Part shown: positions 1 to 59,670 of the stretch, one piece after another
Position numbering within the stretch: position 1 is the first letter of the stretch
How the letters are laid out: every line of letters starts with the position of its first letter
The notes under the pieces: model-generated
The model's database searches: none
Seen by the model: the letters and a program-made list of their open reading frames with translations, nothing else
What the model was told of the DNA's origin: nothing
Translations under genes and position numbers: made by a program
Assembly: GCA_903880015.1 (NCBI GenBank)
Contig: CAIRNS010000013.1
Location: 1-59,670, forward strand
Origin: an uncultured Elusimicrobia bacterium
GTDB lineage: Bacteria; Elusimicrobiota; Endomicrobiia; Endomicrobiales; CAIRNS01
DNA length: 59,670 bases
Direction of reading: 5' to 3'

Positions 1-1315
1 GGCTAAGCCGCTGAAGAATACCGGTCAAGATATTAAAAGAAGCGCCACAGCGAATTGCCTCGTATATTTCAGGAACAACCGAATCTATTGAAAATTGCAA
101 ATGAATATTCTTCCTGCTAAGAATGTTATCCATTTCCTTGTTGATCAATAAACCACTAGTTGTAATATAATGCTCAACAGCAGGGTAACTCGTGGTTATC
201 CGATCCATCAACTTTAAAAAATAATCCACAAGAAAAACCTCCCCTCCCTCCCAATCAATGGACCGGATATAGGGCAATAAGGGAAAAATCTTTTCGCATT
301 CTTTATAAGGAAGGGTTTTGCGGGGCTCCCGTATCCTGCTGCACATAATACACTGCAGATTACATTCGTTCGTCAGAATAAGATGCAGGGATGACGGATG
401 TGCGGTGCAATGCGTTTCAAAAAATACCTCATCATCAAAAAAGATGGCATTTGATAACCGGACATCATCCAGCGTCGTTATATACTGCCTTGCTTTTCTA
501 TACAGCTCTTTCCATACTTCGCTATTTTTCGTTTTTTCTAGCAACAACCTCAAAGCTTCATAAAGCCGTGCCGGATCGTCCGGATGCGCTTGCAACGCAT
601 GCTGAATTTCACTAAACGCCTGCAGATATGATCCTGTTTGCAGATATATCGTGACCAATTCACCGCGAATGCATATCAACGCTTCTCTAGAAAGGACTTC
701 TCCATCGCGGAGCAAAAGATCGATGGCGGCCACATATGCTATCTCTGCCCGAGCCGGATCGCTGATTACCTGACAGGCTTTCCCCAACAAGAGATAAACC
801 GATATCATGCCTGTCGATACAGGCATTATGTTGTTCACCGCTTCGCGAATAAGATCACCATCTCCGGTTTGCAGACAGGTTTCGATATATTCTGTAAATA
901 CTTCTTTGAGTGAAAATGAAAAATCTGTTTTTTTCAGGTCAAAGAATTTCTGAAAGTAGGCAACGGACTTTTGATACTGTTCCAAGCCGCGGGCAATCCT
1001 GGCCAGCTGCAGTTGATACTGTGCGTTGCACGGAGCCAACGCGAATGCTGCGGTGGCCGCCTTCTCCGCTGCAGAGTATTCTTTACGATGTATATATATA
1101 TCTGCCAATTCCCCATATGCGGCCAACTGAACATCTTTGTCGGATGGAAAACGAATTGAACGAATCACCAGCCAGTATGCATCGATCGCCAACATGCTTT
1201 CTTCGTTATCCTTATAGGCCTGCGCCAACTGCAGCAGCAACGAGGGATCGACAGGATTATCTACTAATTGAGCACGTATTTCATTAATACGATCGGAAAG
1301 GAATTCATCCTGCAT
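1..1315 (-). CDS. TPR-radical SAM protein, 3' end beyond the window
   Basis: The frame is open from an ATG at 1315 (GGAGAAA ribosome site 8 nt upstream) through the left edge, giving 438 codons with no stop, so the C-terminus is missing. Residues 1 to about 250 are helical and TPR-like (for example 'LLLQLAQAYKDNEES', 'LYLQTGSY'-type helices). A radical SAM domain follows: the 4Fe-4S motif C318-NLQ-C322-IM-C325, the SAM-binding GGE at 357-359 (context IDWEGGEVF), and a later strand reading FSIDSVVPEIYEAIR. Radical SAM enzymes cleave S-adenosylmethionine to start radical chemistry; SPASM-type members modify peptides, but the auxiliary-cluster region would lie outside the window. It begins 37 nt after tadC and is probably the last gene of the Tad operon. 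The substrate is unknown; modification of a pilin or co-exported peptide is inference. Confidence 0.85.
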   Translation of the reverse strand, partial: MQDEFLSDRINEIRAQLVDNPVDPSLLLQLAQAYKDNEESMLAIDAYWLVIRSIRFPSDKDVQLAAYGELADIYIHRKEYSAAEKAATAAFALAPCNAQYQLQLARIARGLEQYQKSVAYFQKFFDLKKTDFSFSLKEVFTEYIETCLQTGDGDLIREAVNNIMPVSTGMISVYLLLGKACQVISDPARAEIAYVAAIDLLLRDGEVLSREALICIRGELVTIYLQTGSYLQAFSEIQHALQAHPDDPARLYEALRLLLEKTKNSEVWKELYRKARQYITTLDDVRLSNAIFFDDEVFFETHCTAHPSSLHLILTNECNLQCIMCSRIREPRKTLPYKECEKIFPLLPYIRSIDWEGGEVFLVDYFLKLMDRITTSYPAVEHYITTSGLLINKEMDNILSRKNIHLQFSIDSVVPEIYEAIRCGASFNILTGILQRLS

Positions 1316-1352
1316 ATAAGATTTCTCCGCTAATAATGACACTGGCTATGAT

Positions 1353-2243
1353 CTAGAACAGCCCGCCGCCGATAAATGAGAGGGCGATGGGGCCGAAAAG
1401 AATGATGAATATCGTGGGAAATATCAGCAGAATCAACGGCATCATCAACTTAAGCGGTGCTTCTCCCGCCAGTTTTTCCGCCATGTGAAACCGCTCTATC
1501 CTAAATTGCTCGGCGCTATCCCGCAAATTATCCGCCATGCTGCCACCGGTTTTAAGCGATACGATAAAGGCGTTGATAACGGTTGTCACCGGCGGATACT
1601 GTAAGCGTTCAGCAACCCCCCGCAACGCTTCGCCCCGCGACCTCCCAACGATAACCTCCTGTTGGGCAACCTTCAGCTCATCGGTGAATGGCCCCTTTTG
1701 CACCGTGAGAACCCGCTCAAACGCGCGGGAGAAATCAAGTCCCGCGTCCATCATGAGCACCAGCAAATCAAGAACATCGGGTATTTGCCGAAAAACCGCA
1801 AGATGCCGTTCCTTGACTTTGATTCCCAGCATCGCATAGGGGATGAAAAATCCCACAGCAAAAAAAACAATGACCGCAACGGGGGAATAGAGCTCAAAAA
1901 CTATACCTGCAACCATCGTCGTTGCAAATCCGGACAATACCTGGACACCCACGAATGTATATGCTTCCAGGCGATTGTAGGGCGTACCCATAACCACCAA
2001 TTGAGAACGAATCTGTGTGACCATCGCGGCAAAACGGGGATACCTGATCCTCCGCGTGTATGCACCAATCTTTTCCGCAAAAAACAACAGATTCCCGGTC
2101 AAACCCTTATCGTACATTCCGAAAACCGCGCTGACATTTGTTTTCACCCGCCGCTCAATCTGCATTTTGGCGACGGTGTCAAATACAAGGGTCGAGAGAA
2201 TCCCCGCAATACACCCGGATAATACTGCTATCAGGATAATCAT
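1353..2243 (-). CDS. tadC: Tad pilus inner-membrane platform protein TadC
   Basis: Type II secretion F-domain protein of 296 residues. It has an N-terminal membrane helix (MIILIAVLSGCIAGIL), a central pair of hydrophobic helices around residues 105-135, the conserved cytoplasmic segment 'LLVLMMDAGLDFSRAFERV', the glycine-rich 'SLKTGGSMADNLRDSAEQFR' and two C-terminal helices ending in IGGGLF. In Tad systems TadB and TadC form the membrane platform that couples the TadA ATPase to pilin assembly. Its ATG overlaps the stop of tadB, which indicates translational coupling. Order and length match the second, TadC-type copy of the family. Transcription continues toward the TPR-radical SAM gene. Confidence 0.88.
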   Translation of the reverse strand: MIILIAVLSGCIAGILSTLVFDTVAKMQIERRVKTNVSAVFGMYDKGLTGNLLFFAEKIGAYTRRIRYPRFAAMVTQIRSQLVVMGTPYNRLEAYTFVGVQVLSGFATTMVAGIVFELYSPVAVIVFFAVGFFIPYAMLGIKVKERHLAVFRQIPDVLDLLVLMMDAGLDFSRAFERVLTVQKGPFTDELKVAQQEVIVGRSRGEALRGVAERLQYPPVTTVINAFIVSLKTGGSMADNLRDSAEQFRIERFHMAEKLAGEAPLKLMMPLILLIFPTIFIILFGPIALSFIGGGLF

Positions 2244-3139
2244 ACTGATACATTCACAATCTTATCAATCATATACGCGCCTGCTGAAATCATGACAATA
2301 ACCGCCAGCAGCATCAGATTACCTAAAAATGTCGTAAACAAAAGTTCAATCATCGACGGCTCCATGGCGTAGAGCAACCCCAGCAGAACGAACGGGATGA
2401 TGCTCATGATCATACCTGACGCCCGTCCCTGGGCAGTCAACGCATTGACTTTCCCTTGGATTTTCCGCCGTTCGGCAATGGTTGACGCGACGCGCGTGAG
2501 TATCTCGGCGAGATTGCCGCCAGTTTCCTTGGCAAGATGGATTGCATTAACTGCCATGACAACATCAGCGGTGGGCACGCGGCGGGCAAAACCCTGCAGT
2601 GCATCAAACAGCGGCGTTCCGAACCGCATTTCGGAAACCATCTGGGAAAATTCGAACGATAACGGTGGCTGCGATTCTTGGGTTAAAAATTCCAGTGCCT
2701 GCTGCAGGGATTGCCCTGCACGGACACTATTGGCAATCATCGTCAGTGCTTCTGCAAGTTGAAGGTTTATGCGATCACGGGACCGTTTCTCCTGACGGAT
2801 ACTATACGCATACATCCCTCCCGTGCCGACCACTGCGCATATCAATGCAAAGAGCATTTTACCCGTTGCCATTTCACCGCATAGAAATAATCCCATGGCA
2901 AGCACCGCCATAATTTTTTTTGAGCGGCGGGACCGACGATCCTGCGCCAACTCTGCAACCGCGCTTTTGACCATTGTGCCGATTGAAATAATGGTGCGCG
3001 GTTTATTGACCGCAGCCGAAGCAGGAATCGTTCGCGGGCGCAACCAGTGGCGAAAAAAATGCAATGACACAACACTCACGGCAACACCGGCTGCCCCAGC
3101 CGCACCGATTATGCATACAGGGAAAACAAGAGCATTCAT
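2240..3139 (-). CDS. tadB: Tad pilus inner-membrane platform protein TadB
   Basis: A 299-residue type II secretion F-domain protein with a hydrophobic N-terminus, a second membrane stretch around residues 75-110, the cytoplasmic core 'ALTMIANSVRAGQSLQQAL', the glycine segment 'AKETGGNLAEILTRVASTI' and two C-terminal helices (IPFVLLGLLYAM and LMLLAVIVMISAGAYMI). It is the first platform gene, overlapping the ATPase gene upstream and tadC downstream by 4 nt each, so all three are read as one coupled unit. TadB and TadC are taken to assemble the pilus platform in the inner membrane. Assignment as TadB rather than TadC rests on order and on the longer N-terminal part. Confidence 0.88.
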   Translation of the reverse strand: MNALVFPVCIIGAAGAAGVAVSVVSLHFFRHWLRPRTIPASAAVNKPRTIISIGTMVKSAVAELAQDRRSRRSKKIMAVLAMGLFLCGEMATGKMLFALICAVVGTGGMYAYSIRQEKRSRDRINLQLAEALTMIANSVRAGQSLQQALEFLTQESQPPLSFEFSQMVSEMRFGTPLFDALQGFARRVPTADVVMAVNAIHLAKETGGNLAEILTRVASTIAERRKIQGKVNALTAQGRASGMIMSIIPFVLLGLLYAMEPSMIELLFTTFLGNLMLLAVIVMISAGAYMIDKIVNVSV

Positions 3140-5175
3140 GCTTTGCCACCGGATGAAAATAACGTTGCTTCCATAGGCAGACCGTACACAGCTGCTTCAT
3201 CGATAAAACTACTCATATTCCCGGAAGCGATAAACCGCCCGGTTGTCTTGCCCTCATGTATACCGGTCCTCTCATAAGAAAATATCGGCATCTGGTTAAT
3301 GCCGTCAGAATCTAAACCGCGCACTTCGGTTATGGCAACAATTTTTCGCGATCCGTCAGGCATACGGCTTAATTGTATAATCACCTGTATTGCAGCAACG
3401 ATTTGTTCCCTGATAGCCCGTTCCGGCAGTTCCGTCCCCGCCATAATGACCATGGTGGTCAAGCGGGCAACCGCATCGCGCGGCGTGTTGGCATGCAGCG
3501 TTGTCAGAGAACCGTCGTGACCGGTATTCATCGCCTGCAGCATGTCCAGAGTTTCACCGCCCCGGCATTCTCCGACAATAATCCGATCGGGGCGCATGCG
3601 CAGGGCGTTAACCACCAGACGGCGAATCGAAATGTCACCTTTGCCCTCCATTGACGGCGGACGCGCTTCCAGGCGAACAACATGATTTTGCGGCAAATTG
3701 AGTTCAGCGGAATCTTCGATGGTGACGATGCGTTCATCTGCAGGGATGAACGAAGAGATAACATTGAGCAGTGTTGTCTTTCCGGAGCCCGTACCACCGG
3801 AAATCACAATATTCTTGCGCAGACGCACGCAGATCCGCAGATATTCCGCCATGGCGGGCGATAAAGCATCAAAAGCGATAAGATCATCGATTGAAAGGGT
3901 TCGTTGAGAAAATTTTCTGATGGTCAGCACCGGTCCGGTGAGTGAAATGGGAGCTATAACGGCATTGACGCGCGAACCGTCGGGAAGACGGGCGTCAACC
4001 AGCGGAGAGGTCTCGTCCACCCGGCGGCCGATGGGCGCAACGATTCGATCGATCACGGTTAACAACTGGCTGACGGAAGTAAACTGCGCGACGGTGCGCC
4101 GTATTCTTCCCTTTATTTCAATATACACATTATCCGGACCATTGACCATTATTTCCGTAACAGACGGATCTTTTAAATATTCTTCTAAACACCCCAACCC
4201 CAATGCTTCATCCAATACTTCATCTATGAACTGCGGTCGGGCATCGCGGGACAGGCAATGATCCAGCGTTGATAGTTTTTCAGCAATGATGTCGCGAGCG
4301 CGATTGCGAAGAACAGCGGGCGCAATATCGACGGGAGTATTTTTGAGTTCATTGACCAGCGCTGCGTGTATGGTGCGTTTCAACGCTATAATCGCGTGAC
4401 GGTCATTCGCCGAATCCGCCTCAGCGAGAGGGCGATTAGTGGATTCCATGGACGATTTTTCAATGATGGTTTTGACCCAGTCAGCAATACTGCGCGCAAA
4501 CGGGCTCGCCGGCTGGCCTTTCACCTGAGGAAGACCCTTGGCGACAGCATCGGACAGTGCCGAAGAATCGCAGGGTATGCGGGCATAGACTCGACTTTCA
4601 AGAATTTTTTCAATTTGCTCAACCGACAACTGCCCGGAACCGCCGCAATCAACGGCAGCGAACATGCACGAGCGCGCATCAATATGACGGCGGCTGAGAC
4701 GCTGCGCGAACGACGCGGCATACTGTGTATACAACAAATCTGATTGCACCGGAATGACGATATGGGCGGATGCAGCAAGAATAGTATCGGCGATAGCGCA
4801 CGGGGCGAAATCGCATAACGGAAGAACGACCCAGTCGTGAGCTTCGATGAGCGATGTAAGTACGCCTGAAAAGATAGTAGCGTCAAGAGTATCGCAGTGG
4901 CTGCTGCCCAGCAGTGTTATGGAACCGGTGTATTTCGAAAGAAAACCCGCTAAGAGAGCGGCATTGAGCGATGGGTGCAGTGCAATCAGGTCATCCAAGG
5001 ACTTTTCGGGCGACTGATGAAGAAGTATTCCCCATTCATCGCTGTCGCTTAACGGAGAAGCCATGAGCAGAATTCTTTGATTGGCGTGTGCTGAGAGAGC
5101 AATAGCAAGATTTGCAGCAAAAACCGCCGACGGTATACTGCAGGCAGCGCCGCACACTGTAATGAGTTTACCCAT
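3136..5175 (-). CDS. Fused TadZ/CpaE-like domain plus TadA/CpaF secretion ATPase
   Basis: A 679-residue two-domain protein. Residues 1 to about 235 have the MinD/ParA-like fold of CpaE/TadZ (start MGKLITVCG..., then NLAIALSAH, later '[18 protein letters not shown]'), but the P-loop position reads GAACSIPSA (residues 9-17) instead of KGGVGKT, so the ATP-binding lysine is missing. Residues about 260-679 are a CpaF/TadA secretion ATPase: Walker [11 protein letters not shown] at 459-468, Walker [10 protein letters not shown] near 531-539, and the His-box TLHANTP near 559-565. TadA powers pilus assembly and TadZ localises the apparatus, usually from separate genes. It lies 26 nt after cpaB and overlaps tadB. 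CpaF symbols fit only the C-terminal half. Confidence 0.9.
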
Positions 5176-5201
5176 GGGACAGTATTCCTCTGATTTCGCG
5201 T

Positions 5202-6080
5202 CTATTTCTGTTGGTATTTTTTCAGCAATGCAATAGCTTCCTGTTGTTTTATGCGCACCGCTTCCGTCGATTCGCGGGATGCGGTTGACACATCGCCGGC
5301 GCTTTGGTTTTTCATGGTAATGGTCATTTCACGAGCTATATCCTGCATTTTCATTGCTTTAACTTCCCGCAGTTTATCATCACCGGTGGGGCGAAGCGAG
5401 AGCCGTACCGTCCCGCGTTCAGTCGCAAGTATCATAATCTCGGCTTCTACCGGGGTAACGGAGAACGAGACAGCCACTTTACCCATATCCATTTCCGGCG
5501 TTTCGCGGTTTTTATTTCCCGCACCGACAACTTTTGACATCCCCAGCATATTTTTCCCGGCGGCGAGGACTAATACATTCTGTAGAACGGTATATGCGCC
5601 TTCAGACGCATGACGGTCTTTATCTTCCCCTTGAAAAATACTGATAACATCCACGCGATTCCCCGGTTTGACGATCCCGTTGACCATTTCGTTGTCAAGC
5701 AATACGGTTACCGCCCGGCGATCTGTCGGGATTATGCTTGATATGCCCGTCTCTTCTCCCAGAAGAGACAATTTTGTCGTGATTATCTGCTCGCCCTTCT
5801 CTATCGGCACGAGCGCCATAAACATGCGCCGGCCGTCCTTTGCCGTAAGCTCTTTGAGAGACTGCACGGCACGGGGCTGCAGATAATCTTTGGGGACCGT
5901 TTTCTCTTCCACCATGGATTCATCGAGCATGGTTCCCTGATCGATATAGTTTTTCGCCAGCAAAACGACAACCTTCTGCGTGCCGTTTTTGTACGCTGTC
6001 TCAAGGTTGACCAAATACAAACCGACGAACAATGCCGTTAATATCCCGCACACGATTGCAATCATCAAAGATCGTTTCAT
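5202..6080 (-). CDS. cpaB: Flp/Tad pilus assembly protein CpaB (RcpC)
   Basis: A 292-residue protein with one N-terminal membrane anchor (MKRSLMIAIVCGILTALFVGL), then a SAF-type beta domain (VVVLLAKNYIDQGTMLDESM) and a second conserved block 'PTDRRAVTVLLDNEMVNGIV' with 'KPGNRVDVISIF', both typical of CpaB/RcpC. CpaB is a periplasmic part of the Tad machine that works with the secretin. It is the first Tad gene here, with an AGGAGAAA ribosome site at good distance, and the ATPase fusion follows after 26 nt. No secretin (cpaC), prepilin or prepilin peptidase gene is in the window, so the rest of the system must lie elsewhere. Confidence 0.9.
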   Translation of the reverse strand: MKRSLMIAIVCGILTALFVGLYLVNLETAYKNGTQKVVVLLAKNYIDQGTMLDESMVEEKTVPKDYLQPRAVQSLKELTAKDGRRMFMALVPIEKGEQIITTKLSLLGEETGISSIIPTDRRAVTVLLDNEMVNGIVKPGNRVDVISIFQGEDKDRHASEGAYTVLQNVLVLAAGKNMLGMSKVVGAGNKNRETPEMDMGKVAVSFSVTPVEAEIMILATERGTVRLSLRPTGDDKLREVKAMKMQDIAREMTITMKNQSAGDVSTASRESTEAVRIKQQEAIALLKKYQQK

Positions 6081-6146
6081 ACATATTTCTCCTGGAAAAT
6101 AAAATCAATGCACCCTCCCGTAATTCTCTCAAGGCAGGATGAAAAG

Positions 6147-6175
6147 CAGGTATATCGCGACCACTAACATACCTG
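6147..6175 (-). terminator. Weak hairpin between pyrE and cpaB
   Basis: On the minus strand CAGGTAT and ATACCTG (7-bp arms, 15-nt loop) are followed by CTTTTC. It lies just after pyrE and before cpaB, where a boundary between the pyrimidine and Tad units is expected. The T-run is short, so it could equally be an operator or an mRNA end that blocks exonucleases. Confidence 0.3.
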
Positions 6176-6191
6176 TTGGTCGTAAGGGAAA

Positions 6192-6770
6192 CTATTGCGC
6201 TCTGCTACCGGGTTTGACGGCGGGGGTGCCTTCTTTGCAGAGTGGACATACTTCAGGTTTGTAACTGCTTACTTCAAGGCAGAGAAGTGAAGAAAAGGGA
6301 ACGCCGAAACTCACTTTTCCGGCACTGCGATCGACGAGCGATGCAACCCCGACAACTGCACCACCCAGCGCCGTTACTACATCAACAACTTCACGGGTGG
6401 ACAATCCCGTCGTGACCACATCTTCGACCACCAGGACTTTTTCCCCTTTGCCCAGAGAAAAACCACGGCGCAAAACAAGTTTTCCATCAACCCGTTCACA
6501 AAAAACCGCACGACAACCCAAAGCACGGCCCATCTCCTGCCCGATAACGATCCCCCCCAACGCAGGAGACACAACAACATCGATTTTCGGCGTAGCTGCC
6601 ATAACCTTTTCGGCCAGCGCGGATGCGATTTGTGCGGCATGCACAGGATGTTGAAGAATCAGGGCCGATTGGAAATAGGTATCAGAATGCAGTCCGCTCG
6701 ATAATAAAAAATGTCCCGAAAGCAATGCCCGGGCGTTAATGAATAATTGTTTAACCGCCGATGAATCCAT
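6192..6770 (-). CDS. pyrE: Orotate phosphoribosyltransferase
   Basis: PyrE, 192 residues, transfers the phosphoribosyl group of PRPP to orotate to give OMP, the fifth step of UMP synthesis. Visible are the N-terminal substrate segment 'HFLLSSGLHSDTYFQSALIL', the loop 'VVSPALGGIVIGQEMGRAL', and the PRPP-binding signature 'VLVVEDVVTTGLSTREVVD' with its acidic pair followed by TTG. The C-terminus carries an extra CPLC pair of cysteines within 'YKPEVCPLCKEGTP', which occurs in several bacterial PyrE proteins. It starts 41 nt after pyrF and is the last gene of the pyrimidine run before Tad genes begin. Confidence 0.95.
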   Translation of the reverse strand: MDSSAVKQLFINARALLSGHFLLSSGLHSDTYFQSALILQHPVHAAQIASALAEKVMAATPKIDVVVSPALGGIVIGQEMGRALGCRAVFCERVDGKLVLRRGFSLGKGEKVLVVEDVVTTGLSTREVVDVVTALGGAVVGVASLVDRSAGKVSFGVPFSSLLCLEVSSYKPEVCPLCKEGTPAVKPGSRAQ

Positions 6771-6811
6771 TATTTCTCTCCCTTATGATATGGTCGCTAC
6801 TGCGTATGCCA

Positions 6812-7456
6812 TTATATCCGTTCTATCTGTTCCGCTATGGACTGCGCTGCAGCAGCAGGATCCTTTGCCTCAATGATCGGACGACCAACAACGATAAAAT
6901 CAGCGCCGGCGGCAACTGCTTCCTTCGGCGTCGCGGTGCGTTTCTGGTCGTCAGCAGTTTCCACCACCCGTATGCCCGGGGTTGTAACGGTAAATCCTGT
7001 GCCGCAGGCTTTCTTTATAGCACTTATTTCAAGCGGTGAGGCAATGACCCCGTCGACTCCGCTGTCCGCCGCGGAACGCGCCCGTGCGATGACCTCCTCG
7101 GGAGTGGTAACCTGACTGGTCAACACCGTCACCGCCCATATCTTAGGGCGGGGCGACACCTGCGCGGCAGCTTTCATCATTTCCGCGCCGCCGCAAGAAT
7201 GAATCGTCAATGAATATACACCGAGCTGTTGCGCCGATTCGACGGAACGCCGGACTGTCGCGGGAATATCATGAAATTTCAGGTCGAGAAAAACCTTTTT
7301 CTCGAGTGCATGGATAGCCCTGATAAGCGCCGGACCTTCTGACAAAAACAGAATCGGACCGACCTTAAATATGTCAACCCATGGCGAGAGTGTCTTAACC
7401 AACGACAACGCGACAGGACCGTCCTTTACATCAAGTGCAACAATCAGTTTTTTCAT
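6812..7456 (-). CDS. pyrF: Orotidine 5'-phosphate decarboxylase
   Basis: PyrF, 214 residues from the ATG at 7456, decarboxylates OMP to UMP, the last step of the pathway. The start is MKKLIVALDVKDG; a longer reading would run into the upstream gene and add unconserved residues. The catalytic Lys/Asp region reads 'KKVFLDLKFHDIPATVRRSV', as in class I PyrF (DxKxxDIP pattern). The end carries the phosphate-binding 'ADFIVVGRPIIEAKDP'. The start codon lies 2 nt beyond the stop of the sulfatase-fold gene upstream, so the two are tightly linked. pyrE follows. Confidence 0.95.
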   Translation of the reverse strand: MKKLIVALDVKDGPVALSLVKTLSPWVDIFKVGPILFLSEGPALIRAIHALEKKVFLDLKFHDIPATVRRSVESAQQLGVYSLTIHSCGGAEMMKAAAQVSPRPKIWAVTVLTSQVTTPEEVIARARSAADSGVDGVIASPLEISAIKKACGTGFTVTTPGIRVVETADDQKRTATPKEAVAAGADFIVVGRPIIEAKDPAAAAQSIAEQIERI

Positions 7457-7457
7457 A

Positions 7458-9533
7458 TTATTTACCCGTTTCCTTAAGGAGATAATCGGCGATAGCGACC
7501 GCCGACCTATACTGTTTGACCAGCCCGCTATGCAACGATTCCGACGGGGATTCAACGAGGCGGCGGGTAGCCGATGACTCCCACAGAAAATAGTGGGTTG
7601 CATTGTTTTCTATTGAATGGCGCACCGCGCCGGCAGGTGTCATGACCAAGCCGTCGACATTATACGCAGCATGGGGCTGCGCCTGGTCAAGCATATCGCG
7701 CCCTTCTGTCATATACTGAGCGCTGGAGAGCGACAGAGCATAGACCGTGGGCATGATGTCAATGTGTGAACCGAACACAGCAGTATCAATTGACGCGGGT
7801 TTAACCCCGGGCGGTACATAAAGGTAGAACGGCACGCCGTCCATGTCAAGGTAGCGGTCTGCACCGTAATCAAACACGCTCCAGAAATTATGATCGCCGG
7901 TTACCGCCACTATCGTGTTGCGGGCGTATTCAGATTTCTTCAAACGCGTGAGGAACTCACCCAGTTTTGCACACGCATATTGATAGGTCTCAAATCTTCC
8001 CTGCGCAAGCTTTGTATCGCCGGTAATGAGTTTTTTTAGTTCAGGCGAAGGGGTAAGCGGCAGCGGCTTGTATCCGGACGGCAGAGAATATGGCGGATGG
8101 TTGCTGGTCGATAAAGCGAAAATAAACTTTGGCTTTCCCGAGGAAGTATCGGAGAGTTTCCGAAACACATAGTCGAACAAATGTTCGTCGTAAACACCCC
8201 ATTGATTGCGTTCATATGACGACGGCATGGCGCCCGATCCCAGGGATGTGTCAAACCCCATCCGCGGAAGGAATGACAGCACATTGCGCCACCCGATGTT
8301 CCCACCGTAGAGAAAAATCGTTTCGTACCCCGCACGCCGGTAGGGAAGCGCTGCACCGAATGGATAATTTTTAAACGCATATCGAGACTGGGTGATTGGT
8401 TTTGCCATCGGCCGTTTGGGGAGGGATGTAATAATTGCCTCTAAACTCCCGATAGTGCCGACATCGCCTGACAAGAAGTTATAAAACACCGTGTCGGCGT
8501 CAAAATGTTCTTTCAACTCCCCCATCACATTAAACGAAGGAGAATTGTAGTGCATAAGGTCCGTACCGAACCCTTCCATCATGATGACGATAACATTAAG
8601 CTTATTGCGTTCGCGCACCGCATTGTATTTCGTGTATCTGACCAGATTCTGCGGCAGAACGGGGTCGAGAGCTGCTGCTTCCTTGCCTATAAAATCGGCG
8701 AACGCCTGCGGCATCGCGTCTTTGTATCCGGTTTGAGCGGACACATCGTAATCGCGGTTTTCCTTCATGCGGAATTCAACGGCTTCTTGGAGGGTAAACA
8801 CGCCGTTTAAGCACAGCTTGTTAATGAAGAGGTCCGGCGATACTTCAGCGTCCATCACTCCCAGCGGGAACAACGCGAATGACCCTCGCGCCGCTATGAA
8901 ATTGAGTGACAGCAGAGCAAACAGTATCCCCACTTTTCCCCATGCGCCTATACGCGTGTTGGTATGCGCAATAATCTGATACACATCGGTAAGTTGATGG
9001 GGGCCTTTGAAACTCATAATGCGGAAAACAAGGGCAAAAATAAAAACAAACAGAGCGGCGAACCCGCCGGCAGCCGCATACAGATTGTAATTAGATTGAA
9101 TGGTTGACCACAACGCGCGGGTATCATCGTCAAAGATACCGAATATCAGGATATTAATATGATTTTTGAAATACGAGAAGAATCCGAAGTCGAAAAACAA
9201 GACAATAAATAATACAGAGAACAACACGAAATAATACCATCTAACCAGCTTTTGCCATTTATTAAACAGAGATTCACTCCGGAACAACCACACAGGGATA
9301 AAAGAAAAAGTTACGAGGCCATTGATGTATGCAACAACGGCAAGATCATACCGGGCACCCATAAAAAACGCCTTGAGCACATAGGCGATATGCGATGAAA
9401 GATACGCTATATCGCCGTAATAAAAGCAAAAAACAAGGCGATACACCGACATAAGAAAAAGCACGGCTGCATTAAGCAGTATAACGCGCCCGATAAATCT
9501 GATGATCCGTAAAAAGGGAATATCTTGAAACAT
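7458..9533 (-). CDS. LTA synthase-family membrane phosphoglycerol transferase/sulfatase
   Basis: A 691-residue protein of the LtaS/MdoB sulfatase superfamily. Five or so hydrophobic helices fill residues about 10-220 (near 13-33, 55-82, 98-120, 150-172, 198-216). An extracytoplasmic alkaline-phosphatase-like domain follows: metal-binding 'NVIVIMMEGFGTD' with E320, probable nucleophile T360 in DVGTIGSLEA, then VTGDHNFWS and FGSHIDIMPTV. Relatives transfer glycerol phosphate from phosphatidylglycerol to lipid- or glucan-linked acceptors; the acceptor here cannot be told from sequence. It sits between pyrD (5 nt) and pyrF (1 nt) and must be co-transcribed with them, though no metabolic link to pyrimidines is obvious. 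Confidence 0.85.
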   Translation of the reverse strand: MFQDIPFLRIIRFIGRVILLNAAVLFLMSVYRLVFCFYYGDIAYLSSHIAYVLKAFFMGARYDLAVVAYINGLVTFSFIPVWLFRSESLFNKWQKLVRWYYFVLFSVLFIVLFFDFGFFSYFKNHINILIFGIFDDDTRALWSTIQSNYNLYAAAGGFAALFVFIFALVFRIMSFKGPHQLTDVYQIIAHTNTRIGAWGKVGILFALLSLNFIAARGSFALFPLGVMDAEVSPDLFINKLCLNGVFTLQEAVEFRMKENRDYDVSAQTGYKDAMPQAFADFIGKEAAALDPVLPQNLVRYTKYNAVRERNKLNVIVIMMEGFGTDLMHYNSPSFNVMGELKEHFDADTVFYNFLSGDVGTIGSLEAIITSLPKRPMAKPITQSRYAFKNYPFGAALPYRRAGYETIFLYGGNIGWRNVLSFLPRMGFDTSLGSGAMPSSYERNQWGVYDEHLFDYVFRKLSDTSSGKPKFIFALSTSNHPPYSLPSGYKPLPLTPSPELKKLITGDTKLAQGRFETYQYACAKLGEFLTRLKKSEYARNTIVAVTGDHNFWSVFDYGADRYLDMDGVPFYLYVPPGVKPASIDTAVFGSHIDIMPTVYALSLSSAQYMTEGRDMLDQAQPHAAYNVDGLVMTPAGAVRHSIENNATHYFLWESSATRRLVESPSESLHSGLVKQYRSAVAIADYLLKETGK

Positions 9534-9538
9534 AAAGA

Positions 9539-10447
9539 TTAACAGCGGACGCTGCCGACTAACTCCTTAATATTAATTATACCGTAGCGTTCCATATACG
9601 ACCGCAGTCCGCTGACAATCTTTTCCGGCACGCCGGGATCAATAAAATTGGCTGTCCCCACGCTCACGGCACTGGCACCGGCCAGTAAAAATTCCACAGC
9701 ATCTTCAGCGGTCATGATACCCCCACCGCCGATTATCGGCGCCTTGAGCGCCCGGTACACTTCCCACACTGCCCGGACCGCCATCGGTTTAATTGCCGGG
9801 CCTGATAACCCGCCGGTGACAAAAGCAATCTTCGGCTTGCGCGTGGCGATATCAATCGCCATCGCCGGAAAAGTATTTATCAATGAAACAGCGGTTGCCC
9901 CAGCGGTCATCGCGATCTCCGCCATGGCAACGATATCCGTGACCTGCGGGGAAAGCTTTGCAATCACCGGCACGCGCGAGGCCTTGCTCACCGCGGCAAC
10001 AATCGCCCGCACTAATTTTGGATCCTGACTGATTATTTTTTTCTGGAGATTGGGACAGGAAAGATTAAGTTCAATACCGGCTATCCCGCGTACGCCGTCA
10101 AGTTGATGTGCAAGACGGACATATTCTTCGACGCTGTTTCCCGCAATGCTGACAATTATGTTCACCTGCAGGGCGCGCAAGGCGGGTAGTTTTTCTTGTA
10201 AAAACCGTTCAGCACCTATATTCTGCAACCCGATTGCATTGATCATGCCGCCGGTTACCTCGCATATCCGCGGCGGCGGATTACCGGGTCGCGGTTGGAG
10301 CGTAATGGTTTTGGTGATGATTCCGCCTAATTTTCCGACACTGACCAAATCGGTAATCTCGTCACCATAACCGAATGTTCCCGACGCCATCAGAACGGGA
10401 TTGTCGAGTTTAAGAGCGCCTATGCGTGTTGCCAGAGATGGTTTCAT
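9539..10447 (-). CDS. pyrD: Dihydroorotate dehydrogenase B, catalytic subunit
   Basis: Class 1B dihydroorotate dehydrogenase, 302 residues, oxidising dihydroorotate to orotate with FMN. The catalytic base is a cysteine, C131 in 'GIELNLSCPNLQKK', as in class 1 enzymes (class 2 membrane forms use Ser). FMN-binding landmarks are 'NPVLMASGTFGYGDE', TKTITLQPRPGNPPPRI, 'APIIGGGGIMTAEDAVEFL' and ASAVSVGTANF. It pairs with PyrK encoded just upstream, which passes the electrons to NAD. The gap to pyrK is 60 nt and contains only a small GC hairpin (CCCC/GGGG around 10470-10490). Confidence 0.95.
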   Translation of the reverse strand: MKPSLATRIGALKLDNPVLMASGTFGYGDEITDLVSVGKLGGIITKTITLQPRPGNPPPRICEVTGGMINAIGLQNIGAERFLQEKLPALRALQVNIIVSIAGNSVEEYVRLAHQLDGVRGIAGIELNLSCPNLQKKIISQDPKLVRAIVAAVSKASRVPVIAKLSPQVTDIVAMAEIAMTAGATAVSLINTFPAMAIDIATRKPKIAFVTGGLSGPAIKPMAVRAVWEVYRALKAPIIGGGGIMTAEDAVEFLLAGASAVSVGTANFIDPGVPEKIVSGLRSYMERYGIINIKELVGSVRC

Positions 10448-10507
10448 AGATATATATCCATGTTCATGATAGTATCCCCTTCGGGAAAGAGGGATCTTGC
10501 GACATTG

Positions 10508-11263
10508 TTACACGTTAAAGACGGGGCCGTCTTTGCAGACCATTTTATATTCGTTGCCGATTTTAACCGCGCAACCTTGGCAGTTTCCCATACCGCACGC
10601 CATCATTGACTCAAGGGATATCTGAGAAACAATGCCGTGTGCTGCTGCGGCAACGGTGACGGCGTCAAGCATCAACTTCGGCCCGCAGGCGAACACCGCC
10701 AGCGGAGAGGACGCGGAGGATTGTTCGGCAAGAAATTTTTTGAACATGTCCGTCACCAGCCCTTTGTGACCGCAGGATCCGTCATCAGTGGCAAGATGCA
10801 GCTGCCACTTTCGGGCACGAAACTCTTTGAGGCAGAGCAAATCCTTCTTAGTGCGAGCACCGTAAAAGAGTTTTCCGGACTGGGATATGCGTTGAGCAAG
10901 AAAATGCAGAGAAGCGATACCGGTCCCTCCGGCCACGATGACCGGGATGGTTCCTGGGGACACAGCATCGAATTCATACCGGGTACCGAGCGGGCCCAGA
11001 ATGCCCAGTGAGGAACCCGGCTTCATCAACGACAAATATTCAGTGCCAGCGCCGACTATCTTATACAAAAACGAAAGCCGCCCTTTGTCAGCATCGTAGA
11101 CGCTGAACGGTCGGCGCAAAAACACGCCGGGGACGCGTAACATAAAAAATTGGCCGGGGCGGGAGTTTCGCGCCATTTTCTGAGCATCGACGACAAGGCG
11201 GACATATCCCGGGCCGACCATTTTATTTTCAATAATGGTTACGGTTTCATTGGTGCGGGCCAA
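10508..11263 (-). CDS. pyrK: Dihydroorotate dehydrogenase B, electron-transfer subunit
   Basis: PyrK, 251 residues, carries FAD and a [2Fe-2S] cluster and hands electrons from PyrD to NAD+. FAD-binding 'VFLRRPFSVYDADKG' and NAD-binding 'VIVAGGTGIASLHFLAQ' are present, and the C-terminus carries the cluster ligands C-GMGN-C-QG-C...C within MACGMGNCQGC and 'YKMVCKDGPVF'. The frame begins with TTG at 11263, giving MARTNETVTIIENK, inside the last codons of pyrC (25-nt overlap), with a G-rich stretch 9 nt upstream. An ATG at 11221 is the alternative but would cut the first beta strand. Confidence 0.92.
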   Translation of the reverse strand: MARTNETVTIIENKMVGPGYVRLVVDAQKMARNSRPGQFFMLRVPGVFLRRPFSVYDADKGRLSFLYKIVGAGTEYLSLMKPGSSLGILGPLGTRYEFDAVSPGTIPVIVAGGTGIASLHFLAQRISQSGKLFYGARTKKDLLCLKEFRARKWQLHLATDDGSCGHKGLVTDMFKKFLAEQSSASSPLAVFACGPKLMLDAVTVAAAAHGIVSQISLESMMACGMGNCQGCAVKIGNEYKMVCKDGPVFNV

Positions 11264-12528
11264 ACGACGGTACCCCCCACTATGGTTATTTCAGGGAAGC
11301 CCCTGAGTACGCGCCCGATGAACGGCGAATTCTTGCTCTTTGATTTAAAATCAGCGGCGGTGTACGCATATTCTTTTTTGGGATCGATAATGGTAATGTC
11401 GGCATGATAGCCAATTTTGAAGGTTCCCCGCCCCGCAAGATTAAAAAGGGTTGCCGGCAGTATGGTCATTTTTGCTATCGCTTCAGACCAGGACAAGACC
11501 TTGGTTTCAATGAGTTCCGTGACCACCAGGCCCAGCATCGTCTCAAGACCTATGATGCCAAACGGCGCCAAATCGTATTCCTTGTTTTTACCCTCTTCGG
11601 TATGCGGCGCATGGTCTGTGCATATACAATCGATCGTCCCGTCCCGCAACCCTTCCTTGATGGCAGCGACATCGGCAGCGCCGCGCAACGGCGGACTCAT
11701 TTTCGTATTGGTATCGTAATTTTTTACTACATCGTCAGTAAGGGTAAAATAATGCGGACAGGTCTCCGCCGTCACCTGTATGTTCTTTTTCTTTGCCTGG
11801 CGTATAAGATCAACCGAACCGGCTGTCGATACATGCGCGATATGTAAAAATCCGCCGGTTAACTCTGCCAGCATGATGTCGCGGCTTACCATAACCTCTT
11901 CGCCCTGGCGCGGAATGCCCCGCAAGCCCAGAGAAGTAGAGGTATATCCGGCGTTCATCACCCCGTTTTTGGTGAGATTGCGGTCTTCGCAATGAGAGAT
12001 GACGGGGAGCTTAAACATCTTTGCGTATTGGAGCGCGCGGCGCATCACTTGAGAATTCATGACGGGATTGCCGTCATCGGAAATAGCGACGACGCCCGTG
12101 CGTTTGAGCACACCGATCTCAGCTAATTCTTCGCCCATGGACCCTTTAGTCACACAACCGATCGGGAACACATTGACGATGCCCTCTTTTTGAGCCTTGA
12201 GCAAAATAAACTCGACTGCTGGCGCATTATCAATCGGGGGATGCGTGTTGGGCATGCATAAAATCGTGGTTATACCGCCATGGGCAGCGGCCCGGGTACC
12301 GGAGGCGATGGTCTCTGCCTCTTCGTGGCCGGGCTCACGCAAATGCGTATGAATATCGATAAGACCCGGAACAACCATCTTCCCGGAAGCCTCGATGACC
12401 TGAGCCCCCGCGGCAGCGATACCGGGCTTGACCTCGGCAATTTTACCGTCAACGACAAGCACATCGGCACGGGACTCGAATTTTTGTCCCGGATCGATGA
12501 CCATGCCGTTCTTAATGAGCAATTTCAT
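11239..12528 (-). CDS. pyrC: Dihydroorotase
   Basis: Type I dihydroorotase, 429 residues, closing N-carbamoyl-aspartate to dihydroorotate. Zinc-site residues are visible: H60 and H62 in 'GLIDIHTHLREPGHEEAET', 'VISHCEDRNL', 'GFLHIAHVSTAGS' and the metal-binding Asp in ICTDHAPHTEEGK. The C-terminal 'GYHADITIIDPKKEYAYTA' belongs to the beta-sandwich of the amidohydrolase family. All active-site landmarks are intact, so this is an active enzyme rather than a PyrC-like scaffold subunit. ATGA overlap with pyrB indicates coupled translation. Confidence 0.95.
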   Translation of the reverse strand: MKLLIKNGMVIDPGQKFESRADVLVVDGKIAEVKPGIAAAGAQVIEASGKMVVPGLIDIHTHLREPGHEEAETIASGTRAAAHGGITTILCMPNTHPPIDNAPAVEFILLKAQKEGIVNVFPIGCVTKGSMGEELAEIGVLKRTGVVAISDDGNPVMNSQVMRRALQYAKMFKLPVISHCEDRNLTKNGVMNAGYTSTSLGLRGIPRQGEEVMVSRDIMLAELTGGFLHIAHVSTAGSVDLIRQAKKKNIQVTAETCPHYFTLTDDVVKNYDTNTKMSPPLRGAADVAAIKEGLRDGTIDCICTDHAPHTEEGKNKEYDLAPFGIIGLETMLGLVVTELIETKVLSWSEAIAKMTILPATLFNLAGRGTFKIGYHADITIIDPKKEYAYTAADFKSKSKNSPFIGRVLRGFPEITIVGGTVVWPAPMKP

Positions 12529-13451
12529 ATCTTATCCTTCTGTCCCGAAAGCAGATACAGGACCGCCATGCGGACGGCAATGCCGTTGGTCACTTGTTCA
12601 TTGATGACCGCCGCGGCGCTATCGGCTACCTCGGAAGATATTTCTATTCCCCGGTTCATGGGGCCAGGGTGCATGATGAGCACATCGTGTTTTGCCAAAC
12701 GCAGCCGGTCGCCGTTCATCTGATAGAGCGCCACATATTCATGGACCGAAGGAAACAGGTTATCCTGTTGGCGTTCCAACTGGATTCTCAGGATGTTGAT
12801 AACATCGACATCTTTAAGTGCTTCGTCAAGGTCATAAAACACTTTGACCCCAAAATCTTCTATCGCGGGAGGAATCAATGTCGGCGGACCAACGACGCGG
12901 ACATCGGCGCCCATTTTTTTAAGCGCCCAGATATTTGATTTTGCAACCCGGCTGTGCAGAATATCGCCTACAAGCAATACTTTGAGCCCCGCTATCCGCT
13001 TCTTTTTTTCAAGGATGGTATACATGTCCAGCAACCCCTGCGTCGGATGTTCGTGGAATCCGTCGCCGGCGTTGATGATACGCGCGTTGAGATTACGCGC
13101 CAGTATTGCGGGTGCACCCGCTAAACTGTGGCGGATGATAATAAAATCGGCTTTCATGGCTTCCAGCACTTTGCCGGTATCGATCAAGCTTTCGCCTTTA
13201 ACAACGCTCGAATTAGCAACCGCGACATTGACCACATCAGCCGACAAGCGCTTTGAGGCAATTTCAAACGATGTGCGGGTACGGGTGGAGGGTTCATAGA
13301 AGAGATTGACGACGGTTTTTCCGCGCAGAGTGGGCACTTTTTTTATGGAACGGGTGAACATGCTTTTAAATGGTTTTGCCGTCTCAAGAATCAGTTCGAT
13401 TTCTTTTTTGTCTAAATGCTCAAGGTCCAGCAAATCCTTGTGATTAAACAT
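12525..13451 (-). CDS. pyrB: Aspartate carbamoyltransferase, catalytic chain
   Basis: PyrB, 308 residues, joins carbamoyl phosphate and aspartate. The carbamoyl-phosphate site is FYEPSTRTRTSFE (residues 51-63), with 'HEHPTQGLLDMYTILEKK' and the late motif 'VLIMHPGPMNRGIEIS'. No regulatory chain pyrI is adjacent, so the enzyme is presumably a catalytic trimer, possibly complexed with the neighbouring dihydroorotase as known in some bacteria. It overlaps pyrR upstream by 8 nt and pyrC downstream by 4 nt, the classical pyrR-pyrB-pyrC order. Confidence 0.95.
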   Translation of the reverse strand: MFNHKDLLDLEHLDKKEIELILETAKPFKSMFTRSIKKVPTLRGKTVVNLFYEPSTRTRTSFEIASKRLSADVVNVAVANSSVVKGESLIDTGKVLEAMKADFIIIRHSLAGAPAILARNLNARIINAGDGFHEHPTQGLLDMYTILEKKKRIAGLKVLLVGDILHSRVAKSNIWALKKMGADVRVVGPPTLIPPAIEDFGVKVFYDLDEALKDVDVINILRIQLERQQDNLFPSVHEYVALYQMNGDRLRLAKHDVLIMHPGPMNRGIEISSEVADSAAAVINEQVTNGIAVRMAVLYLLSGQKDKI

Positions 13452-14025
13452 GGGCGTCCCCTGATGAGATGGTTTTTAATACGATGCGGTCTTGGCCGTC
13501 AACTTCTTCCAGCTCGACCGATATTGATTCTTCCCGCGCCGTAACAAATTTCTTGCCGACATAATTGGGTTCAATAGGGAGTTCCCGGTGGCCACGGTCA
13601 ACAAGTACCGCCAGCTCAATACTGCGGGGCCGGCCAAAATCCATCAACTCGTCCATAGCCGCGCGGATACTGCGACCCGTAAAGACAACATCATCCACAA
13701 GGATTATTTTTTTGTCGGTAATATCAAAAGGGATTTCTGTCTCACGGATAAGAGGGGTGGTTGAAATGGTGCTTATATCGTCCCGGTAGAGGGTAATGTC
13801 GAGCTTTCCAAAAGCAACATCGTCAGCCGAGGGCGTCAACTGCGCGGCGACCATTTCATTGATGATGCGACGCGCCAGATGTACACCGCGCGTCTGGATA
13901 CCGATGATAACGAGGTTTTTTACATTTCCATGCTTTTCGACTATTTCCGCCGCAAGCCGCTTGACCGTGCGGCTGATTTCTTCCTTGGTCATGACCACTT
14001 TAATTGCGTCGTGCATTTCGGCCAT
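13444..14025 (-). CDS. pyrR: PyrR regulator / uracil phosphoribosyltransferase
   Basis: PyrR, 193 residues, type I phosphoribosyltransferase fold with the PRPP motif 'IILVDDVVFTGRSIRAAMD' and the PyrR-typical 'RPRSIELAVLVDRGHRELPI' and 'PNYVGKKFVTAREE'. In Bacillus and relatives PyrR binds a conserved hairpin in pyr mRNA when UMP is high and promotes termination; it also has uracil phosphoribosyltransferase activity. I looked upstream of purE and in the small pyr gaps and did not find the usual anti-antiterminator loop sequence, so an attenuation role is unproven here. Its start overlaps purE by one base. Confidence 0.93.
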   Translation of the reverse strand: MAEMHDAIKVVMTKEEISRTVKRLAAEIVEKHGNVKNLVIIGIQTRGVHLARRIINEMVAAQLTPSADDVAFGKLDITLYRDDISTISTTPLIRETEIPFDITDKKIILVDDVVFTGRSIRAAMDELMDFGRPRSIELAVLVDRGHRELPIEPNYVGKKFVTAREESISVELEEVDGQDRIVLKTISSGDAHV

Positions 14026-14555
14026 TATTTCACCATTCCCCTGAGATATGCCTCAAGACCCATAGATGAAAGTTTCGTATCTTTACCGACAACGGCGGAA
14101 GCCATCTTCTCGCGGTATTGTTTAAGTTTTTTTTGCAGCGACCGATCGGCAACTGCGATTATCTGCGCCGCAAGGATAGCCGCATTTCCCGCGCCGGCCG
14201 GCCCGACCGCAACGGCAGCAACCGGTATGCCGGGAGGCATCTGCGCAATGGACAGCAGCGCGTCAAGCCCAGCAGCCGTTTTACCTTCCATCGGAACACC
14301 GATGACCGGCAATATGGTCTCAGCAGCAATAACACCCGGCAGAGCAGCGGACATTCCCGCCGCCGCAATAAACACTTTCGCCCCGCGTGAAACCGCTATT
14401 TTAACGCATTTCCTGACATGTTCAGGCGTACGGTGCGCCGAAGCGATATTGATTGAAAATGCAAGACCAAGATCATCCAATATCTTCACTGTGGTCTTCA
14501 TGACCGGGGCGTCTGAATCAGAACCCATGATAACTGCTACCTGTATCTTATTCAT
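14025..14555 (-). CDS. purE: PurE, AIR-carboxylation enzyme (mutase or carboxylase form uncertain)
   Basis: PurE, 176 residues, makes 4-carboxy-AIR. The N-terminal MGSDSDAPVMK loop and the catalytic histidine H41 in ASAHRTPEHV are present. The second active-site loop reads AGMSAALPG (residues 66-74), where ordinary class I enzymes have a histidine (GGAAHLPG or GMAAHLPG). Class I PurE isomerises N5-carboxy-AIR supplied by PurK; class II uses AIR and CO2. No purK lies in the window. The sequence otherwise looks class I, for example 'LSIAQMPPGIPVAAVAVG'. It heads the pyr run and overlaps pyrR by a base. Confidence 0.92.
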   Translation of the reverse strand: MNKIQVAVIMGSDSDAPVMKTTVKILDDLGLAFSINIASAHRTPEHVRKCVKIAVSRGAKVFIAAAGMSAALPGVIAAETILPVIGVPMEGKTAAGLDALLSIAQMPPGIPVAAVAVGPAGAGNAAILAAQIIAVADRSLQKKLKQYREKMASAVVGKDTKLSSMGLEAYLRGMVK

Positions 14556-14611
14556 CCCGCAGACCTTTCGCCGGCAGACCGCTTATCCGCCGAAGTCAAT
14601 TAAGCATCTAA

Positions 14612-14640
14612 ATTCTATCAAATATATGCAATTTATTCAA
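14612..14640 (-). promoter_or_regulatory. Candidate sigma-70 promoter of the purE-pyrR-pyrBC... run
   Basis: On the minus strand TTGAAT (14635-14640), a 17-nt AT-rich spacer and TAGAAT (14612-14617) lie 57 nt before the purE start. It would transcribe purE, pyrR and the pyr genes. The -35 box matches four of six consensus positions, the -10 box five of six. Confidence 0.5.
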
Positions 14641-14660
14641 AATTTATAAGGTGCCAAAAC

Positions 14661-14770
14661 ATTAACGGCCACACCGGCAGAGCAAGCTCTGCAGCTACAA
14701 CAGCACCGTTAACGGCATGCAATCATTGTTTGTAAGTAGTTTTGTAGCCGCGAAGCTTGCTTCGCCGCCG
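14661..14770. repeat. Pair of inverted small palindromic repeats between purD and purE
   Basis: This is the bulk of the 236-nt gap between purD and purE. Copy A (14674-14700, ccggcagagcaagctctgca...) and copy B (14742-14770, ttgtagccgcgaagcttgct...) are the same 27-29-bp unit in opposite orientation; each has a self-complementary core (GCAGAGC/GCTCTGC; GCGAAGC/GCTTCGC). Copy A is also bracketed by TTAACGG (14662-14668) and CCGTTAA (14706-14712). It looks like a REP-type extragenic repeat that could act as an attenuating or mRNA-stabilising hairpin. Confidence 0.6.
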
Positions 14771-14791
14771 TTAGAAGGGTTTCATTAAAAA

Positions 14792-16069
14792 TTAGGAAAG
14801 GGCTTTTTTGCCGATGTCGGTGCGGAACTGCATACCGTCAAAGGAAATACAGGAAACTGCCTGATAGGCAGCGGTGATTGCTTGTCCGGTGGTTGATCCG
14901 GTACCGGTCACGCCCAGCACGCGGCCGCCGGCGGTTATCGTTTCTCCAAGGACATTTTTTGCTGTGCCGGCGTGAAAAACAGCGACATTTTTCATGGCGA
15001 CTGCAGTGTCAAGACCGTCTATGACGGCATTCTTGGCGTATTCTCCGGGATACCCCTTCGCTGCAAGTACCACGCACACTGCGGATTTATGATGCCATTG
15101 GATGTCCGCGGTTTTGAGGCGCCCCGCATGAACCGCTTCAAAGATTTCTATCAGGTCGGTTTTAAGAAGCGGAAGGACAACCTGCGTTTCGGGGTCTCCA
15201 AAACGGCAGTTAAACTCGAGAACTGACGGAATCCCTTTATGAATCATCAAGCCAATATACAGCACGCCGGTATAGTGTATCCCCTCGGCAACAAACCCTG
15301 CAATAAGCGGTTCTATAATAGTTTTTTTTACTTTATCTGTAAGAGAATCCGTCAGCAACGGGGCCGGCGCGTATGCACCCATCCCGCCGGTATTGGGTCC
15401 CGCATCATGATCGAATATTCTTTTATGATCCTGGGCCGCCGGCATAAGCGAATAGTTTTTTCCATCGACAAAAAGTTGAAGCGACGCTTCCTGTCCCTCG
15501 AGGAATTCTTCTATCACGACCTCTTTGCCCGCTGCGCCAAATGATTTTTTCTGCATAATAGCAGCAATCGCGTCAAGTGCTTCCCCGGTGGTATCGCATA
15601 TGATAACACCTTTGCCGCCCGCCAACCCGTCCGCCTTGACCACCAACCGTGTTTGCGCCGGCAATGACCGCACATACGCTCCGGCAGCTGCAGAATCAGT
15701 AAACGATTCATATCGGGCAGTAGCAATAGCGTATTTTTTCATCAATCGTTTTGCAAACGCCTTGCTTGCTTCAAGCTGCGCGGACTTTTTATCCGGCCCG
15801 AAAATGGCAAACTTTTTCTGTTTGAAAGCATCGACAATACCCAGTGACAACGGAACTTCAGGACCGACCACGGTAAGATCGATGCCCTTTTCCTCAACAA
15901 AAAGCAACAACCGCGCAATATCGTCGGCGTTAATGGGAACGCACTCGGCATGCTGAGCGATTCCCGCATTTCCGGGCGCACAAAATATTTTTTTTACACG
16001 CGGGCTCTGAATCAGTTTCTCTACCAGAGCGTGTTCCCGCCCGCCTGAGCCGACCACAAGCACTTTCAT
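14792..16069 (-). CDS. purD: Phosphoribosylamine-glycine ligase (GAR synthetase)
   Basis: PurD, 425 residues from the ATG at 16069 (MKVLVVGSGGREHALVEKL), an ATP-grasp enzyme that joins phosphoribosylamine and glycine. The ATP-grasp block 'LVVKADGLAGGKGVIICDT', the 'HDAGPNTGGMGAYAPAPLL' segment and 'LEFNCRFGDPETQVVLPLL' are all intact. An in-frame extension of 28 codons upstream lies inside purF and is not conserved, so the internal ATG was chosen; it sits 4 nt after the purF stop. No purN or purT follows, so the next formyl-transfer enzyme must be elsewhere. Confidence 0.95.
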   Translation of the reverse strand: MKVLVVGSGGREHALVEKLIQSPRVKKIFCAPGNAGIAQHAECVPINADDIARLLLFVEEKGIDLTVVGPEVPLSLGIVDAFKQKKFAIFGPDKKSAQLEASKAFAKRLMKKYAIATARYESFTDSAAAGAYVRSLPAQTRLVVKADGLAGGKGVIICDTTGEALDAIAAIMQKKSFGAAGKEVVIEEFLEGQEASLQLFVDGKNYSLMPAAQDHKRIFDHDAGPNTGGMGAYAPAPLLTDSLTDKVKKTIIEPLIAGFVAEGIHYTGVLYIGLMIHKGIPSVLEFNCRFGDPETQVVLPLLKTDLIEIFEAVHAGRLKTADIQWHHKSAVCVVLAAKGYPGEYAKNAVIDGLDTAVAMKNVAVFHAGTAKNVLGETITAGGRVLGVTGTGSTTGQAITAAYQAVSCISFDGMQFRTDIGKKALS

Positions 16070-16073
16070 ATGG

Positions 16074-17429
16074 TTACTCGCACTTTCCAATTTTATATTT
16101 CCCCGTAAAACAAGCCGTGCAGAACTTTTTTTGGGGGCTCTTTGTCGCTTCAATCAATCCCGCGATTGATAAATAATGCATGGAATCAACGCCCAAATAT
16201 TTCCGTATGTGCTCTATCGAGCTGTTGGATGCAATCAACTCTTCTTTGTTTGGCGTGTCTATGCCGTAAAAACAGGGATCGGTAATCGGCGGAGAACTGA
16301 TGCACAGATGCACTTCTTTCGCGCCGGCCGCCTTGATCATTTTGACCAGTTTCCGACTGGTCGTTCCGCGGACTATGGAATCGTCAACGACTACTACCCG
16401 CTTGCCTTTGAGAATATCACGCACCGGATTGTATTTAATTTTCGCGCCAAAGTCACGAATGGTCTGACTGGGCTCTATAAAGGTCCGACCGATGTAATGG
16501 TTGCGGATAAGCCCGGGTTCATAGGGAATGTTGGCTGCCTGACCATATCCGATGGCGGCACTGTTCGCTGAGTCCGGCACGGATATAACCAGATCGGCCT
16601 GCTTGATCAACGGATAACTTTCCCGCGCAAGGATGCGGCCGAGCTCGCGACGAATTGCATGGACGCTTTTCCCGTACACCAAACTGTCCGGACGCGCAAA
16701 ATAAATATACTCAAAAATGCATAGCGCGGCATTGGCTTTTTCTTCAAACAACCGGATCGACTTTATGGTGTTTTTTTCAAAAACAACCATCTCGCCCGGA
16801 CGGACATCGCGCACATAGGTGGCGTTAATCAAGTCAAGCGCGCAGGTTTCCGACGCTACGACCCACCCATTGTCAAGCTTTCCGATGCACAGCGGACGAA
16901 CGCCCCACGGATCGCGCACGGCGATCATCTGCGTCGGCGTCATCAGCACCAAAGAATATGCACCTTCCAGTTTATTGAGGGCGAAACGAAGTGCTTCCGG
17001 CAGGGACCATTTATTTGCCTTAGCGATAAGATGGAGAATCACTCCCGTGTCGGAACTGGTTTGAAAGATTGACCCTGATTTTTCAAGCTTTTTGCGCCAG
17101 GAAGGGGCATTGATAAGATTACCGTTATGGGCGATAGCCAGCTGTCCGCGCGCATAGTTGATAACCAGTGGTTGGGCGTTTTTTATCTGACTGATGCCAG
17201 TGGTTGAATAGCGGACATGCCCGATGGCAACAGACCCGGGAAGCCCCGAAAGTCTTTCCTGCGTGAAGATATCGGCCACTTGTCCCATATCCACATGCGA
17301 ATACATAGTTTTTCCGTCAGCAGATGCAATGCCGGCGCTTTCCTGACCGCGATGCTGAAGGGCGTAGAGCCCCAGATAGGTGAGATTTGCCGCTTCAGGA
17401 TGGTTGTAGATCCCAAATATGCCGCACAT
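16074..17429 (-). CDS. purF: Amidophosphoribosyltransferase, Fe-S type
   Basis: PurF, 451 residues, makes 5-phosphoribosylamine from PRPP and glutamine, the first committed purine step. The Ntn nucleophile is Cys2 (MCGIFGIYNH), exposed after removal of Met alone; there is no propeptide. PRPP site: 'KRVVVVDDSIVRGTTSRKL'. Cysteines in 'AALCIFEYIYFARPDS', ISSPPITDPCFYGID and FCTACFTGKYK match the four ligands of the [4Fe-4S] cluster of the Bacillus-type enzyme, which implies oxygen sensitivity. The start codon overlaps the stop of the small upstream gene in a TAATG arrangement. Confidence 0.95.
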   Translation of the reverse strand: MCGIFGIYNHPEAANLTYLGLYALQHRGQESAGIASADGKTMYSHVDMGQVADIFTQERLSGLPGSVAIGHVRYSTTGISQIKNAQPLVINYARGQLAIAHNGNLINAPSWRKKLEKSGSIFQTSSDTGVILHLIAKANKWSLPEALRFALNKLEGAYSLVLMTPTQMIAVRDPWGVRPLCIGKLDNGWVVASETCALDLINATYVRDVRPGEMVVFEKNTIKSIRLFEEKANAALCIFEYIYFARPDSLVYGKSVHAIRRELGRILARESYPLIKQADLVISVPDSANSAAIGYGQAANIPYEPGLIRNHYIGRTFIEPSQTIRDFGAKIKYNPVRDILKGKRVVVVDDSIVRGTTSRKLVKMIKAAGAKEVHLCISSPPITDPCFYGIDTPNKEELIASNSSIEHIRKYLGVDSMHYLSIAGLIEATKSPQKKFCTACFTGKYKIGKCE

Positions 17430-17740
17430 TAAAATATGTACTTATCAAGAAATTTGACGATACAGAAAAACGAAGCGAAGGAAATAATGAAAGTAAATAT
17501 CACCATTTTCCACATGGAGCGCACCACTTTTTTCAAGCGAGCGTCTTCATCAATTTCCCGGCGTATTTCCACCGCGAACATGCTGCGTATTTCATTGCTG
17601 ACCTGCGCATGCTCCCGATAATTTTCGCAGGAAGCGGTTTCGCGGAACCAGTTGCCTTTTACCAGACAAAAAAGATGATTTTCACCGTTTTCGTCCGTGT
17701 TCGTATCGCCCTGAAAAAAACAGTTGACACAATTACCCAT
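17429..17740 (-). CDS. Small four-Cys membrane protein coupled to purF
   Basis: A 103-residue protein that I do not recognise by name. Its N-terminal half has cysteines C4, C7, C25 and C38 (GNCVNCFF, HLFCLVKGNWFRETASCENY), a spacing that suggests a bound zinc or Fe-S centre. The middle is charged and helical (EIRREIDEDARLKKVVRS), and residues about 76-98 form one membrane helix (WKMVIFTFIISFASFFCIV) with a short tail. The stop codon overlaps the purF start (TAATG), so PurF synthesis is likely coupled to it. It begins 26 nt after purQ. A role as redox or assembly partner of the Fe-S enzyme PurF is only a guess. Confidence 0.75.
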   Translation of the reverse strand: MGNCVNCFFQGDTNTDENGENHLFCLVKGNWFRETASCENYREHAQVSNEIRSMFAVEIRREIDEDARLKKVVRSMWKMVIFTFIISFASFFCIVKFLDKYIF

Positions 17741-17766
17741 ACCATGGCTCCTTTGTAATGATAGTG

Positions 17767-18579
17767 CTATCTTACAAAATTAACAGCATTTTTGAAAATA
17801 TTCAAACCCCACCCGTATTCGCCCTCAGAAGCACGGCGGCTGGGATGCTGCCAGCAATAGATGTACCGTTCAGGATGCGGCATCAGCCCGAACACATTGC
17901 CGGCAGTGTTCGTTATTCCCGCGATGGCATTAGCGGCGCCGTTGGGATTAAGCGGATATCCGGTATGATTGCCCCGTTCGTCGCAATACCGGAACACTAT
18001 CTGATTGTTTTTTTCGAGTGCGTCTAAAACTTTCTTGTCAGCCGCGACAAACTTTCCTTCGCCGTGCGCAACCGGCAAGGATATAATATCCGGCATATCG
18101 CTCACCCACAGACATTTGACTGCCCGCGCGCGGCCGCCTGTCTTCGCCGGCGCTGTGGTGTCCCGTTTTAGATACACCCAGCGGCTTTCAAATTTATCGG
18201 AATCATTAAAAGTCAGCGTAGTGGTTTGCTCAAACGCCGCCGGATCAGGCAACAACCCCATTTTTACCAGCACCTGAAACCCGTTGCAAATACCGATGAT
18301 GGGCTTGCCGGCAACAGCAAATGCCTGCAGCGCATCGCCAAGACGGTGCTTCAGTTCGCTGGCAAGTATTTTCCCCGAAGCGATATCATCGCCATAAGAA
18401 AATCCGCCCGGTATTGCCAGTATCTGATAATCGCCGAGCGTAACTGAACCCTCTATAATGCGGTTGATATGCACGCGATCCGCCGCCGAACCTGCCAAGG
18501 CGAATGCCGCCTGCGTCTCGTAATCGCAATTCGTGCCGGCAGTCCTAATTATGATGGTGCGGGGTAATTGTTTTACCAT
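17767..18579 (-). CDS. purQ: FGAM synthase, glutaminase subunit
   Basis: PurQ, 270 residues from the ATG at 18579, supplies ammonia from glutamine to PurL. Class I amidotransferase triad: nucleophile Cys in 'PIIGICNGFQVLVKMGLL' and the C-terminal His/Glu in 'NVFGLMPHPERYIYCWQHPS'. The purQ ATG lies inside the last codons of purL (ATGGTAA), so the two subunits are made together. A GTG further upstream at 18600 is possible but would deepen the overlap without adding conserved residues. It is longer than the 225-residue Bacillus protein because of insertions around residues 115-150, as in many PurQ partners of larger PurL forms. Confidence 0.93.
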   Translation of the reverse strand: MVKQLPRTIIIRTAGTNCDYETQAAFALAGSAADRVHINRIIEGSVTLGDYQILAIPGGFSYGDDIASGKILASELKHRLGDALQAFAVAGKPIIGICNGFQVLVKMGLLPDPAAFEQTTTLTFNDSDKFESRWVYLKRDTTAPAKTGGRARAVKCLWVSDMPDIISLPVAHGEGKFVAADKKVLDALEKNNQIVFRYCDERGNHTGYPLNPNGAANAIAGITNTAGNVFGLMPHPERYIYCWQHPSRRASEGEYGWGLNIFKNAVNFVR

Positions 18580-20975
18580 GATAGTGTCTTCTTCCAGCAC
18601 GCGCGCAGGATGCTGATTTTTTCCGATACGACAATCGCGTTATGGGCGCTGACGCGCACCGTTGTTCCTGCCGTGACGCTTCCGATGAGCGCGGTCACGC
18701 TGCCGGCCATGACGCTTTCAAAATCATGGACATTCTCGGGAGAAACCTCGACTATAAATCTGCTGTTTGTTTCAGAAAAAAGCTTTTCCGTTTCTGTCAT
18801 CGTTCCCGCAACCGGAACTGCATCCAAATCAACGAGCGCGCCCCTGTTGCCCGCAAAGGACATCTCAGCAAGAGCAACGGCAAGTCCGCCCTCAGAACAA
18901 TCGTGACAGCTGGCTACCAATCCCCGGCGTATCGCGCCACCCATATGGCTCATCGCAAGACGCGATATCGTCGCATCTACGATGGGAACCGCACCGCCAG
19001 TCCGGCGGCGAATCAGATTAAATTGAGAACCGCCCAACTCGTTGCGGGTTACCCCGACAATGTAGAGAAGATTACCCGCAGACTTAAGGTCCATAGTCAC
19101 GGTTTTTCGTATGTCCTCGACAACACCCATCGCCGATATCAGCAGTGCCGCAGGGATGGAATAGGTTTTTCCGCCTATTGCGTATTCATTGTACAAACTA
19201 TCTTTGCCGGATATGAACGGGGTGCCGAAAATTTTCGCCATATCGTAGCAGGCCTCGGCGGCCCGAACGAGACTGCCCAGTATCTCGGGTTTATTGGGAT
19301 TACCCCAGCAGAAGTTGTCAAGGATGGCTATGCGGTCAATATCCCCGCCTACGGCAACCGCATTGCGCAGGGCTTCATCAATTGCAGACGCTGCCATCCA
19401 GTACGGATCAATCTTTCCATACTCGGGATTCAACCCGTTGGATAAAACTATGCCCTTATAGTTTTTCTGTTTCCCGGTGATTACCGTATAGGGCCATATG
19501 ACCGCCGCATCACCCGGACCGGCATTGACCAGCGATGCGCCGTGCAGCGGTTTTATCACGGTCTGCCCTTGAACCTCGTGATCGTATTGACGGATAATCC
19601 ATTCGCGGGAACAAATATTATATGACGACAGCAGATCTTTAAGATCCTGCCCGCAGTTGCGCGAAACCACCGGCTTGAGAGCGGACTTCTTTGCTACAAC
19701 AGGTTTCCATACAGCTTTCTTGGTGACTTTGGGTACCCCGTCGTGCAAAAAGGACATATCCAGCGCGGCAACCACATCGTTATTGAAAAGAAGCGTCAAC
19801 TTCCGGTCGGCGGTAAATTCTCCTATAAAAGTCGCTTCGACATTTTCACGGGCAAAGACTGCGGAAATCTCCGCACGATTCTTCGGTGGTACCGCCATCA
19901 CCATGCGTTCCTGGGCTTCCGATACCCATATCTCCCAGGGTTTGAGTCCGGCGTATTTCAGCGGGATGCGGTCCAAGTAAACCCGCGCGCCGGTTTCTTC
20001 AGCCAGCTCGCCGACAGCACTGGAAAGACCACCGGCGCCGCAATCGGTAAGCCCGCGGAATAAATTTTTATCCCGGGCAATAAGAAGGGTATCCATAACT
20101 TTTTTTTCAACTATAGGATTGCCAATCTGCACAGCACTGACATCTGACTCATGGTCCAGTTCAACGGAAGAGAATGTCGCCCCATGAATACCATCCCGCC
20201 CCGTCCGTCCGCCGACAACCAGTATCAGATCGCCTGATTTGACTGATTTAAAACATTTATCTTTCGGTATTATCCCCATCGTCCCGCAATAGACAAGCGG
20301 GTTAGCCATATATCCTTCGTCAAAATAAACACCGCCGTTGACCGTCGGGATGCCCATACGATTGCCATAATCACGCACGCCGGCAACGACGCCTTTTGCT
20401 ATCCGTTTAGGATGGAGTATTCCCTGGGGCAGTTTTGACCACGGCAGGTCCGGTTTTCCAAAACAAAAAATATCGGTGTTGGCAAGCGGTTTGGCGCCGA
20501 GACCAACGCCGAGAATGTCGCGTATTACGCCGCCGATGCCGGTAGCCGCGCCGCCGTATGGTTCCAGCGCCGAAGGGTGGTTATGCGTTTCTACTTTAAA
20601 GGCAATCCCATTATCATCATCAAAATCGATGATGCCCGCATTATCCTTAAAAACAGAAATGCACCACGGTTTATTGAGTTCTTGCGTGGCCTTAAAAACT
20701 GTCTCTTTTAAAAGATTACGATATATTTTCTTCTTTCCGGAAAAAGTAAATTCTATGTTTCCCGTCAGCGTTTTATGTTTACAGTGCTCGCTCCATGTCT
20801 GGGCGATGGTTTCCAGCTCCACATCGGTCGGATCGCGTTTGATGCCGCGAAAATACTTTTGAATTTCTTTCATCTCAGGCAGAGACAACGACAAAATATT
20901 GTCTTTGCTGAGCTTAATCAATTTTGTATCCGACACCGCAATGATGGGTATTATTTTTATCGTCATATTAGTCAA
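18573..20975 (-). CDS. purL: FGAM synthase, synthetase subunit
   Basis: PurL, 800 residues, makes FGAM from FGAR, ATP and the ammonia delivered by PurQ. Conserved blocks: 'TIAQTWSEHCKHKTLTGNI', 'AFKVETHNHPSALEPYGGAA', 'GLTDCGAGGLSSAVGELAEE' and 'VASCHDCSEGGLAVALAEMS'. It is longer than the usual small PurL (about 740 residues) and carries the insert 'RIAKGVVAGVRDYGNRMGIP' typical of longer versions. The start is TTG at 20975 with AGGA 8 nt upstream; an ATG three codons later (20966) is the alternative. An unrelated gene separates it from the tandem PurS gene. Confidence 0.95.
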   Translation of the reverse strand: MTNMTIKIIPIIAVSDTKLIKLSKDNILSLSLPEMKEIQKYFRGIKRDPTDVELETIAQTWSEHCKHKTLTGNIEFTFSGKKKIYRNLLKETVFKATQELNKPWCISVFKDNAGIIDFDDDNGIAFKVETHNHPSALEPYGGAATGIGGVIRDILGVGLGAKPLANTDIFCFGKPDLPWSKLPQGILHPKRIAKGVVAGVRDYGNRMGIPTVNGGVYFDEGYMANPLVYCGTMGIIPKDKCFKSVKSGDLILVVGGRTGRDGIHGATFSSVELDHESDVSAVQIGNPIVEKKVMDTLLIARDKNLFRGLTDCGAGGLSSAVGELAEETGARVYLDRIPLKYAGLKPWEIWVSEAQERMVMAVPPKNRAEISAVFARENVEATFIGEFTADRKLTLLFNNDVVAALDMSFLHDGVPKVTKKAVWKPVVAKKSALKPVVSRNCGQDLKDLLSSYNICSREWIIRQYDHEVQGQTVIKPLHGASLVNAGPGDAAVIWPYTVITGKQKNYKGIVLSNGLNPEYGKIDPYWMAASAIDEALRNAVAVGGDIDRIAILDNFCWGNPNKPEILGSLVRAAEACYDMAKIFGTPFISGKDSLYNEYAIGGKTYSIPAALLISAMGVVEDIRKTVTMDLKSAGNLLYIVGVTRNELGGSQFNLIRRRTGGAVPIVDATISRLAMSHMGGAIRRGLVASCHDCSEGGLAVALAEMSFAGNRGALVDLDAVPVAGTMTETEKLFSETNSRFIVEVSPENVHDFESVMAGSVTALIGSVTAGTTVRVSAHNAIVVSEKISILRACWKKTLSW

Positions 20976-21066
20976 CCATTAATTCCTGTACCATATGGGG
21001 AGTATCGTTCATTAACGTCAAAACTTTGTCTTCATTCCATCCCGCAAATTTTCCGCGAAAACACTG

Positions 21067-22095
21067 TCACTGATGCCGACTGTATTCTTCTAACTTGATA
21101 TCCCGAGCAACCATGTTCGCCAAGAATTTAAAAGCGATTGGCGTCGGATGTCCTTCATGTTTGAATGAAAATCCCTCTTTCAAAAATTCATCCACATTGT
21201 GATAATCAAGGCATTTAATGCCTTTCTCCGTGAAATAACGCATCATCGAACTGGCATAGGCAGACGCAGACCTACTATACAAAATAACATAAAAATCGTC
21301 GCTGTTAAATTGCTTCTTGAACTCGTTTCTCGATTCTTCAATGATTCTACAAGTGAACAGAACATGCGAATCCGTAATGGGAGGAAAATCCCTTCCGTTA
21401 ATCCAGCGTTTGAGTAGTTCGTTCTGCATAAGCCATTGATAGAACATAGTAGAAAAATGGCGTCCCGAATAAAAACTTCCCCTGCGGACCAATCGATTAT
21501 TTTCATCAATGGCATAATATGGCATATCATGTCCCCAATTACCCGCTATCTGCAAAGAACCAATTGCTCTGTTGACATGATTGTCGATAAACAAGTAAAA
21601 ACCCATTGCATGCTTCTCTTTTACTTCGCGAAAAACATCGCCGTTTTGCAGTTTTGCCAGCATCGCCTGTGGCCCATACCCAAGATATCCATAATTATAC
21701 GGCATATAACCGGGCATGAGTTGCGCAAGATAGTACGGGAAAGTTTCATTGTCATTGACGCCCTCGCCAAACATTAGGGAGCAACCAAAAAATATCATCG
21801 AAGAGTTACGCATTGCATTGTTTTCTGCCGGAATTGCTCTTCTATTGAACGAGTCAATGGAATATACAGCACTAAATAGTATCTCTCCGTTATCCGCCCT
21901 TTTTATCACACGGGTAACGATGTTTGCCTGTGGGCGAAACCCGAGCAATGCATCAGCAACATTCAATTGCATTTCTTTACTGTTACGAACATCGTAAAAA
22001 GTGCTGTAACTTGCAAACACTGCAGGCGCCCAGCAGCTACAACAGAGTTCAACACAGAGGAATAGTCTAACGATACATTTTGATTTTTTACGCAT
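21067..22095 (-). CDS. Exported SGNH/GDSL hydrolase-like protein
   Basis: A 342-residue protein with a signal peptide (residues 1-29, hydrophobic IVRLFLCVELCCSCW, probable cut after VFA). The mature part fits the SGNH fold: block I FFGCSLMFGEGV with Ser106 (Cys in place of Asp in GDS), glycine block GYLGYGPQAML, an Asn block 'YLFIDNHVNRAIGS' and the C-terminal His of HEGHPTPIAF (H316, with Glu in place of Asp at -2). Such proteins are often O-acetyl esterases or transferases acting on cell-surface polysaccharides; the substrate here is unknown. Its composition is visibly more AT-rich than neighbours, and it sits between purS and purL, which suggests later insertion. Confidence 0.7.
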   Translation of the reverse strand: MRKKSKCIVRLFLCVELCCSCWAPAVFASYSTFYDVRNSKEMQLNVADALLGFRPQANIVTRVIKRADNGEILFSAVYSIDSFNRRAIPAENNAMRNSSMIFFGCSLMFGEGVNDNETFPYYLAQLMPGYMPYNYGYLGYGPQAMLAKLQNGDVFREVKEKHAMGFYLFIDNHVNRAIGSLQIAGNWGHDMPYYAIDENNRLVRRGSFYSGRHFSTMFYQWLMQNELLKRWINGRDFPPITDSHVLFTCRIIEESRNEFKKQFNSDDFYVILYSRSASAYASSMMRYFTEKGIKCLDYHNVDEFLKEGFSFKHEGHPTPIAFKFLANMVARDIKLEEYSRHQ

Positions 22096-22166
22096 ATAGT
22101 TGTTTCACAATCTGCTATGTATCAATGCAAACACAACGAATGAAAGTGTCTGCTTTCTACAAAGTA

Positions 22167-22640
22167 TTATGTACGCGAAATACTAACAGTGTATTCCTGG
22201 ACCATGGTGTTGACCAGTAAGCGTTCCACCAGAGTTCGTAAAGCAACTGCCGATATTGTACCGGTAAAAGTAAAGCGATGCCCGGTTTTTATCGTGACGG
22301 GTGTGAGTATACCCAGGTCCCGTATCGCCTTGGACACGCTGTCAGCGACCGTGTCGGTCACGCCGGGCTTGAGCCATATATATATCGAGCGGGACCCTGA
22401 TTTTGGCGCGGTCAACCCGTCATTAATCCGATACTCTTCGGTTATGGGATCAGTCAAAAGCTTTTCTGCTATGGACTGAATGTCATTCTTACCGAGCGCA
22501 CAATCGAAACGGTAGACTTGTGCGGCAGATACCGTGCGCACATTTTTTACGCCGGAATCGACAATGTCATGAAGCACATGTTCGCCATGGCGGTCACGAA
22601 ACTGCGGTTTTAAAGTGACTTCAATGATTGAAGTGGTCAT
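22167..22640 (-). CDS. purS: Tandem PurS-domain protein (FGAM synthase third subunit)
   Basis: 157 residues made of two PurS-like units. Unit 1, about residues 4-76, reads IIEVTLKPQFRDRHGEHVL... to LLTDPITEEYRIND; unit 2, about 84-155, reads RSIYIWLKPGVTDTVADSV... to LLVNTMVQEYTVSI. Ordinary PurS is one unit of about 80 residues; two PurS chains bridge one PurL and one PurQ in Bacillus. Here both halves are in one chain, resembling the N-terminal part of large PurL, which has the fold of a PurS dimer. purC precedes it by 29 nt. I assign it from the repeated strand-helix pattern and context. Confidence 0.82.
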   Translation of the reverse strand: MTTSIIEVTLKPQFRDRHGEHVLHDIVDSGVKNVRTVSAAQVYRFDCALGKNDIQSIAEKLLTDPITEEYRINDGLTAPKSGSRSIYIWLKPGVTDTVADSVSKAIRDLGILTPVTIKTGHRFTFTGTISAVALRTLVERLLVNTMVQEYTVSISRT

Positions 22641-22669
22641 GATTTAAAATCTCGTTGAACCAAAAATAT

Positions 22670-23554
22670 TTAGAACTTTTTCCCGGTCAGTTTCGTGTAG
22701 GCTTCGATATATTTTTCTCTCGTGCGCATGACAACTTTTTCCGGCAGAGACGGCACCGGCGGTTGTTTGTTCCACGCGATGGATTCAAGATAATCCCGAA
22801 CGAACTGCTTATCTAAACTATCCTGAGCGATACCTGGCTTATAAAGTTCCTGTTCCCAGAATCGCGACGAGTCGGGCGTGAATATTTCATCAATCAAAAT
22901 CAGTTTTCCGTCATACATCCCGAACTCAAATTTCGTGTCTGCAAGAATAATCCCGCGGGATTCTGCATAGACGCTGGCTTTGATATACAACGCCAGGGAT
23001 ATGTCGCGTATTTTGCTGGCGATGTCGGCGCCGACACGCTGGCACATTTCGTCGAAAGTAATATTTTCGTCATGCTTCCCGCCCTCTTCTTTAGTTGTCG
23101 GCGTAAAAATAGGGGACGGCAATGCCGACGATTCCATCAAACCGGCGGGTAACAGTATACCACAAACAGTCCCGGTTTTTCCATACTCTTTCCATCCGGA
23201 GCCAGCCAAATAACCGCGCACGATACATTCAACATCGACGCGCCGGGCTTTTTTTACGATCATTGAACGATTTGCCAGATAGGGGAATTTTTTTAGTGCT
23301 GCCGGAAATTGTTCAAAATCGCCGGTTATCAGATGGTTAGGCACAACTCCTTGCAGATAATCGAACCAAAACATAGACAGTTTATGCAGGACTTTTCCTT
23401 TGTCGGGAATAAGCGTCGGTAAAATATGATCAAACGCCGATATACGGTCGCTGGCAACCAAAAGCAACTGCTGATCGAGATCATATACATCCCGGACTTT
23501 TCCGCTATGGAATAACGGAAAATCGATACTGGTATTTTCAACGGCTATATTCAT
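22670..23554 (-). CDS. purC: SAICAR synthetase
   Basis: PurC, 294 residues, condenses CAIR and aspartate. The N-terminal 'HSGKVRDVYDLDQQLLLVAS' and DRISAFDHILPTLIPDKG are family signatures, as are 'RVDVECIVRGYLAGSGWKEY' and 'ILADTKFEFGMYDGKLILID' plus EIFTPDSSRFW. The enzyme is of the longer type (nearly 300 residues) seen in many bacteria and fungi. It follows phoU by 11 nt and precedes the tandem purS by 29 nt, so the phosphate operon and the purine genes may share a transcript. purB, which acts next, is not in the window. Confidence 0.95.
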   Translation of the reverse strand: MNIAVENTSIDFPLFHSGKVRDVYDLDQQLLLVASDRISAFDHILPTLIPDKGKVLHKLSMFWFDYLQGVVPNHLITGDFEQFPAALKKFPYLANRSMIVKKARRVDVECIVRGYLAGSGWKEYGKTGTVCGILLPAGLMESSALPSPIFTPTTKEEGGKHDENITFDEMCQRVGADIASKIRDISLALYIKASVYAESRGIILADTKFEFGMYDGKLILIDEIFTPDSSRFWEQELYKPGIAQDSLDKQFVRDYLESIAWNKQPPVPSLPEKVVMRTREKYIEAYTKLTGKKF

Positions 23555-23565
23555 ACAAATCTCCC

Positions 23566-24234
23566 TTAGTGGCGAACATCGCCCACATGATGCCGGACAT
23601 CTTTACCGAGAACCATAAAGATTACATCTTCGGCGACATTGGTTGCGTGATCGCCGATCCGTTCAAGATTGCGCGCAATCAGGATGAGGTCCAGGGAACG
23701 GGTAACATTTTTCTGGTCAGCAATCATCAGCGTAAGTAGTTCTCTGAATATCGAATCCTTGAAAGCATCCACCTCGTCGTCGCGTTCCAGAACCGTCTGA
23801 GCCAGTTCAACATCCTTGCGAACGAATGCGTCAAGACTGTTGTTAACCATCCCTTTGACAATGTCGGCCATGCGCGGCAAATCGATGAGCGGTTTAAGCG
23901 GCGGGTGCTTGAGTAAGTCTAACCCGGTTTCCGCCATATTGATCGCCTGGTCGCCCATCCGTTCCAGATCACTGTTAATCTTTATTGCGGAAGTGATAAA
24001 GCGGAGGTCTACCGCGGTGGGCTGATGCAGAGCAATCAGCTGAAGACATTTTTCGTCTATCTCAATCTGAATCTTATTGACTTCGTCTTCCTTGACGAAT
24101 ACTTCATGGGTAAGTACTTCATTTCTGTCAACCAACGCCTTGATGGCAAGCTGAATCATGCTTTCCACCAGCCCCCCCATGTACAGCAAACGGCTTTTAA
24201 GTTCGTTTAATTCCTCTTCAAAATGTCTGGACAT
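23566..24234 (-). CDS. phoU: Phosphate signalling protein PhoU
   Basis: PhoU, 222 residues from the ATG at 24234, a two-times three-helix-bundle protein that restrains Pst uptake and phosphate signalling. Both metal-binding repeats are visible: 'TSAIKINSDLERMGDQAINM' and 'LDLILIARNLERIGDHATNV' followed by AEDVIFM. The start was taken at the ATG because the GGGAGG ribosome site (inside the end of pstB) is 10 nt away; a TTG three codons upstream is too close to it. It is the last gene of the pst operon. No phoB/phoR pair adjoins it. Confidence 0.93.
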   Translation of the reverse strand: MSRHFEEELNELKSRLLYMGGLVESMIQLAIKALVDRNEVLTHEVFVKEDEVNKIQIEIDEKCLQLIALHQPTAVDLRFITSAIKINSDLERMGDQAINMAETGLDLLKHPPLKPLIDLPRMADIVKGMVNNSLDAFVRKDVELAQTVLERDDEVDAFKDSIFRELLTLMIADQKNVTRSLDLILIARNLERIGDHATNVAEDVIFMVLGKDVRHHVGDVRH

Positions 24235-24235
24235 A

Positions 24236-24988
24236 TCAGCCAAACCTCCCTGTCACATAATCTTCGGTTTGTTTCATCGCCGGATTCGTAAAAATCTTCG
24301 AGGTGATGCCAAACTCGATCAATTCTCCTAACAGCATAAATCCGGTATCATCAGAAATACGCGCCGCCTGCTGCATATTATGCGTGACGATAAGGATGGT
24401 ATACTTCTTCTTAAGCTCGACCATCAGTTCCTCGATGCGCAGCGTGGCGATTGGGTCAAGCGCCGAACACGGTTCATCGAGTAAAATAATGTCGGGTTTC
24501 ACGGCAATCAGGCGCGCGATACACAGCCGCTGACGCTCTTCAAGGGACAGTTCCAGCGCCGACCGGCGGAGCTTATCCTTCAAGTCGTCCCAGAGCAAAA
24601 CATCTTTTAAACTTTCCTCGACAATGGCATCAAGAACGGCGCCGGAAGCCATCGCATGTATCTTCAGCCCAAACGCAACATTTTCATAGATGGAAAGAGG
24701 AAAAGGATTGGGCCGCTGAAACACCATACCGACTTTGCGGCGCAACGCGTCCACATCATATCCATCATCGTATATATTTGAGCCGTCAATGCGTACTTCG
24801 CCGGTAATCTTGATTCCTTCAATCGTGTCATTGATACGATTGAATGTCCGCAACAGCGTCGATTTTCCACAACCGGACGGACCAATAATCGAAGTGATAC
24901 GGTTCGGGGCAACGCTCAAAGACACCGACTTCAGCGCGTGAAAACTGCTGTAATATAAATTGAGATTTTCAACATCAATTTTTTTCAA
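24236..24988 (-). CDS. pstB: Phosphate ABC transporter ATPase PstB, copy 1, degenerate signature motif
   Basis: About 250 residues. It couples ATP hydrolysis to phosphate import by PstCA. Walker [11 protein letters not shown]-loop VFQRPNPFP, Walker B IILLDEP and switch His in VTHNMQQAA are all canonical, but the ABC signature reads LSLEERQR where PstB has LSGGQQQR; the change is in frame and confined to four residues. There is no ATG start: candidates are TTG at 24988, 24994 or 25054. The region before it is a palindromic repeat whose AAGGGGG lies 8 nt from TTG 24988 and GGAGG 9 nt from TTG 24994; the longer frame would translate the repeat. I chose 24988. phoU follows. Confidence 0.9.
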
Positions 24989-24989
24989 C

Positions 24990-25078
24990 GGCAAATCCCC
25001 CTTCCTCCCCCTTTGACAAAGGGGGACACGTCGACTGTTTCTCCCCTTTGACAAAGGGGAGCCAGAGGGGATTTGCCT
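24990..25078. repeat. Dispersed CCCCTTTG/CAAAGGGG palindromic element, copy 1
   Basis: Terminal inverted repeats GGCAAATCCCC and GGGGATTTGCC enclose two strong palindromes (25007-25025 and 25043-25059, CCCCTTTGACAAAGGGG cores). It fills the space between the two pstB genes. Read toward pstB copy 1 it supplies the G-rich ribosome-binding sequence. Related copies occur near 30042 and 42377. Confidence 0.85.
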
Positions 25079-25135
25079 GTGCCGCTACAATAAAAAGATA
25101 TTTCAGAATATTTCATAAAAGACACCTTTGACTGA

Positions 25136-25885
25136 CTATCCAAATCTGCCGGTAATATAATCTTCCGTCCGCTTATCTTTCGGAGACACAAACAGTTTTG
25201 CGGTCTGGTCTATTTCGATGAGTTCCCCCATCAAAAAGAATGCTGTCCGGTCGCTGACACGCGAGGCCTGCTTGACATTGTTGGTCACCAAGACTATCGT
25301 ATATTTCTTCTTAAGCTCGACCATCGCTTCTTCCACTTTTGCGGTCGATATCGGATCAAGACCTGAACAGGGTTCATCGTAAAGAATGATGTCGGGTTCC
25401 ACCGCCAGCGTGCGCGCAATACACAACCGCTGCTGCTGCCCTCCGGAAAGTTTCATCGCGGATTCATTGAGTCGATCTTTTACTTCTTCCCAAAGCGACG
25501 AGGCGCACAGCGCGCGTTCGACGATTTCAGCGATTTCTTTTTTATCGGTTATTCCATGCCGGCGCGGGCCGTACGCGACATTATCGTACACGGTCATGGG
25601 CAGCGGCAAAGGCAGCGCAAACACCATGCCGACTTTCCGGCGCAACGCTTCCGGATCCATGGCGAAAATATCAGCACCGTCAATAGTCAGCGTGCCGGTT
25701 GCAGAAAATCCGGGGAGCATATCGTTTAAGCGGTTGATGGTCCGCAAAAAAGTTGTCTTACCGCTGTTAGCCGGTCCGATAATACCCAAAATCTCATTTT
25801 GAAATACGGTAAGGTTCAGCTGTTTAATGCTGTGTACTTTTCCGTAAGAACAGTTCAGCGTAGTGGCAACAATCTTGTCTACCAT
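25136..25885 (-). CDS. pstB: Phosphate ABC transporter ATPase PstB, copy 2, degenerate Q-loop and H-loop
   Basis: 249 residues, full PstB length, ending in the family's EDYITGRFG. Walker A (GPANSGKTT, 37-45), the signature LSGGQQQR (146-153) and Walker B IILYDEP with E171 are intact. However, the Q-loop reads VFALPLPLP, with Ala90 in place of Gln, and the switch region reads VTNNVKQ, with Asn202 in place of the catalytic His. Alone it should hydrolyse ATP poorly. It lies between pstA (overlapping by 7 nt) and pstB copy 1, so the two ATPases are made together and probably pair as a heterodimer. The two proteins differ throughout and are not a recent duplication. Confidence 0.9.
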   Translation of the reverse strand: MVDKIVATTLNCSYGKVHSIKQLNLTVFQNEILGIIGPANSGKTTFLRTINRLNDMLPGFSATGTLTIDGADIFAMDPEALRRKVGMVFALPLPLPMTVYDNVAYGPRRHGITDKKEIAEIVERALCASSLWEEVKDRLNESAMKLSGGQQQRLCIARTLAVEPDIILYDEPCSGLDPISTAKVEEAMVELKKKYTIVLVTNNVKQASRVSDRTAFFLMGELIEIDQTAKLFVSPKDKRTEDYITGRFG

Positions 25886-26724
25886 TTTCTCCGCTTTCTA
25901 AAATATACCCGGGTAACGATTGCCACCAAACTCATCGCCAGCACAAGCATTAAAAGCACCAGCGCCGTACCGAATGTCAGGTTTTTGGGCACATTGGGGA
26001 TTTGGGTCGACATAATATATAAATGATACGGCAGCGCCATCACCTGGTCGAACATAGAGCGGGGCAGGTGCGGCACATAAAACGCCGCTGCGGTAAACAA
26101 TATCGGCGCCGTTTCGCCTGAAATACGGGCAATGCTTAAAATAGCGCCAGTCATAATACCGGGCAAGGCGTTAGGCAGAACAACATAGCGCGTCGTTTGC
26201 CACCGGCTGACGCCCAGCGACAAACTCGCTTCGCGAAACGATTGCGGCACACTGCTCAAAGCCCCGCGCGCCGTGGTAATAATCACGGGCAGTTCCATGA
26301 TGGACAGCGTCAGCGCGCCGGCAAGAATGGATACGCCAAGATTAAGAAAAATAACAAACAAGCCCAACCCGAACAATCCGTAGACAACTGACGGTACGCC
26401 GGCAAGATTGACGATTGAAAGCTTGATTATTCTGGTCAACGCATTGTCGCCGGCGTATTCATTTAAATATATTGCCGCGCCGACGCCTATCGGCAGGGTA
26501 ATTGATATGGCGGTAAGGACGATTGAAAGCGTACCGACGATTGCCGGAAATATGCCGCCTGCGCGCATTCCATCGCGGGGCATGGTTGTCAGAAACTCCC
26601 AGGTAATGGCTGAATAACCCTGCTTGACGATGATAAACAGAATAATCAAAACCGGCACGATAACGCAGAGCGTGGCGATCAAGAGGAATACAAAAGCAAT
26701 TTTCTGCGCAAGTTTTGGATTCAT
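25879..26724 (-). CDS. pstA: Phosphate ABC transporter permease PstA
   Basis: PstA, 281 residues, inner-membrane channel subunit with six predicted helices. The binding-protein-dependent permease loop is present as 'SFREASLSLGVSRWQTTRYV' followed by VLPNALPGIMTGAIL, the EAA motif that docks onto the ATPase. The start overlaps the pstC stop (ATGA) and its end overlaps pstB copy 2. The N-terminus begins 'MNPKLAQKIAFVFLLIATL'. With two unlike ATPases, PstA and PstC may each dock to a particular one, but the sequence does not show which. Confidence 0.94.
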   Translation of the reverse strand: MNPKLAQKIAFVFLLIATLCVIVPVLIILFIIVKQGYSAITWEFLTTMPRDGMRAGGIFPAIVGTLSIVLTAISITLPIGVGAAIYLNEYAGDNALTRIIKLSIVNLAGVPSVVYGLFGLGLFVIFLNLGVSILAGALTLSIMELPVIITTARGALSSVPQSFREASLSLGVSRWQTTRYVVLPNALPGIMTGAILSIARISGETAPILFTAAAFYVPHLPRSMFDQVMALPYHLYIMSTQIPNVPKNLTFGTALVLLMLVLAMSLVAIVTRVYFRKRRKW

Positions 26725-27596
26725 CAGCGTTTCATCCGGTGAAGAAACAAGTCAGCAATAAAATTAATACAAAAAGTTATCATAAACAAAATGACGCCGA
26801 TGGAGAAAAGCGACCGGTAGTGCATGCTGCCCTTAACGGTCTCACCCATTTCGGCGGCTATGGTCGCCGTCATGGTCCTGACCGGCTCAAATATCCCGGC
26901 AGGTATCTGAGCGGCGTTGCCGGTAATCATCATCACCGCCATAGTTTCGCCGATAACCCGCCCGAGCCCCAGCATCACAGCCGCGATAATACCCGGCAAG
27001 GCAGCCGGCAGAACGATACGGTACATGGTCTGCCAGCGGGTAGCTCCGAGAGCGAGAGCGCCTTCTTTATAATTCCATGGAACGGCCCGGATGGCGTCTT
27101 CGGAAATCGAAACAATGGTCGGCAACGCCATAAACCCGAGCATGATGGACCCGGCAAACGCCGTAAGTCCGGTCGGCAAGTCAAAGACGGTACGCACCAA
27201 AGGCACCAACGTAACCATCCCGATAAAACCGATTACGACGCTGGGTATCGCGGCCAGTAGTTCAACGCCTGACTTCAAAAAATCTCTGATGCTGACCGGA
27301 GCGACTTCCGCGATATACAAAGCTGCCATCACACCCAGCGGAATAGCGACTGCGGCGGCACCCAGTGTCACAAAAAACGAACCTGCCATCAACGATAAGA
27401 TGCCAAAACGCGGCGGAGCAGATGTCGGATACCAGAGCTTTCCAGTGACAAAATTAATGATTCCGTAATCTTTGAAAAAAGAAAAACTTTCTTTGAGTAG
27501 AAATCCGAAAATGAGGACGACAAAAACAATCGCCAGTATCCCGCAGCAGAATATTATCTTTTCAATGACCGTATCAAGTATTTTTTTTGATTTCAT
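26724..27596 (-). CDS. pstC: Phosphate ABC transporter permease PstC
   Basis: PstC, 290 residues, partner of PstA in the inner membrane. Six helices are visible, starting 'IIFCCGILAIVFVVLIFGFL', with the EAA loop 'NYKEGALALGATRWQTMYRI' and VLPAALPGIIAAVMLGLGR following, and the PstC-typical 'LWYPTSAPPRFGILSLMAGS' periplasmic segment early in the chain. It starts 9 nt after the pstS stop. Order pstS, C, A, B is the usual one. Confidence 0.94.
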   Translation of the reverse strand: MKSKKILDTVIEKIIFCCGILAIVFVVLIFGFLLKESFSFFKDYGIINFVTGKLWYPTSAPPRFGILSLMAGSFFVTLGAAAVAIPLGVMAALYIAEVAPVSIRDFLKSGVELLAAIPSVVIGFIGMVTLVPLVRTVFDLPTGLTAFAGSIMLGFMALPTIVSISEDAIRAVPWNYKEGALALGATRWQTMYRIVLPAALPGIIAAVMLGLGRVIGETMAVMMITGNAAQIPAGIFEPVRTMTATIAAEMGETVKGSMHYRSLFSIGVILFMITFCINFIADLFLHRMKR

Positions 27597-27605
27597 AGAT
27601 ATACC

Positions 27606-28475
27606 TTAATGCACTATCGGCACGAAATCGGTATCACGCACAATTTTCTGCCCTTTTGCCGAAAGTCCGTAATCAATAAAATCTTTTATCGCGCCGCCGG
27701 GGGTGCCGTTGGTGTAGAGATACAACGGCCGCGATATCGGATACGTGTTTGACAGAACGGTATCGACCGTCGGTTCAACGAACGCCGCTGTCCCGTTGCG
27801 AGCGACAGCTATTGATTTTAAAGTCGCGCCGAGATAGCCCATCCCGACATAACCGATGGCATGCGGGTTCTGGCTTGTTTCGTCGGCAATCGCCTGAGAG
27901 GAAGGCATCAGCAGCGATGATGGGCTAAATTCCTCCGGACCCTTTTTATTGCCGCGCTTTAATACATGTTCCTTAAAAAACATATGCGTACCGGAATTGC
28001 TTTCACGCGACAAAATAACTATTTTAGAATCCGCCCCGCCAAAATCTTTCCAGTTGGTTTTGGCGGCCATAAAAATATCCCGTAAATCGTCCATAGTCAA
28101 ATTTTTAACGACATTTTCCGGATTGACCACGACAGCCAAGCCGTCAAGACCGATAATAAACTGTTGCGGAGAAACCCCGTTTTGAGCGGCCTGAATCTTT
28201 TCTTTGTCTTCGATTGCCCGCGACGACATGGCTATATCGCAGGTTTTGTTGAGCAGTGCGGCAAACCCGGTCCCCGACCCGCCGCCCGTAACGCCGATAA
28301 CGACGCCGGGATATTCTTTCGCGTATTCCTCAGCCCATTTCTGGACAAGATTGACAATAGTGTCCGACCCTTTTATCTGCAGGGATTGTTCGCCGCTGAG
28401 ATCCCGTCCATGATGCGGCTTTGAACATCCCGCAATCATCAGCAGCGACACGAACAGCACGCAAATATATTTCAT
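27606..28475 (-). CDS. pstS: Phosphate-binding lipoprotein PstS
   Basis: PstS, 289 residues from the ATG at 28475 (MKYICVLFVSLLMIAGC), a lipoprotein with lipobox MIAG-C, so membrane-anchored. Phosphate-binding landmarks: 'QIKGSDTIVNLVQKWAEEYA', GVTGGGSGTGFAAL and 'ILSRESNSGTHMFFKEHVL'. The ATG follows the guaA stop by 8 nt, with GGGAG/AAGGG as ribosome site. No separate promoter or pho box was seen in front of it, so at least part of its transcription may come from guaA. The family captures free phosphate and delivers it to PstCA. Confidence 0.94.
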   Translation of the reverse strand: MKYICVLFVSLLMIAGCSKPHHGRDLSGEQSLQIKGSDTIVNLVQKWAEEYAKEYPGVVIGVTGGGSGTGFAALLNKTCDIAMSSRAIEDKEKIQAAQNGVSPQQFIIGLDGLAVVVNPENVVKNLTMDDLRDIFMAAKTNWKDFGGADSKIVILSRESNSGTHMFFKEHVLKRGNKKGPEEFSPSSLLMPSSQAIADETSQNPHAIGYVGMGYLGATLKSIAVARNGTAAFVEPTVDTVLSNTYPISRPLYLYTNGTPGGAIKDFIDYGLSAKGQKIVRDTDFVPIVH

Positions 28476-28483
28476 CACAACCC

Positions 28484-30010
28484 TTACTCCCACTCGATTG
28501 TAGCGGGCGGTTTCTGCGATATGTCGTACACCACGCGGTTGACCCCGCGGACTTCATTGATAATGCGGCTTGACATTTTGCCGAGCACTTCATAGGGCAA
28601 TTTCGCCCAATCGGCGGTCATGGCGTCAGTCGATTCTACGATGCGCAAGGCAACGACATTTTCATAGGTCCGCGCGTCGCCCATCACGCCGACGGTCTTG
28701 ACCGGCAGTATAACCGCAAATGCCTGCCACACCTTATCATACAACCCTGCCGCCCGGATTTCTTCTTCGACGACCATATCCGCTTTGCGCAGGATATCAA
28801 GCCGTTCTTTAGTCACCTCGCCGAGAACCCTGATGGCAAGACCCGGCCCGGGGAACGGCTGACGGTTGATGATTTCTTTGGGTATGTTTAATTCTCTGCC
28901 CAGCTCGCGGACTTCATCTTTGAACAGGAACTTGAGCGGTTCAACCAGTTTAAGCTTCATCTTATCGGGCAATCCGCCCACATTATGATGGGATTTTATG
29001 ACCGCGGAAGGACCTTTGACAGAAACGCTTTCAATGACATCCGGATACAAGGTTCCCTGCAACAGAAAATCAACATCTTTTATTTTTTGCGCCTCATCAT
29101 CAAATACCGCGATGAATTCATGCCCGATAATCTTTCGTTTGCGTTCTGGGTCAACAACGCCGGCCAGCTTATCAAGGAAACGCTCGGAAGCGTCAGCAAT
29201 AATAAGATTTTTTTTGAAATATGCGCTAAAAATCTTTTTCACGCGCTCTTTTTCACCCAAACGCAACACGCCATTGTCAACAAATACGCAGGTCAACTGT
29301 TTGCCGATGGCCTTATGAACCAGCAATGCGGCGACTGAAGAATCAACCCCGCCGGAAAGCCCGCATAACACCTTGCCCGTACCCACCTGGCGTTTGATGC
29401 GCTTGAGTTCCTCGGCAATAAAATTGTGCATCGTCCAGTCGGCCTTCGCTTTGCAAACGCCAAAAACAAAATTCTTCAGCAGTTCCCGCCCCTGAGGCGT
29501 ATGATTGACTTCCGGATGGAATTGCACCCCGTACACGGCGCGCGCTGTGTCGGCAATGGCAGCGTAGGGCGAATTTTTTGTATATGCAATCCGGCGGAAC
29601 CCCGCCGGCATTTTTGAAAGCGAATCGCCATGGCTCATCCAGACGGTAGGATTAGTTATTTTTGCAAAGAGTTTTTCCTTTTTTCCCAGCGTCAGATGCG
29701 CCAGCCCGTACTCGCGATGCGCGGACTTCTTAACTTTTCCTCCATACTGCTCCGCGATAAGCTGCATCCCATAGCACACACCCAAAATCGGCACCCCAAG
29801 CTCCCAAATCTTGTCATCCGGCCACGGCGCGTCCTTCTCGTACACGCTCGAAGGCCCCCCCGACAAAATAACGCCCTTAATATTCTCCAATGTCCCGAGT
29901 TCCGCGATAGCTCGATTCCCCGGATATATCTCGCAATACACCTTCATCTCACGAATCCGCCGCGCAATAAGTTGTGTATACTGCGACCCAAAATCAAGAA
30001 TCAAGATCAT
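28484..30010 (-). CDS. guaA: GMP synthase (glutamine-hydrolysing)
   Basis: GuaA, 508 residues, converts XMP to GMP. The N-terminal class I amidotransferase has its nucleophile in [15 protein letters not shown] and His/Glu in [11 protein letters not shown]. The ATP-pyrophosphatase P-loop is [14 protein letters not shown], and the C-terminal dimerisation domain ends '[15 protein letters not shown]'. It is directly followed by pstS and preceded by a 104-nt repeat element and then guaB3, forming the guanine branch. The start ATG at 30010 ([19 protein letters not shown]) is the conserved one. Confidence 0.96.
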
Positions 30011-30041
30011 TATTTATTGTCCCTTTTCCCCGTCTTTTTCT

Positions 30042-30145
30042 CCCCCCTTTAGCCAAGGGGTCAAGGGGGATTTACTACCTATTCCGCCTGGTTTCCCGAT
30101 TTGTATTCCCCCTTTAGCAAAGGGGGACGAAGGGGGATTTACTAC
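30042..30145. repeat. Dispersed palindromic element, copy 2 (two direct units)
   Basis: Two direct units of about 37 bp, 30042-30078 and 30108-30145, share CCCCCTTTAGC..AAGGGG...AAGGGGGATTTACTAC. They occupy most of the 166-nt gap between guaB3 and guaA. Same family as the element at 24990 and the one at 42377; a transcript through it would fold into two hairpins. Confidence 0.85.
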
Positions 30146-30176
30146 ATTGTCGTTTCTGTATATGCCTTTGTCAGTG

Positions 30177-31337
30177 CTACTTACACATCCCGATTTTTTG
30201 GGCTTTTTGGAACAGCTTGCCTTCGTGTTTGATGTCGGGGGCTATGATTAGTTCTGTTACCTGCATTTCGCGAATGTTTTGGGCGCCGACGGTGCCCATG
30301 CAGGTGCGCAGAGCGCCGACAAGGTTTTGCGTGCCGTCGTCGAGGGTTGCGGGGCCGTAGAGAATTTCTTCAAGGCTGCCCGTTACGCCGACGCGGATGC
30401 GGGTGCCGCGCGGCAGGTTGTGGTGCGGAGTTGCCATGCCCCAGTGAAAACCGCGGCCAGGCGCTTCTTTGGTGCGGGCAAAAGCGGAACCGACCATAAC
30501 GGCGTCGGCGCCGGAAGCGAATGCTTTACAGATGTCTCCGCCAGAACTCATGCCGCCGTCGGTTATGATGGTGATATATTTCCCTGATTTTTTGAAATAC
30601 AAATCGCGCGCGGCGGCACAATCAATAGTGGCCGTCACTTGCGGTACGCCGATACCGAGCACGCCGCGGGATGTACAGGCAGCTCCGGGCCCCACGCCGA
30701 CGAGAATGCCGGCACAACCGGTTTCCATAAGTTCAAGCGTGGCGTCGTAGGTAACGACATTGCCGATAACTACCGGAATTTTCATTGATGAACAAAACGA
30801 TTTGAAATCAAGCGCTTTATACTGGGTGGCAATATGGCGGGCGGTGCTGACCGTTGACTGGACGAAAAATATATCCGCACCGGCTGCCTGCGCGATGGGG
30901 CCGAACTTTGCGGCATTCGCCGGAATGCATGATACAGCCGCCGCCACGCCGCCTTTTTTTATTTCGGCGACGCGCTGGGCGACCAGCTTTTCTTTTATCG
31001 GTTCTTTGTACATGTCCTGAACCAGAGCCGTTGCTTCATCCGGGTTCGCGTGGGCAATTTTTTCGAGGATAGCCGCCGGGTTTTCATACCGCGTCTGTAT
31101 CCCGTCAAGGTTAAGCACCGCAAGACCGCCCAGTTTTCCCATGGCGATGGCGAAATTCACATCCACCACACCGTCCATGGCGCTGGCAAGGAACGGTATA
31201 TCGAGCTTAATACTGCCGATTTGCGTGGCGATATGCACCTCTTCGGGATTGACGGTCACATTGCCGGGGACTATCGCAACCTCGTCAAAACCGTACGCTC
31301 TGCGGGCTTCCCTGTCTTTACCGATAAAAAATGCCAT
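30177..31337 (-). CDS. guaB3: GuaB3-family IMP dehydrogenase
   Basis: 386 residues, beta/alpha barrel without CBS domains. The catalytic cysteine lies in 'VGVGPGAACTSRGVLGIGVP' (ordinary IMPDH has GPGSICTTR), the phosphate site in ITDGGMSSGGDICKAF and ADAVMVGSAFART. Length and the start 'MAFFIGKDREARRAYGFDEV' match GuaB3 proteins of actinobacteria and cyanobacteria rather than GuaB (about 490 residues). GuaB3 had long been annotated only as IMPDH-related; its place directly before guaA, with no standard guaB in the window, supports true IMP-to-XMP oxidation. A strong GGAGG site precedes the ATG. Confidence 0.88.
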   Translation of the reverse strand: MAFFIGKDREARRAYGFDEVAIVPGNVTVNPEEVHIATQIGSIKLDIPFLASAMDGVVDVNFAIAMGKLGGLAVLNLDGIQTRYENPAAILEKIAHANPDEATALVQDMYKEPIKEKLVAQRVAEIKKGGVAAAVSCIPANAAKFGPIAQAAGADIFFVQSTVSTARHIATQYKALDFKSFCSSMKIPVVIGNVVTYDATLELMETGCAGILVGVGPGAACTSRGVLGIGVPQVTATIDCAAARDLYFKKSGKYITIITDGGMSSGGDICKAFASGADAVMVGSAFARTKEAPGRGFHWGMATPHHNLPRGTRIRVGVTGSLEEILYGPATLDDGTQNLVGALRTCMGTVGAQNIREMQVTELIIAPDIKHEGKLFQKAQKIGMCK

Positions 31338-31366
31338 GCCACCTACCTCCTCGAGTTTTTATAGTA

Positions 31367-31924
31367 TTATATTTTTGCCGTCGTGATTACTTTCTGCGCC
31401 TGATACTTGCCTTTTTTGTCGGCATAGGAAACGGCGCACCCCTGGGGATTTTCAAGAAACAACACCTGGGCTATACCCTCGTTGGCATAAATCTTCACCG
31501 GGACCGGGGCGGTGTTCGCGATACTCACGGTCACGAATCCTTCCCATTCCGGTTCAAACGGCGTAACATTGACGATGACGCCGCAGCGGGCGTAGGTTGA
31601 TTTGCCAAACGCAATGGTAAGAATGTTGCGCGGTATGCGGAAATATTCAATGGTCCGGGCCAGAGCAAAACTATGCGCCGGCAACTCTATATATCCATTT
31701 TCAGCGTGAACATCAGAAAAAAGCGCGGGGTTATTGACCTTAGGGTCGAGAACGGACCCCGGCTTTCCGACGAATATCTTAAATTCGTCAGCCACGCGCA
31801 TATCGTAACCATAAGAAGAAACGCCGAATGAAATAGCGCCCTTGCCAACTTGCGACGACTCGAACGGCTCTATCATATTTTGTTCGCGAGCCATCTGAAT
31901 TATCCAGCTGTCAGATTTTATCAT
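31367..31924 (-). CDS. dcd: dCTP deaminase
   Basis: Dcd, 185 residues, a trimeric dUTPase-fold enzyme that deaminates dCTP to dUTP, feeding dTMP synthesis. Conserved: '[20 protein letters not shown]', [16 protein letters not shown] with the catalytic Glu in [10 protein letters not shown], and the late GIAQVLFLE. No dUTPase gene is nearby; some archaeal homologues are bifunctional, which the sequence alone does not settle. It overlaps neither neighbour but starts 3 nt after the nrdJ stop, so it is cotranscribed with ribonucleotide reductase. ThyX, encoded at 37 kb, completes the route. Confidence 0.93.
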
Positions 31925-31927
31925 CGA

Positions 31928-34222
31928 TTACCAGCACTTCGAATAACCGCATGAGCGGCACACAACGCAGCCCTCGCCGAATTCAAGCATTTCGCCGCAA
32001 TCAGGACACTGAGGACATGACCCGACATAGTTCTGTTTGTTGATACTCAGCGGCGGCGCCGGCCGTTCTTCAACGGCAATGGTCGATTCCGCATTTTTTA
32101 TGAACAAGTCAGGCGATGTCTTTTCCTTCATGTAATGCTCAAGCGCTTTGGCGATGGCGTCGGCACAGGACAAAATTGCACCGCCTTCAGCCAGCGTGGG
32201 TGACGGACACCGGATGCCTTTGAGCTGATAGACGACTTCCTGATGGCTGATTCCGGTACGCAGCGCCAGCGATATCAAACGACTGACGGCCTCAGCCTGT
32301 GACGAGGTACATCCGCCTGATTTGCCCAGCTGGGTGAACACTTCGCACGCGCCCTGCTCGTCTTCGTTGACCGTCACATACATTTTACCGCAGCCGGTGT
32401 GCATCAACAGCGTCGCGCCGCGCGTCAGCTTGGGCCGCTGGCGGGGGCGGCGTTGCCTGAAATCAACTTTCTCGGCAACTTCTTTTTTGTGAGAGAGCGT
32501 CAAGACCTGCTCGTCACGGCTGCCGTCACGATACACCGTCACGCCTTTGCACCCGAGCTTATAGGCAAGCTTATAGACATTGGAAACATCTTCCTTAGAC
32601 GCATCGTGCGGGAAGTTCACGGTTTTTGAAACTGCGTTATCGGTATACTGCTGGAAAGCGGCCTGCATGCGGATATGATCGTCGGGAGATATATCGTGCG
32701 CCGCGACGAATGACCGCCGGACCTTTTCCGGTATTTCCTTAAACTCCTTGATGCTTCCCTTCTCGGCTATCTTATCGAACAACTCCTTTGAATAGAACCC
32801 GTTGTCGCGGGCAATCTTTTCAAAATAAGGGTTCACTTCGTACATTTCTTCTTTATCCAGACAGTTGGTTCTCTTGTATACCAGCGCAAACAGCGGTTCG
32901 ATACCGCCGGAAGCATTGGCAATAATCCCGATGGTGCCGGTCGGCGCAATCGTTGTCAGTGTTGCGTTGCGCCGGGGCTTCTGGTCGGCATAAATGCTTT
33001 TCTTGAAGTTCGGGAACGAGCCGCGCTTAAGCGCAAGGTCTTCGGTCGTCTGTTTTGCCTTTTCATAGACAAATGACATAACCTTTTCGCCCAGTTTGAG
33101 CGCTTCGTGGGAGTTATACGGAATGCTCAGCTGGACCAGCATGTCCGCCCACCCCATGACGCCGAGGCCAATCTTTCGGTTTGACCGGGTAACTTCGCCG
33201 ATTTTTGCGATCGGATAATTGTTCATGTCGATGACATTGTCGAGGAAATGAGCGGCTGTGCGGGTGGTTTTATCAAGATGATCCCAGTCAACAGTCCCAT
33301 CTTTGACCATATGCGCAAGATTGACTGACCCCAAGTTGCAGGATTCATACGGAAGCAGGGGCTGTTCGCCGCAGGGATTGGTTGATTCTATTTTCCCTAT
33401 CGCCGCCGTCGGATTAAGTTCATTGATACGGTCGATGAACACGAGTCCGGGCTCGCCGTTCTTCCACGCCTGTTCAACTATTTTTTCAAACACAGCCCGG
33501 GCGTTCAATGACCCCAGTGTTTCGCCGTTGCGCGGATTATAGAGGGCGTATTCGCGGTCCTCATCGAGCGCATCCATAAACTCTTCGGTAATGGCGACTG
33601 AAATATTGAAGTTGTTTAAACTGTCGTTCTTATCTTTACAGGTGATAAATTCCATGATATCGGGATGGTCGACGCGCAGCATGCCCATATTGGCGCCCCG
33701 GCGGGTCCCCCCCTGCTTGATTGCTTCGGTGGCCGCGTTAAAGACCTGCATGAACGATACCGGCCCCGAGGAAACGCCGCTGGTCGTGTTCACCACATCT
33801 TTCTGTGGGCGCAGGCGGGAAAAAGAAAATCCTGTGCCGCCGCCTGATTTATGGATAAGCGCCGTGTTTTTGAGCGTTTCAAAAATTGAATCCATCGAAT
33901 CTTCTATCGGCAAAACGAAACAAGCGGACAATTGCTGAAGCGGTCGGCCCGCGTTCATTAATGTCGGGGAGTTGGGGAGGAAATCCATGGCTGCCATGGC
34001 GGTATAAAACTCCTGGGCAACGGCGTCAGTATCGGCGTCTGGCTCGTAGGTTTTTTCCGCTTTTGCAATGTTCTCGGCTACCCGCCAAAAAAGTTCTTCC
34101 GGTTTTTCGATAACATTCCCCGATGCATCCTTGCGCAGATAGCGCTTTTGCAGTACCGTCAGAGAATTCTTCGTAAGAACCGGCTTTACTTTCTCCATCA
34201 ACTCTTCTTTGTCTACGCTCAT
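31928..34222 (-). CDS. nrdJ: Adenosylcobalamin-dependent (class II) ribonucleotide reductase
   Basis: About 764 residues, makes deoxynucleotides with a B12-generated radical, without oxygen. Barrel landmarks: MDFLPNSPTLMNAG, 'ALIHKSGGGTGFSFSRLRP', 'STNPCGEQPLLPYESCNLGS', 'TTIAPTGTIGIIANASGGIE'. The C-terminus has the zinc-like C4 cluster CPQCPDCGEML...CVVCRSCGYSKCW and a redox Cys pair region typical of NrdJ. Start: ATG 34222 (MSVDKEELMEKV) lies 8-10 nt after GGAGGAG; ATG 34228 is nearly as good, while an upstream start at 34324 would overlap nrdR by 50 nt. No cobalamin riboswitch was seen upstream. dcd follows directly. Confidence 0.93.
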   Translation of the reverse strand: MSVDKEELMEKVKPVLTKNSLTVLQKRYLRKDASGNVIEKPEELFWRVAENIAKAEKTYEPDADTDAVAQEFYTAMAAMDFLPNSPTLMNAGRPLQQLSACFVLPIEDSMDSIFETLKNTALIHKSGGGTGFSFSRLRPQKDVVNTTSGVSSGPVSFMQVFNAATEAIKQGGTRRGANMGMLRVDHPDIMEFITCKDKNDSLNNFNISVAITEEFMDALDEDREYALYNPRNGETLGSLNARAVFEKIVEQAWKNGEPGLVFIDRINELNPTAAIGKIESTNPCGEQPLLPYESCNLGSVNLAHMVKDGTVDWDHLDKTTRTAAHFLDNVIDMNNYPIAKIGEVTRSNRKIGLGVMGWADMLVQLSIPYNSHEALKLGEKVMSFVYEKAKQTTEDLALKRGSFPNFKKSIYADQKPRRNATLTTIAPTGTIGIIANASGGIEPLFALVYKRTNCLDKEEMYEVNPYFEKIARDNGFYSKELFDKIAEKGSIKEFKEIPEKVRRSFVAAHDISPDDHIRMQAAFQQYTDNAVSKTVNFPHDASKEDVSNVYKLAYKLGCKGVTVYRDGSRDEQVLTLSHKKEVAEKVDFRQRRPRQRPKLTRGATLLMHTGCGKMYVTVNEDEQGACEVFTQLGKSGGCTSSQAEAVSRLISLALRTGISHQEVVYQLKGIRCPSPTLAEGGAILSCADAIAKALEHYMKEKTSPDLFIKNAESTIAVEERPAPPLSINKQNYVGSCPQCPDCGEMLEFGEGCVVCRSCGYSKCW

Positions 34223-34274
34223 AACCATTGCTCCTCCAAAGCCGCGCCCCCCGTAGGCGTACGCTGTTTCATTT

Positions 34275-34772
34275 TTATGCGGAAAGAGGTTTTCTCTCCA
34301 ATTTTGTTCGCTGCTGACGCACATGCTCCTTCTTTAGTTTTTTGAGTTCTTCCATAAAAGTATCGATATCGGCAAACTGCCGGTACACGGATGCGAAGCG
34401 GATGTAGGCAACCAAATCAACATCCCACAACTTTTTTAATACTTTTTCGCCGATAACTTTGCTGGGGACTTCCATCAAATAGTCCTGAAGTTCGTGCTCA
34501 ACCTCAGAAACAATCCGTTCAACGGCATCCATGGAAATCGGCCGTTTCTGGCAGGCAAGAGATATCCCGGACTGAAGTTTTTTGGCGTTAAAGGGCTCCC
34601 GGCGGCTGTCAGATTTTACCACCATCAAGGGAGTTTCCTCTACCCGCTCATAGGTGGTGTAGCGCTTCTTGCACTCGCCGCACTCGCGGCGGCGGCGGAT
34701 AAGAGAAGATAGATCGTTGGGGCGGGTATCGATAACCTGATCATCAAGACCGCCGCAGAAAGGACACTTCAT
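34275..34772 (-). CDS. nrdR: Transcriptional repressor NrdR
   Basis: NrdR, 165 residues, an ATP-cone regulator of ribonucleotide reductase genes. Zinc ribbon: C3/C6 in MKCPFCGG and C31/C34 in RRECGECKKRY; then the ATP-cone from 'TPLMVVKSDSRREPFNAKKL' onward. It senses dATP/ATP and binds NrdR boxes. It precedes nrdJ by 46-52 nt, so it probably controls its own operon. The C-terminal 'KKLKKEHVRQQRTKLERKPL' tail is basic. Two strong promoters and a repeated GCCC-containing element lie upstream. Confidence 0.95.
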   Translation of the reverse strand: MKCPFCGGLDDQVIDTRPNDLSSLIRRRRECGECKKRYTTYERVEETPLMVVKSDSRREPFNAKKLQSGISLACQKRPISMDAVERIVSEVEHELQDYLMEVPSKVIGEKVLKKLWDVDLVAYIRFASVYRQFADIDTFMEELKKLKKEHVRQQRTKLERKPLSA

Positions 34773-34819
34773 ACACCCTCATAGTAGGAGACAAAAACAC
34801 AACCGGTAGTGGTAAAACC

Positions 34820-34848
34820 ATGGTACAACATACATGTGGGCTTGTCAA
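34820..34848 (-). promoter_or_regulatory. Proximal nrdR promoter
   Basis: TTGACA (34843-34848), 17-nt spacer, TACCAT (34820-34825) on the minus strand, 48 nt before the nrdR start. Its spacer carries the repeated AAGCCC..ACATGTATGTTGT sequence. Confidence 0.65.
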
Positions 34849-34906
34849 GACAAAATAAACGCCCGTTACCGGTGTTCAAAAAACCACAATATGTACGGGC
34901 TTGGCG

Positions 34907-34935
34907 ATTATAACATACTACCGATTGTGTGTCAA
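34907..34935 (-). promoter_or_regulatory. Distal nrdR promoter, perfect consensus
   Basis: TTGACA (34930-34935), exactly 17 nt, TATAAT (34907-34912) on the minus strand: a full sigma-70 consensus. It overlaps the last codons of the TPR membrane protein gene and begins transcription near 34900, just where the second AAGCCCGTACATATTGTGG element lies, suggesting that a repressor can block it. Confidence 0.8.
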
Positions 34936-37017
34936 GAGGCCTTTTTCCCCGTCGGAAAGATTGCGCAAAAATTCTGGCTCAACGGTGTATCCTGCATCCT
35001 GCGCTCGGGCAATATCGCGGCGCGCCTGAGGGTATTTTTTCTGCAACGAATACACCACTGCGCGCTTGAAATAGGCTTCGCCGTATGTCTTATCGAGAGT
35101 GACGGCAACTGTATAATCAGCCAGGGCTTTGTCACAATGGTCCAACATCCCCCAAATATTGCCGCGATTGTGCCAGGCAGATGAAGAATGGGGATCTAAG
35201 CGAATGGCTGTTGACAATGCAGTCAAAGCGGGCATCAACTGTTTTGCTTTTCCGTATTCCGAACCAAGGAGATTATACAACACGCTATCATCAGGCTCAA
35301 TCCGTATCGCTTCAAGAAAAACGGCGATTGCCGAAGAAGTATCGTTCATCCTGCTATGCACATCCGCGACAATTCTGAGGACATTGTTGTTGTACGGCGC
35401 AATAGACCGCATCAGTTGTGCCGTTTTCAACGCTGCATTGTTATTGCCCCGCAAAATAGAGATCGATGCCTTTCCCGTTAATGAACGAATAGAGTGGGGA
35501 TCGCGACGAAGCGCTTTGTCAAAACAGATATCGGCAGCCGCCAAATCTTTTGTCGCAATATAAAGCATTCCCAGACTACTGTACGGGTCTGCTAACCACG
35601 GCCTAAAACTGCTCACTCTTTTATACTCCGCCACTGCTGCATCATAATTTTTCTCTTCGAAGTAATACAGCCCCATGTTCATACCTGCCGGTGAATACTG
35701 CGGATCAAGGCGGATACATGTCGAGAAATCATCAAATGCCTTTTCCTTCTCTCCCATGGCTTTATATGCCAGGCCTCGTCCGTTGTAGGCAAACGCGACC
35801 TGTGGATATCGGGCAATAACTGCTGAGGTAAGATGCATATTGCTTTGCCATATCCGGCACTGCGCGTGAGCCATGACAGCAAGGACGCAGCAAATCAATC
35901 CTCCGCCAATAATTGCGCTGGTCCGTACGACAGCATGGGATAAACGCCGATATGCGGCGTTAAGCATTACGGCAACGACATAAAATAAACCAATAAAAGG
36001 TATGTAAGAATAGCGATCTGCGACTGATGAAATACCAACGGGAACAAATCCAATCACCGGCAAAATGGTTACGATAAATAACCCCGCGCCGAATACTATT
36101 TTTTTATTCCTCCACGCGAAACATCCAACCACGACGGCAAGCAGCATGAGTGCTAACGGGGCATATTGCACGAGTTCCGAAGGAGCGGTGCCGGGAGGAA
36201 CGGTATGGGGATAAATACATACGAGATATACTGGGGCAACCAGTTTCTGCAGATAGAAAAAAACATTATAAGAAGCGCTCATACAATGAACGAGAAAATC
36301 GTACAGAGTGAAAGCACTGCGCATTGACGAGGAATATTGCCCAGTAAATGTCGCGACGGAAAATATCGCGGCTATAATGAAAAAAGGCACATAGCCAATC
36401 AGCCGGTTCCGGTCAAACCGCTTACCTGCGTGATAATCGATCAATACCAGCACTGCGGGGAAGCTAACGGCCATTGTCTTTGATAAAAGAGACAACATGA
36501 AAAAAATCAGGGCAAAAACATACCCTGACTTCTCCGATCGACGGACATACCAGCTGTAAGCGGCCATGCCCCACAAAAAGAAAAAAGCGTACAACACATC
36601 TTTGCGTTCGGTAACCCATGCCACGGATTCGACATGCATCGGATGAACGGCAAACAACACGGCAACAAGGAGTGAAACACCCCACAGTTCCGTCAACAAC
36701 ATACAGATGACCAGCACCAGCATGCTGTTGAGGATGTGCAGAAAAACATTGGTTACATGGTAAACGAACGGATCGGCCTGGAAAAATTTGTATTCAATGG
36801 CATAGGACATACTGACAAGCGGATGATACATATTGTAATGGTAGGAGCAGAACCATTTTTTGATAGTCGGCCAGGACATATTCATGATCTCAGTGTTCGA
36901 GGAAACCATAACTCCATCGTCCAGATCAACAAATCCCGCGTTCAGCGCGGGATAATACACATAAACACACAGTATTGAAATCAGCAGACATGAAAGCAGG
37001 AGGGGGCGGCAGTTCAT
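34918..37017 (-). CDS. TMTC-like multi-spanning membrane protein with C-terminal TPR repeats
   Basis: 699 residues. Residues 1 to about 390 hold about ten membrane helices and the GT-C signature of TMTC/PMT-type proteins: the early luminal D31-LDD34 after NAGFV and 'FAVHPMHVESVAWVTERKDV' in a later loop. Residues about 405-680 hold seven or eight TPR units (for example 'AFAYNGRGLAYKAMGEKEKA', 'AWHNRGNIWGMLDHCDKALA'). Eukaryotic TMTC proteins are O-mannosyltransferases; bacterial relatives are mostly uncharacterised, so glycosyl transfer from a lipid-linked sugar is an inference. It follows thyX by 9 nt and ends inside the nrdR promoter region. Confidence applies to the family call. Confidence 0.78.
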   Translation of the reverse strand: MNCRPLLLSCLLISILCVYVYYPALNAGFVDLDDGVMVSSNTEIMNMSWPTIKKWFCSYHYNMYHPLVSMSYAIEYKFFQADPFVYHVTNVFLHILNSMLVLVICMLLTELWGVSLLVAVLFAVHPMHVESVAWVTERKDVLYAFFFLWGMAAYSWYVRRSEKSGYVFALIFFMLSLLSKTMAVSFPAVLVLIDYHAGKRFDRNRLIGYVPFFIIAAIFSVATFTGQYSSSMRSAFTLYDFLVHCMSASYNVFFYLQKLVAPVYLVCIYPHTVPPGTAPSELVQYAPLALMLLAVVVGCFAWRNKKIVFGAGLFIVTILPVIGFVPVGISSVADRYSYIPFIGLFYVVAVMLNAAYRRLSHAVVRTSAIIGGGLICCVLAVMAHAQCRIWQSNMHLTSAVIARYPQVAFAYNGRGLAYKAMGEKEKAFDDFSTCIRLDPQYSPAGMNMGLYYFEEKNYDAAVAEYKRVSSFRPWLADPYSSLGMLYIATKDLAAADICFDKALRRDPHSIRSLTGKASISILRGNNNAALKTAQLMRSIAPYNNNVLRIVADVHSRMNDTSSAIAVFLEAIRIEPDDSVLYNLLGSEYGKAKQLMPALTALSTAIRLDPHSSSAWHNRGNIWGMLDHCDKALADYTVAVTLDKTYGEAYFKRAVVYSLQKKYPQARRDIARAQDAGYTVEPEFLRNLSDGEKGLLTHNR

Positions 37018-37026
37018 AAGAGTCGA

Positions 37027-37704
37027 TTATCGCAGTACAAGCTTTTTCCAGGGCGTTCCGCAGGGCTTATCTTCGTGGCATCCGGCACCGCGGCAATCAG
37101 GTCCGGCGTCGGCAAACAGAATCGGCGCCGCGATGACTGCCGCTTTGAGCATCCGGCAGGCCATATCCTTTATTTCCCACTGGGCGCGGTTACAGCACCG
37201 CAAAGAGAAAAAGTGGCGTAGTTCGCGGGCGTTCATGGTAAGAATTATTTTGGTAGCCGACGCTTGAGGCAATATATAGCGCGCATCTTCCGCCGGTATG
37301 CCGGCTTCGGCAAGTGAGTCGTACACCGACTTCACCCGTTTGACCGCCGTAGCAAACACCGCCGCCATGCGTTTATCGGCAGTTATCCGCGGAGGAACCA
37401 CACATTCTAAGGGACCGTTAAATTTCACATAGCGCTGACTTTGAACCGAGTAGGATGCAATCCGGTGGCGCGTCAGTTGAGCAAGAAGCGCCCGGGAAAC
37501 TCCTTCAATGGCAAAGGTAAAAGAAGCGTGTTCCAGAACCGACACATGACCGGAACGGATAATCCGCGATAAAATATCTTTTATGACCGGGGGCGTTACT
37601 TTTTTGGAGAGATCTTCTATGGAAAGGGCAGAGTAGCACAGACGGCCTGCCAGTGCGCATGTCTTTTCAGGTTCGGGCGTATGTTTAATAAGTTGTACTT
37701 TCAT
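37027..37704 (-). CDS. thyX: FAD-dependent thymidylate synthase
   Basis: ThyX, 225 residues from the ATG at 37704 (MKVQLIKHTPEPEKTCALAG). It methylates dUMP with methylenetetrahydrofolate and FADH2. The ThyX motif RHRxxSxxxxSxR(Y) is present as RHRIASYSVQSQRY at residues 79-92. The later 'ARYILPQASATKIILTMNAR' and ELRHFFSLRCCNRAQWEIK blocks are typical. A longer frame to 37764 runs into carB and adds unconserved residues; the internal ATG lies 7 nt past the carB stop. It fits the folate-sparing dTMP route used with class II reductase in many anaerobes. Confidence 0.94.
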   Translation of the reverse strand: MKVQLIKHTPEPEKTCALAGRLCYSALSIEDLSKKVTPPVIKDILSRIIRSGHVSVLEHASFTFAIEGVSRALLAQLTRHRIASYSVQSQRYVKFNGPLECVVPPRITADKRMAAVFATAVKRVKSVYDSLAEAGIPAEDARYILPQASATKIILTMNARELRHFFSLRCCNRAQWEIKDMACRMLKAAVIAAPILFADAGPDCRGAGCHEDKPCGTPWKKLVLR

Positions 37705-37711
37705 TGAATTG

Positions 37712-40700
37712 TTATGATTTGCTTGCTTTGTAGTATTCCTGCAGCGAGGTGACGGTCCAATCATTGGTTCGCAACGCCTTAATCCCCTCGACAGTTACCC
37801 GCGCTGCCGCCAGAGTGGTGACCATCGGGATATTATTCATAACGGCACTCCGGCGAATATGATAGCCGTCGGCGCGGCTGGCTTTCCCGGAAGGGGTGTT
37901 GAGCACTAAACTGACTGAACGGTTTTTTATAAGATCTATCACATTGGGACGGCCCTCTGAAATTTTGTTGACTTTTTTGACCGGCAGATTATGGGACTCC
38001 AAAAACTCCGCGGTGTGCTGAGTGGCAAGCATTTCAAAACCCAGGTTCAAAAGCTCACGAATAATCGGCAACACTTCTTCTTTGCCTTGCGGCCCTAAAC
38101 TGACCAGCACCGCGCCATTGCGCGGCAGTACCGAACCGGCTGCCAACTGCGCCTTCGCAAACGCCCGGCCGTAATCGGTATCAATACCCATCACTTCGCC
38201 GGTGCTTTTCATTTCAGGCCCCAGCAAAACATCCACATTGTTAAATCGCGTCCAGGGCAATACCACTTCCTTAACCGCCGTATATTTCAAGTGCGGCACG
38301 CTTCCGGAAAGTATTTTTTTCGAAAATATCTTGTTAAGTTTTTTACCCAGCATGATCTTAGCGGCTATCTTGGCAAGCGGAATGCCGGTTGCTTTTGAAA
38401 CATACGGAACCGTCCGGGACGCCCGGGGATTTGCTTCCAAAATATAAACCACTTCGTCTTTTATCGCAAATTGTATATTGATAAGGCCTTTAACCTGCAG
38501 TTCACGGGCAAGATTTGAAGTATGTTTGACTATGGTTTCAATACTGGTTTTTGAAAGCGTATGCGGCGGCATTACGCAGGCCGAATCCCCGGAGTGGATG
38601 CCGGCATGTTCAATATGCTCCATAATGCCCGCAATGTAGACATCGTCGCCGTCGGAAATAGCATCCACATCGATTTCGATGGCATTGTCGAGGAATTTAT
38701 CGACAAGAATCGGCTTTCCCGGACTTACTTCCGCCGCTTCGGCCATATAATCGCAAAGCATTGAATCGTCATAGACAATCTTCATCGCGCGGCCGCCCAA
38801 AACATACGACGGGCGCACCATGACGGGATAGGTCAGCTTGGTCGCAATTTTTTTTGCCTCTTCAAAATTGAGCGCGATACCTGAGGCCGGCTGGGGTATC
38901 TTGATTTTTTGCAGGATTTTGCTGAACTGTTTGCGGTCTTCCGCTTTGTCGATTGAAGCCGGCGATGTTCCCAAAATTTTTACGCCCGCCGCATGCATAG
39001 CCGCCGTGAGATTAAGCGGCGTCTGTCCGCCGAACTGAACAACGACTCCCAGCGGTTTTTCCTTTTCGGCGATATTTAAGACATCCTCAGCCGTCAACGG
39101 TTCAAAATAGAGACGGTCGGAAATATCATAATCGGTTGAAACAGTTTCCGGATTGCAGTTGACCATGATGGTCTCATAGCCCTCTTCGCGCAGGGCAAGG
39201 ACCGCGTGGACGCAACAATAATCGAACTCAATGCCTTGACCGATACGGTTTGGTCCCGCACCAAGGATCATAACCTTTTTGCGCGCGGTAACCGGAACCT
39301 CGTCCTCTTCCTCGTAGGTCGAATAGAAATACGGCGTGCACGCATCAAACTCAGCGGCGCAGGTATCCACCAATTTATACGAGGGGATTACGGCAAGTTT
39401 TTTCCGCAGTGCACGAATTTTCGCCGGCTCTTTGCCGGTTAAGTGAGCAATCTGTCGGTCAGAAAAACCAAGCTGTTTTGTCGCAAAAAGAAAGGCCCGC
39501 TGTTCGGTGCGGGGAAGCTTGAATAGTTTTTTTATCGCCGGTTCCCAGTCGACTATCTCCTGTATCTGCTGCAGGAACCACGGGTCGATCTTTGATATTT
39601 CGTGTATTTCGGCCGCCGTCATGCCAAATATAAGGGCGTAGCGAATGTTAAATATCCGCTCGCAATTGGGATTACGCAAATTATAGGTAATCTCTTTCAT
39701 CAATTCTTCGCGGGTCACGCCGCCCGCTGCCCAGCGCTTTTCAATGCGGGCGTCACGCAAAGATCCATCTGCGCCCAACCCGAAGCGTCCGACTTCAAGA
39801 CCGCGCACAGCTTTTTGAAACGCTTCCTTAAATGTCCTACCCAGCGCCATAACTTCGCCGACCGATTTCATGGCAGTGTTGAGCGTCTGATCGGCACCGG
39901 TAAATTTTTCGAACGCAAACCGCGGAATTTTGACAACGCAATAATCGATAGTCGGCTCAAAAGACGCCGGGGTTTTAAGGGTAATATCGTTGGGAATTTC
40001 ATCTAACCGATAGCCGACTGCCAGCAAACTCGCTATTTTGGCAATCGGGAACCCGGTTGCTTTTGAAGCCAGCGCCGAAGAACGGCTGACGCGCGGATTC
40101 ATTTCAATGACCACCAGTTTTCCATCAGCGGGATTGACGGCAAATTGAATATTTGAACCACCGGTATCCACCCCGATGGCGCGAATTACTTTAAACGCCC
40201 AATCACGCATCTTCTGGTATTCCCGGTCAGTCAGCGTCTGCGCCGGAGCCACGGTAATAGAATCGCCGGTGTGCACGCCCATGGGATCAATGTTTTCTAT
40301 GGAACAAATGACCACGCAGTTATCCGCACAGTCACGCATCACTTCAAGTTCAAATTCTTTCCAACCCAGGACCGACTCTTCGATCAATATTTCGTTGATG
40401 GGGCTGGCGTCTATGCCGGTGGCCGCCGCTTCCATAAAGTCTTCGCGGCTGTATACCGTCCCGGAACCGATACCGCCCAGCGTAAACGACGGCCGGATAA
40501 TCAGCGGAAATCCGATGACATCGGCGACTTTAAGCGATTCTTCAATGGTATATGCGTAGCCGCTTTTAGGCAAGTCAAGGCCGATCTCCTGCATCGTTTT
40601 GCGGAACAGCCGCCGGTCTTCGGCTTTTTTGATTGCAGGAAGTTTCGCCCCGATCAACTCCACATTGTATTTTTCAAGGATTCCCTGTTCGGAAAGCGCC

Positions 40701-40999
40701 ACGGCAAGGTTGAGCGCAGTCTGTCCGCCCAGGGTCGGCAGAATCGCCTGAGGCCGTTCTTTTGCAATAATTTTTTCAATGATTTCGGGCACAAGCGGTT
40801 CTATATATGTCGCGTCGGCAAACTCCGGGTCGGTCATAATAGTGGCGGGATTTGAGTTGATAAGAACAATCCGGTATCCTTCTTTTCTCAGCGCCTTGAT
40901 TGCCTGAGTCCCGGAATAATCGAACTCACAGGCCTGCCCGATAACAATTGGCCCCGAGCCGATAATCAAAATCGTTTTAATGTCTGTTCGTTTCGGCAT
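37712..40999 (-). CDS. carB: Carbamoyl-phosphate synthase, large subunit
   Basis: CarB, 1095 residues, forms carbamoyl phosphate from bicarbonate, ammonia and two ATP. Both ATP-grasp halves are present: the first starts '[20 protein letters not shown]', the second '[20 protein letters not shown]'. The oligomerisation segment sits between them, and the C-terminal MGS-like allosteric domain ('[20 protein letters not shown]', [21 protein letters not shown]) is complete. It supplies PyrB here, and possibly arginine synthesis. thyX begins 7 nt after its stop. The gap to carA is 207 nt and holds a palindromic repeat; nothing else was seen in it. Confidence 0.96.
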
Positions 41000-41055
41000 T
41001 TAATTACTCGCTCTAGAAATTTTACACAGTTCCTGCAATGTTTTCGTCTCTACAT

Positions 41056-41146
41056 CTGTCATCCCCGAATGCTTCTATCGGGGATCTGGTGTTATATCAG
41101 AAACTCCAACAAACCATATTCCCGATTACACCCTCGGCAATGACAG
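41056..41146. repeat. Palindromic repeat between carA and carB
   Basis: CTGTCAT (41056-41062) and ATGACAG (41140-41146) are inverted ends. Inside lies the hairpin ATCCCCGA / TCGGGGAT (41061-41068, 41078-41085). A partial repeat of the right end (GGCAATGAC, 41159-41167) follows. It is unrelated in sequence to the CCCCTTTG family and resembles widespread 'GTCATCCCCG' extragenic repeats. Confidence 0.7.
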
Positions 41147-41206
41147 TCAGGGTGAGACGGCAATGACTGTCGGGGTGCAGCGGCTAAGACATTCGAAATT
41201 ATTCGA

Positions 41207-42319
41207 TTACTTCTCCATCAATTTCAAAAAGCGGCCAAAGAGATAGCTGGCATCGTGCGGGCCGGGGCTCGCTTCGGGATGATACTGGACTGAAAATATC
41301 GGCAGATGCTTGTGCGCAATGCCTTCGAGCGTTCCGTCGTATAAATTGCAATGGGTCACGGCGACATCGTTGTTGCGCAAAGATTTTTCGTCAACGCAAA
41401 AACCGTGATTTTGAGAGGTAATTTCTATGGCCCCGGTAGTAAGATCTTTGACCGGATGGTTGGCGCCGCGGTGACCGAATTTGAGTTTATAGGTCTTGGC
41501 ACCCAGTGCTAAACCCAGCATCTGGTGTCCGAGACAAATACCAAACAGCGGCAGTTTTTGATTTTTAGTAGCTATATGCGCGATGAGTTTTTTTACGGTC
41601 TCGATTACATAGGTTACCGCAGCGGGGTCGCCGGGGCCGTTGGAAAGCATGATACCGGTCGGATTGATTGCCAGTATATCTTCCGCTGTCGCCGTAGCGG
41701 GAAAAACCGTTACCGCGCATCCGCGTTCGGCAAGTTCGCGCGCGATGTTGGATTTACAGCCGCAATCCAAAAGAGCTACTGAAAACTGCGGCGGGACAGC
41801 GGTTTCATGCGTAAAGAGATATTTCTCCGCACAGGTCACTTCCCGCACTAAATCGCGACCGACAAGACCGCGTGATTTTTTTGCCTTTTCGATGAGTTTT
41901 TTGGGGTTTGTTTCTGTCGTAGAAATAACTGCCCGCATAGCGCCCGCCTGGCGAATATGGCGCGTCAACGCGCGGGTGTCTATGCCTTCCAATCCTATCA
42001 CTTTGTTGCGGGAAAGAAAATCAGACAAAGATTCTGTTGATCGCCAATTAGAAACTATGGCGCTTGCTTCCTTGACCACGAACCCGGAAGCGTGAATGCG
42101 GGATGATTCCATGTCTTCAGGATTAATGCCGTAATTGCCGATGTGCGGGTTGGTCATGCAGACGATCTGTCCGCAATAGGATGGATCGGTAAGAATTTCT
42201 TGATATCCGGAAAGTGATGTATTAAAAACAATTTCCCCATCGCGTTCTCCTTCGTATCCGAAGGAGTTCCCGATAAAGATTCTACCTGATTCCAGTGCTA
42301 AAATGCATCTTTTTTGCAT
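41207..42319 (-). CDS. carA: Carbamoyl-phosphate synthase, small (glutaminase) subunit
   Basis: CarA, 370 residues, releases ammonia from glutamine for CarB. The N-terminal domain begins MQKRCILALESGRIFIG and contains FNTSLSGYQEILTDPSY. The class I amidotransferase domain has the nucleophile in PLFGICLGHQMLGLALG and the triad partners in SVQYHPEASPGPHD. The start has no strong ribosome site. A 205-nt gap to purA upstream contains a palindromic element. Confidence 0.96.
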   Translation of the reverse strand: MQKRCILALESGRIFIGNSFGYEGERDGEIVFNTSLSGYQEILTDPSYCGQIVCMTNPHIGNYGINPEDMESSRIHASGFVVKEASAIVSNWRSTESLSDFLSRNKVIGLEGIDTRALTRHIRQAGAMRAVISTTETNPKKLIEKAKKSRGLVGRDLVREVTCAEKYLFTHETAVPPQFSVALLDCGCKSNIARELAERGCAVTVFPATATAEDILAINPTGIMLSNGPGDPAAVTYVIETVKKLIAHIATKNQKLPLFGICLGHQMLGLALGAKTYKLKFGHRGANHPVKDLTTGAIEITSQNHGFCVDEKSLRNNDVAVTHCNLYDGTLEGIAHKHLPIFSVQYHPEASPGPHDASYLFGRFLKLMEK

Positions 42320-42376
42320 GATGTAAGAAGGTATATACTCATTCCCTTATGTAAGATTTATTCTGAATTCGAGAAC

Positions 42377-42463
42377 GGCAAATCCCTCTCAATCTCCCTT
42401 TTTCAAAGGGAGAAGTGTATAGCTTTATCCCCTCTTTGACAAAGAGGGGTGAGGGGAGATTTA
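42377..42463. repeat. Dispersed palindromic element, copy 3
   Basis: Begins GGCAAATCCCTC and ends GGGGAGATTT; holds the palindromes CTCCCTTTTTCAAAGGGAG (42394-42412) and CCCCTCTTTGACAAAGAGGGG (42429-42449). Another hairpin GAACctCCCT...AGGGagaaGTTC follows at 42483-42510. Together they fill the carA-purA gap. Confidence 0.8.
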
Positions 42464-42524
42464 TAAACTTCATATTCCCAATGAACCTCCCTTTACTGAG
42501 GGAGAAGTTCATATTTTCGTACAT

Positions 42525-43914
<1,390 letters not shown>

Positions 43915-44004
43915 AGTTGTATCAGTGACCGGTAATCAATAAAAATGATGATAATGATTAGGCGCAGCAGATTGCGTGTAAAACTACCCATCAAAAATTG
44001 AAAA

Positions 44005-44077
44005 TGAGCCCGGCGTGGCTCGAACACGCGACACCCTCATTAAAAGTGAGGTGCTCTACCAGCTGAGCTACGGGCCC
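44005..44077 (-). tRNA. tRNA-Lys (anticodon TTT)
   Basis: Minus-strand cloverleaf with acceptor GGGCCCG/CGGGCTC (one G-U pair), D-arm AGCTCAGCTGGTAGAGC, anticodon TTT, T-arm GTGTTCGAGCCAC. The discriminator is A and CCA is not encoded. It is transcribed ahead of tRNA-Glu and purA. Confidence 0.95.
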
Positions 44078-44178
44078 AAAAGATCAATACTGTTTTTCGC
44101 TAATCACATCAACATGGTGCGGCATTATACCGCATAAAAAAAACCACTGGCCAAATGCATCAACCATTGGCGGATGTT

Positions 44179-44208
44179 ACTGTAGCAAAAAATAAGCGGC
44201 ATTGTCAA
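44179..44208 (-). promoter_or_regulatory. Candidate promoter of the tRNA-Lys/tRNA-Glu/purA unit
   Basis: TTGACA (44203-44208), 18-nt spacer, TACAGT (44179-44184) on the minus strand, about 100 nt before tRNA-Lys. A second possible -10, TATAAT in the near-palindrome GCGGTATAATGCCGC at 44122-44136, lies closer to the tRNA but lacks a good -35. The rest of the 44078-44294 gap shows nothing else. Confidence 0.6.
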
Positions 44209-44294
44209 CCTGAAAAAAGGACGCGATTGGCAAGTAATGCAGCAAAACTAAGCTGTCGCTAAATTCCTTGACGAACAATTGTATATCACGGCGC

Positions 44295-45128
44295 TTACGC
44301 TATTGAAAAATCCGGATTGATGCAGATTATTTTTTTAAGTTCGTTAACCTTCTCTTCGGCACGACGCCGGTAAGAGAGATCGTTGGTATCGTAAATATTG
44401 ATCCACAAACGCAACGCCTCGGTATACTTTTTTTGCTTTTGATAGATATTAGCCAGAATGCCTTTTATCATATTCGGGGCATCCGGCTGTCCGACGGCCG
44501 TCTCAAGGAGACTGAGCATGCCGGTAAAATCGCCGGATTTCCGGTACACAATGGCGCTGACATACAAATTCAGCTGCCAATAGGGTTCATGAATATCCCG
44601 AACGCTGGCGTGCTGGTACTTTGCTAAAACCGCAATGCCGTGTTCAAGCAGCAGCAGCGCCTCTTGCGGACGATTGAGATTCCAGGCCAGCGCCCCGCCA
44701 CCGTACAAGTAGGTAAAATAATACGATGGATCCAGTGCAACAATCCGGTAGCAGTACTGCAAAAACAACGGATAAACCCCGCCGTCAATTTGCGGATGAT
44801 AATGACTTTTATCGTCACATCCCGCGGTGAAGCATACCTCTTTATCTATCTTGGCACCAAAAAGATATTTCGTCATATCCCACGATAATTGAAATGCCCG
44901 ATCTTCGTCAAGAGGTTTTTCGGGAGTGCCATAATATTGAAGAAGCTGTATCCATGCAATATCGGCCCCCAGCTTTCTAACACCCATCACCACGCTGGCG
45001 ATATCAAGCCCGGTATAAGAAGCAGCGGCGTCAGCGGCGGAAAAAGCCAATGGATACGCAAACCCCCGCGCCAATTCGGCGTTTACCACCGAAAAAAGCA
45101 CTACGGAGATCACCAGAAGTCGCAGCAT
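44295..45128 (-). CDS. Exported TPR-type protein linked to the ABC exporter
   Basis: 277 residues from the ATG at 45128 (MLRLLVISVVLFSVVNAELA), with a signal peptide or membrane anchor at the N-terminus. Residues about 130-265 carry TPR-like helices ('YFTYLYGGGALAWNLNRPQE', 'GILANIYQKQKKYTEALRLW'); the earlier VCFTAGCDD has a cysteine pair. It starts 2 nt after the permease stop and belongs to that operon. Function is unknown; it may be an envelope partner of the exporter. A longer frame to 45248 overlaps the permease gene and was rejected. Confidence 0.75.
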   Translation of the reverse strand: MLRLLVISVVLFSVVNAELARGFAYPLAFSAADAAASYTGLDIASVVMGVRKLGADIAWIQLLQYYGTPEKPLDEDRAFQLSWDMTKYLFGAKIDKEVCFTAGCDDKSHYHPQIDGGVYPLFLQYCYRIVALDPSYYFTYLYGGGALAWNLNRPQEALLLLEHGIAVLAKYQHASVRDIHEPYWQLNLYVSAIVYRKSGDFTGMLSLLETAVGQPDAPNMIKGILANIYQKQKKYTEALRLWINIYDTNDLSYRRRAEEKVNELKKIICINPDFSIA

Positions 45129-45130
45129 AA

Positions 45131-45895
45131 TCAAAACTCTTTTCTTTTGAAAAGCATAACGGTAAGCAGGATGAAAACTGCACTGTAGGCACACCCGTAG
45201 GCGAAGGACAACCACACCCAGTTCCCCATGACTTGCGGAACATCCCAAAAATCACGCAGATTGAAATACTGCATATTGGGGATGACATAGTAGAAGATAC
45301 CGATAGCAAGCTTACCGGCTAAAGACGGTATTTGCGTGCCGAGATAATTTATTTCCCCGCTGAAGTGGCCGAGAATCCAGAAAAAAACCGTAAAACTGAG
45401 CGAGGAAACAGCCGAGCTTGAAAAAAGTGAAAAGAATAATGCAACCGACCCGACAACCAGTATCTTTTCGGCTGAAAGAAACAACGACAACACATAGCGC
45501 GCATGAAACACCCATCCATTGAACAAAAGCAGTGACACATGCATCAGCGCCATCGCCAGCATGCCCGCATAGAGCGCCATCAGTAATCCGGCATATCTGC
45601 CGGTCAGGTAATGAAATCGCGAAACGGGGCGGGTTAAAATCAGATAAATAGTTTTCGATTCCATCTCTTCAAGGATCAAAGTCACCGCCGAAAAACCAAC
45701 CCCCAACAGGGCAAAGAACTCTATGGCGCTACTTCCGAGATCCAACAATATCCGGAGAGTTTGCTGCCCCCCCAGCACCGACAGCAGCACTGACGCGCCC
45801 ATCATGACGCCGCCGAACAGAATCAATCCGTAAAATATTTTCTTGCGGATATTTTCAATAAAAGTGTAGTAGGCAACGGAAAAAAAAGTGGTCAC
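45131..45895 (-). CDS. ABC-2 family transporter permease
   Basis: 254 residues with six predicted membrane helices, starting 'MTTFFSVAYYTFIENIRKKI'. The cytoplasmic motif 'LEEMESKTIYLILTRPVSRF' is typical of ABC-2/NosY-type permeases, which move lipids, polymers or peptides outward or gate copper-site assembly. It overlaps the ATPase gene by 4 nt and is followed at once by the TPR protein gene. The substrate cannot be told from sequence. Confidence 0.82.
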   Translation of the reverse strand: MTTFFSVAYYTFIENIRKKIFYGLILFGGVMMGASVLLSVLGGQQTLRILLDLGSSAIEFFALLGVGFSAVTLILEEMESKTIYLILTRPVSRFHYLTGRYAGLLMALYAGMLAMALMHVSLLLFNGWVFHARYVLSLFLSAEKILVVGSVALFFSLFSSSAVSSLSFTVFFWILGHFSGEINYLGTQIPSLAGKLAIGIFYYVIPNMQYFNLRDFWDVPQVMGNWVWLSFAYGCAYSAVFILLTVMLFKRKEF

Positions 45896-46650
45896 GGTAG
45901 TTTAATTCTCCCTAGCTCTGAGGATGCTGCAACGTCGGCAATAAATATGCGCTCGAGTTCGCCTGATGCCTGCGCCCATTCGGGCTGTTCCAAGACCCGG
46001 ACTAGGGATCCGCGGGATAAAATTGCCACCCGGTCACATATCTTTTCCACAATAGCAATACGATGCGAGGAAAACAAAATCGTCTTTCCCTGTCGCTTAA
46101 GATCAAGGAGTACCGTTGCCATTACCTGCATTGCCAAAGGATCCAGTCCGCTGAGCGGTTCGTCATACACAAGAATCACCGGGTTATGCAACAAACTTTG
46201 CGCAATACCGATGCGCTGCAGCATGCCTTTGGAAAACTCTTCGAGTTTTTTATCCGCCGCGTCTTCAAGCCCCACTTGGACCAGCATCCGTTCAACAGAT
46301 TCGGATACATTATCAATCTGCGAAAGATTCCCGTACATCGTCAGAATCTCGCGGGCCGTCAGATAGCGGTAAAAATACGGAGCTTCGGGAAGAAAACCTA
46401 TCTGCCGCAAAACCGCGGGCGAAGGAACTTTCTCCCCCTGCACAATCACCGTACCTTCCGTCGGCATGATCAATCCAAGGATGAGTTTTATGGCAGTTGT
46501 TTTACCGGATCCATTGAGCCCCAGCAAACCATATATCTCCCCATGGCGAATGGCCAAATCCAGATGCTCGACACCGGTCGAATGCACCGTAGAAAAAAGA
46601 TTTTTTCTGGTATACACCTTAGTGATATTGCAAAGCTCTATGGCATTCAT
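45892..46650 (-). CDS. ABC transporter ATPase, ABC-2 type
   Basis: 252 residues. Walker A GLNGSGKTT, Q-loop GFLPEAPYFY, signature 'LEEFSKGMLQRIGIAQSLLH' (the FSKGM variant usual in ABC-2 ATPases), Walker B VILVYDEP and switch His in ILFSSHRIAIVEKI are all present. Together with the next gene's product it forms an exporter; since there is one permease, both halves are presumably homodimers. It lies 61 nt after serA and might be on the same transcript. Homology is to ATPases such as those of drug, polysaccharide or NosF-type systems. Confidence 0.88.
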   Translation of the reverse strand: MNAIELCNITKVYTRKNLFSTVHSTGVEHLDLAIRHGEIYGLLGLNGSGKTTAIKLILGLIMPTEGTVIVQGEKVPSPAVLRQIGFLPEAPYFYRYLTAREILTMYGNLSQIDNVSESVERMLVQVGLEDAADKKLEEFSKGMLQRIGIAQSLLHNPVILVYDEPLSGLDPLAMQVMATVLLDLKRQGKTILFSSHRIAIVEKICDRVAILSRGSLVRVLEQPEWAQASGELERIFIADVAASSELGRIKLP

Positions 46651-46711
46651 AAGTGTTTACGCAGGGGGCATGCTTGCTTCAAATTCATGTCGCAATTCAC
46701 ATTTTCGACGA

Positions 46712-48292
46712 TCAGAGCGCCACATAGGTAACTGCCGTAACACCCGGCAGGTCGCTGATTTGTTTTACCATAATCGGAGCGACAATGCTGTCTACCGTAA
46801 TGATGGTGACCGCTTCGCCGCCGGCAACTGTCCTGCCGACCTGCATATTGGCTATATTGATGGCGTTCTTTCCCAGAAACACGCCTATCTGTCCGATGAT
46901 GCCCGGCTTGTCGTTGTTTTTGACAATTAATAGATTCCCGGCGGGAACAACATCGACGCTCAACCCGTTCATGGACACTATGCGTGGCGATTTGTGGCCA
47001 AAAATCGTTCCGGAAAGCGAAAACTCGCCTTTGTCCGTGAACACCCGGGCAGTGACGAGTGATGCGTAATCCTCAACATCCGGCAGCTTGGTTTCTTTGA
47101 TTTTTATACCGCGTTCTTTAGCCAGCAGAGGCGCATTGACTGAATTAACAGGCAGGTCAAGTATCGGTGTCAGAAATCCCTTAAGATAGGCAACGACCAT
47201 CGGATTGGTATTAAAGGAGGATAAATCACCTTTATATTCAAGCTCAACCGAAGTGATGCCGCCGCTCAAGGTCTGGCTTTGGAACGCGCCGATTTTCTCG
47301 GCCAGCAGAATATACGGCTCGAGTTTTTTGTAGGTCTCCCAATCGAGCGTCGGGACATTGACGGCATTGCGGATCACACCTTTGCAGAAAAAATCTATGA
47401 CAACATCGCTTAATTCCTGGGCAATCTTGACCTGGGCTTCCTCAGTTGAGGCAGCCAAATGCGGGGTCACGACGGCGCCCTCGGTTTCAATAAGCGTCCA
47501 GTCAATCGGTGGTTCTTTGGCAAACACATCAAATGCGGCGCCTTTGACATGACCGCTCTTGATGGCTTCCGCAAGGGCCTTTTCGTCGACGATATTACCG
47601 CGGGCGCAGTTGACGATACGAATGCCTTTTTTCATTTTTTTAATCGTCTCGGCGTTGATCATGTTCCGGGTGGAATCATTGAGCGGCGAGTGAATAGAAA
47701 TATAATCTGACTCAGCGTAGAGTTGATCAAGCGTTCTCAGGTCTATCCCCTGGCTTTCCGCAAACTCTTTGGAAGCAAACGGATCAAACGCAATCACTTT
47801 CATGCCGAATGCGAGCATGCGATATGCCACTTCGCGGCCTATCCGTCCAAGCCCGATCAATCCGAGCGTTTTTCCCTGCAGTTCGGTGCCGATGAATTTC
47901 TCGCGTTTCCATTCTCTTTTCTTGAGCAGTCCGTGCGCTTCCGGAATATTGCGCGCCATGGAAAGCATCAGACCAATCGCGTGTTCAGCGGCAGAAATCG
48001 TATTCCCGCCGGGAACATTGGCGACCACGATGCCTTTTTGCGTTGCCGAGGGAATATCGACATTGTCGACCCCGGTGCCCGCGCGGCCAACGAATTTGAG
48101 AACATCGGCGGCAGCAATGATTTCCGGCGTCACTTTTACCTCGGAACGGATCATCAAACCGTCGTAGCCCTTTATCAGTTCTTTGAACTGTTCGGGGGTC
48201 GGCTTTTCGTGAATATCTATTTTGAAATCCGGATGTTTGAGCAGCGCATCCAGTCCCTCGGTGTTATTGTAAGTCATTAGAATTTTAAACAT
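46712..48292 (-). CDS. serA: D-3-phosphoglycerate dehydrogenase
   Basis: SerA, 526 residues, type I long form that starts serine synthesis by oxidising 3-phosphoglycerate. NAD site 'TLGLIGLGRIGREVAYRMLA'; substrate/active residues in VNCARGNIVDEKALAEA and VTPHLAASTEEAQ (His). Residues about 315-450 form the intervening (ASB) domain, and the last 75 form an ACT domain ('LLIVKNNDKPGIIGQIGVFL') for serine feedback. Start at 48292, MFKILMTYNN. It follows the aminotransferase by 24 nt, which indicates one serine operon. Confidence 0.95.
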   Translation of the reverse strand: MFKILMTYNNTEGLDALLKHPDFKIDIHEKPTPEQFKELIKGYDGLMIRSEVKVTPEIIAAADVLKFVGRAGTGVDNVDIPSATQKGIVVANVPGGNTISAAEHAIGLMLSMARNIPEAHGLLKKREWKREKFIGTELQGKTLGLIGLGRIGREVAYRMLAFGMKVIAFDPFASKEFAESQGIDLRTLDQLYAESDYISIHSPLNDSTRNMINAETIKKMKKGIRIVNCARGNIVDEKALAEAIKSGHVKGAAFDVFAKEPPIDWTLIETEGAVVTPHLAASTEEAQVKIAQELSDVVIDFFCKGVIRNAVNVPTLDWETYKKLEPYILLAEKIGAFQSQTLSGGITSVELEYKGDLSSFNTNPMVVAYLKGFLTPILDLPVNSVNAPLLAKERGIKIKETKLPDVEDYASLVTARVFTDKGEFSLSGTIFGHKSPRIVSMNGLSVDVVPAGNLLIVKNNDKPGIIGQIGVFLGKNAINIANMQVGRTVAGGEAVTIITVDSIVAPIMVKQISDLPGVTAVTYVAL

Positions 48293-48316
48293 GTATGCCT
48301 CCTGGTATCAATAATC

Positions 48317-49453
48317 TTAGTTTTGCAGCAGGATTTCTTCCGCGGCGGCTACGCCGGCACCCTTGGTAACTTTGTGCCCCAGCTTCGCCAACACCATCTC
48401 AAGACAGGCAAACCCGACCAGCAGATCCGCTTTGCCGATATAGCCCATATGAGCGAACCGGATAATTTTCCCTTTGAGCGCGCCCTGACCGCCGGCGATT
48501 GATATGCCGTATTCTTCGCGCAAAAGTTTGACTATTTTCCCGCCCTCAACGCCGGCAGGAACCCGCGCGCTGGTCACCACTTCGCACGGATTATCGCCGA
48601 ACAATTCCAGCCCCAGCGCCTGCATACCCGCACGGGCAGCTTTAGCAAGAACGCTGCAGTCCTTCCACACATTTTCAATGCCTTTTTCCCGTATCATGCG
48701 GATAGCTTCCTGAAGCGATATGATTAATGTGATTGCCGGAGTAAACGGCGTTTCCTGCGTCGCCAGCGATTTCTTCATCTTGCGCCAGTCCCAGTAAAAC
48801 CGCGGAAGTTTCGCTGCCTCAACATACTTCCACGCCTTTGCACTGACGGACACAAACGCCAACCCCGGCGCCAGCATAAGTCCTTTTTGAGAACCGGATA
48901 CGACCACATCGACATGCCATTCATCCGTCAATAATTTTTCGCCACCCAATCCGGAAATCGCGTCAACTACCAAAACGGCAGAAGTCGCATCCACAACTTT
49001 TCCGATAGCCGCGATGTCATTGGTAACGCCGGTCGAGGTCTCGGTGAATGTCGTATACACAACCTTTATTGAAGGGTCGGCTTTCAACGCGGCGGCAATG
49101 GCCTCAGGGCTGACGACTTTTCCCCACTCAACAGAAATCACGGTCGTTTTCACGCCGTAGGCCTCAAGCAATTTCGTCCAGCGCTCGCCAAAGTTTCCGC
49201 ACGAGGCAACCAACGCGCTTTCACCCGCGCTCAAAAGATTGACCACCGATGATTCCATGGCGCCGGTCCCTGAAGAGGCCATCATGAAAACATCGTTCTT
49301 CGTCTGAAAAATATATTTTAATCCTTCGCAGACATCGGCGAAGATTGCACTAAATTCAGCAGTCCGGTGATGAATAATCGGCAGCGCCTCTTTAAGGGCA
49401 ACCTGCGGGGGGATGGGCGTCGGGCCGGGCGTCAATAGATACTGTTTCTTCAT
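48317..49453 (-). CDS. Class V aminotransferase, probable phosphoserine/serine-type
   Basis: 378 residues of the alanine-glyoxylate/serine-pyruvate aminotransferase family (fold type I, PLP). The start is MKKQYLLTPGPTPIPPQ; the PLP lysine lies in VVVSGSQKGLMLAPGL, preceded by the Asp of VLVVDAISGLGG. It is not the classical SerC type. Because it directly precedes serA, it probably provides the second serine-pathway step, transamination of 3-phosphohydroxypyruvate, as proposed for other class V enzymes in organisms lacking serC; glycine/serine-glyoxylate interconversion is the alternative. Confidence 0.82.
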   Translation of the reverse strand: MKKQYLLTPGPTPIPPQVALKEALPIIHHRTAEFSAIFADVCEGLKYIFQTKNDVFMMASSGTGAMESSVVNLLSAGESALVASCGNFGERWTKLLEAYGVKTTVISVEWGKVVSPEAIAAALKADPSIKVVYTTFTETSTGVTNDIAAIGKVVDATSAVLVVDAISGLGGEKLLTDEWHVDVVVSGSQKGLMLAPGLAFVSVSAKAWKYVEAAKLPRFYWDWRKMKKSLATQETPFTPAITLIISLQEAIRMIREKGIENVWKDCSVLAKAARAGMQALGLELFGDNPCEVVTSARVPAGVEGGKIVKLLREEYGISIAGGQGALKGKIIRFAHMGYIGKADLLVGFACLEMVLAKLGHKVTKGAGVAAAEEILLQN

Positions 49454-49507
49454 AATACACTGCCTCCTATACGGTCAATTTATTTGTTCTGTGCATATGC
49501 CGGCTGA

Positions 49508-51847
49508 TTACTTCTTTTGGATGCTGTGTTTTAGCACTTCGTCCATATGTTTAACCGGTATCAACTGCAATTTCTTTTTAATGGCGTCAGGAATATCAAC
49601 GAGATCCTTTTTGTTGCCATCGGGAAACAAGACCGTGGTAATGCCTTCGCGATGAGCGGCGAGGACTTTTTCTTTGAGCCCGCCAATCGCCAGCACCCGG
49701 CCGCGCAAAGTAATTTCACCGGTCATAGCGAGATTTTTTTTGATGGGCTTATTCATGGCAACCGATGACAGCGCCGTGGCAATAGCTATGCCGGCGCTCG
49801 GCCCGTCTTTCGGGACTGCGCCTTCCGGCACATGAATATGGAAGTCCGTTTCCTTGAACATAGCATCGTTAATATGCAGTTTTTTTGCCGACGAACGGAC
49901 ATAGGTAAGCGCCGCCTGGGCGGATTCCTTCATCACTTCACCCAGCTTGCCGGTCAAGCTCAAAATACCTTTACCCTTCATTTTATTGACTTCAATAGTC
50001 AATGTTTCGCCGCCCGCTTCCGTCCAGGCAAGCCCGGTGGCGACGCCGATCGCGTTTTGCGTTATTTTCTCCCGCTCGTGATGAGCTACGCCCAAAAACT
50101 TCGCCAGATTATCCGGCGTAATAACTACGCACTGCTTCTTTTTATTAAGCGCCAGTTCCTTGGTCACCTTCCGGCACAGATTGGCAATTTCCCGCTCAAG
50201 GTTGCGAACGCCCGCTTCATGCGTATAACGCGCAATGACCTGTGCCAGCGTATCCCGTGATATGGTGATGTCCGCATCGGTCAACCCGTGCTCTTTAATC
50301 TGCTTGGGAATAAGGTATTTCTGCGCTATACTGATTTTTTCATCGTCAGTATAACCCGCAAACCGGATAATCTCAAGCCGGTCAAGCAGAGGGCTCGGGA
50401 TATTATATAAGGTGTTTGCAGTTGTAATAAACATCACTTTTGAAAGATCGAATTCTACATCAAGGAAGTGATCGCTGAAGGTATAGTTCTGTTCAGGATC
50501 AAGCACTTCCAGAAGAGCCGAGGAGGGATCGCCCCGCCAGTCATTGCCCAGCTTATCAATCTCGTCAAGTATGAAGACGGGGTTATTGGATTTCGCCTTG
50601 CGTATCGATTGAATGATTCGGCCCGGCAATGCGCCAATATAGGTGCGCCGATGCCCGCGAATCTCGGCCTCGTCACGGACGCCGCCGAGTGAAATACGCG
50701 CAAAATTGCGTCCTAGTCCACGGGCAACCGATTTCGCAATGGAAGTTTTTCCCACGCCCGGGGGACCGACGAAACACAAAATCGGCCCTTTTATTTTCTG
50801 AACGCGTCCCAAAACTGCGAGATATTCAAGTACCCGTTCCTTTATTTTTTCCAGCCCGAAATGGTCTTCATCGAGGATCTGCTGCGCGCGCTTTATGTCA
50901 AGATTGTCTTTCGTGCTTACTGACCAAGGCAGATCGATAAGCCAGTCGAGATAGGTCCTGATAACTGTCGCCTCAGGCGAAAAGGGCATCATCTTTTCCA
51001 GACGAACCATTTCCTTTGTTGCGGCTTCTTCAGCCTCTTTTGACATCTTGGCGTTTTTTATTTTAACTTTCAGCTCGTCTAATTCCTTGGCGTAATCATC
51101 CTTTTGCTTGAGTTCTTTCTGAATAGCCTTCATTTGTTCCGTCAGATAATATTCTTTTTGCGTTTTCTCAATCTGACTGCGAACGCGATTCTGAATGCGC
51201 CGTTCTATGTTAAGGATTTCAAGTTCTGAGCTGAGTATCTGAATGAGTTTCTCAAGGCGCTGTTCGGTATCGGCGGTCTCTAAAATCAGCTGCTTATCCT
51301 GAAGCTTAACCATCAAATGCGACGCGATGGTGTCCGGCAAACGGCCCGGGTCGGTTATATTTGAGACAGCCACCGCGATTTCCATCGGTAAACGCTGGTT
51401 TAATTTAACATACTGCTCGAACAAAGAATTTGACCGACGCATAAGCGCCTCGATGCCCGGCGTCTTATCAAGAGAATCTTCCAGTACAATTAATTCAACC
51501 TCGACGAACCCCTGCTCATTTTGGCGGTAATCCGTCCATTGCGCGCGCTGAATGCCTTCAACGAGAACTTTGAGCGTACCGTCGGGCATCTTCAGCATTT
51601 GCAGAACCTCAACAACGGTTCCGATAGGGAATATATCGTCAGGGCCGGGATCTTCCGTCTGAACATGTTTCTGCGCGGCGACAAATGCAAGCCGCTGGCC
51701 CGCCATCGCCATTTCAAGTGCTTTTATGGATTTATCACGACCAACCGCCAGGGGCAATACCATCGCCGGGAAAACAACAATGTCGCGCACCGGCAAAAGC
51801 GGAAGGCGGGCGGGGATAGGATTTTTGCTGCGGTCAAGTTCGCTCAT
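49508..51847 (-). CDS. lon: ATP-dependent protease Lon
   Basis: LonA, 779 residues. The N-terminal substrate domain starts after '[20 protein letters not shown]'; a coiled coil spans about 190-280 ([20 protein letters not shown]). AAA+ module: Walker [10 protein letters not shown], Walker B IDE in [11 protein letters not shown]. The protease has the serine of PKDGPSAG and the lysine of '[16 protein letters not shown]', an intact Ser-Lys dyad. It is preceded by clpX (4-nt overlap), so stress proteases are made from one operon. Lon degrades misfolded and short-lived regulatory proteins. Confidence 0.96.
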
Positions 51848-53100
51848 GCTGATTCCTTTGCCGACGTTTCAAAAACTAATTTTGGCGGCGTTTTCTTCAA
51901 GACGGCGTCTTTATCAACAATGCATTTTTTCAAGGTGGTCTTTTCAGGCAAATCGTACATGACATCCAGAAGCAAATCCTCGAGAATAGCCCGCAATCCG
52001 CGGGCGCCGGAACCGCGCTGCAGCGCCGAGTGCGCGATGGTTTCCAGCGCTTCGGGGGTAAATGAAAGCTCAACGCCTTCCAAAGCGAATATCTTTGCGT
52101 ACTGTTTTACCAGAGCATTTTTAGGGTCGGTCAAGATATGAATCAAATCCGCCGGAGTCAAACTCTTGAGCGTGCTGATGACGGGAACCCTGCCGACAAA
52201 TTCGGGAATCAAACCGTATTTGATAAGATCCTCGGGCTGAAGCAGCGGCAGAATATCGTCGACATTGCGTTCTTTTTTGCTTTTTGTTTCAGACAAAAAT
52301 CCTACTTTTTTAGCGGCAAGACGATGTTCAATTATCTTATCAAGCGAATCAAAAGCGCCGCCGCAAATAAAGAGTATATTGGTTGTATTAACTTTGATAT
52401 ATTCCTGCTGAGGATGCTTCCTGCCGCCTTGGGGTGGGACATTGGCATCAGTCCCTTCGAGTATTTTCAACAGCGCCTGCTGAACGCCTTCGCCGGAAAC
52501 ATCCCGCGTGATGGAAGGGCTGTCCGACCGGCGCGATATTTTGTCTATCTCATCAATATAGATGATACCTTTTTCCGCCCGCTTAATGTCGAATGAACAA
52601 TTTTGCAGCAGACGCAGAATGATATTTTCCACATCCTCACCAACATAGCCCGCTTCAGTCAAGGTGGTCGCGTCAGCGATGGCGAAAGGAACATGCAGCA
52701 GCCGCGCCAGCGTCTGGGCAAGCAGTGTTTTTCCGGTTCCCGTCGGTCCGACAAGGAGAATATTCGATTTCTGCAATTCAACATCGTCTTTAGCGCCCCG
52801 GGGAACTTCCAGCCGGCGGTAATGGTTATAAACCGCGACCGAGAGCGTCTTTTTTGCCCGTTCCTGGCCGACGACATATTCATCAAGTGCGCGTTTTATT
52901 TCGTGCGGTTTGGGCAGGGTTTTGAGGGCACGGCGGGATTCTTCCTGCTCGATACGGGCAAGAAGATCAGTGGAGTTTTTAATGCACTCGTCGCAGACAT
53001 AGTTTCCCTGACTGCCTACTAACCGAACACCGTGATGTTTGGTCCGGTGACAGAATACGCAATTTTGTTCATTCTCGGGCGTTTGCGGAGTTTCAACCAT
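51844..53100 (-). CDS. clpX: ATP-dependent Clp protease ATPase subunit ClpX
   Basis: ClpX, 418 residues. N-terminal zinc-binding domain has four cysteines: CVFCHRTK and YVCDECIKN. The AAA+ module has Walker [18 protein letters not shown], Walker B '[20 protein letters not shown]' and '[20 protein letters not shown]'. ClpX unfolds substrates and feeds them to ClpP, encoded 2 nt upstream. The IGF-type loop that docks ClpP is expected in residues about 265-280 ('[18 protein letters not shown]'); the central IGF tripeptide reads VGF here, a known variant. Confidence 0.95.
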
Positions 53101-53102
53101 TT

Positions 53103-53714
53103 TTATTTTTTCCTGGGTGCGATGACTTCATCGATAATGCCGTATTGTTTCGCTTCTTCTGCTGACATATAAAAATTCCGCTCGGTGTCTTGGCGAATAC
53201 GCTCTACCGTCTGTCCGGTATGTTTGGCAAGGATAGCAATCAACTTATCTTTAGTAGCGATCAGCTCGCTGGTTTCTATCTGAATATCCGTCACCTGCCC
53301 AGAAATACCTTCTCCGTAAATAAGCGGTTGGTGAATCATAACCCGCGAATGCGGCAGTGCGTAGCGCCGGCCTTTGGTCCCCGCTGCCAGCAGCAACGCC
53401 CCAAACGACATTGCCATCCCCATACATATGGTCGTGATGGGCGATTTTATATACTGCATGGTATCGTATACGGCAAGTCCGGCCGTCACCATGCCACCGG
53501 GCGAGTTGACATACAGATTTATGTCTTTGTCAGTGTCTTCCGCGTCAAGATACAACAGTTGGGCGATGATAAGGTTGGCTGAATCCGTGGTCATGGCGCC
53601 GCCATAACCGCCGACGAAGATTATGCGGTCTTTTAAAAGCCGCGAATAGATATCATAACCAACTGCCGCACCCTGGTTCCACCGTTCAATAATCGTCGGG
53701 ACAAGACCTGACAT
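53103..53714 (-). CDS. clpP: ATP-dependent Clp protease proteolytic subunit
   Basis: ClpP, 203 residues, the tetradecameric serine protease. The catalytic Ser is in '[20 protein letters not shown]' (usual form GxAASMGA; here MAMSFGA), His in [11 protein letters not shown] and Asp in [11 protein letters not shown]. The N-terminus [21 protein letters not shown] contains slightly more residues between IIE and YDIYSRLL than most. It lies between tig and clpX in the common tig-clpP-clpX-lon order. A short propeptide or none is expected. Confidence 0.95.
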
Positions 53715-53732
53715 AGTACCGCCTCCGTTTGC

Positions 53733-55037
53733 CTATTTCTTGGTTTCTTCTTTGACTGCGGCATTACTCAAAAGGTACGCGAATATTTTTTCTTCTTTAA
53801 GAGACGCGCGGATTGCATCCTTGTTTTCTTCGAAATATTTTTCCGCTTCCTGTTCACGGCCAATGTTTTCCGTCAGCATCCGGGTGCGTTCCTGATCAAT
53901 ATCGGCGTCAGTGACATCAAGCTTTTCCGCAGTCGCCACAGCACTCAATACATAGGAAAGCCGGACATTGTTTTCCGCTTCAGTACGATATTTCTTGCGC
54001 CATTCAACTTTTTCTTTATCAAGATTTTGTTGCTGCACTCCCCGGCGTTTGAAATAATCCAGGGTGCGGTTCCACATGTGCGTCAATTGCCCCTCGACCA
54101 ACGATTCAGGGACCGGAAAATTATTTTTTTCAACCAGATGAGCGATAATCTGCTTTTCCACATCCTGGTCCTGGCGTTTCTTTTCTTCCCCTTCAAGCGA
54201 TTCCTTGAGCTTACCTTCCAAATCAGCCAGCTTTTCGAGGCCCAGGTCCCGGGCAAATTCGTCATCAAGAGCCGGCAGAACCTTTTCCTTTATTTCAAGG
54301 ACAGAGACCAGAAAGATTACTTTTTTCCCCGCAAGATTCTTTGCCGGATAGTCGCCCGGGAATGTCACGGGAACTTCCGTAACTGCGCCTTTTTTCGCAC
54401 CGATCAAGCCCTCTTTGAGTCCGGGAATCATCTGCGCCGCGGAGAGGTCCATGACGAAATTCTTTGTTTTCATATCACTGAGCGGCTGCCCGTCAGCGGT
54501 GCATTCGTAATCTATCGTCACGACATGCGCCGGTGCGACCGTGTCGCTTGCGGAAGGTTCCAGGCGGGCATTGCGCTCGCGCAATGCATTAATATTTTCT
54601 TTGATTTTTGCGTCGGTAACCGGTGCGATTGTCCGGATTATTTTGATATTTTTATAATCCTTGACTTTAAATTCGGGATGCCGTTCAGCTTTTAACACAT
54701 ACTGAAACGGTTTATCAAAATCAAAGGTCACTTTATCGATACTCGGCATATCGATAGGATCAACTCCCTGCGATTTCAGCGCGTCAAACGCCGTTTTATG
54801 AATAAGATTTTCAATGACTTTTTCGCGCGCTTTTCCCTCAAAGCTCTTTTTTACCATATCCTGCGGCGCTTTGCCGGCACGGAAACCCGGAATCTGCGCA
54901 ACTTTTTGTATCTCGCCAAAAACCGTCTCGATTTCTTTTGCGACGGCAGAGTGCGGCACCTCTACGCTTAACAAAATGGCGCAGGGGGTATTTTCCACGA
55001 CAGCAACTTTACAACCTTCCATCAACTTCGTTTCCAT
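53733..55037 (-). CDS. tig: Trigger factor
   Basis: Tig, 434 residues from the ATG at 55037 (METKLMEGCKVAVVEN), ribosome-bound chaperone and prolyl isomerase. The ribosome-docking signature appears as 'IPGFRAGKAPQDMVKKSFEG' (GFRxGKxP). The PPIase domain spans roughly residues 150-240, around 'VTIDYECTADGQPLSDMKTK'; the C-terminal helical arms follow. A GTG eleven codons upstream is less likely since GGGAG lies 6 nt from the ATG. It opens the tig-clpP-clpX-lon run and follows three tRNAs on the same strand. Confidence 0.93.
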   Translation of the reverse strand: METKLMEGCKVAVVENTPCAILLSVEVPHSAVAKEIETVFGEIQKVAQIPGFRAGKAPQDMVKKSFEGKAREKVIENLIHKTAFDALKSQGVDPIDMPSIDKVTFDFDKPFQYVLKAERHPEFKVKDYKNIKIIRTIAPVTDAKIKENINALRERNARLEPSASDTVAPAHVVTIDYECTADGQPLSDMKTKNFVMDLSAAQMIPGLKEGLIGAKKGAVTEVPVTFPGDYPAKNLAGKKVIFLVSVLEIKEKVLPALDDEFARDLGLEKLADLEGKLKESLEGEEKKRQDQDVEKQIIAHLVEKNNFPVPESLVEGQLTHMWNRTLDYFKRRGVQQQNLDKEKVEWRKKYRTEAENNVRLSYVLSAVATAEKLDVTDADIDQERTRMLTENIGREQEAEKYFEENKDAIRASLKEEKIFAYLLSNAAVKEETKK

Positions 55038-55146
55038 AAATTCTCCCGTTATCAGTTTCCCCGCCCCCACCCCTGTGAGACGGCCCGTCAGTACTGCACG
55101 ACGGCACTACCCTACTCGAATGGTTTCCGAAAGCCCTGCAAAAATA

Positions 55147-55228
55147 TGCGGACGGAGGGACTTGAACCCACAAGCCGTTAGGCATATGATCCTAAGTCAT
55201 ACGCGTCTGCCAATTCCGCCACGTCCGC
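55147..55228 (-). tRNA. tRNA-Leu (anticodon TAG)
   Basis: 82-nt minus-strand tRNA with acceptor GCGGACG/CGTCCGC, D-arm GGCGGAATTGGCAGACGC, anticodon loop ACTTAGG with TAG, a long variable arm TGCCTAACGGCT and T-loop TTCAAGT. Discriminator A, no encoded CCA. It lies 38 nt from tRNA-Lys and about 110 nt ahead of tig. Confidence 0.93.
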
Positions 55229-55266
55229 ACTATGCCCCATACGGGGACAGTTGTGTACGATAAAAA

Positions 55267-55339
55267 TGCGCTGCATAGGAATTGAACCTATAACCTGACG
55301 ATTAAGAGTCGCCTGCTCTACCAATTGAGCTAGCAGCGC
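55267..55339 (-). tRNA. tRNA-Lys (anticodon CTT)
   Basis: 73-nt minus-strand cloverleaf: acceptor GCGCTGC/GCAGCGC, D-arm GCTCAATTGGTAGAGC, anticodon loop CTCTTAA (CTT), T-arm TAGGTTCAATTCCTA. Discriminator A, CCA not encoded. It complements the TTT tRNA-Lys near 44 kb. Confidence 0.93.
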
Positions 55340-55421
55340 ATATTCAGTGGCCATGCCGGTCAGTAACCCGGAAAAGTATCCACGACCCATCACTTGATAC
55401 CCGATGATTGCTATATGAATC

Positions 55422-55495
55422 TGGGCTTGGTGGGACTTGAACCCACAACCTACAGATTCGAAGTCTGCCACTCTATCCAATTGAGCTACAAGCCC
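55422..55495 (-). tRNA. tRNA-Arg (anticodon TCG)
   Basis: 74-nt minus-strand cloverleaf: acceptor GGGCTTG/CAAGCCC, D-arm AGCTCAATTGGATAGAGT, anticodon loop CTTCGAA (TCG), T-arm TGGGTTCAAGTCCCA. Discriminator A, CCA not encoded. First tRNA after the promoter at 55546. Confidence 0.94.
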
Positions 55496-55545
55496 GTTAC
55501 GAATGAATTGTCAGCGGCACTGAAACTCCGCAATAGGAAGGTAGG

Positions 55546-55574
55546 ATTTTAACAAACTCTTCGAAATATGTCAA
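55546..55574 (-). promoter_or_regulatory. Promoter of the tRNA-Arg/Lys/Leu-tig unit
   Basis: TTGACA (55569-55574), 17-nt spacer, TAAAAT (55546-55551) on the minus strand, about 50 nt before tRNA-Arg. Near-consensus. It probably also serves tig-clpP-clpX-lon by read-through, as no terminator was seen before tig. Confidence 0.8.
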
Positions 55575-55599
55575 GACCGTTTTTCTCCCTCAAAATTGC

Positions 55600-55628
55600 T
55601 TGACAAATATATGTTTTTTTAATAAAAT
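55600..55628 (+). promoter_or_regulatory. Promoter of the plus-strand operon at 55.75 kb
   Basis: TTGACA (55600-55605), 17-nt spacer, TAAAAT (55623-55628) on the plus strand. The leader to the first ATG at 55751 is about 115 nt and holds no recognised RNA element. The -35 boxes of the two divergent promoters are 25 nt apart. Confidence 0.8.
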
Positions 55629-55750
55629 CTCTCAAAAGAAATAGTAGCTGGATTCATTTGTTTTTTACTCAATGGCACCCGGGAAAAGGCTTGTTTCACC
55701 TCGCCGCTGCCGATGCTATTTCCGCACTATATCGGGAAGGATCATAACCC

Positions 55751-56257
55751 ATGAACCTCACTGCACTGCAAAAAATCCCCTATGGCATGTTCGTCGTTTC
55801 AACTGCGTTTAACGGGAAAATGAACGGACAGATTGCCAACACGGTACTACAGATATCTGCCGAGCCGCCGACCATTGCCGTCAGCATCAACAAACAGAAT
55901 TTAACGCACGAATTAATCACCGCAAGCGGGGTGTTCTCGGTATCCATCCTCTCAGAAAAAACGCCGCTTGCTTTTATCGGCGCGTTCGGCTTTAAATCAG
56001 GCAGGACAACCGATAAGTTTAAAGATATTCACTTTGAAACCGGTGTAACCGGCACGCCCATCGTTTTGGATTATGCCGTCGGTTACCTGGAAGCGAAAGT
56101 AATAACTGCCGTCGATGTAATTACACACACGCTCTTTATCGGCACCCTCGTTGCCGCCGAGGTACGCGAAGATGCGCCACCCATGACCTACGACTATTAT
56201 CACCGGATTAAAGGAGGCCTTACTCAGAAGAACGCTCCGACCTATATCAAAAAATGA
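55751..56257 (+). CDS. Flavin reductase-like FMN-binding protein
   Basis: 168 residues, split-barrel fold of the flavin reductase/flavoredoxin family. Typical segments: 'IPYGMFVVSTAFNGKMNGQI', 'TIAVSINKQNLTHELITASG' and 'GVFSVSILSEKTPLAFIGAF'. It most resembles the flavin-reductase module that precedes rubredoxin in the high-molecular-weight rubredoxins of anaerobic clostridia, but no rubredoxin domain follows here. The end YDYYHRIKGGLTQKNAPTYI is conserved in that group and suggests an FMN carrier in oxygen or NO defence. AAGGA lies 9 nt before the ATG; ybaB follows after 13 nt. Confidence 0.82.
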   Translation: MNLTALQKIPYGMFVVSTAFNGKMNGQIANTVLQISAEPPTIAVSINKQNLTHELITASGVFSVSILSEKTPLAFIGAFGFKSGRTTDKFKDIHFETGVTGTPIVLDYAVGYLEAKVITAVDVITHTLFIGTLVAAEVREDAPPMTYDYYHRIKGGLTQKNAPTYIKK

Positions 56258-56270
56258 GAGGCTCCCCCCC

Positions 56271-56570
56271 ATGGATATGCTTAAGATGCTCAAGGAAGCG
56301 GCAGCAATGCGCAGCAAGCTCGGCGAGATGGAAAAGAAAATGAAGTCCATAATATTTGAAACTCAATCAGGCGGCGTCACCATAACGATGAACGCGAAAT
56401 CAGAAGCACTGAGCGTGACTATTGCACCGGAACTGCTCAAAAAAAATCTGCCAGAAGTTGAAAAAGCGGTCCTCGGCGCCATTCAGCAGGCAGTAAAGAA
56501 ATCGCATGACCTGATGGCCGAAGAAGCAAAAACAATCACCGGCGGGCTGAAAATACCGGGGCTGATGTAA
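56271..56570 (+). CDS. ybaB: YbaB/EbfC family nucleoid-associated protein
   Basis: 99 residues. Pattern of the family: N-terminal helix 'MDMLKMLKEAAAMRSKLGEM', beta strands FETQSGGVTITMNAKSEA, and a C-terminal helix 'AVLGAIQQAVKKSHDLMAEE' ending in ITGGLKIPGLM. YbaB dimers bind DNA as tweezers and affect nucleoid structure. It usually sits between dnaX and recR; here it is followed by a P-loop kinase-like gene, and neither dnaX nor recR is in the window. RBS is weak (gagaggc) but the reading frame is unambiguous. Confidence 0.87.
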   Translation: MDMLKMLKEAAAMRSKLGEMEKKMKSIIFETQSGGVTITMNAKSEALSVTIAPELLKKNLPEVEKAVLGAIQQAVKKSHDLMAEEAKTITGGLKIPGLM

Positions 56571-56580
56571 GGTATTTATT

Positions 56581-57162
56581 ATGATTATCGGACTGACTGG
56601 CTCATATTGTTCCGGCAAGGACAGTGTCGCTGACTATCTCGTTGCCGACCAAGGATTCATACACTATTCGCTGTCGGATGAGTTGCGCAAAGAACTGGCT
56701 GGCCGCGGCATTGTCCCCACCCGCGAAAATCTGATCGTGCACGGCACTGCGTTGCGCCAAACCATGGGCAATACCGTGCTTGCGCGACGCGTTCTGGAAA
56801 ACATTTCCCCCGGTAAGAATTATATCATTACCTCCATCCGCCATCCGGACGAAGTTATGGAACTGCAAAAACATCCCGATTTCTTTTTTGTCAATGTCGA
56901 CGCACCCGCGCCCCTGCGTTTCGCACGCATGAAACAGAGAAACCGCCCGGGCGACCCGGAGACCTTTGAAATGTTTTTGGCGTCGGAACGCAAGGAATCG
57001 CAGACAAGCGGGTCCGGCCAGCAGCTTACCGCCTGCAGCGCCCTTGCGCAGTACCAGTTTATAAATGACTTACCTTCGCTTGACGCGTTGCACGCAGCCG
57101 TCAGCACCTTGCTCGCAACCCTCAAAAAATTACGCGGAGGACGACCCCTTGAACATGCATAA
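56581..57162 (+). CDS. P-loop kinase-like protein (dephospho-CoA/dNMP kinase fold)
   Basis: 193 residues. The N-terminus MIIGLTGSYCSGKDSVADYL is a P-loop of the SGKD type found in dephospho-CoA and deoxynucleotide kinases. The lid and specificity part include ITSIRHPDEVMEL and 'VNVDAPAPLRFARMKQRNRP' plus GDPETFEMFLASERKE. Similar modules occur on their own and, as I recall, fused to deoxycytidylate deaminases, which would suit a window rich in nucleotide genes; the substrate is not determined. It overlaps the response-regulator gene by 14 nt and follows ybaB by 10 nt. Confidence 0.7.
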   Translation: MIIGLTGSYCSGKDSVADYLVADQGFIHYSLSDELRKELAGRGIVPTRENLIVHGTALRQTMGNTVLARRVLENISPGKNYIITSIRHPDEVMELQKHPDFFFVNVDAPAPLRFARMKQRNRPGDPETFEMFLASERKESQTSGSGQQLTACSALAQYQFINDLPSLDALHAAVSTLLATLKKLRGGRPLEHA

Positions 57163-57532
57163 CGGAAAGAAAATTCTTATTGTCGATGACGATTTTGATT
57201 CCATCGATACGCTCCAGATGATTCTTGAAAACAGCGGGTATATTGTGCTCATCGCCTTAAACGGCGCCTCCGGCATCCAGATGGCGCACGAGCACAAACC
57301 GGATATAATTATACTGGATGTGATGATGCCGGACATGAACGGCTATCAGGTGTGCGAAAAACTAAAATCCGACGCTGACACCCAGTACATCCCCGTCATA
57401 ATGCTGACCGGCCGGGACAAAGGCGAGGATGTTACGACCGCATTGGATAAACAAGCGGATTGGCTCGTTACCAAGCCCTATGATGTGCGCTATCTGATGT
57501 CAAAAGTAGCTTCGTTTTTAGGCGCACACTAG
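57149..57532 (+). CDS. Single-domain response regulator receiver protein
   Basis: 127 residues from TTG at 57149 (8 nt after GGAGG), or 125 from the ATG at 57155 (14 nt away). It is a receiver domain only: acidic pocket 'ILIVDDDFDSIDTLQMILEN', phospho-accepting Asp in IIILDVMMPDMNGYQ, Thr in VIMLTGRDKGED and Lys in LVTKPYD. There is no output domain, so it acts by protein contact, like CheY or SpoT-type regulators. The kinase is unknown; the PAS protein encoded convergently next to it lacks a kinase domain. Confidence 0.88.
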   Translation: MNMHNGKKILIVDDDFDSIDTLQMILENSGYIVLIALNGASGIQMAHEHKPDIIILDVMMPDMNGYQVCEKLKSDADTQYIPVIMLTGRDKGEDVTTALDKQADWLVTKPYDVRYLMSKVASFLGAH

Positions 57533-57594
57533 GGTAATCCCAGCAGGTGCTGTAAACTGCGGACAGTGCTCAGTCAGACAGGTGGATGATAGTT

Positions 57595-58620
57595 TTAGGG
57601 TTTATTGTCGGGAGAGTACAACTTCATTCTGCACTGATCGCAAATGCCGTGTGAAAAATCGGCATCGATGTGTTCGTGGAAATATTGTTCCAACCGCTGC
57701 CAAGCCCCTTTATCGGTGCGAATGCGTTTACAACTGGCGCAAATTGGTATATAGCCCTTGATGGTTTTAATATTGGCAAGCGCTTCGCGCAGTGATTCTT
57801 CCGTCAACTTCAATTCCGTTATATCCTCGCAGGTTGCCAAGAACTTTTCCTGCAGTATTTTTACGGTCCGGATCTTGATAATTTTATCCGTACCATCTTT
57901 GCAGCGGATTGAGAATATCCTTTCACGCGCCTGCCCATCAAAAGAAAGTATACGGTCGTTTTCCCATGCGTCGACGACTTTTCTCCGATACGCGGGATCA
58001 GGATACGCCTTCTCAAACCATGCCTGCCGGTGCGGTATATCCTCAAGCGTATATCCGAACATCTCGACAAACCGCGGATTGAGGTATTCGTAGGTTGAAT
58101 CTGCACGGAAAAGATAAATACCAACCGGTGCATCTTCGGTAAGCCGGCGAAATTTCTCTTCGCTTTCGATCAATGCCGTTTCCATGCGCTTTTTTTCGGT
58201 AATATCCCGTATAGTGCCAACGATAAATTTGTTGTCATGATTGTCCGTATACAATGTTTTTTTTGTAGTGATCGTGTGAAGCATCCCAGATCCGTCAGTA
58301 AATGCCTCTTCGTTGACATTCTCTCGTCCGGTAGCGAATACCTGTTCATCTTTTCCCCAAAAAACATCCGCCTGTTCCCGGGGAAAATAATCATAGTCGC
58401 TCTTGCCGATGAGTTCACACCGAGGATGACCGATGAAAGAACAAAATGAATCATTGATATAAATCCAAACATGCTTACGATCCTTGACGAATAGAGGATC
58501 GCCGATGGCATTGATGATATTTCCCAAATGCGTCTGAGAATTCTGCTGTAGTGCGTGCAATTGAGCAATGTCAAACGGGGAATCTTCAAGGGGTTTGCTT
58601 GTATGGTCGTCTACATTCAT
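57595..58620 (-). CDS. Two-PAS sensor with C-terminal CxxC/CxxC domain, no kinase
   Basis: 341 residues from the ATG at 58620 (GGAGGG 4-5 nt upstream); a longer frame overlaps the regulator gene. PAS 1, about residues 30-150, includes 'NAIGDPLFVKDRKHVWIYIN' and 'FIVGTIRDITEKKRMETALI'. PAS 2, about 155-275, includes 'DAPVGIYLFRADSTYEYLNP' and ATCEDITELKLTEESL. The end has IPICASCKRIRTDKGAW and 'FSHGICDQCRMKLYSPD', the four-Cys tail that follows PAS domains in many environmental bacteria. No histidine kinase, GGDEF or DNA-binding module is visible. It likely gates a partner protein. Confidence 0.85.
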   Translation of the reverse strand: MNVDDHTSKPLEDSPFDIAQLHALQQNSQTHLGNIINAIGDPLFVKDRKHVWIYINDSFCSFIGHPRCELIGKSDYDYFPREQADVFWGKDEQVFATGRENVNEEAFTDGSGMLHTITTKKTLYTDNHDNKFIVGTIRDITEKKRMETALIESEEKFRRLTEDAPVGIYLFRADSTYEYLNPRFVEMFGYTLEDIPHRQAWFEKAYPDPAYRRKVVDAWENDRILSFDGQARERIFSIRCKDGTDKIIKIRTVKILQEKFLATCEDITELKLTEESLREALANIKTIKGYIPICASCKRIRTDKGAWQRLEQYFHEHIDADFSHGICDQCRMKLYSPDNKP

Positions 58621-58654
58621 GGTGCCCTCCGTTAGCATAGTGCAACATACGGAT

Positions 58655-58972
58655 TTATTTCCGATCAAATGGCATTTCAAGCTGCCGGTCGCGAATTTTA
58701 ATCTTATTGAGCGCTTCCTGTTTTACGATAATTTGTTTAAGCTCGCGGTAGAACGGATACTCTTTGTTCACGCTGAATAATTTAAGCGAACCCTTCTTTT
58801 GAGAAATCAGAAGTCCGTCCTTTTCAAGGCGTGAAAGCTCGCGAGAAATATTCCCCGGATCCTCTTTGATAAGTCCGGCCAGTTCCCTAACAAAAAAGAC
58901 AGTTTCTGTATTAGATAATACGAAGGTGAGGAGCTTATTGAGCGTTTTTGATCGAAATAAGGTTGTCATCAT
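58655..58972 (-). CDS. Winged-helix transcriptional regulator
   Basis: 105 residues, winged helix-turn-helix: 'MMTTLFRSKTLNKLLTFVLS', recognition region 'VRELAGLIKEDPGNISRELS', then the wing LEKDGLLISQKKGSLKLFSVN. The C-terminus 'ELKQIIVKQEALNKIKIRDR' is helical. Such short ArsR/MarR-like proteins commonly regulate neighbouring genes or themselves. It is followed by the PAS gene after 34 nt. Its own promoter region has the palindrome ACATCA-TT-TGATGT about 20 nt before the start. The ligand is unknown. Confidence 0.75.
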   Translation of the reverse strand: MMTTLFRSKTLNKLLTFVLSNTETVFFVRELAGLIKEDPGNISRELSRLEKDGLLISQKKGSLKLFSVNKEYPFYRELKQIIVKQEALNKIKIRDRQLEMPFDRK

Positions 58973-58992
58973 TAGCTAAAGATGCCTATTTA

Positions 58993-59006
58993 ACATCATT
59001 TGATGT
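58993..59006. promoter_or_regulatory. Candidate operator for the winged-helix regulator
   Basis: Perfect inverted repeat ACATCA-TT-TGATGT, 21 nt before the regulator start. A second palindrome, ACAAT-TGT-ATTGT at 59014-59026, lies further upstream, between a possible TTGAAA -35 box and the start. The rest of the 83-nt gap is AT-rich. Confidence 0.45.
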
Positions 59007-59055
59007 AATTAGAACAATTGTATTGTTTTTTCAATTATTTTATGAGCATACAATT

Positions 59056-59670
59056 TCATTGTGGAATCTTGTTTTGCCGCTTAAAGCGCCGCTTTGATTT
59101 CTTAATTACTTCTGTCGGCAACCCCATACCATTGAGCAGGTCAATGAACGGATCGGGGTCGAGTTCTTCAACATTGACCATGGATTTGACATCCCAATTG
59201 CCCTTGGCTACAAGAATCGCCGCCGCCACGGCAGGTACGCCGGCGGTATAGCTGATTGCCTGAGATTCCACTTCGTTATAACATTCCTTATGGTCACTGA
59301 CATTGTAAATAAAAACTTCCCGCTCCGCATCGCCCTTTTTACCTTTGATAAGACAACCGATGCAGGTTTTTCCGGTATAGTTTGGTGCCAGCGATTTCGG
59401 ATCTGGCAGACAGGCCTTCACTACTTTAAGCGGGACTATTTCAAGCCCCTCCGCCGTCCGTACGGGCTTCTCGGAAAGCAGTCCGATGTTCTTTAACACA
59501 TTAAAACAATTGAGGTAATGATCGCCGAACCCCATCCAGAAACGGATGCTGTTGGCGTCGATGTTTTTTGAAAGAGAATGCAATTCGTCGTGTCCGGTGA
59601 GATACACGGTTTGTTTTCCCACGACCGGGAATTCGTACGCCAGTTTTTCTGTATGGATCGGCTTGCACAC
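59056..59670 (-). CDS. Saccharopine dehydrogenase-family protein, C-terminal part
   Basis: 204 residues of C-terminus; the start lies past the right edge. It has the C-terminal, substrate-binding half of the saccharopine/carboxynorspermidine dehydrogenase family: 'ESQAISYTAGVPAVAAAILV', then MVNVEELDPDPFIDLLNGMG near the end. Carboxynorspermidine dehydrogenase makes a polyamine precursor, while saccharopine-type enzymes act on lysine; which this is cannot be told without the NAD-binding half. The internal 'KTCIGCLIKGKKGDAEREVF' and YNVSDHKECYNEVESQ are conserved in the bacterial group. No gene on its left shares its unit. Confidence 0.8.
   Translation of the reverse strand: MCKPIHTEKLAYEFPVVGKQTVYLTGHDELHSLSKNIDANSIRFWMGFGDHYLNCFNVLKNIGLLSEKPVRTAEGLEIVPLKVVKACLPDPKSLAPNYTGKTCIGCLIKGKKGDAEREVFIYNVSDHKECYNEVESQAISYTAGVPAVAAAILVAKGNWDVKSMVNVEELDPDPFIDLLNGMGLPTEVIKKSKRRFKRQNKIPQ

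Follow-up and report, generated by a model that had tools for sequence, protein, structure and literature searches.

A stretch of 59,670 nt from an uncultured Elusimicrobia bacterium (contig CAIRNS010000013.1) is referred to as the window. Four Tad genes form a tight run in the order cpaB, a cpaE-cpaF fusion as the second gene, tadB and tadC. The features are as follows, with residues counted in the fusion protein:

5202..6080, minus strand: CpaB/RcpC, the gene preceding the fusion (TIGR03177, E 2.7e-37, over cut-off; PF16976)
3136..5175, minus strand: TadZ-TadA (CpaE-CpaF) fusion gene, 679 aa (single open frame; PF00437 T2SSE; full-length AlphaFold2 model)
4441..5175, minus strand: TadZ/MinD-fold domain, residues 1-245 (AlphaFold2; Foldseek; profile search)
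5125..5151, minus strand: eroded P-loop GAACSIPSA, residues 9-17, GGKGGVGKS in relatives (alignments)
4411..4440, minus strand: short linker joining both halves, about residues 246-255 (pLDDT <50 at 247-256 in the full-length AlphaFold2 model)
4201..4413, minus strand: helical region where CpaF has NTD1, residues 255-325 (helices 255-277, 286-303 and 312-325 in the AlphaFold2 model)
3334..4200, minus strand: TadA/CpaF ATPase core, residues 326-614 (PF00437, E 3.2e-63)
3772..3798, minus strand: intact motor Walker A GGTGSGKTT, residues 460-468 (sequence; alignment)
2240..3139, minus strand: TadB-like platform protein, sharing 4 nt with the end of the fusion gene (PF00482 T2SSF, E 3.6e-19)
1353..2243, minus strand: TadC-like platform protein, overlapping tadB by 4 nt (PF00482 T2SSF, E 9.8e-15)

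The 679-aa frame lies exactly at 3136-5175 on the minus strand, which bears out a preliminary description in which one protein was said to carry both a MinD/CpaE-like part and a CpaF ATPase. The CpaB/RcpC gene is the sole copy in the window's genome. Directly past tadC, a frame at 2-1342 (minus strand) leaves the contig; by eye it is TPR-repeat-like and then shows a radical-SAM motif, CNLQCIMC, and it may share a transcript with the Tad genes. Positions 6192-24000, adjoining the Tad genes on the same strand, are dense with pyrimidine- and purine-synthesis-like genes (by eye).

The motor half and the remaining Tad genes

T2SSE (residues 326-614) was the only Pfam family over cut-off in the fusion protein. 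The top-scoring NCBIfam model was TIGR03819, with 328.9 bits at a cut-off of 373, and all five other fusions scanned also stayed under that cut-off (326-344 bits). The core is of the T2SSE/VirB11 type and contains the Walker A, Walker B and His residues of a TadA/CpaF motor; it is encoded together with TadB and TadC, and Flp and TadE are encoded elsewhere in the genome. Residues K466, G535-E536, H553 and H561 were invariant in an alignment of 44 fusion sequences, as were G460, G461, T462, G463, G465, K466 and T467 of the motor Walker A, in agreement with the earlier statement that the CpaF ATPase is complete. The fusion protein is read as a Tad (Flp) pilus motor, and its catalytic residues are intact. 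It is the one TadA-type motor in the window's genome, the other three matches falling in frames that look PilB/PilT-like by eye.

A Flp pilin of 60 aa (C15:19429) and a TadE-like gene (C15:18871) both scored over cut-off in the window's genome. This pilin/TadE region, C15:18838-19599, is on a contig other than that of the motor genes, so the Tad genes are either separated into groups or widely spaced. In G119, G035 and G075, TadE/Flp are found near the motor on the same contig. Only two secretin matches were obtained in the window's genome, on contigs C1 and C10, in T4P/T2SS-like gene runs with pilin-like, PilM-, PilN- and PilO-like frames around them (by eye). A short secretin frame of about 240-270 aa, present in several relatives and located near the Tad genes in G119 and G035, was not found in the window's genome. 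Two relatives encode, besides the fused gene, a short unfused CpaF near a short secretin frame (L119:17388-18608, 407 aa; L121:4509-5564, 352 aa).

Fold and identity of the N-terminal domain

The AlphaFold2 model of residues 1-250 had a pLDDT of 92.1 and a pTM of 0.91. The full-length model (pLDDT 86.6, pTM 0.57) showed two well-folded parts connected through residues 247-256, where confidence is low, in the arrangement of a MinD domain, a short linker, three helices at the place of CpaF NTD1 and then the motor. The nearest solved structure to the domain model was 3ea0, a ParA-family ATPase (Foldseek E 5.8e-14; Z 26.1 over 236 residues, 2.5 A), followed by MinD, FlhG, FleN and Soj, so the earlier expectation that residues 1-235 fold like MinD proved right. 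Searches with the window's sequence were much weaker. No family was matched in a Pfam search of the first 242 residues alone, NCBIfam returned a weak archaeal MinD match (residues 136-239, E 3e-6), and the N-domain alone reached ParA/MinD among solved structures at E 0.002-0.09 (3ea0 0.002, 1hyq 0.012). Since these single-sequence matches were weak, the MinD reading was a reasonable guess that needed a profile as proof. A profile of 44 fusion N-domains matched 3ea0 at E 2.9e-41 and, at E 6.8e-8, 3fkq, which we take to be the TadZ of E. rectale. With this profile match to 3ea0 and a Z of 26, a chance likeness was ruled out; the resemblance of the domain to MinD is far beyond chance.

TadZ/CpaE is the protein that usually places the Tad machine in the cell. 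Among loci with an unfused CpaF, CpaE precedes CpaF, which is the order inside the fusion, and the CpaE-like frame ended within 152 nt of the CpaF frame in 29/34, many at 4-15 nt. These 34 were counted out of 37 CpaE-like frames found; left out were L083 (264 aa, at a distance of 5.7 kb), one frame of L084 that has 188 aa, and L116, which is the ParA-like gene of the window's own genome. At fused loci, a separate CpaE was detected in 0 of 48; the flanks covered did not exceed about 1.5 kb in 30 of these loci and extended to as much as 8 kb in the other 18. In the window's genome, with a size of 1.81 Mb and a completeness of 99.9%, the domain profile gave two matches: the fusion itself and, on contig 2, a ParA-like protein of 265 aa. 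No further TadZ-like gene was recovered by this search. A PF13614 search did not detect the window's domain itself, so that a still more eroded free TadZ might have escaped notice; the profile search is the more sensitive of the two.

Separate CpaE proteins carry about 80-235 residues ahead of the MinD domain, and Response_reg was matched in 4/5 of those scanned versus 0/5 fused N-domains. The fused N-domains start at or near the gene start and have no such REC half. In the window's protein the domain takes up the sequence from residue 1 onward, and upstream of the ATG the open frame extends for only 51 aa; the REC half is thus absent. The fold match to 3ea0, the cpaE-cpaF gene order and the profile match to 3fkq all uphold the proposal that a TadZ domain is fused to TadA. 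The domain has the MinD/ParA fold of TadZ/CpaE and, in relatives, its gene position directly before cpaF (29/34). It has neither the N-terminal atypical REC half nor, by sequence, the deviant Walker A with which TadZ/CpaE binds nucleotide. The N-terminal domain is a MinD-fold domain derived from TadZ/CpaE. Since tests for the REC half and for the nucleotide motifs showed both to be lacking, the protein falls short of a full TadZ and is classed as a TadA/CpaF motor bearing a TadZ-derived pseudo-ATPase domain.

Distribution of the fusion and erosion of the nucleotide motifs

A scan of genome contigs yielded 80 loci, 18 of them fused. Outside the window's phylum, fused loci were found in Bdellovibrionota, Omnitrophota, an Acidobacteria record, Eremiobacterota, a WOR-3 record and others. 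Inside the phylum, 270 of 294 sampled genomes matched the fusion protein. The best matches supplied 30 loci of this phylum, one of them the window, and every one was fused, as were 35 of 37 further stretches spanning other families of the phylum. The two exceptions were L157, a 449-aa frame without an N-domain match, which may be due to a contig end, and L150, a doubtful case at 18.9 bits. Thus, the fusion is the rule in the window's phylum. Its recurrence in many genomes also excludes an oddity or an assembly error of the window's genome. In a plasmid search, the five best matches covered mainly the CpaF part, and among the 5000 records kept a single one had a site that spans 80% of the query.

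In a short search on a CpaF tree with 110 rows, the fused/unfused label required 3 changes compared with a shuffled mean of 36, and the starred branches forced only 1 change. Many independent fusion origins were rejected on these numbers; the fusion had few origins, the number of which is uncertain. The preliminary description had implied that the fusion is rare, and this does not hold in view of its presence in several phyla and in nearly all members examined in the window's phylum. The converse suspicion, that the fusion is common and already described, was right on the first point only, no account of a TadZ-TadA fusion having been found in the literature searched (open-licence full texts). 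What stands out at this locus is the decay of motifs, not the fusion itself, which is widespread.

As noted earlier, the P-loop of the window's domain reads GAACSIPSA. It aligns with GGKGGVGKS of fused relatives, therefore the lysine is truly absent. The signature residues Lys11, Gly13, Gly15 and Lys16 are all replaced, the Asp pair of Walker A' is replaced by A39 and P41, and the strand on which relatives have the Walker B Asp is VVLPLCDF in the window's protein (alignment, by eye), so that Walker A, A' and B are all lost. A P-loop was scored as complete with both glycines and the lysine. Complete P-loops were present in 12/15 fusions of other phyla and 26/33 fusions in other classes of the window's phylum, and in 0/30 fusions of the window's class, where classes were assigned by kinship labels and L089, labelled outside the class, sits in the same clade on the tree. 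These counts and the alignments A1 and A2 are without L108 (a near-copy) and L028, L035 and L045 (fused, divergent); the counts are also without L157 and L158 (no P-loop reading) and L150. In the window's class both glycines were kept in 1/30, the second acidic residue of Walker A' in 2/30 and the first in 29/30. The window is the exception with A39 at this first position and is therefore among the most eroded of the set. The absence of the REC half, the disappearance of nucleotide motifs beyond the P-loop, the probable overall loss of ATP binding and the class-wide extent of the loss were all missing from the preliminary description.

Separate CpaE proteins kept Lys16 in 12/34 and both glycines in 34/34, and among the fused rows loop-glycine loss was confined to the window's class and one Acidobacteria fusion (L034). 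Judged from these alignments, loss of the lysine alone is ordinary in TadZ, and the motif loss is a property of the window's whole class. The domain lacks the KGGxxK[ST] motif and the catalytic Asp of MinD/ParA ATPases and is therefore treated as a pseudo-ATPase domain of MinD fold; the ability to bind ATP has probably been lost altogether. A short search of the CpaF tree with 78 scored rows (no bootstrap) gave 4 changes for eroded versus the rest and 10 for three states, and the window sits on a long branch, so P-loop loss as one clean event was rejected. The fusion as the cause of P-loop loss was rejected as well, as 22/34 separate CpaE proteins are without Lys16 and 38/48 fusions outside the window's class are intact. 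In the other classes of the phylum (L111-L113, L124-L156), the P-loop is mostly GPKEGVGKT/S, an unusual MinD variant, and many rows have Pro at the position of the first Walker A' Asp (VPLD).

Selection was estimated from pairs of relatives, the set covering one genome of the window's own family. For the closest eroded domain pairs, NG86 omega was 0.075 (L092/L093), 0.127 (L101/L104), 0.108 (L103/L107) and 0.134 (L102/L107), with dS of 0.8-1.6 near saturation; the CpaF parts of the same pairs gave 0.034-0.055. For more distant eroded pairs of the window's class omega was 0.18-0.37, and at saturated dS it reached 0.7-0.8 in pairs that include the far row L034. The median dN ratio of domain to CpaF was 3.2-3.6 without a complete P-loop versus 2.4-2.9 in intact sequences. 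From the low omega of the closest pairs and the faster dN of incomplete P-loops, the eroded domain of the relatives is under purifying selection, looser but kept. The window's domain is 9-25% identical to the other domains, and L085, its nearest relative by motor, shares 21% identity in the domain and 74% in the motor. Therefore, with omega coming from relatives only, the window's protein may be in a special state.

Role of the domain and comparison with known systems

The explanation we favor, with a probability of roughly 0.55, is a single Tad motor in which a TadZ-derived domain was joined to the N-terminus of TadA and nucleotide handling was then lost, leaving a tethered pseudo-ATPase scaffold. 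The neighbouring cpaE and cpaF genes of ordinary loci would have been joined, with CpaE losing its REC half. If the protein is hexameric like CpaF of C. crescentus (PMC11300603), covalent fusion would place six TadZ domains around the motor, fixed 1:1, each held on NTD1 by a linker of about ten residues. Such a linker would keep the domain at the motor, so that ATP-driven recruitment or dimerisation would be unneeded and the motifs could decay. The tether would supply the contact that free TadZ obtains by ATP-driven dimerisation and motor binding, and the domain, as a scaffold, may link the motor with the membrane platform, or with a site in the cell, and need no ATP cycle to do so; the targeting role and the hexamer layout are what we infer. 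A simple decay caused by tethering is countered by the many fusions that keep their nucleotide motifs (38/48 outside the window's class). The proposed geometry is made plausible by the ring densities around the CpaF hexamer of C. crescentus in situ, which were fitted with CpaE dimers (PMC13170226), and by the archaeal FlaI-FlaH pair, which works best at 1:1 (PMC6011876). Copy number counts against the favored explanation, since the C. crescentus fit has six CpaE dimers, i.e., twelve copies and not six.

The main rival, unlikely in our judgment, is that the domain gates the motor instead of positioning it, replacing the disordered NTD0 of ordinary CpaF and tuning extension versus retraction. 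In the full-length model the domain sits exactly at the place of NTD0, ahead of the NTD1 helices, and NTD0 helps retraction in C. crescentus, where its removal lowered retraction and left phage infection unaffected (PMC11300603, in part). KilF, another Tad-like motor, has an FHA domain at the same end (excerpt of PMC8460266). However, fold and gene order are those of TadZ, no other TadZ was found in the genome for placing the machine, and gating and positioning are not exclusive.

A relic under relaxed selection, kept only by being in frame with an essential motor, would account for the loss of all nucleotide motifs in the window's domain and for a domain whose rate of change is about threefold that of CpaF, and higher where the complete P-loop is missing (3.2-3.6 versus 2.4-2.9). 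We consider it improbable in view of the omega of 0.075-0.134 in the closest eroded pairs, the intact predicted fold (pLDDT 92) and the distance from domain end to CpaF core, which stays at 62-98 residues in the first set of 48 fusions. Highly improbable is a domain whose altered pocket still accepts a nucleotide or some other small ligand and which passes a signal to the motor. Separate TadZ proteins, often without Lys16, do keep the glycines in 34/34, and ATP binding is documented for a TadZ whose Walker A is atypical (PMC13170226); the window's class, however, keeps both glycines in 1/30 and the second Walker A' acidic residue in 2/30.

Returning to the tethered scaffold, the whole class might run its Tad pilus with a permanent, nucleotide-independent ring of six (not twelve) TadZ domains, a 1:1 scaffold with the ATP cycle deleted; we regard this extension as tentative, at somewhat less than even odds. 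If true, the essential job of TadZ would be structural. The fusion bears on the role of TadZ/CpaE in the Tad pilus, its need for ATP and its copies per motor, as the ratio is set by the natural fusion itself, and the properties that TadZ can do without are shown by a clade lacking ATP motifs in the same domain. The eroded fusions are a natural test of whether the TadZ part needs ATP at all, and the intact, Lys-less and eroded fusions within one phylum form a ready comparison set.

Compared with CpaF of C. crescentus, the window's protein has the same VirB11/TadA-type motor, NTD1 helices (a 3-helix motif in PMC11300603), ATPase core and intact catalytic residues. In C. crescentus a disordered NTD0 and a separate CpaE are present, whereas a folded MinD-type domain occupies that place in the window's protein. 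Its domain shares with TadZ/CpaE (E. rectale TadZ, C. crescentus CpaE) the MinD fold and, in relatives, the coding position beside CpaF; it differs in having no REC half, P-loop, Walker A' or Walker B Asp and in being fused to the motor. According to PMC13170226, TadZ can bind ATP in order to dimerise. Twelve fusions of other phyla (L005, L006, L007, L008, L010, L011, L014, L016, L019, L027, L036 and L044) have the same domain order and a similar length but contain a complete P-loop (KGGVGKT/S, KGGIGKS). The available part of a paper on the Bdellovibrio hit locus mentions "flp pilus ATPases" and gives no domain structure there (PMC3818213).

KilF of the Myxococcus Kil system resembles the window's protein as a Tad-like motor with an extra N-terminal domain, which is FHA in KilF and of MinD type in the window, where an FHA domain had no Pfam match and the fold is that of MinD. 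The joining of an FHA domain to a Tad-like motor has thus been published (PMC8460266), unlike a MinD-type fusion, for which the literature searched gave no description. TadZ has been treated as a secondary Tad ATPase standing at the place of FlaH in the related archaeal system (PMC6668835, in part). The FlaI-FlaH pair of the archaellum is like the fusion in that the motor hexamer works at 1:1 with a second ATP-binding protein, one that does not hydrolyse ATP. In PMC6011876, stimulation of the motor FlaI by FlaH is strongest at 1:1, and FlaH depends on nucleotide to bind FlaI well. In contrast to the fusion, FlaI and FlaH are separate proteins, the second ATPase is of RecA type, and nucleotide binding still matters in FlaH.
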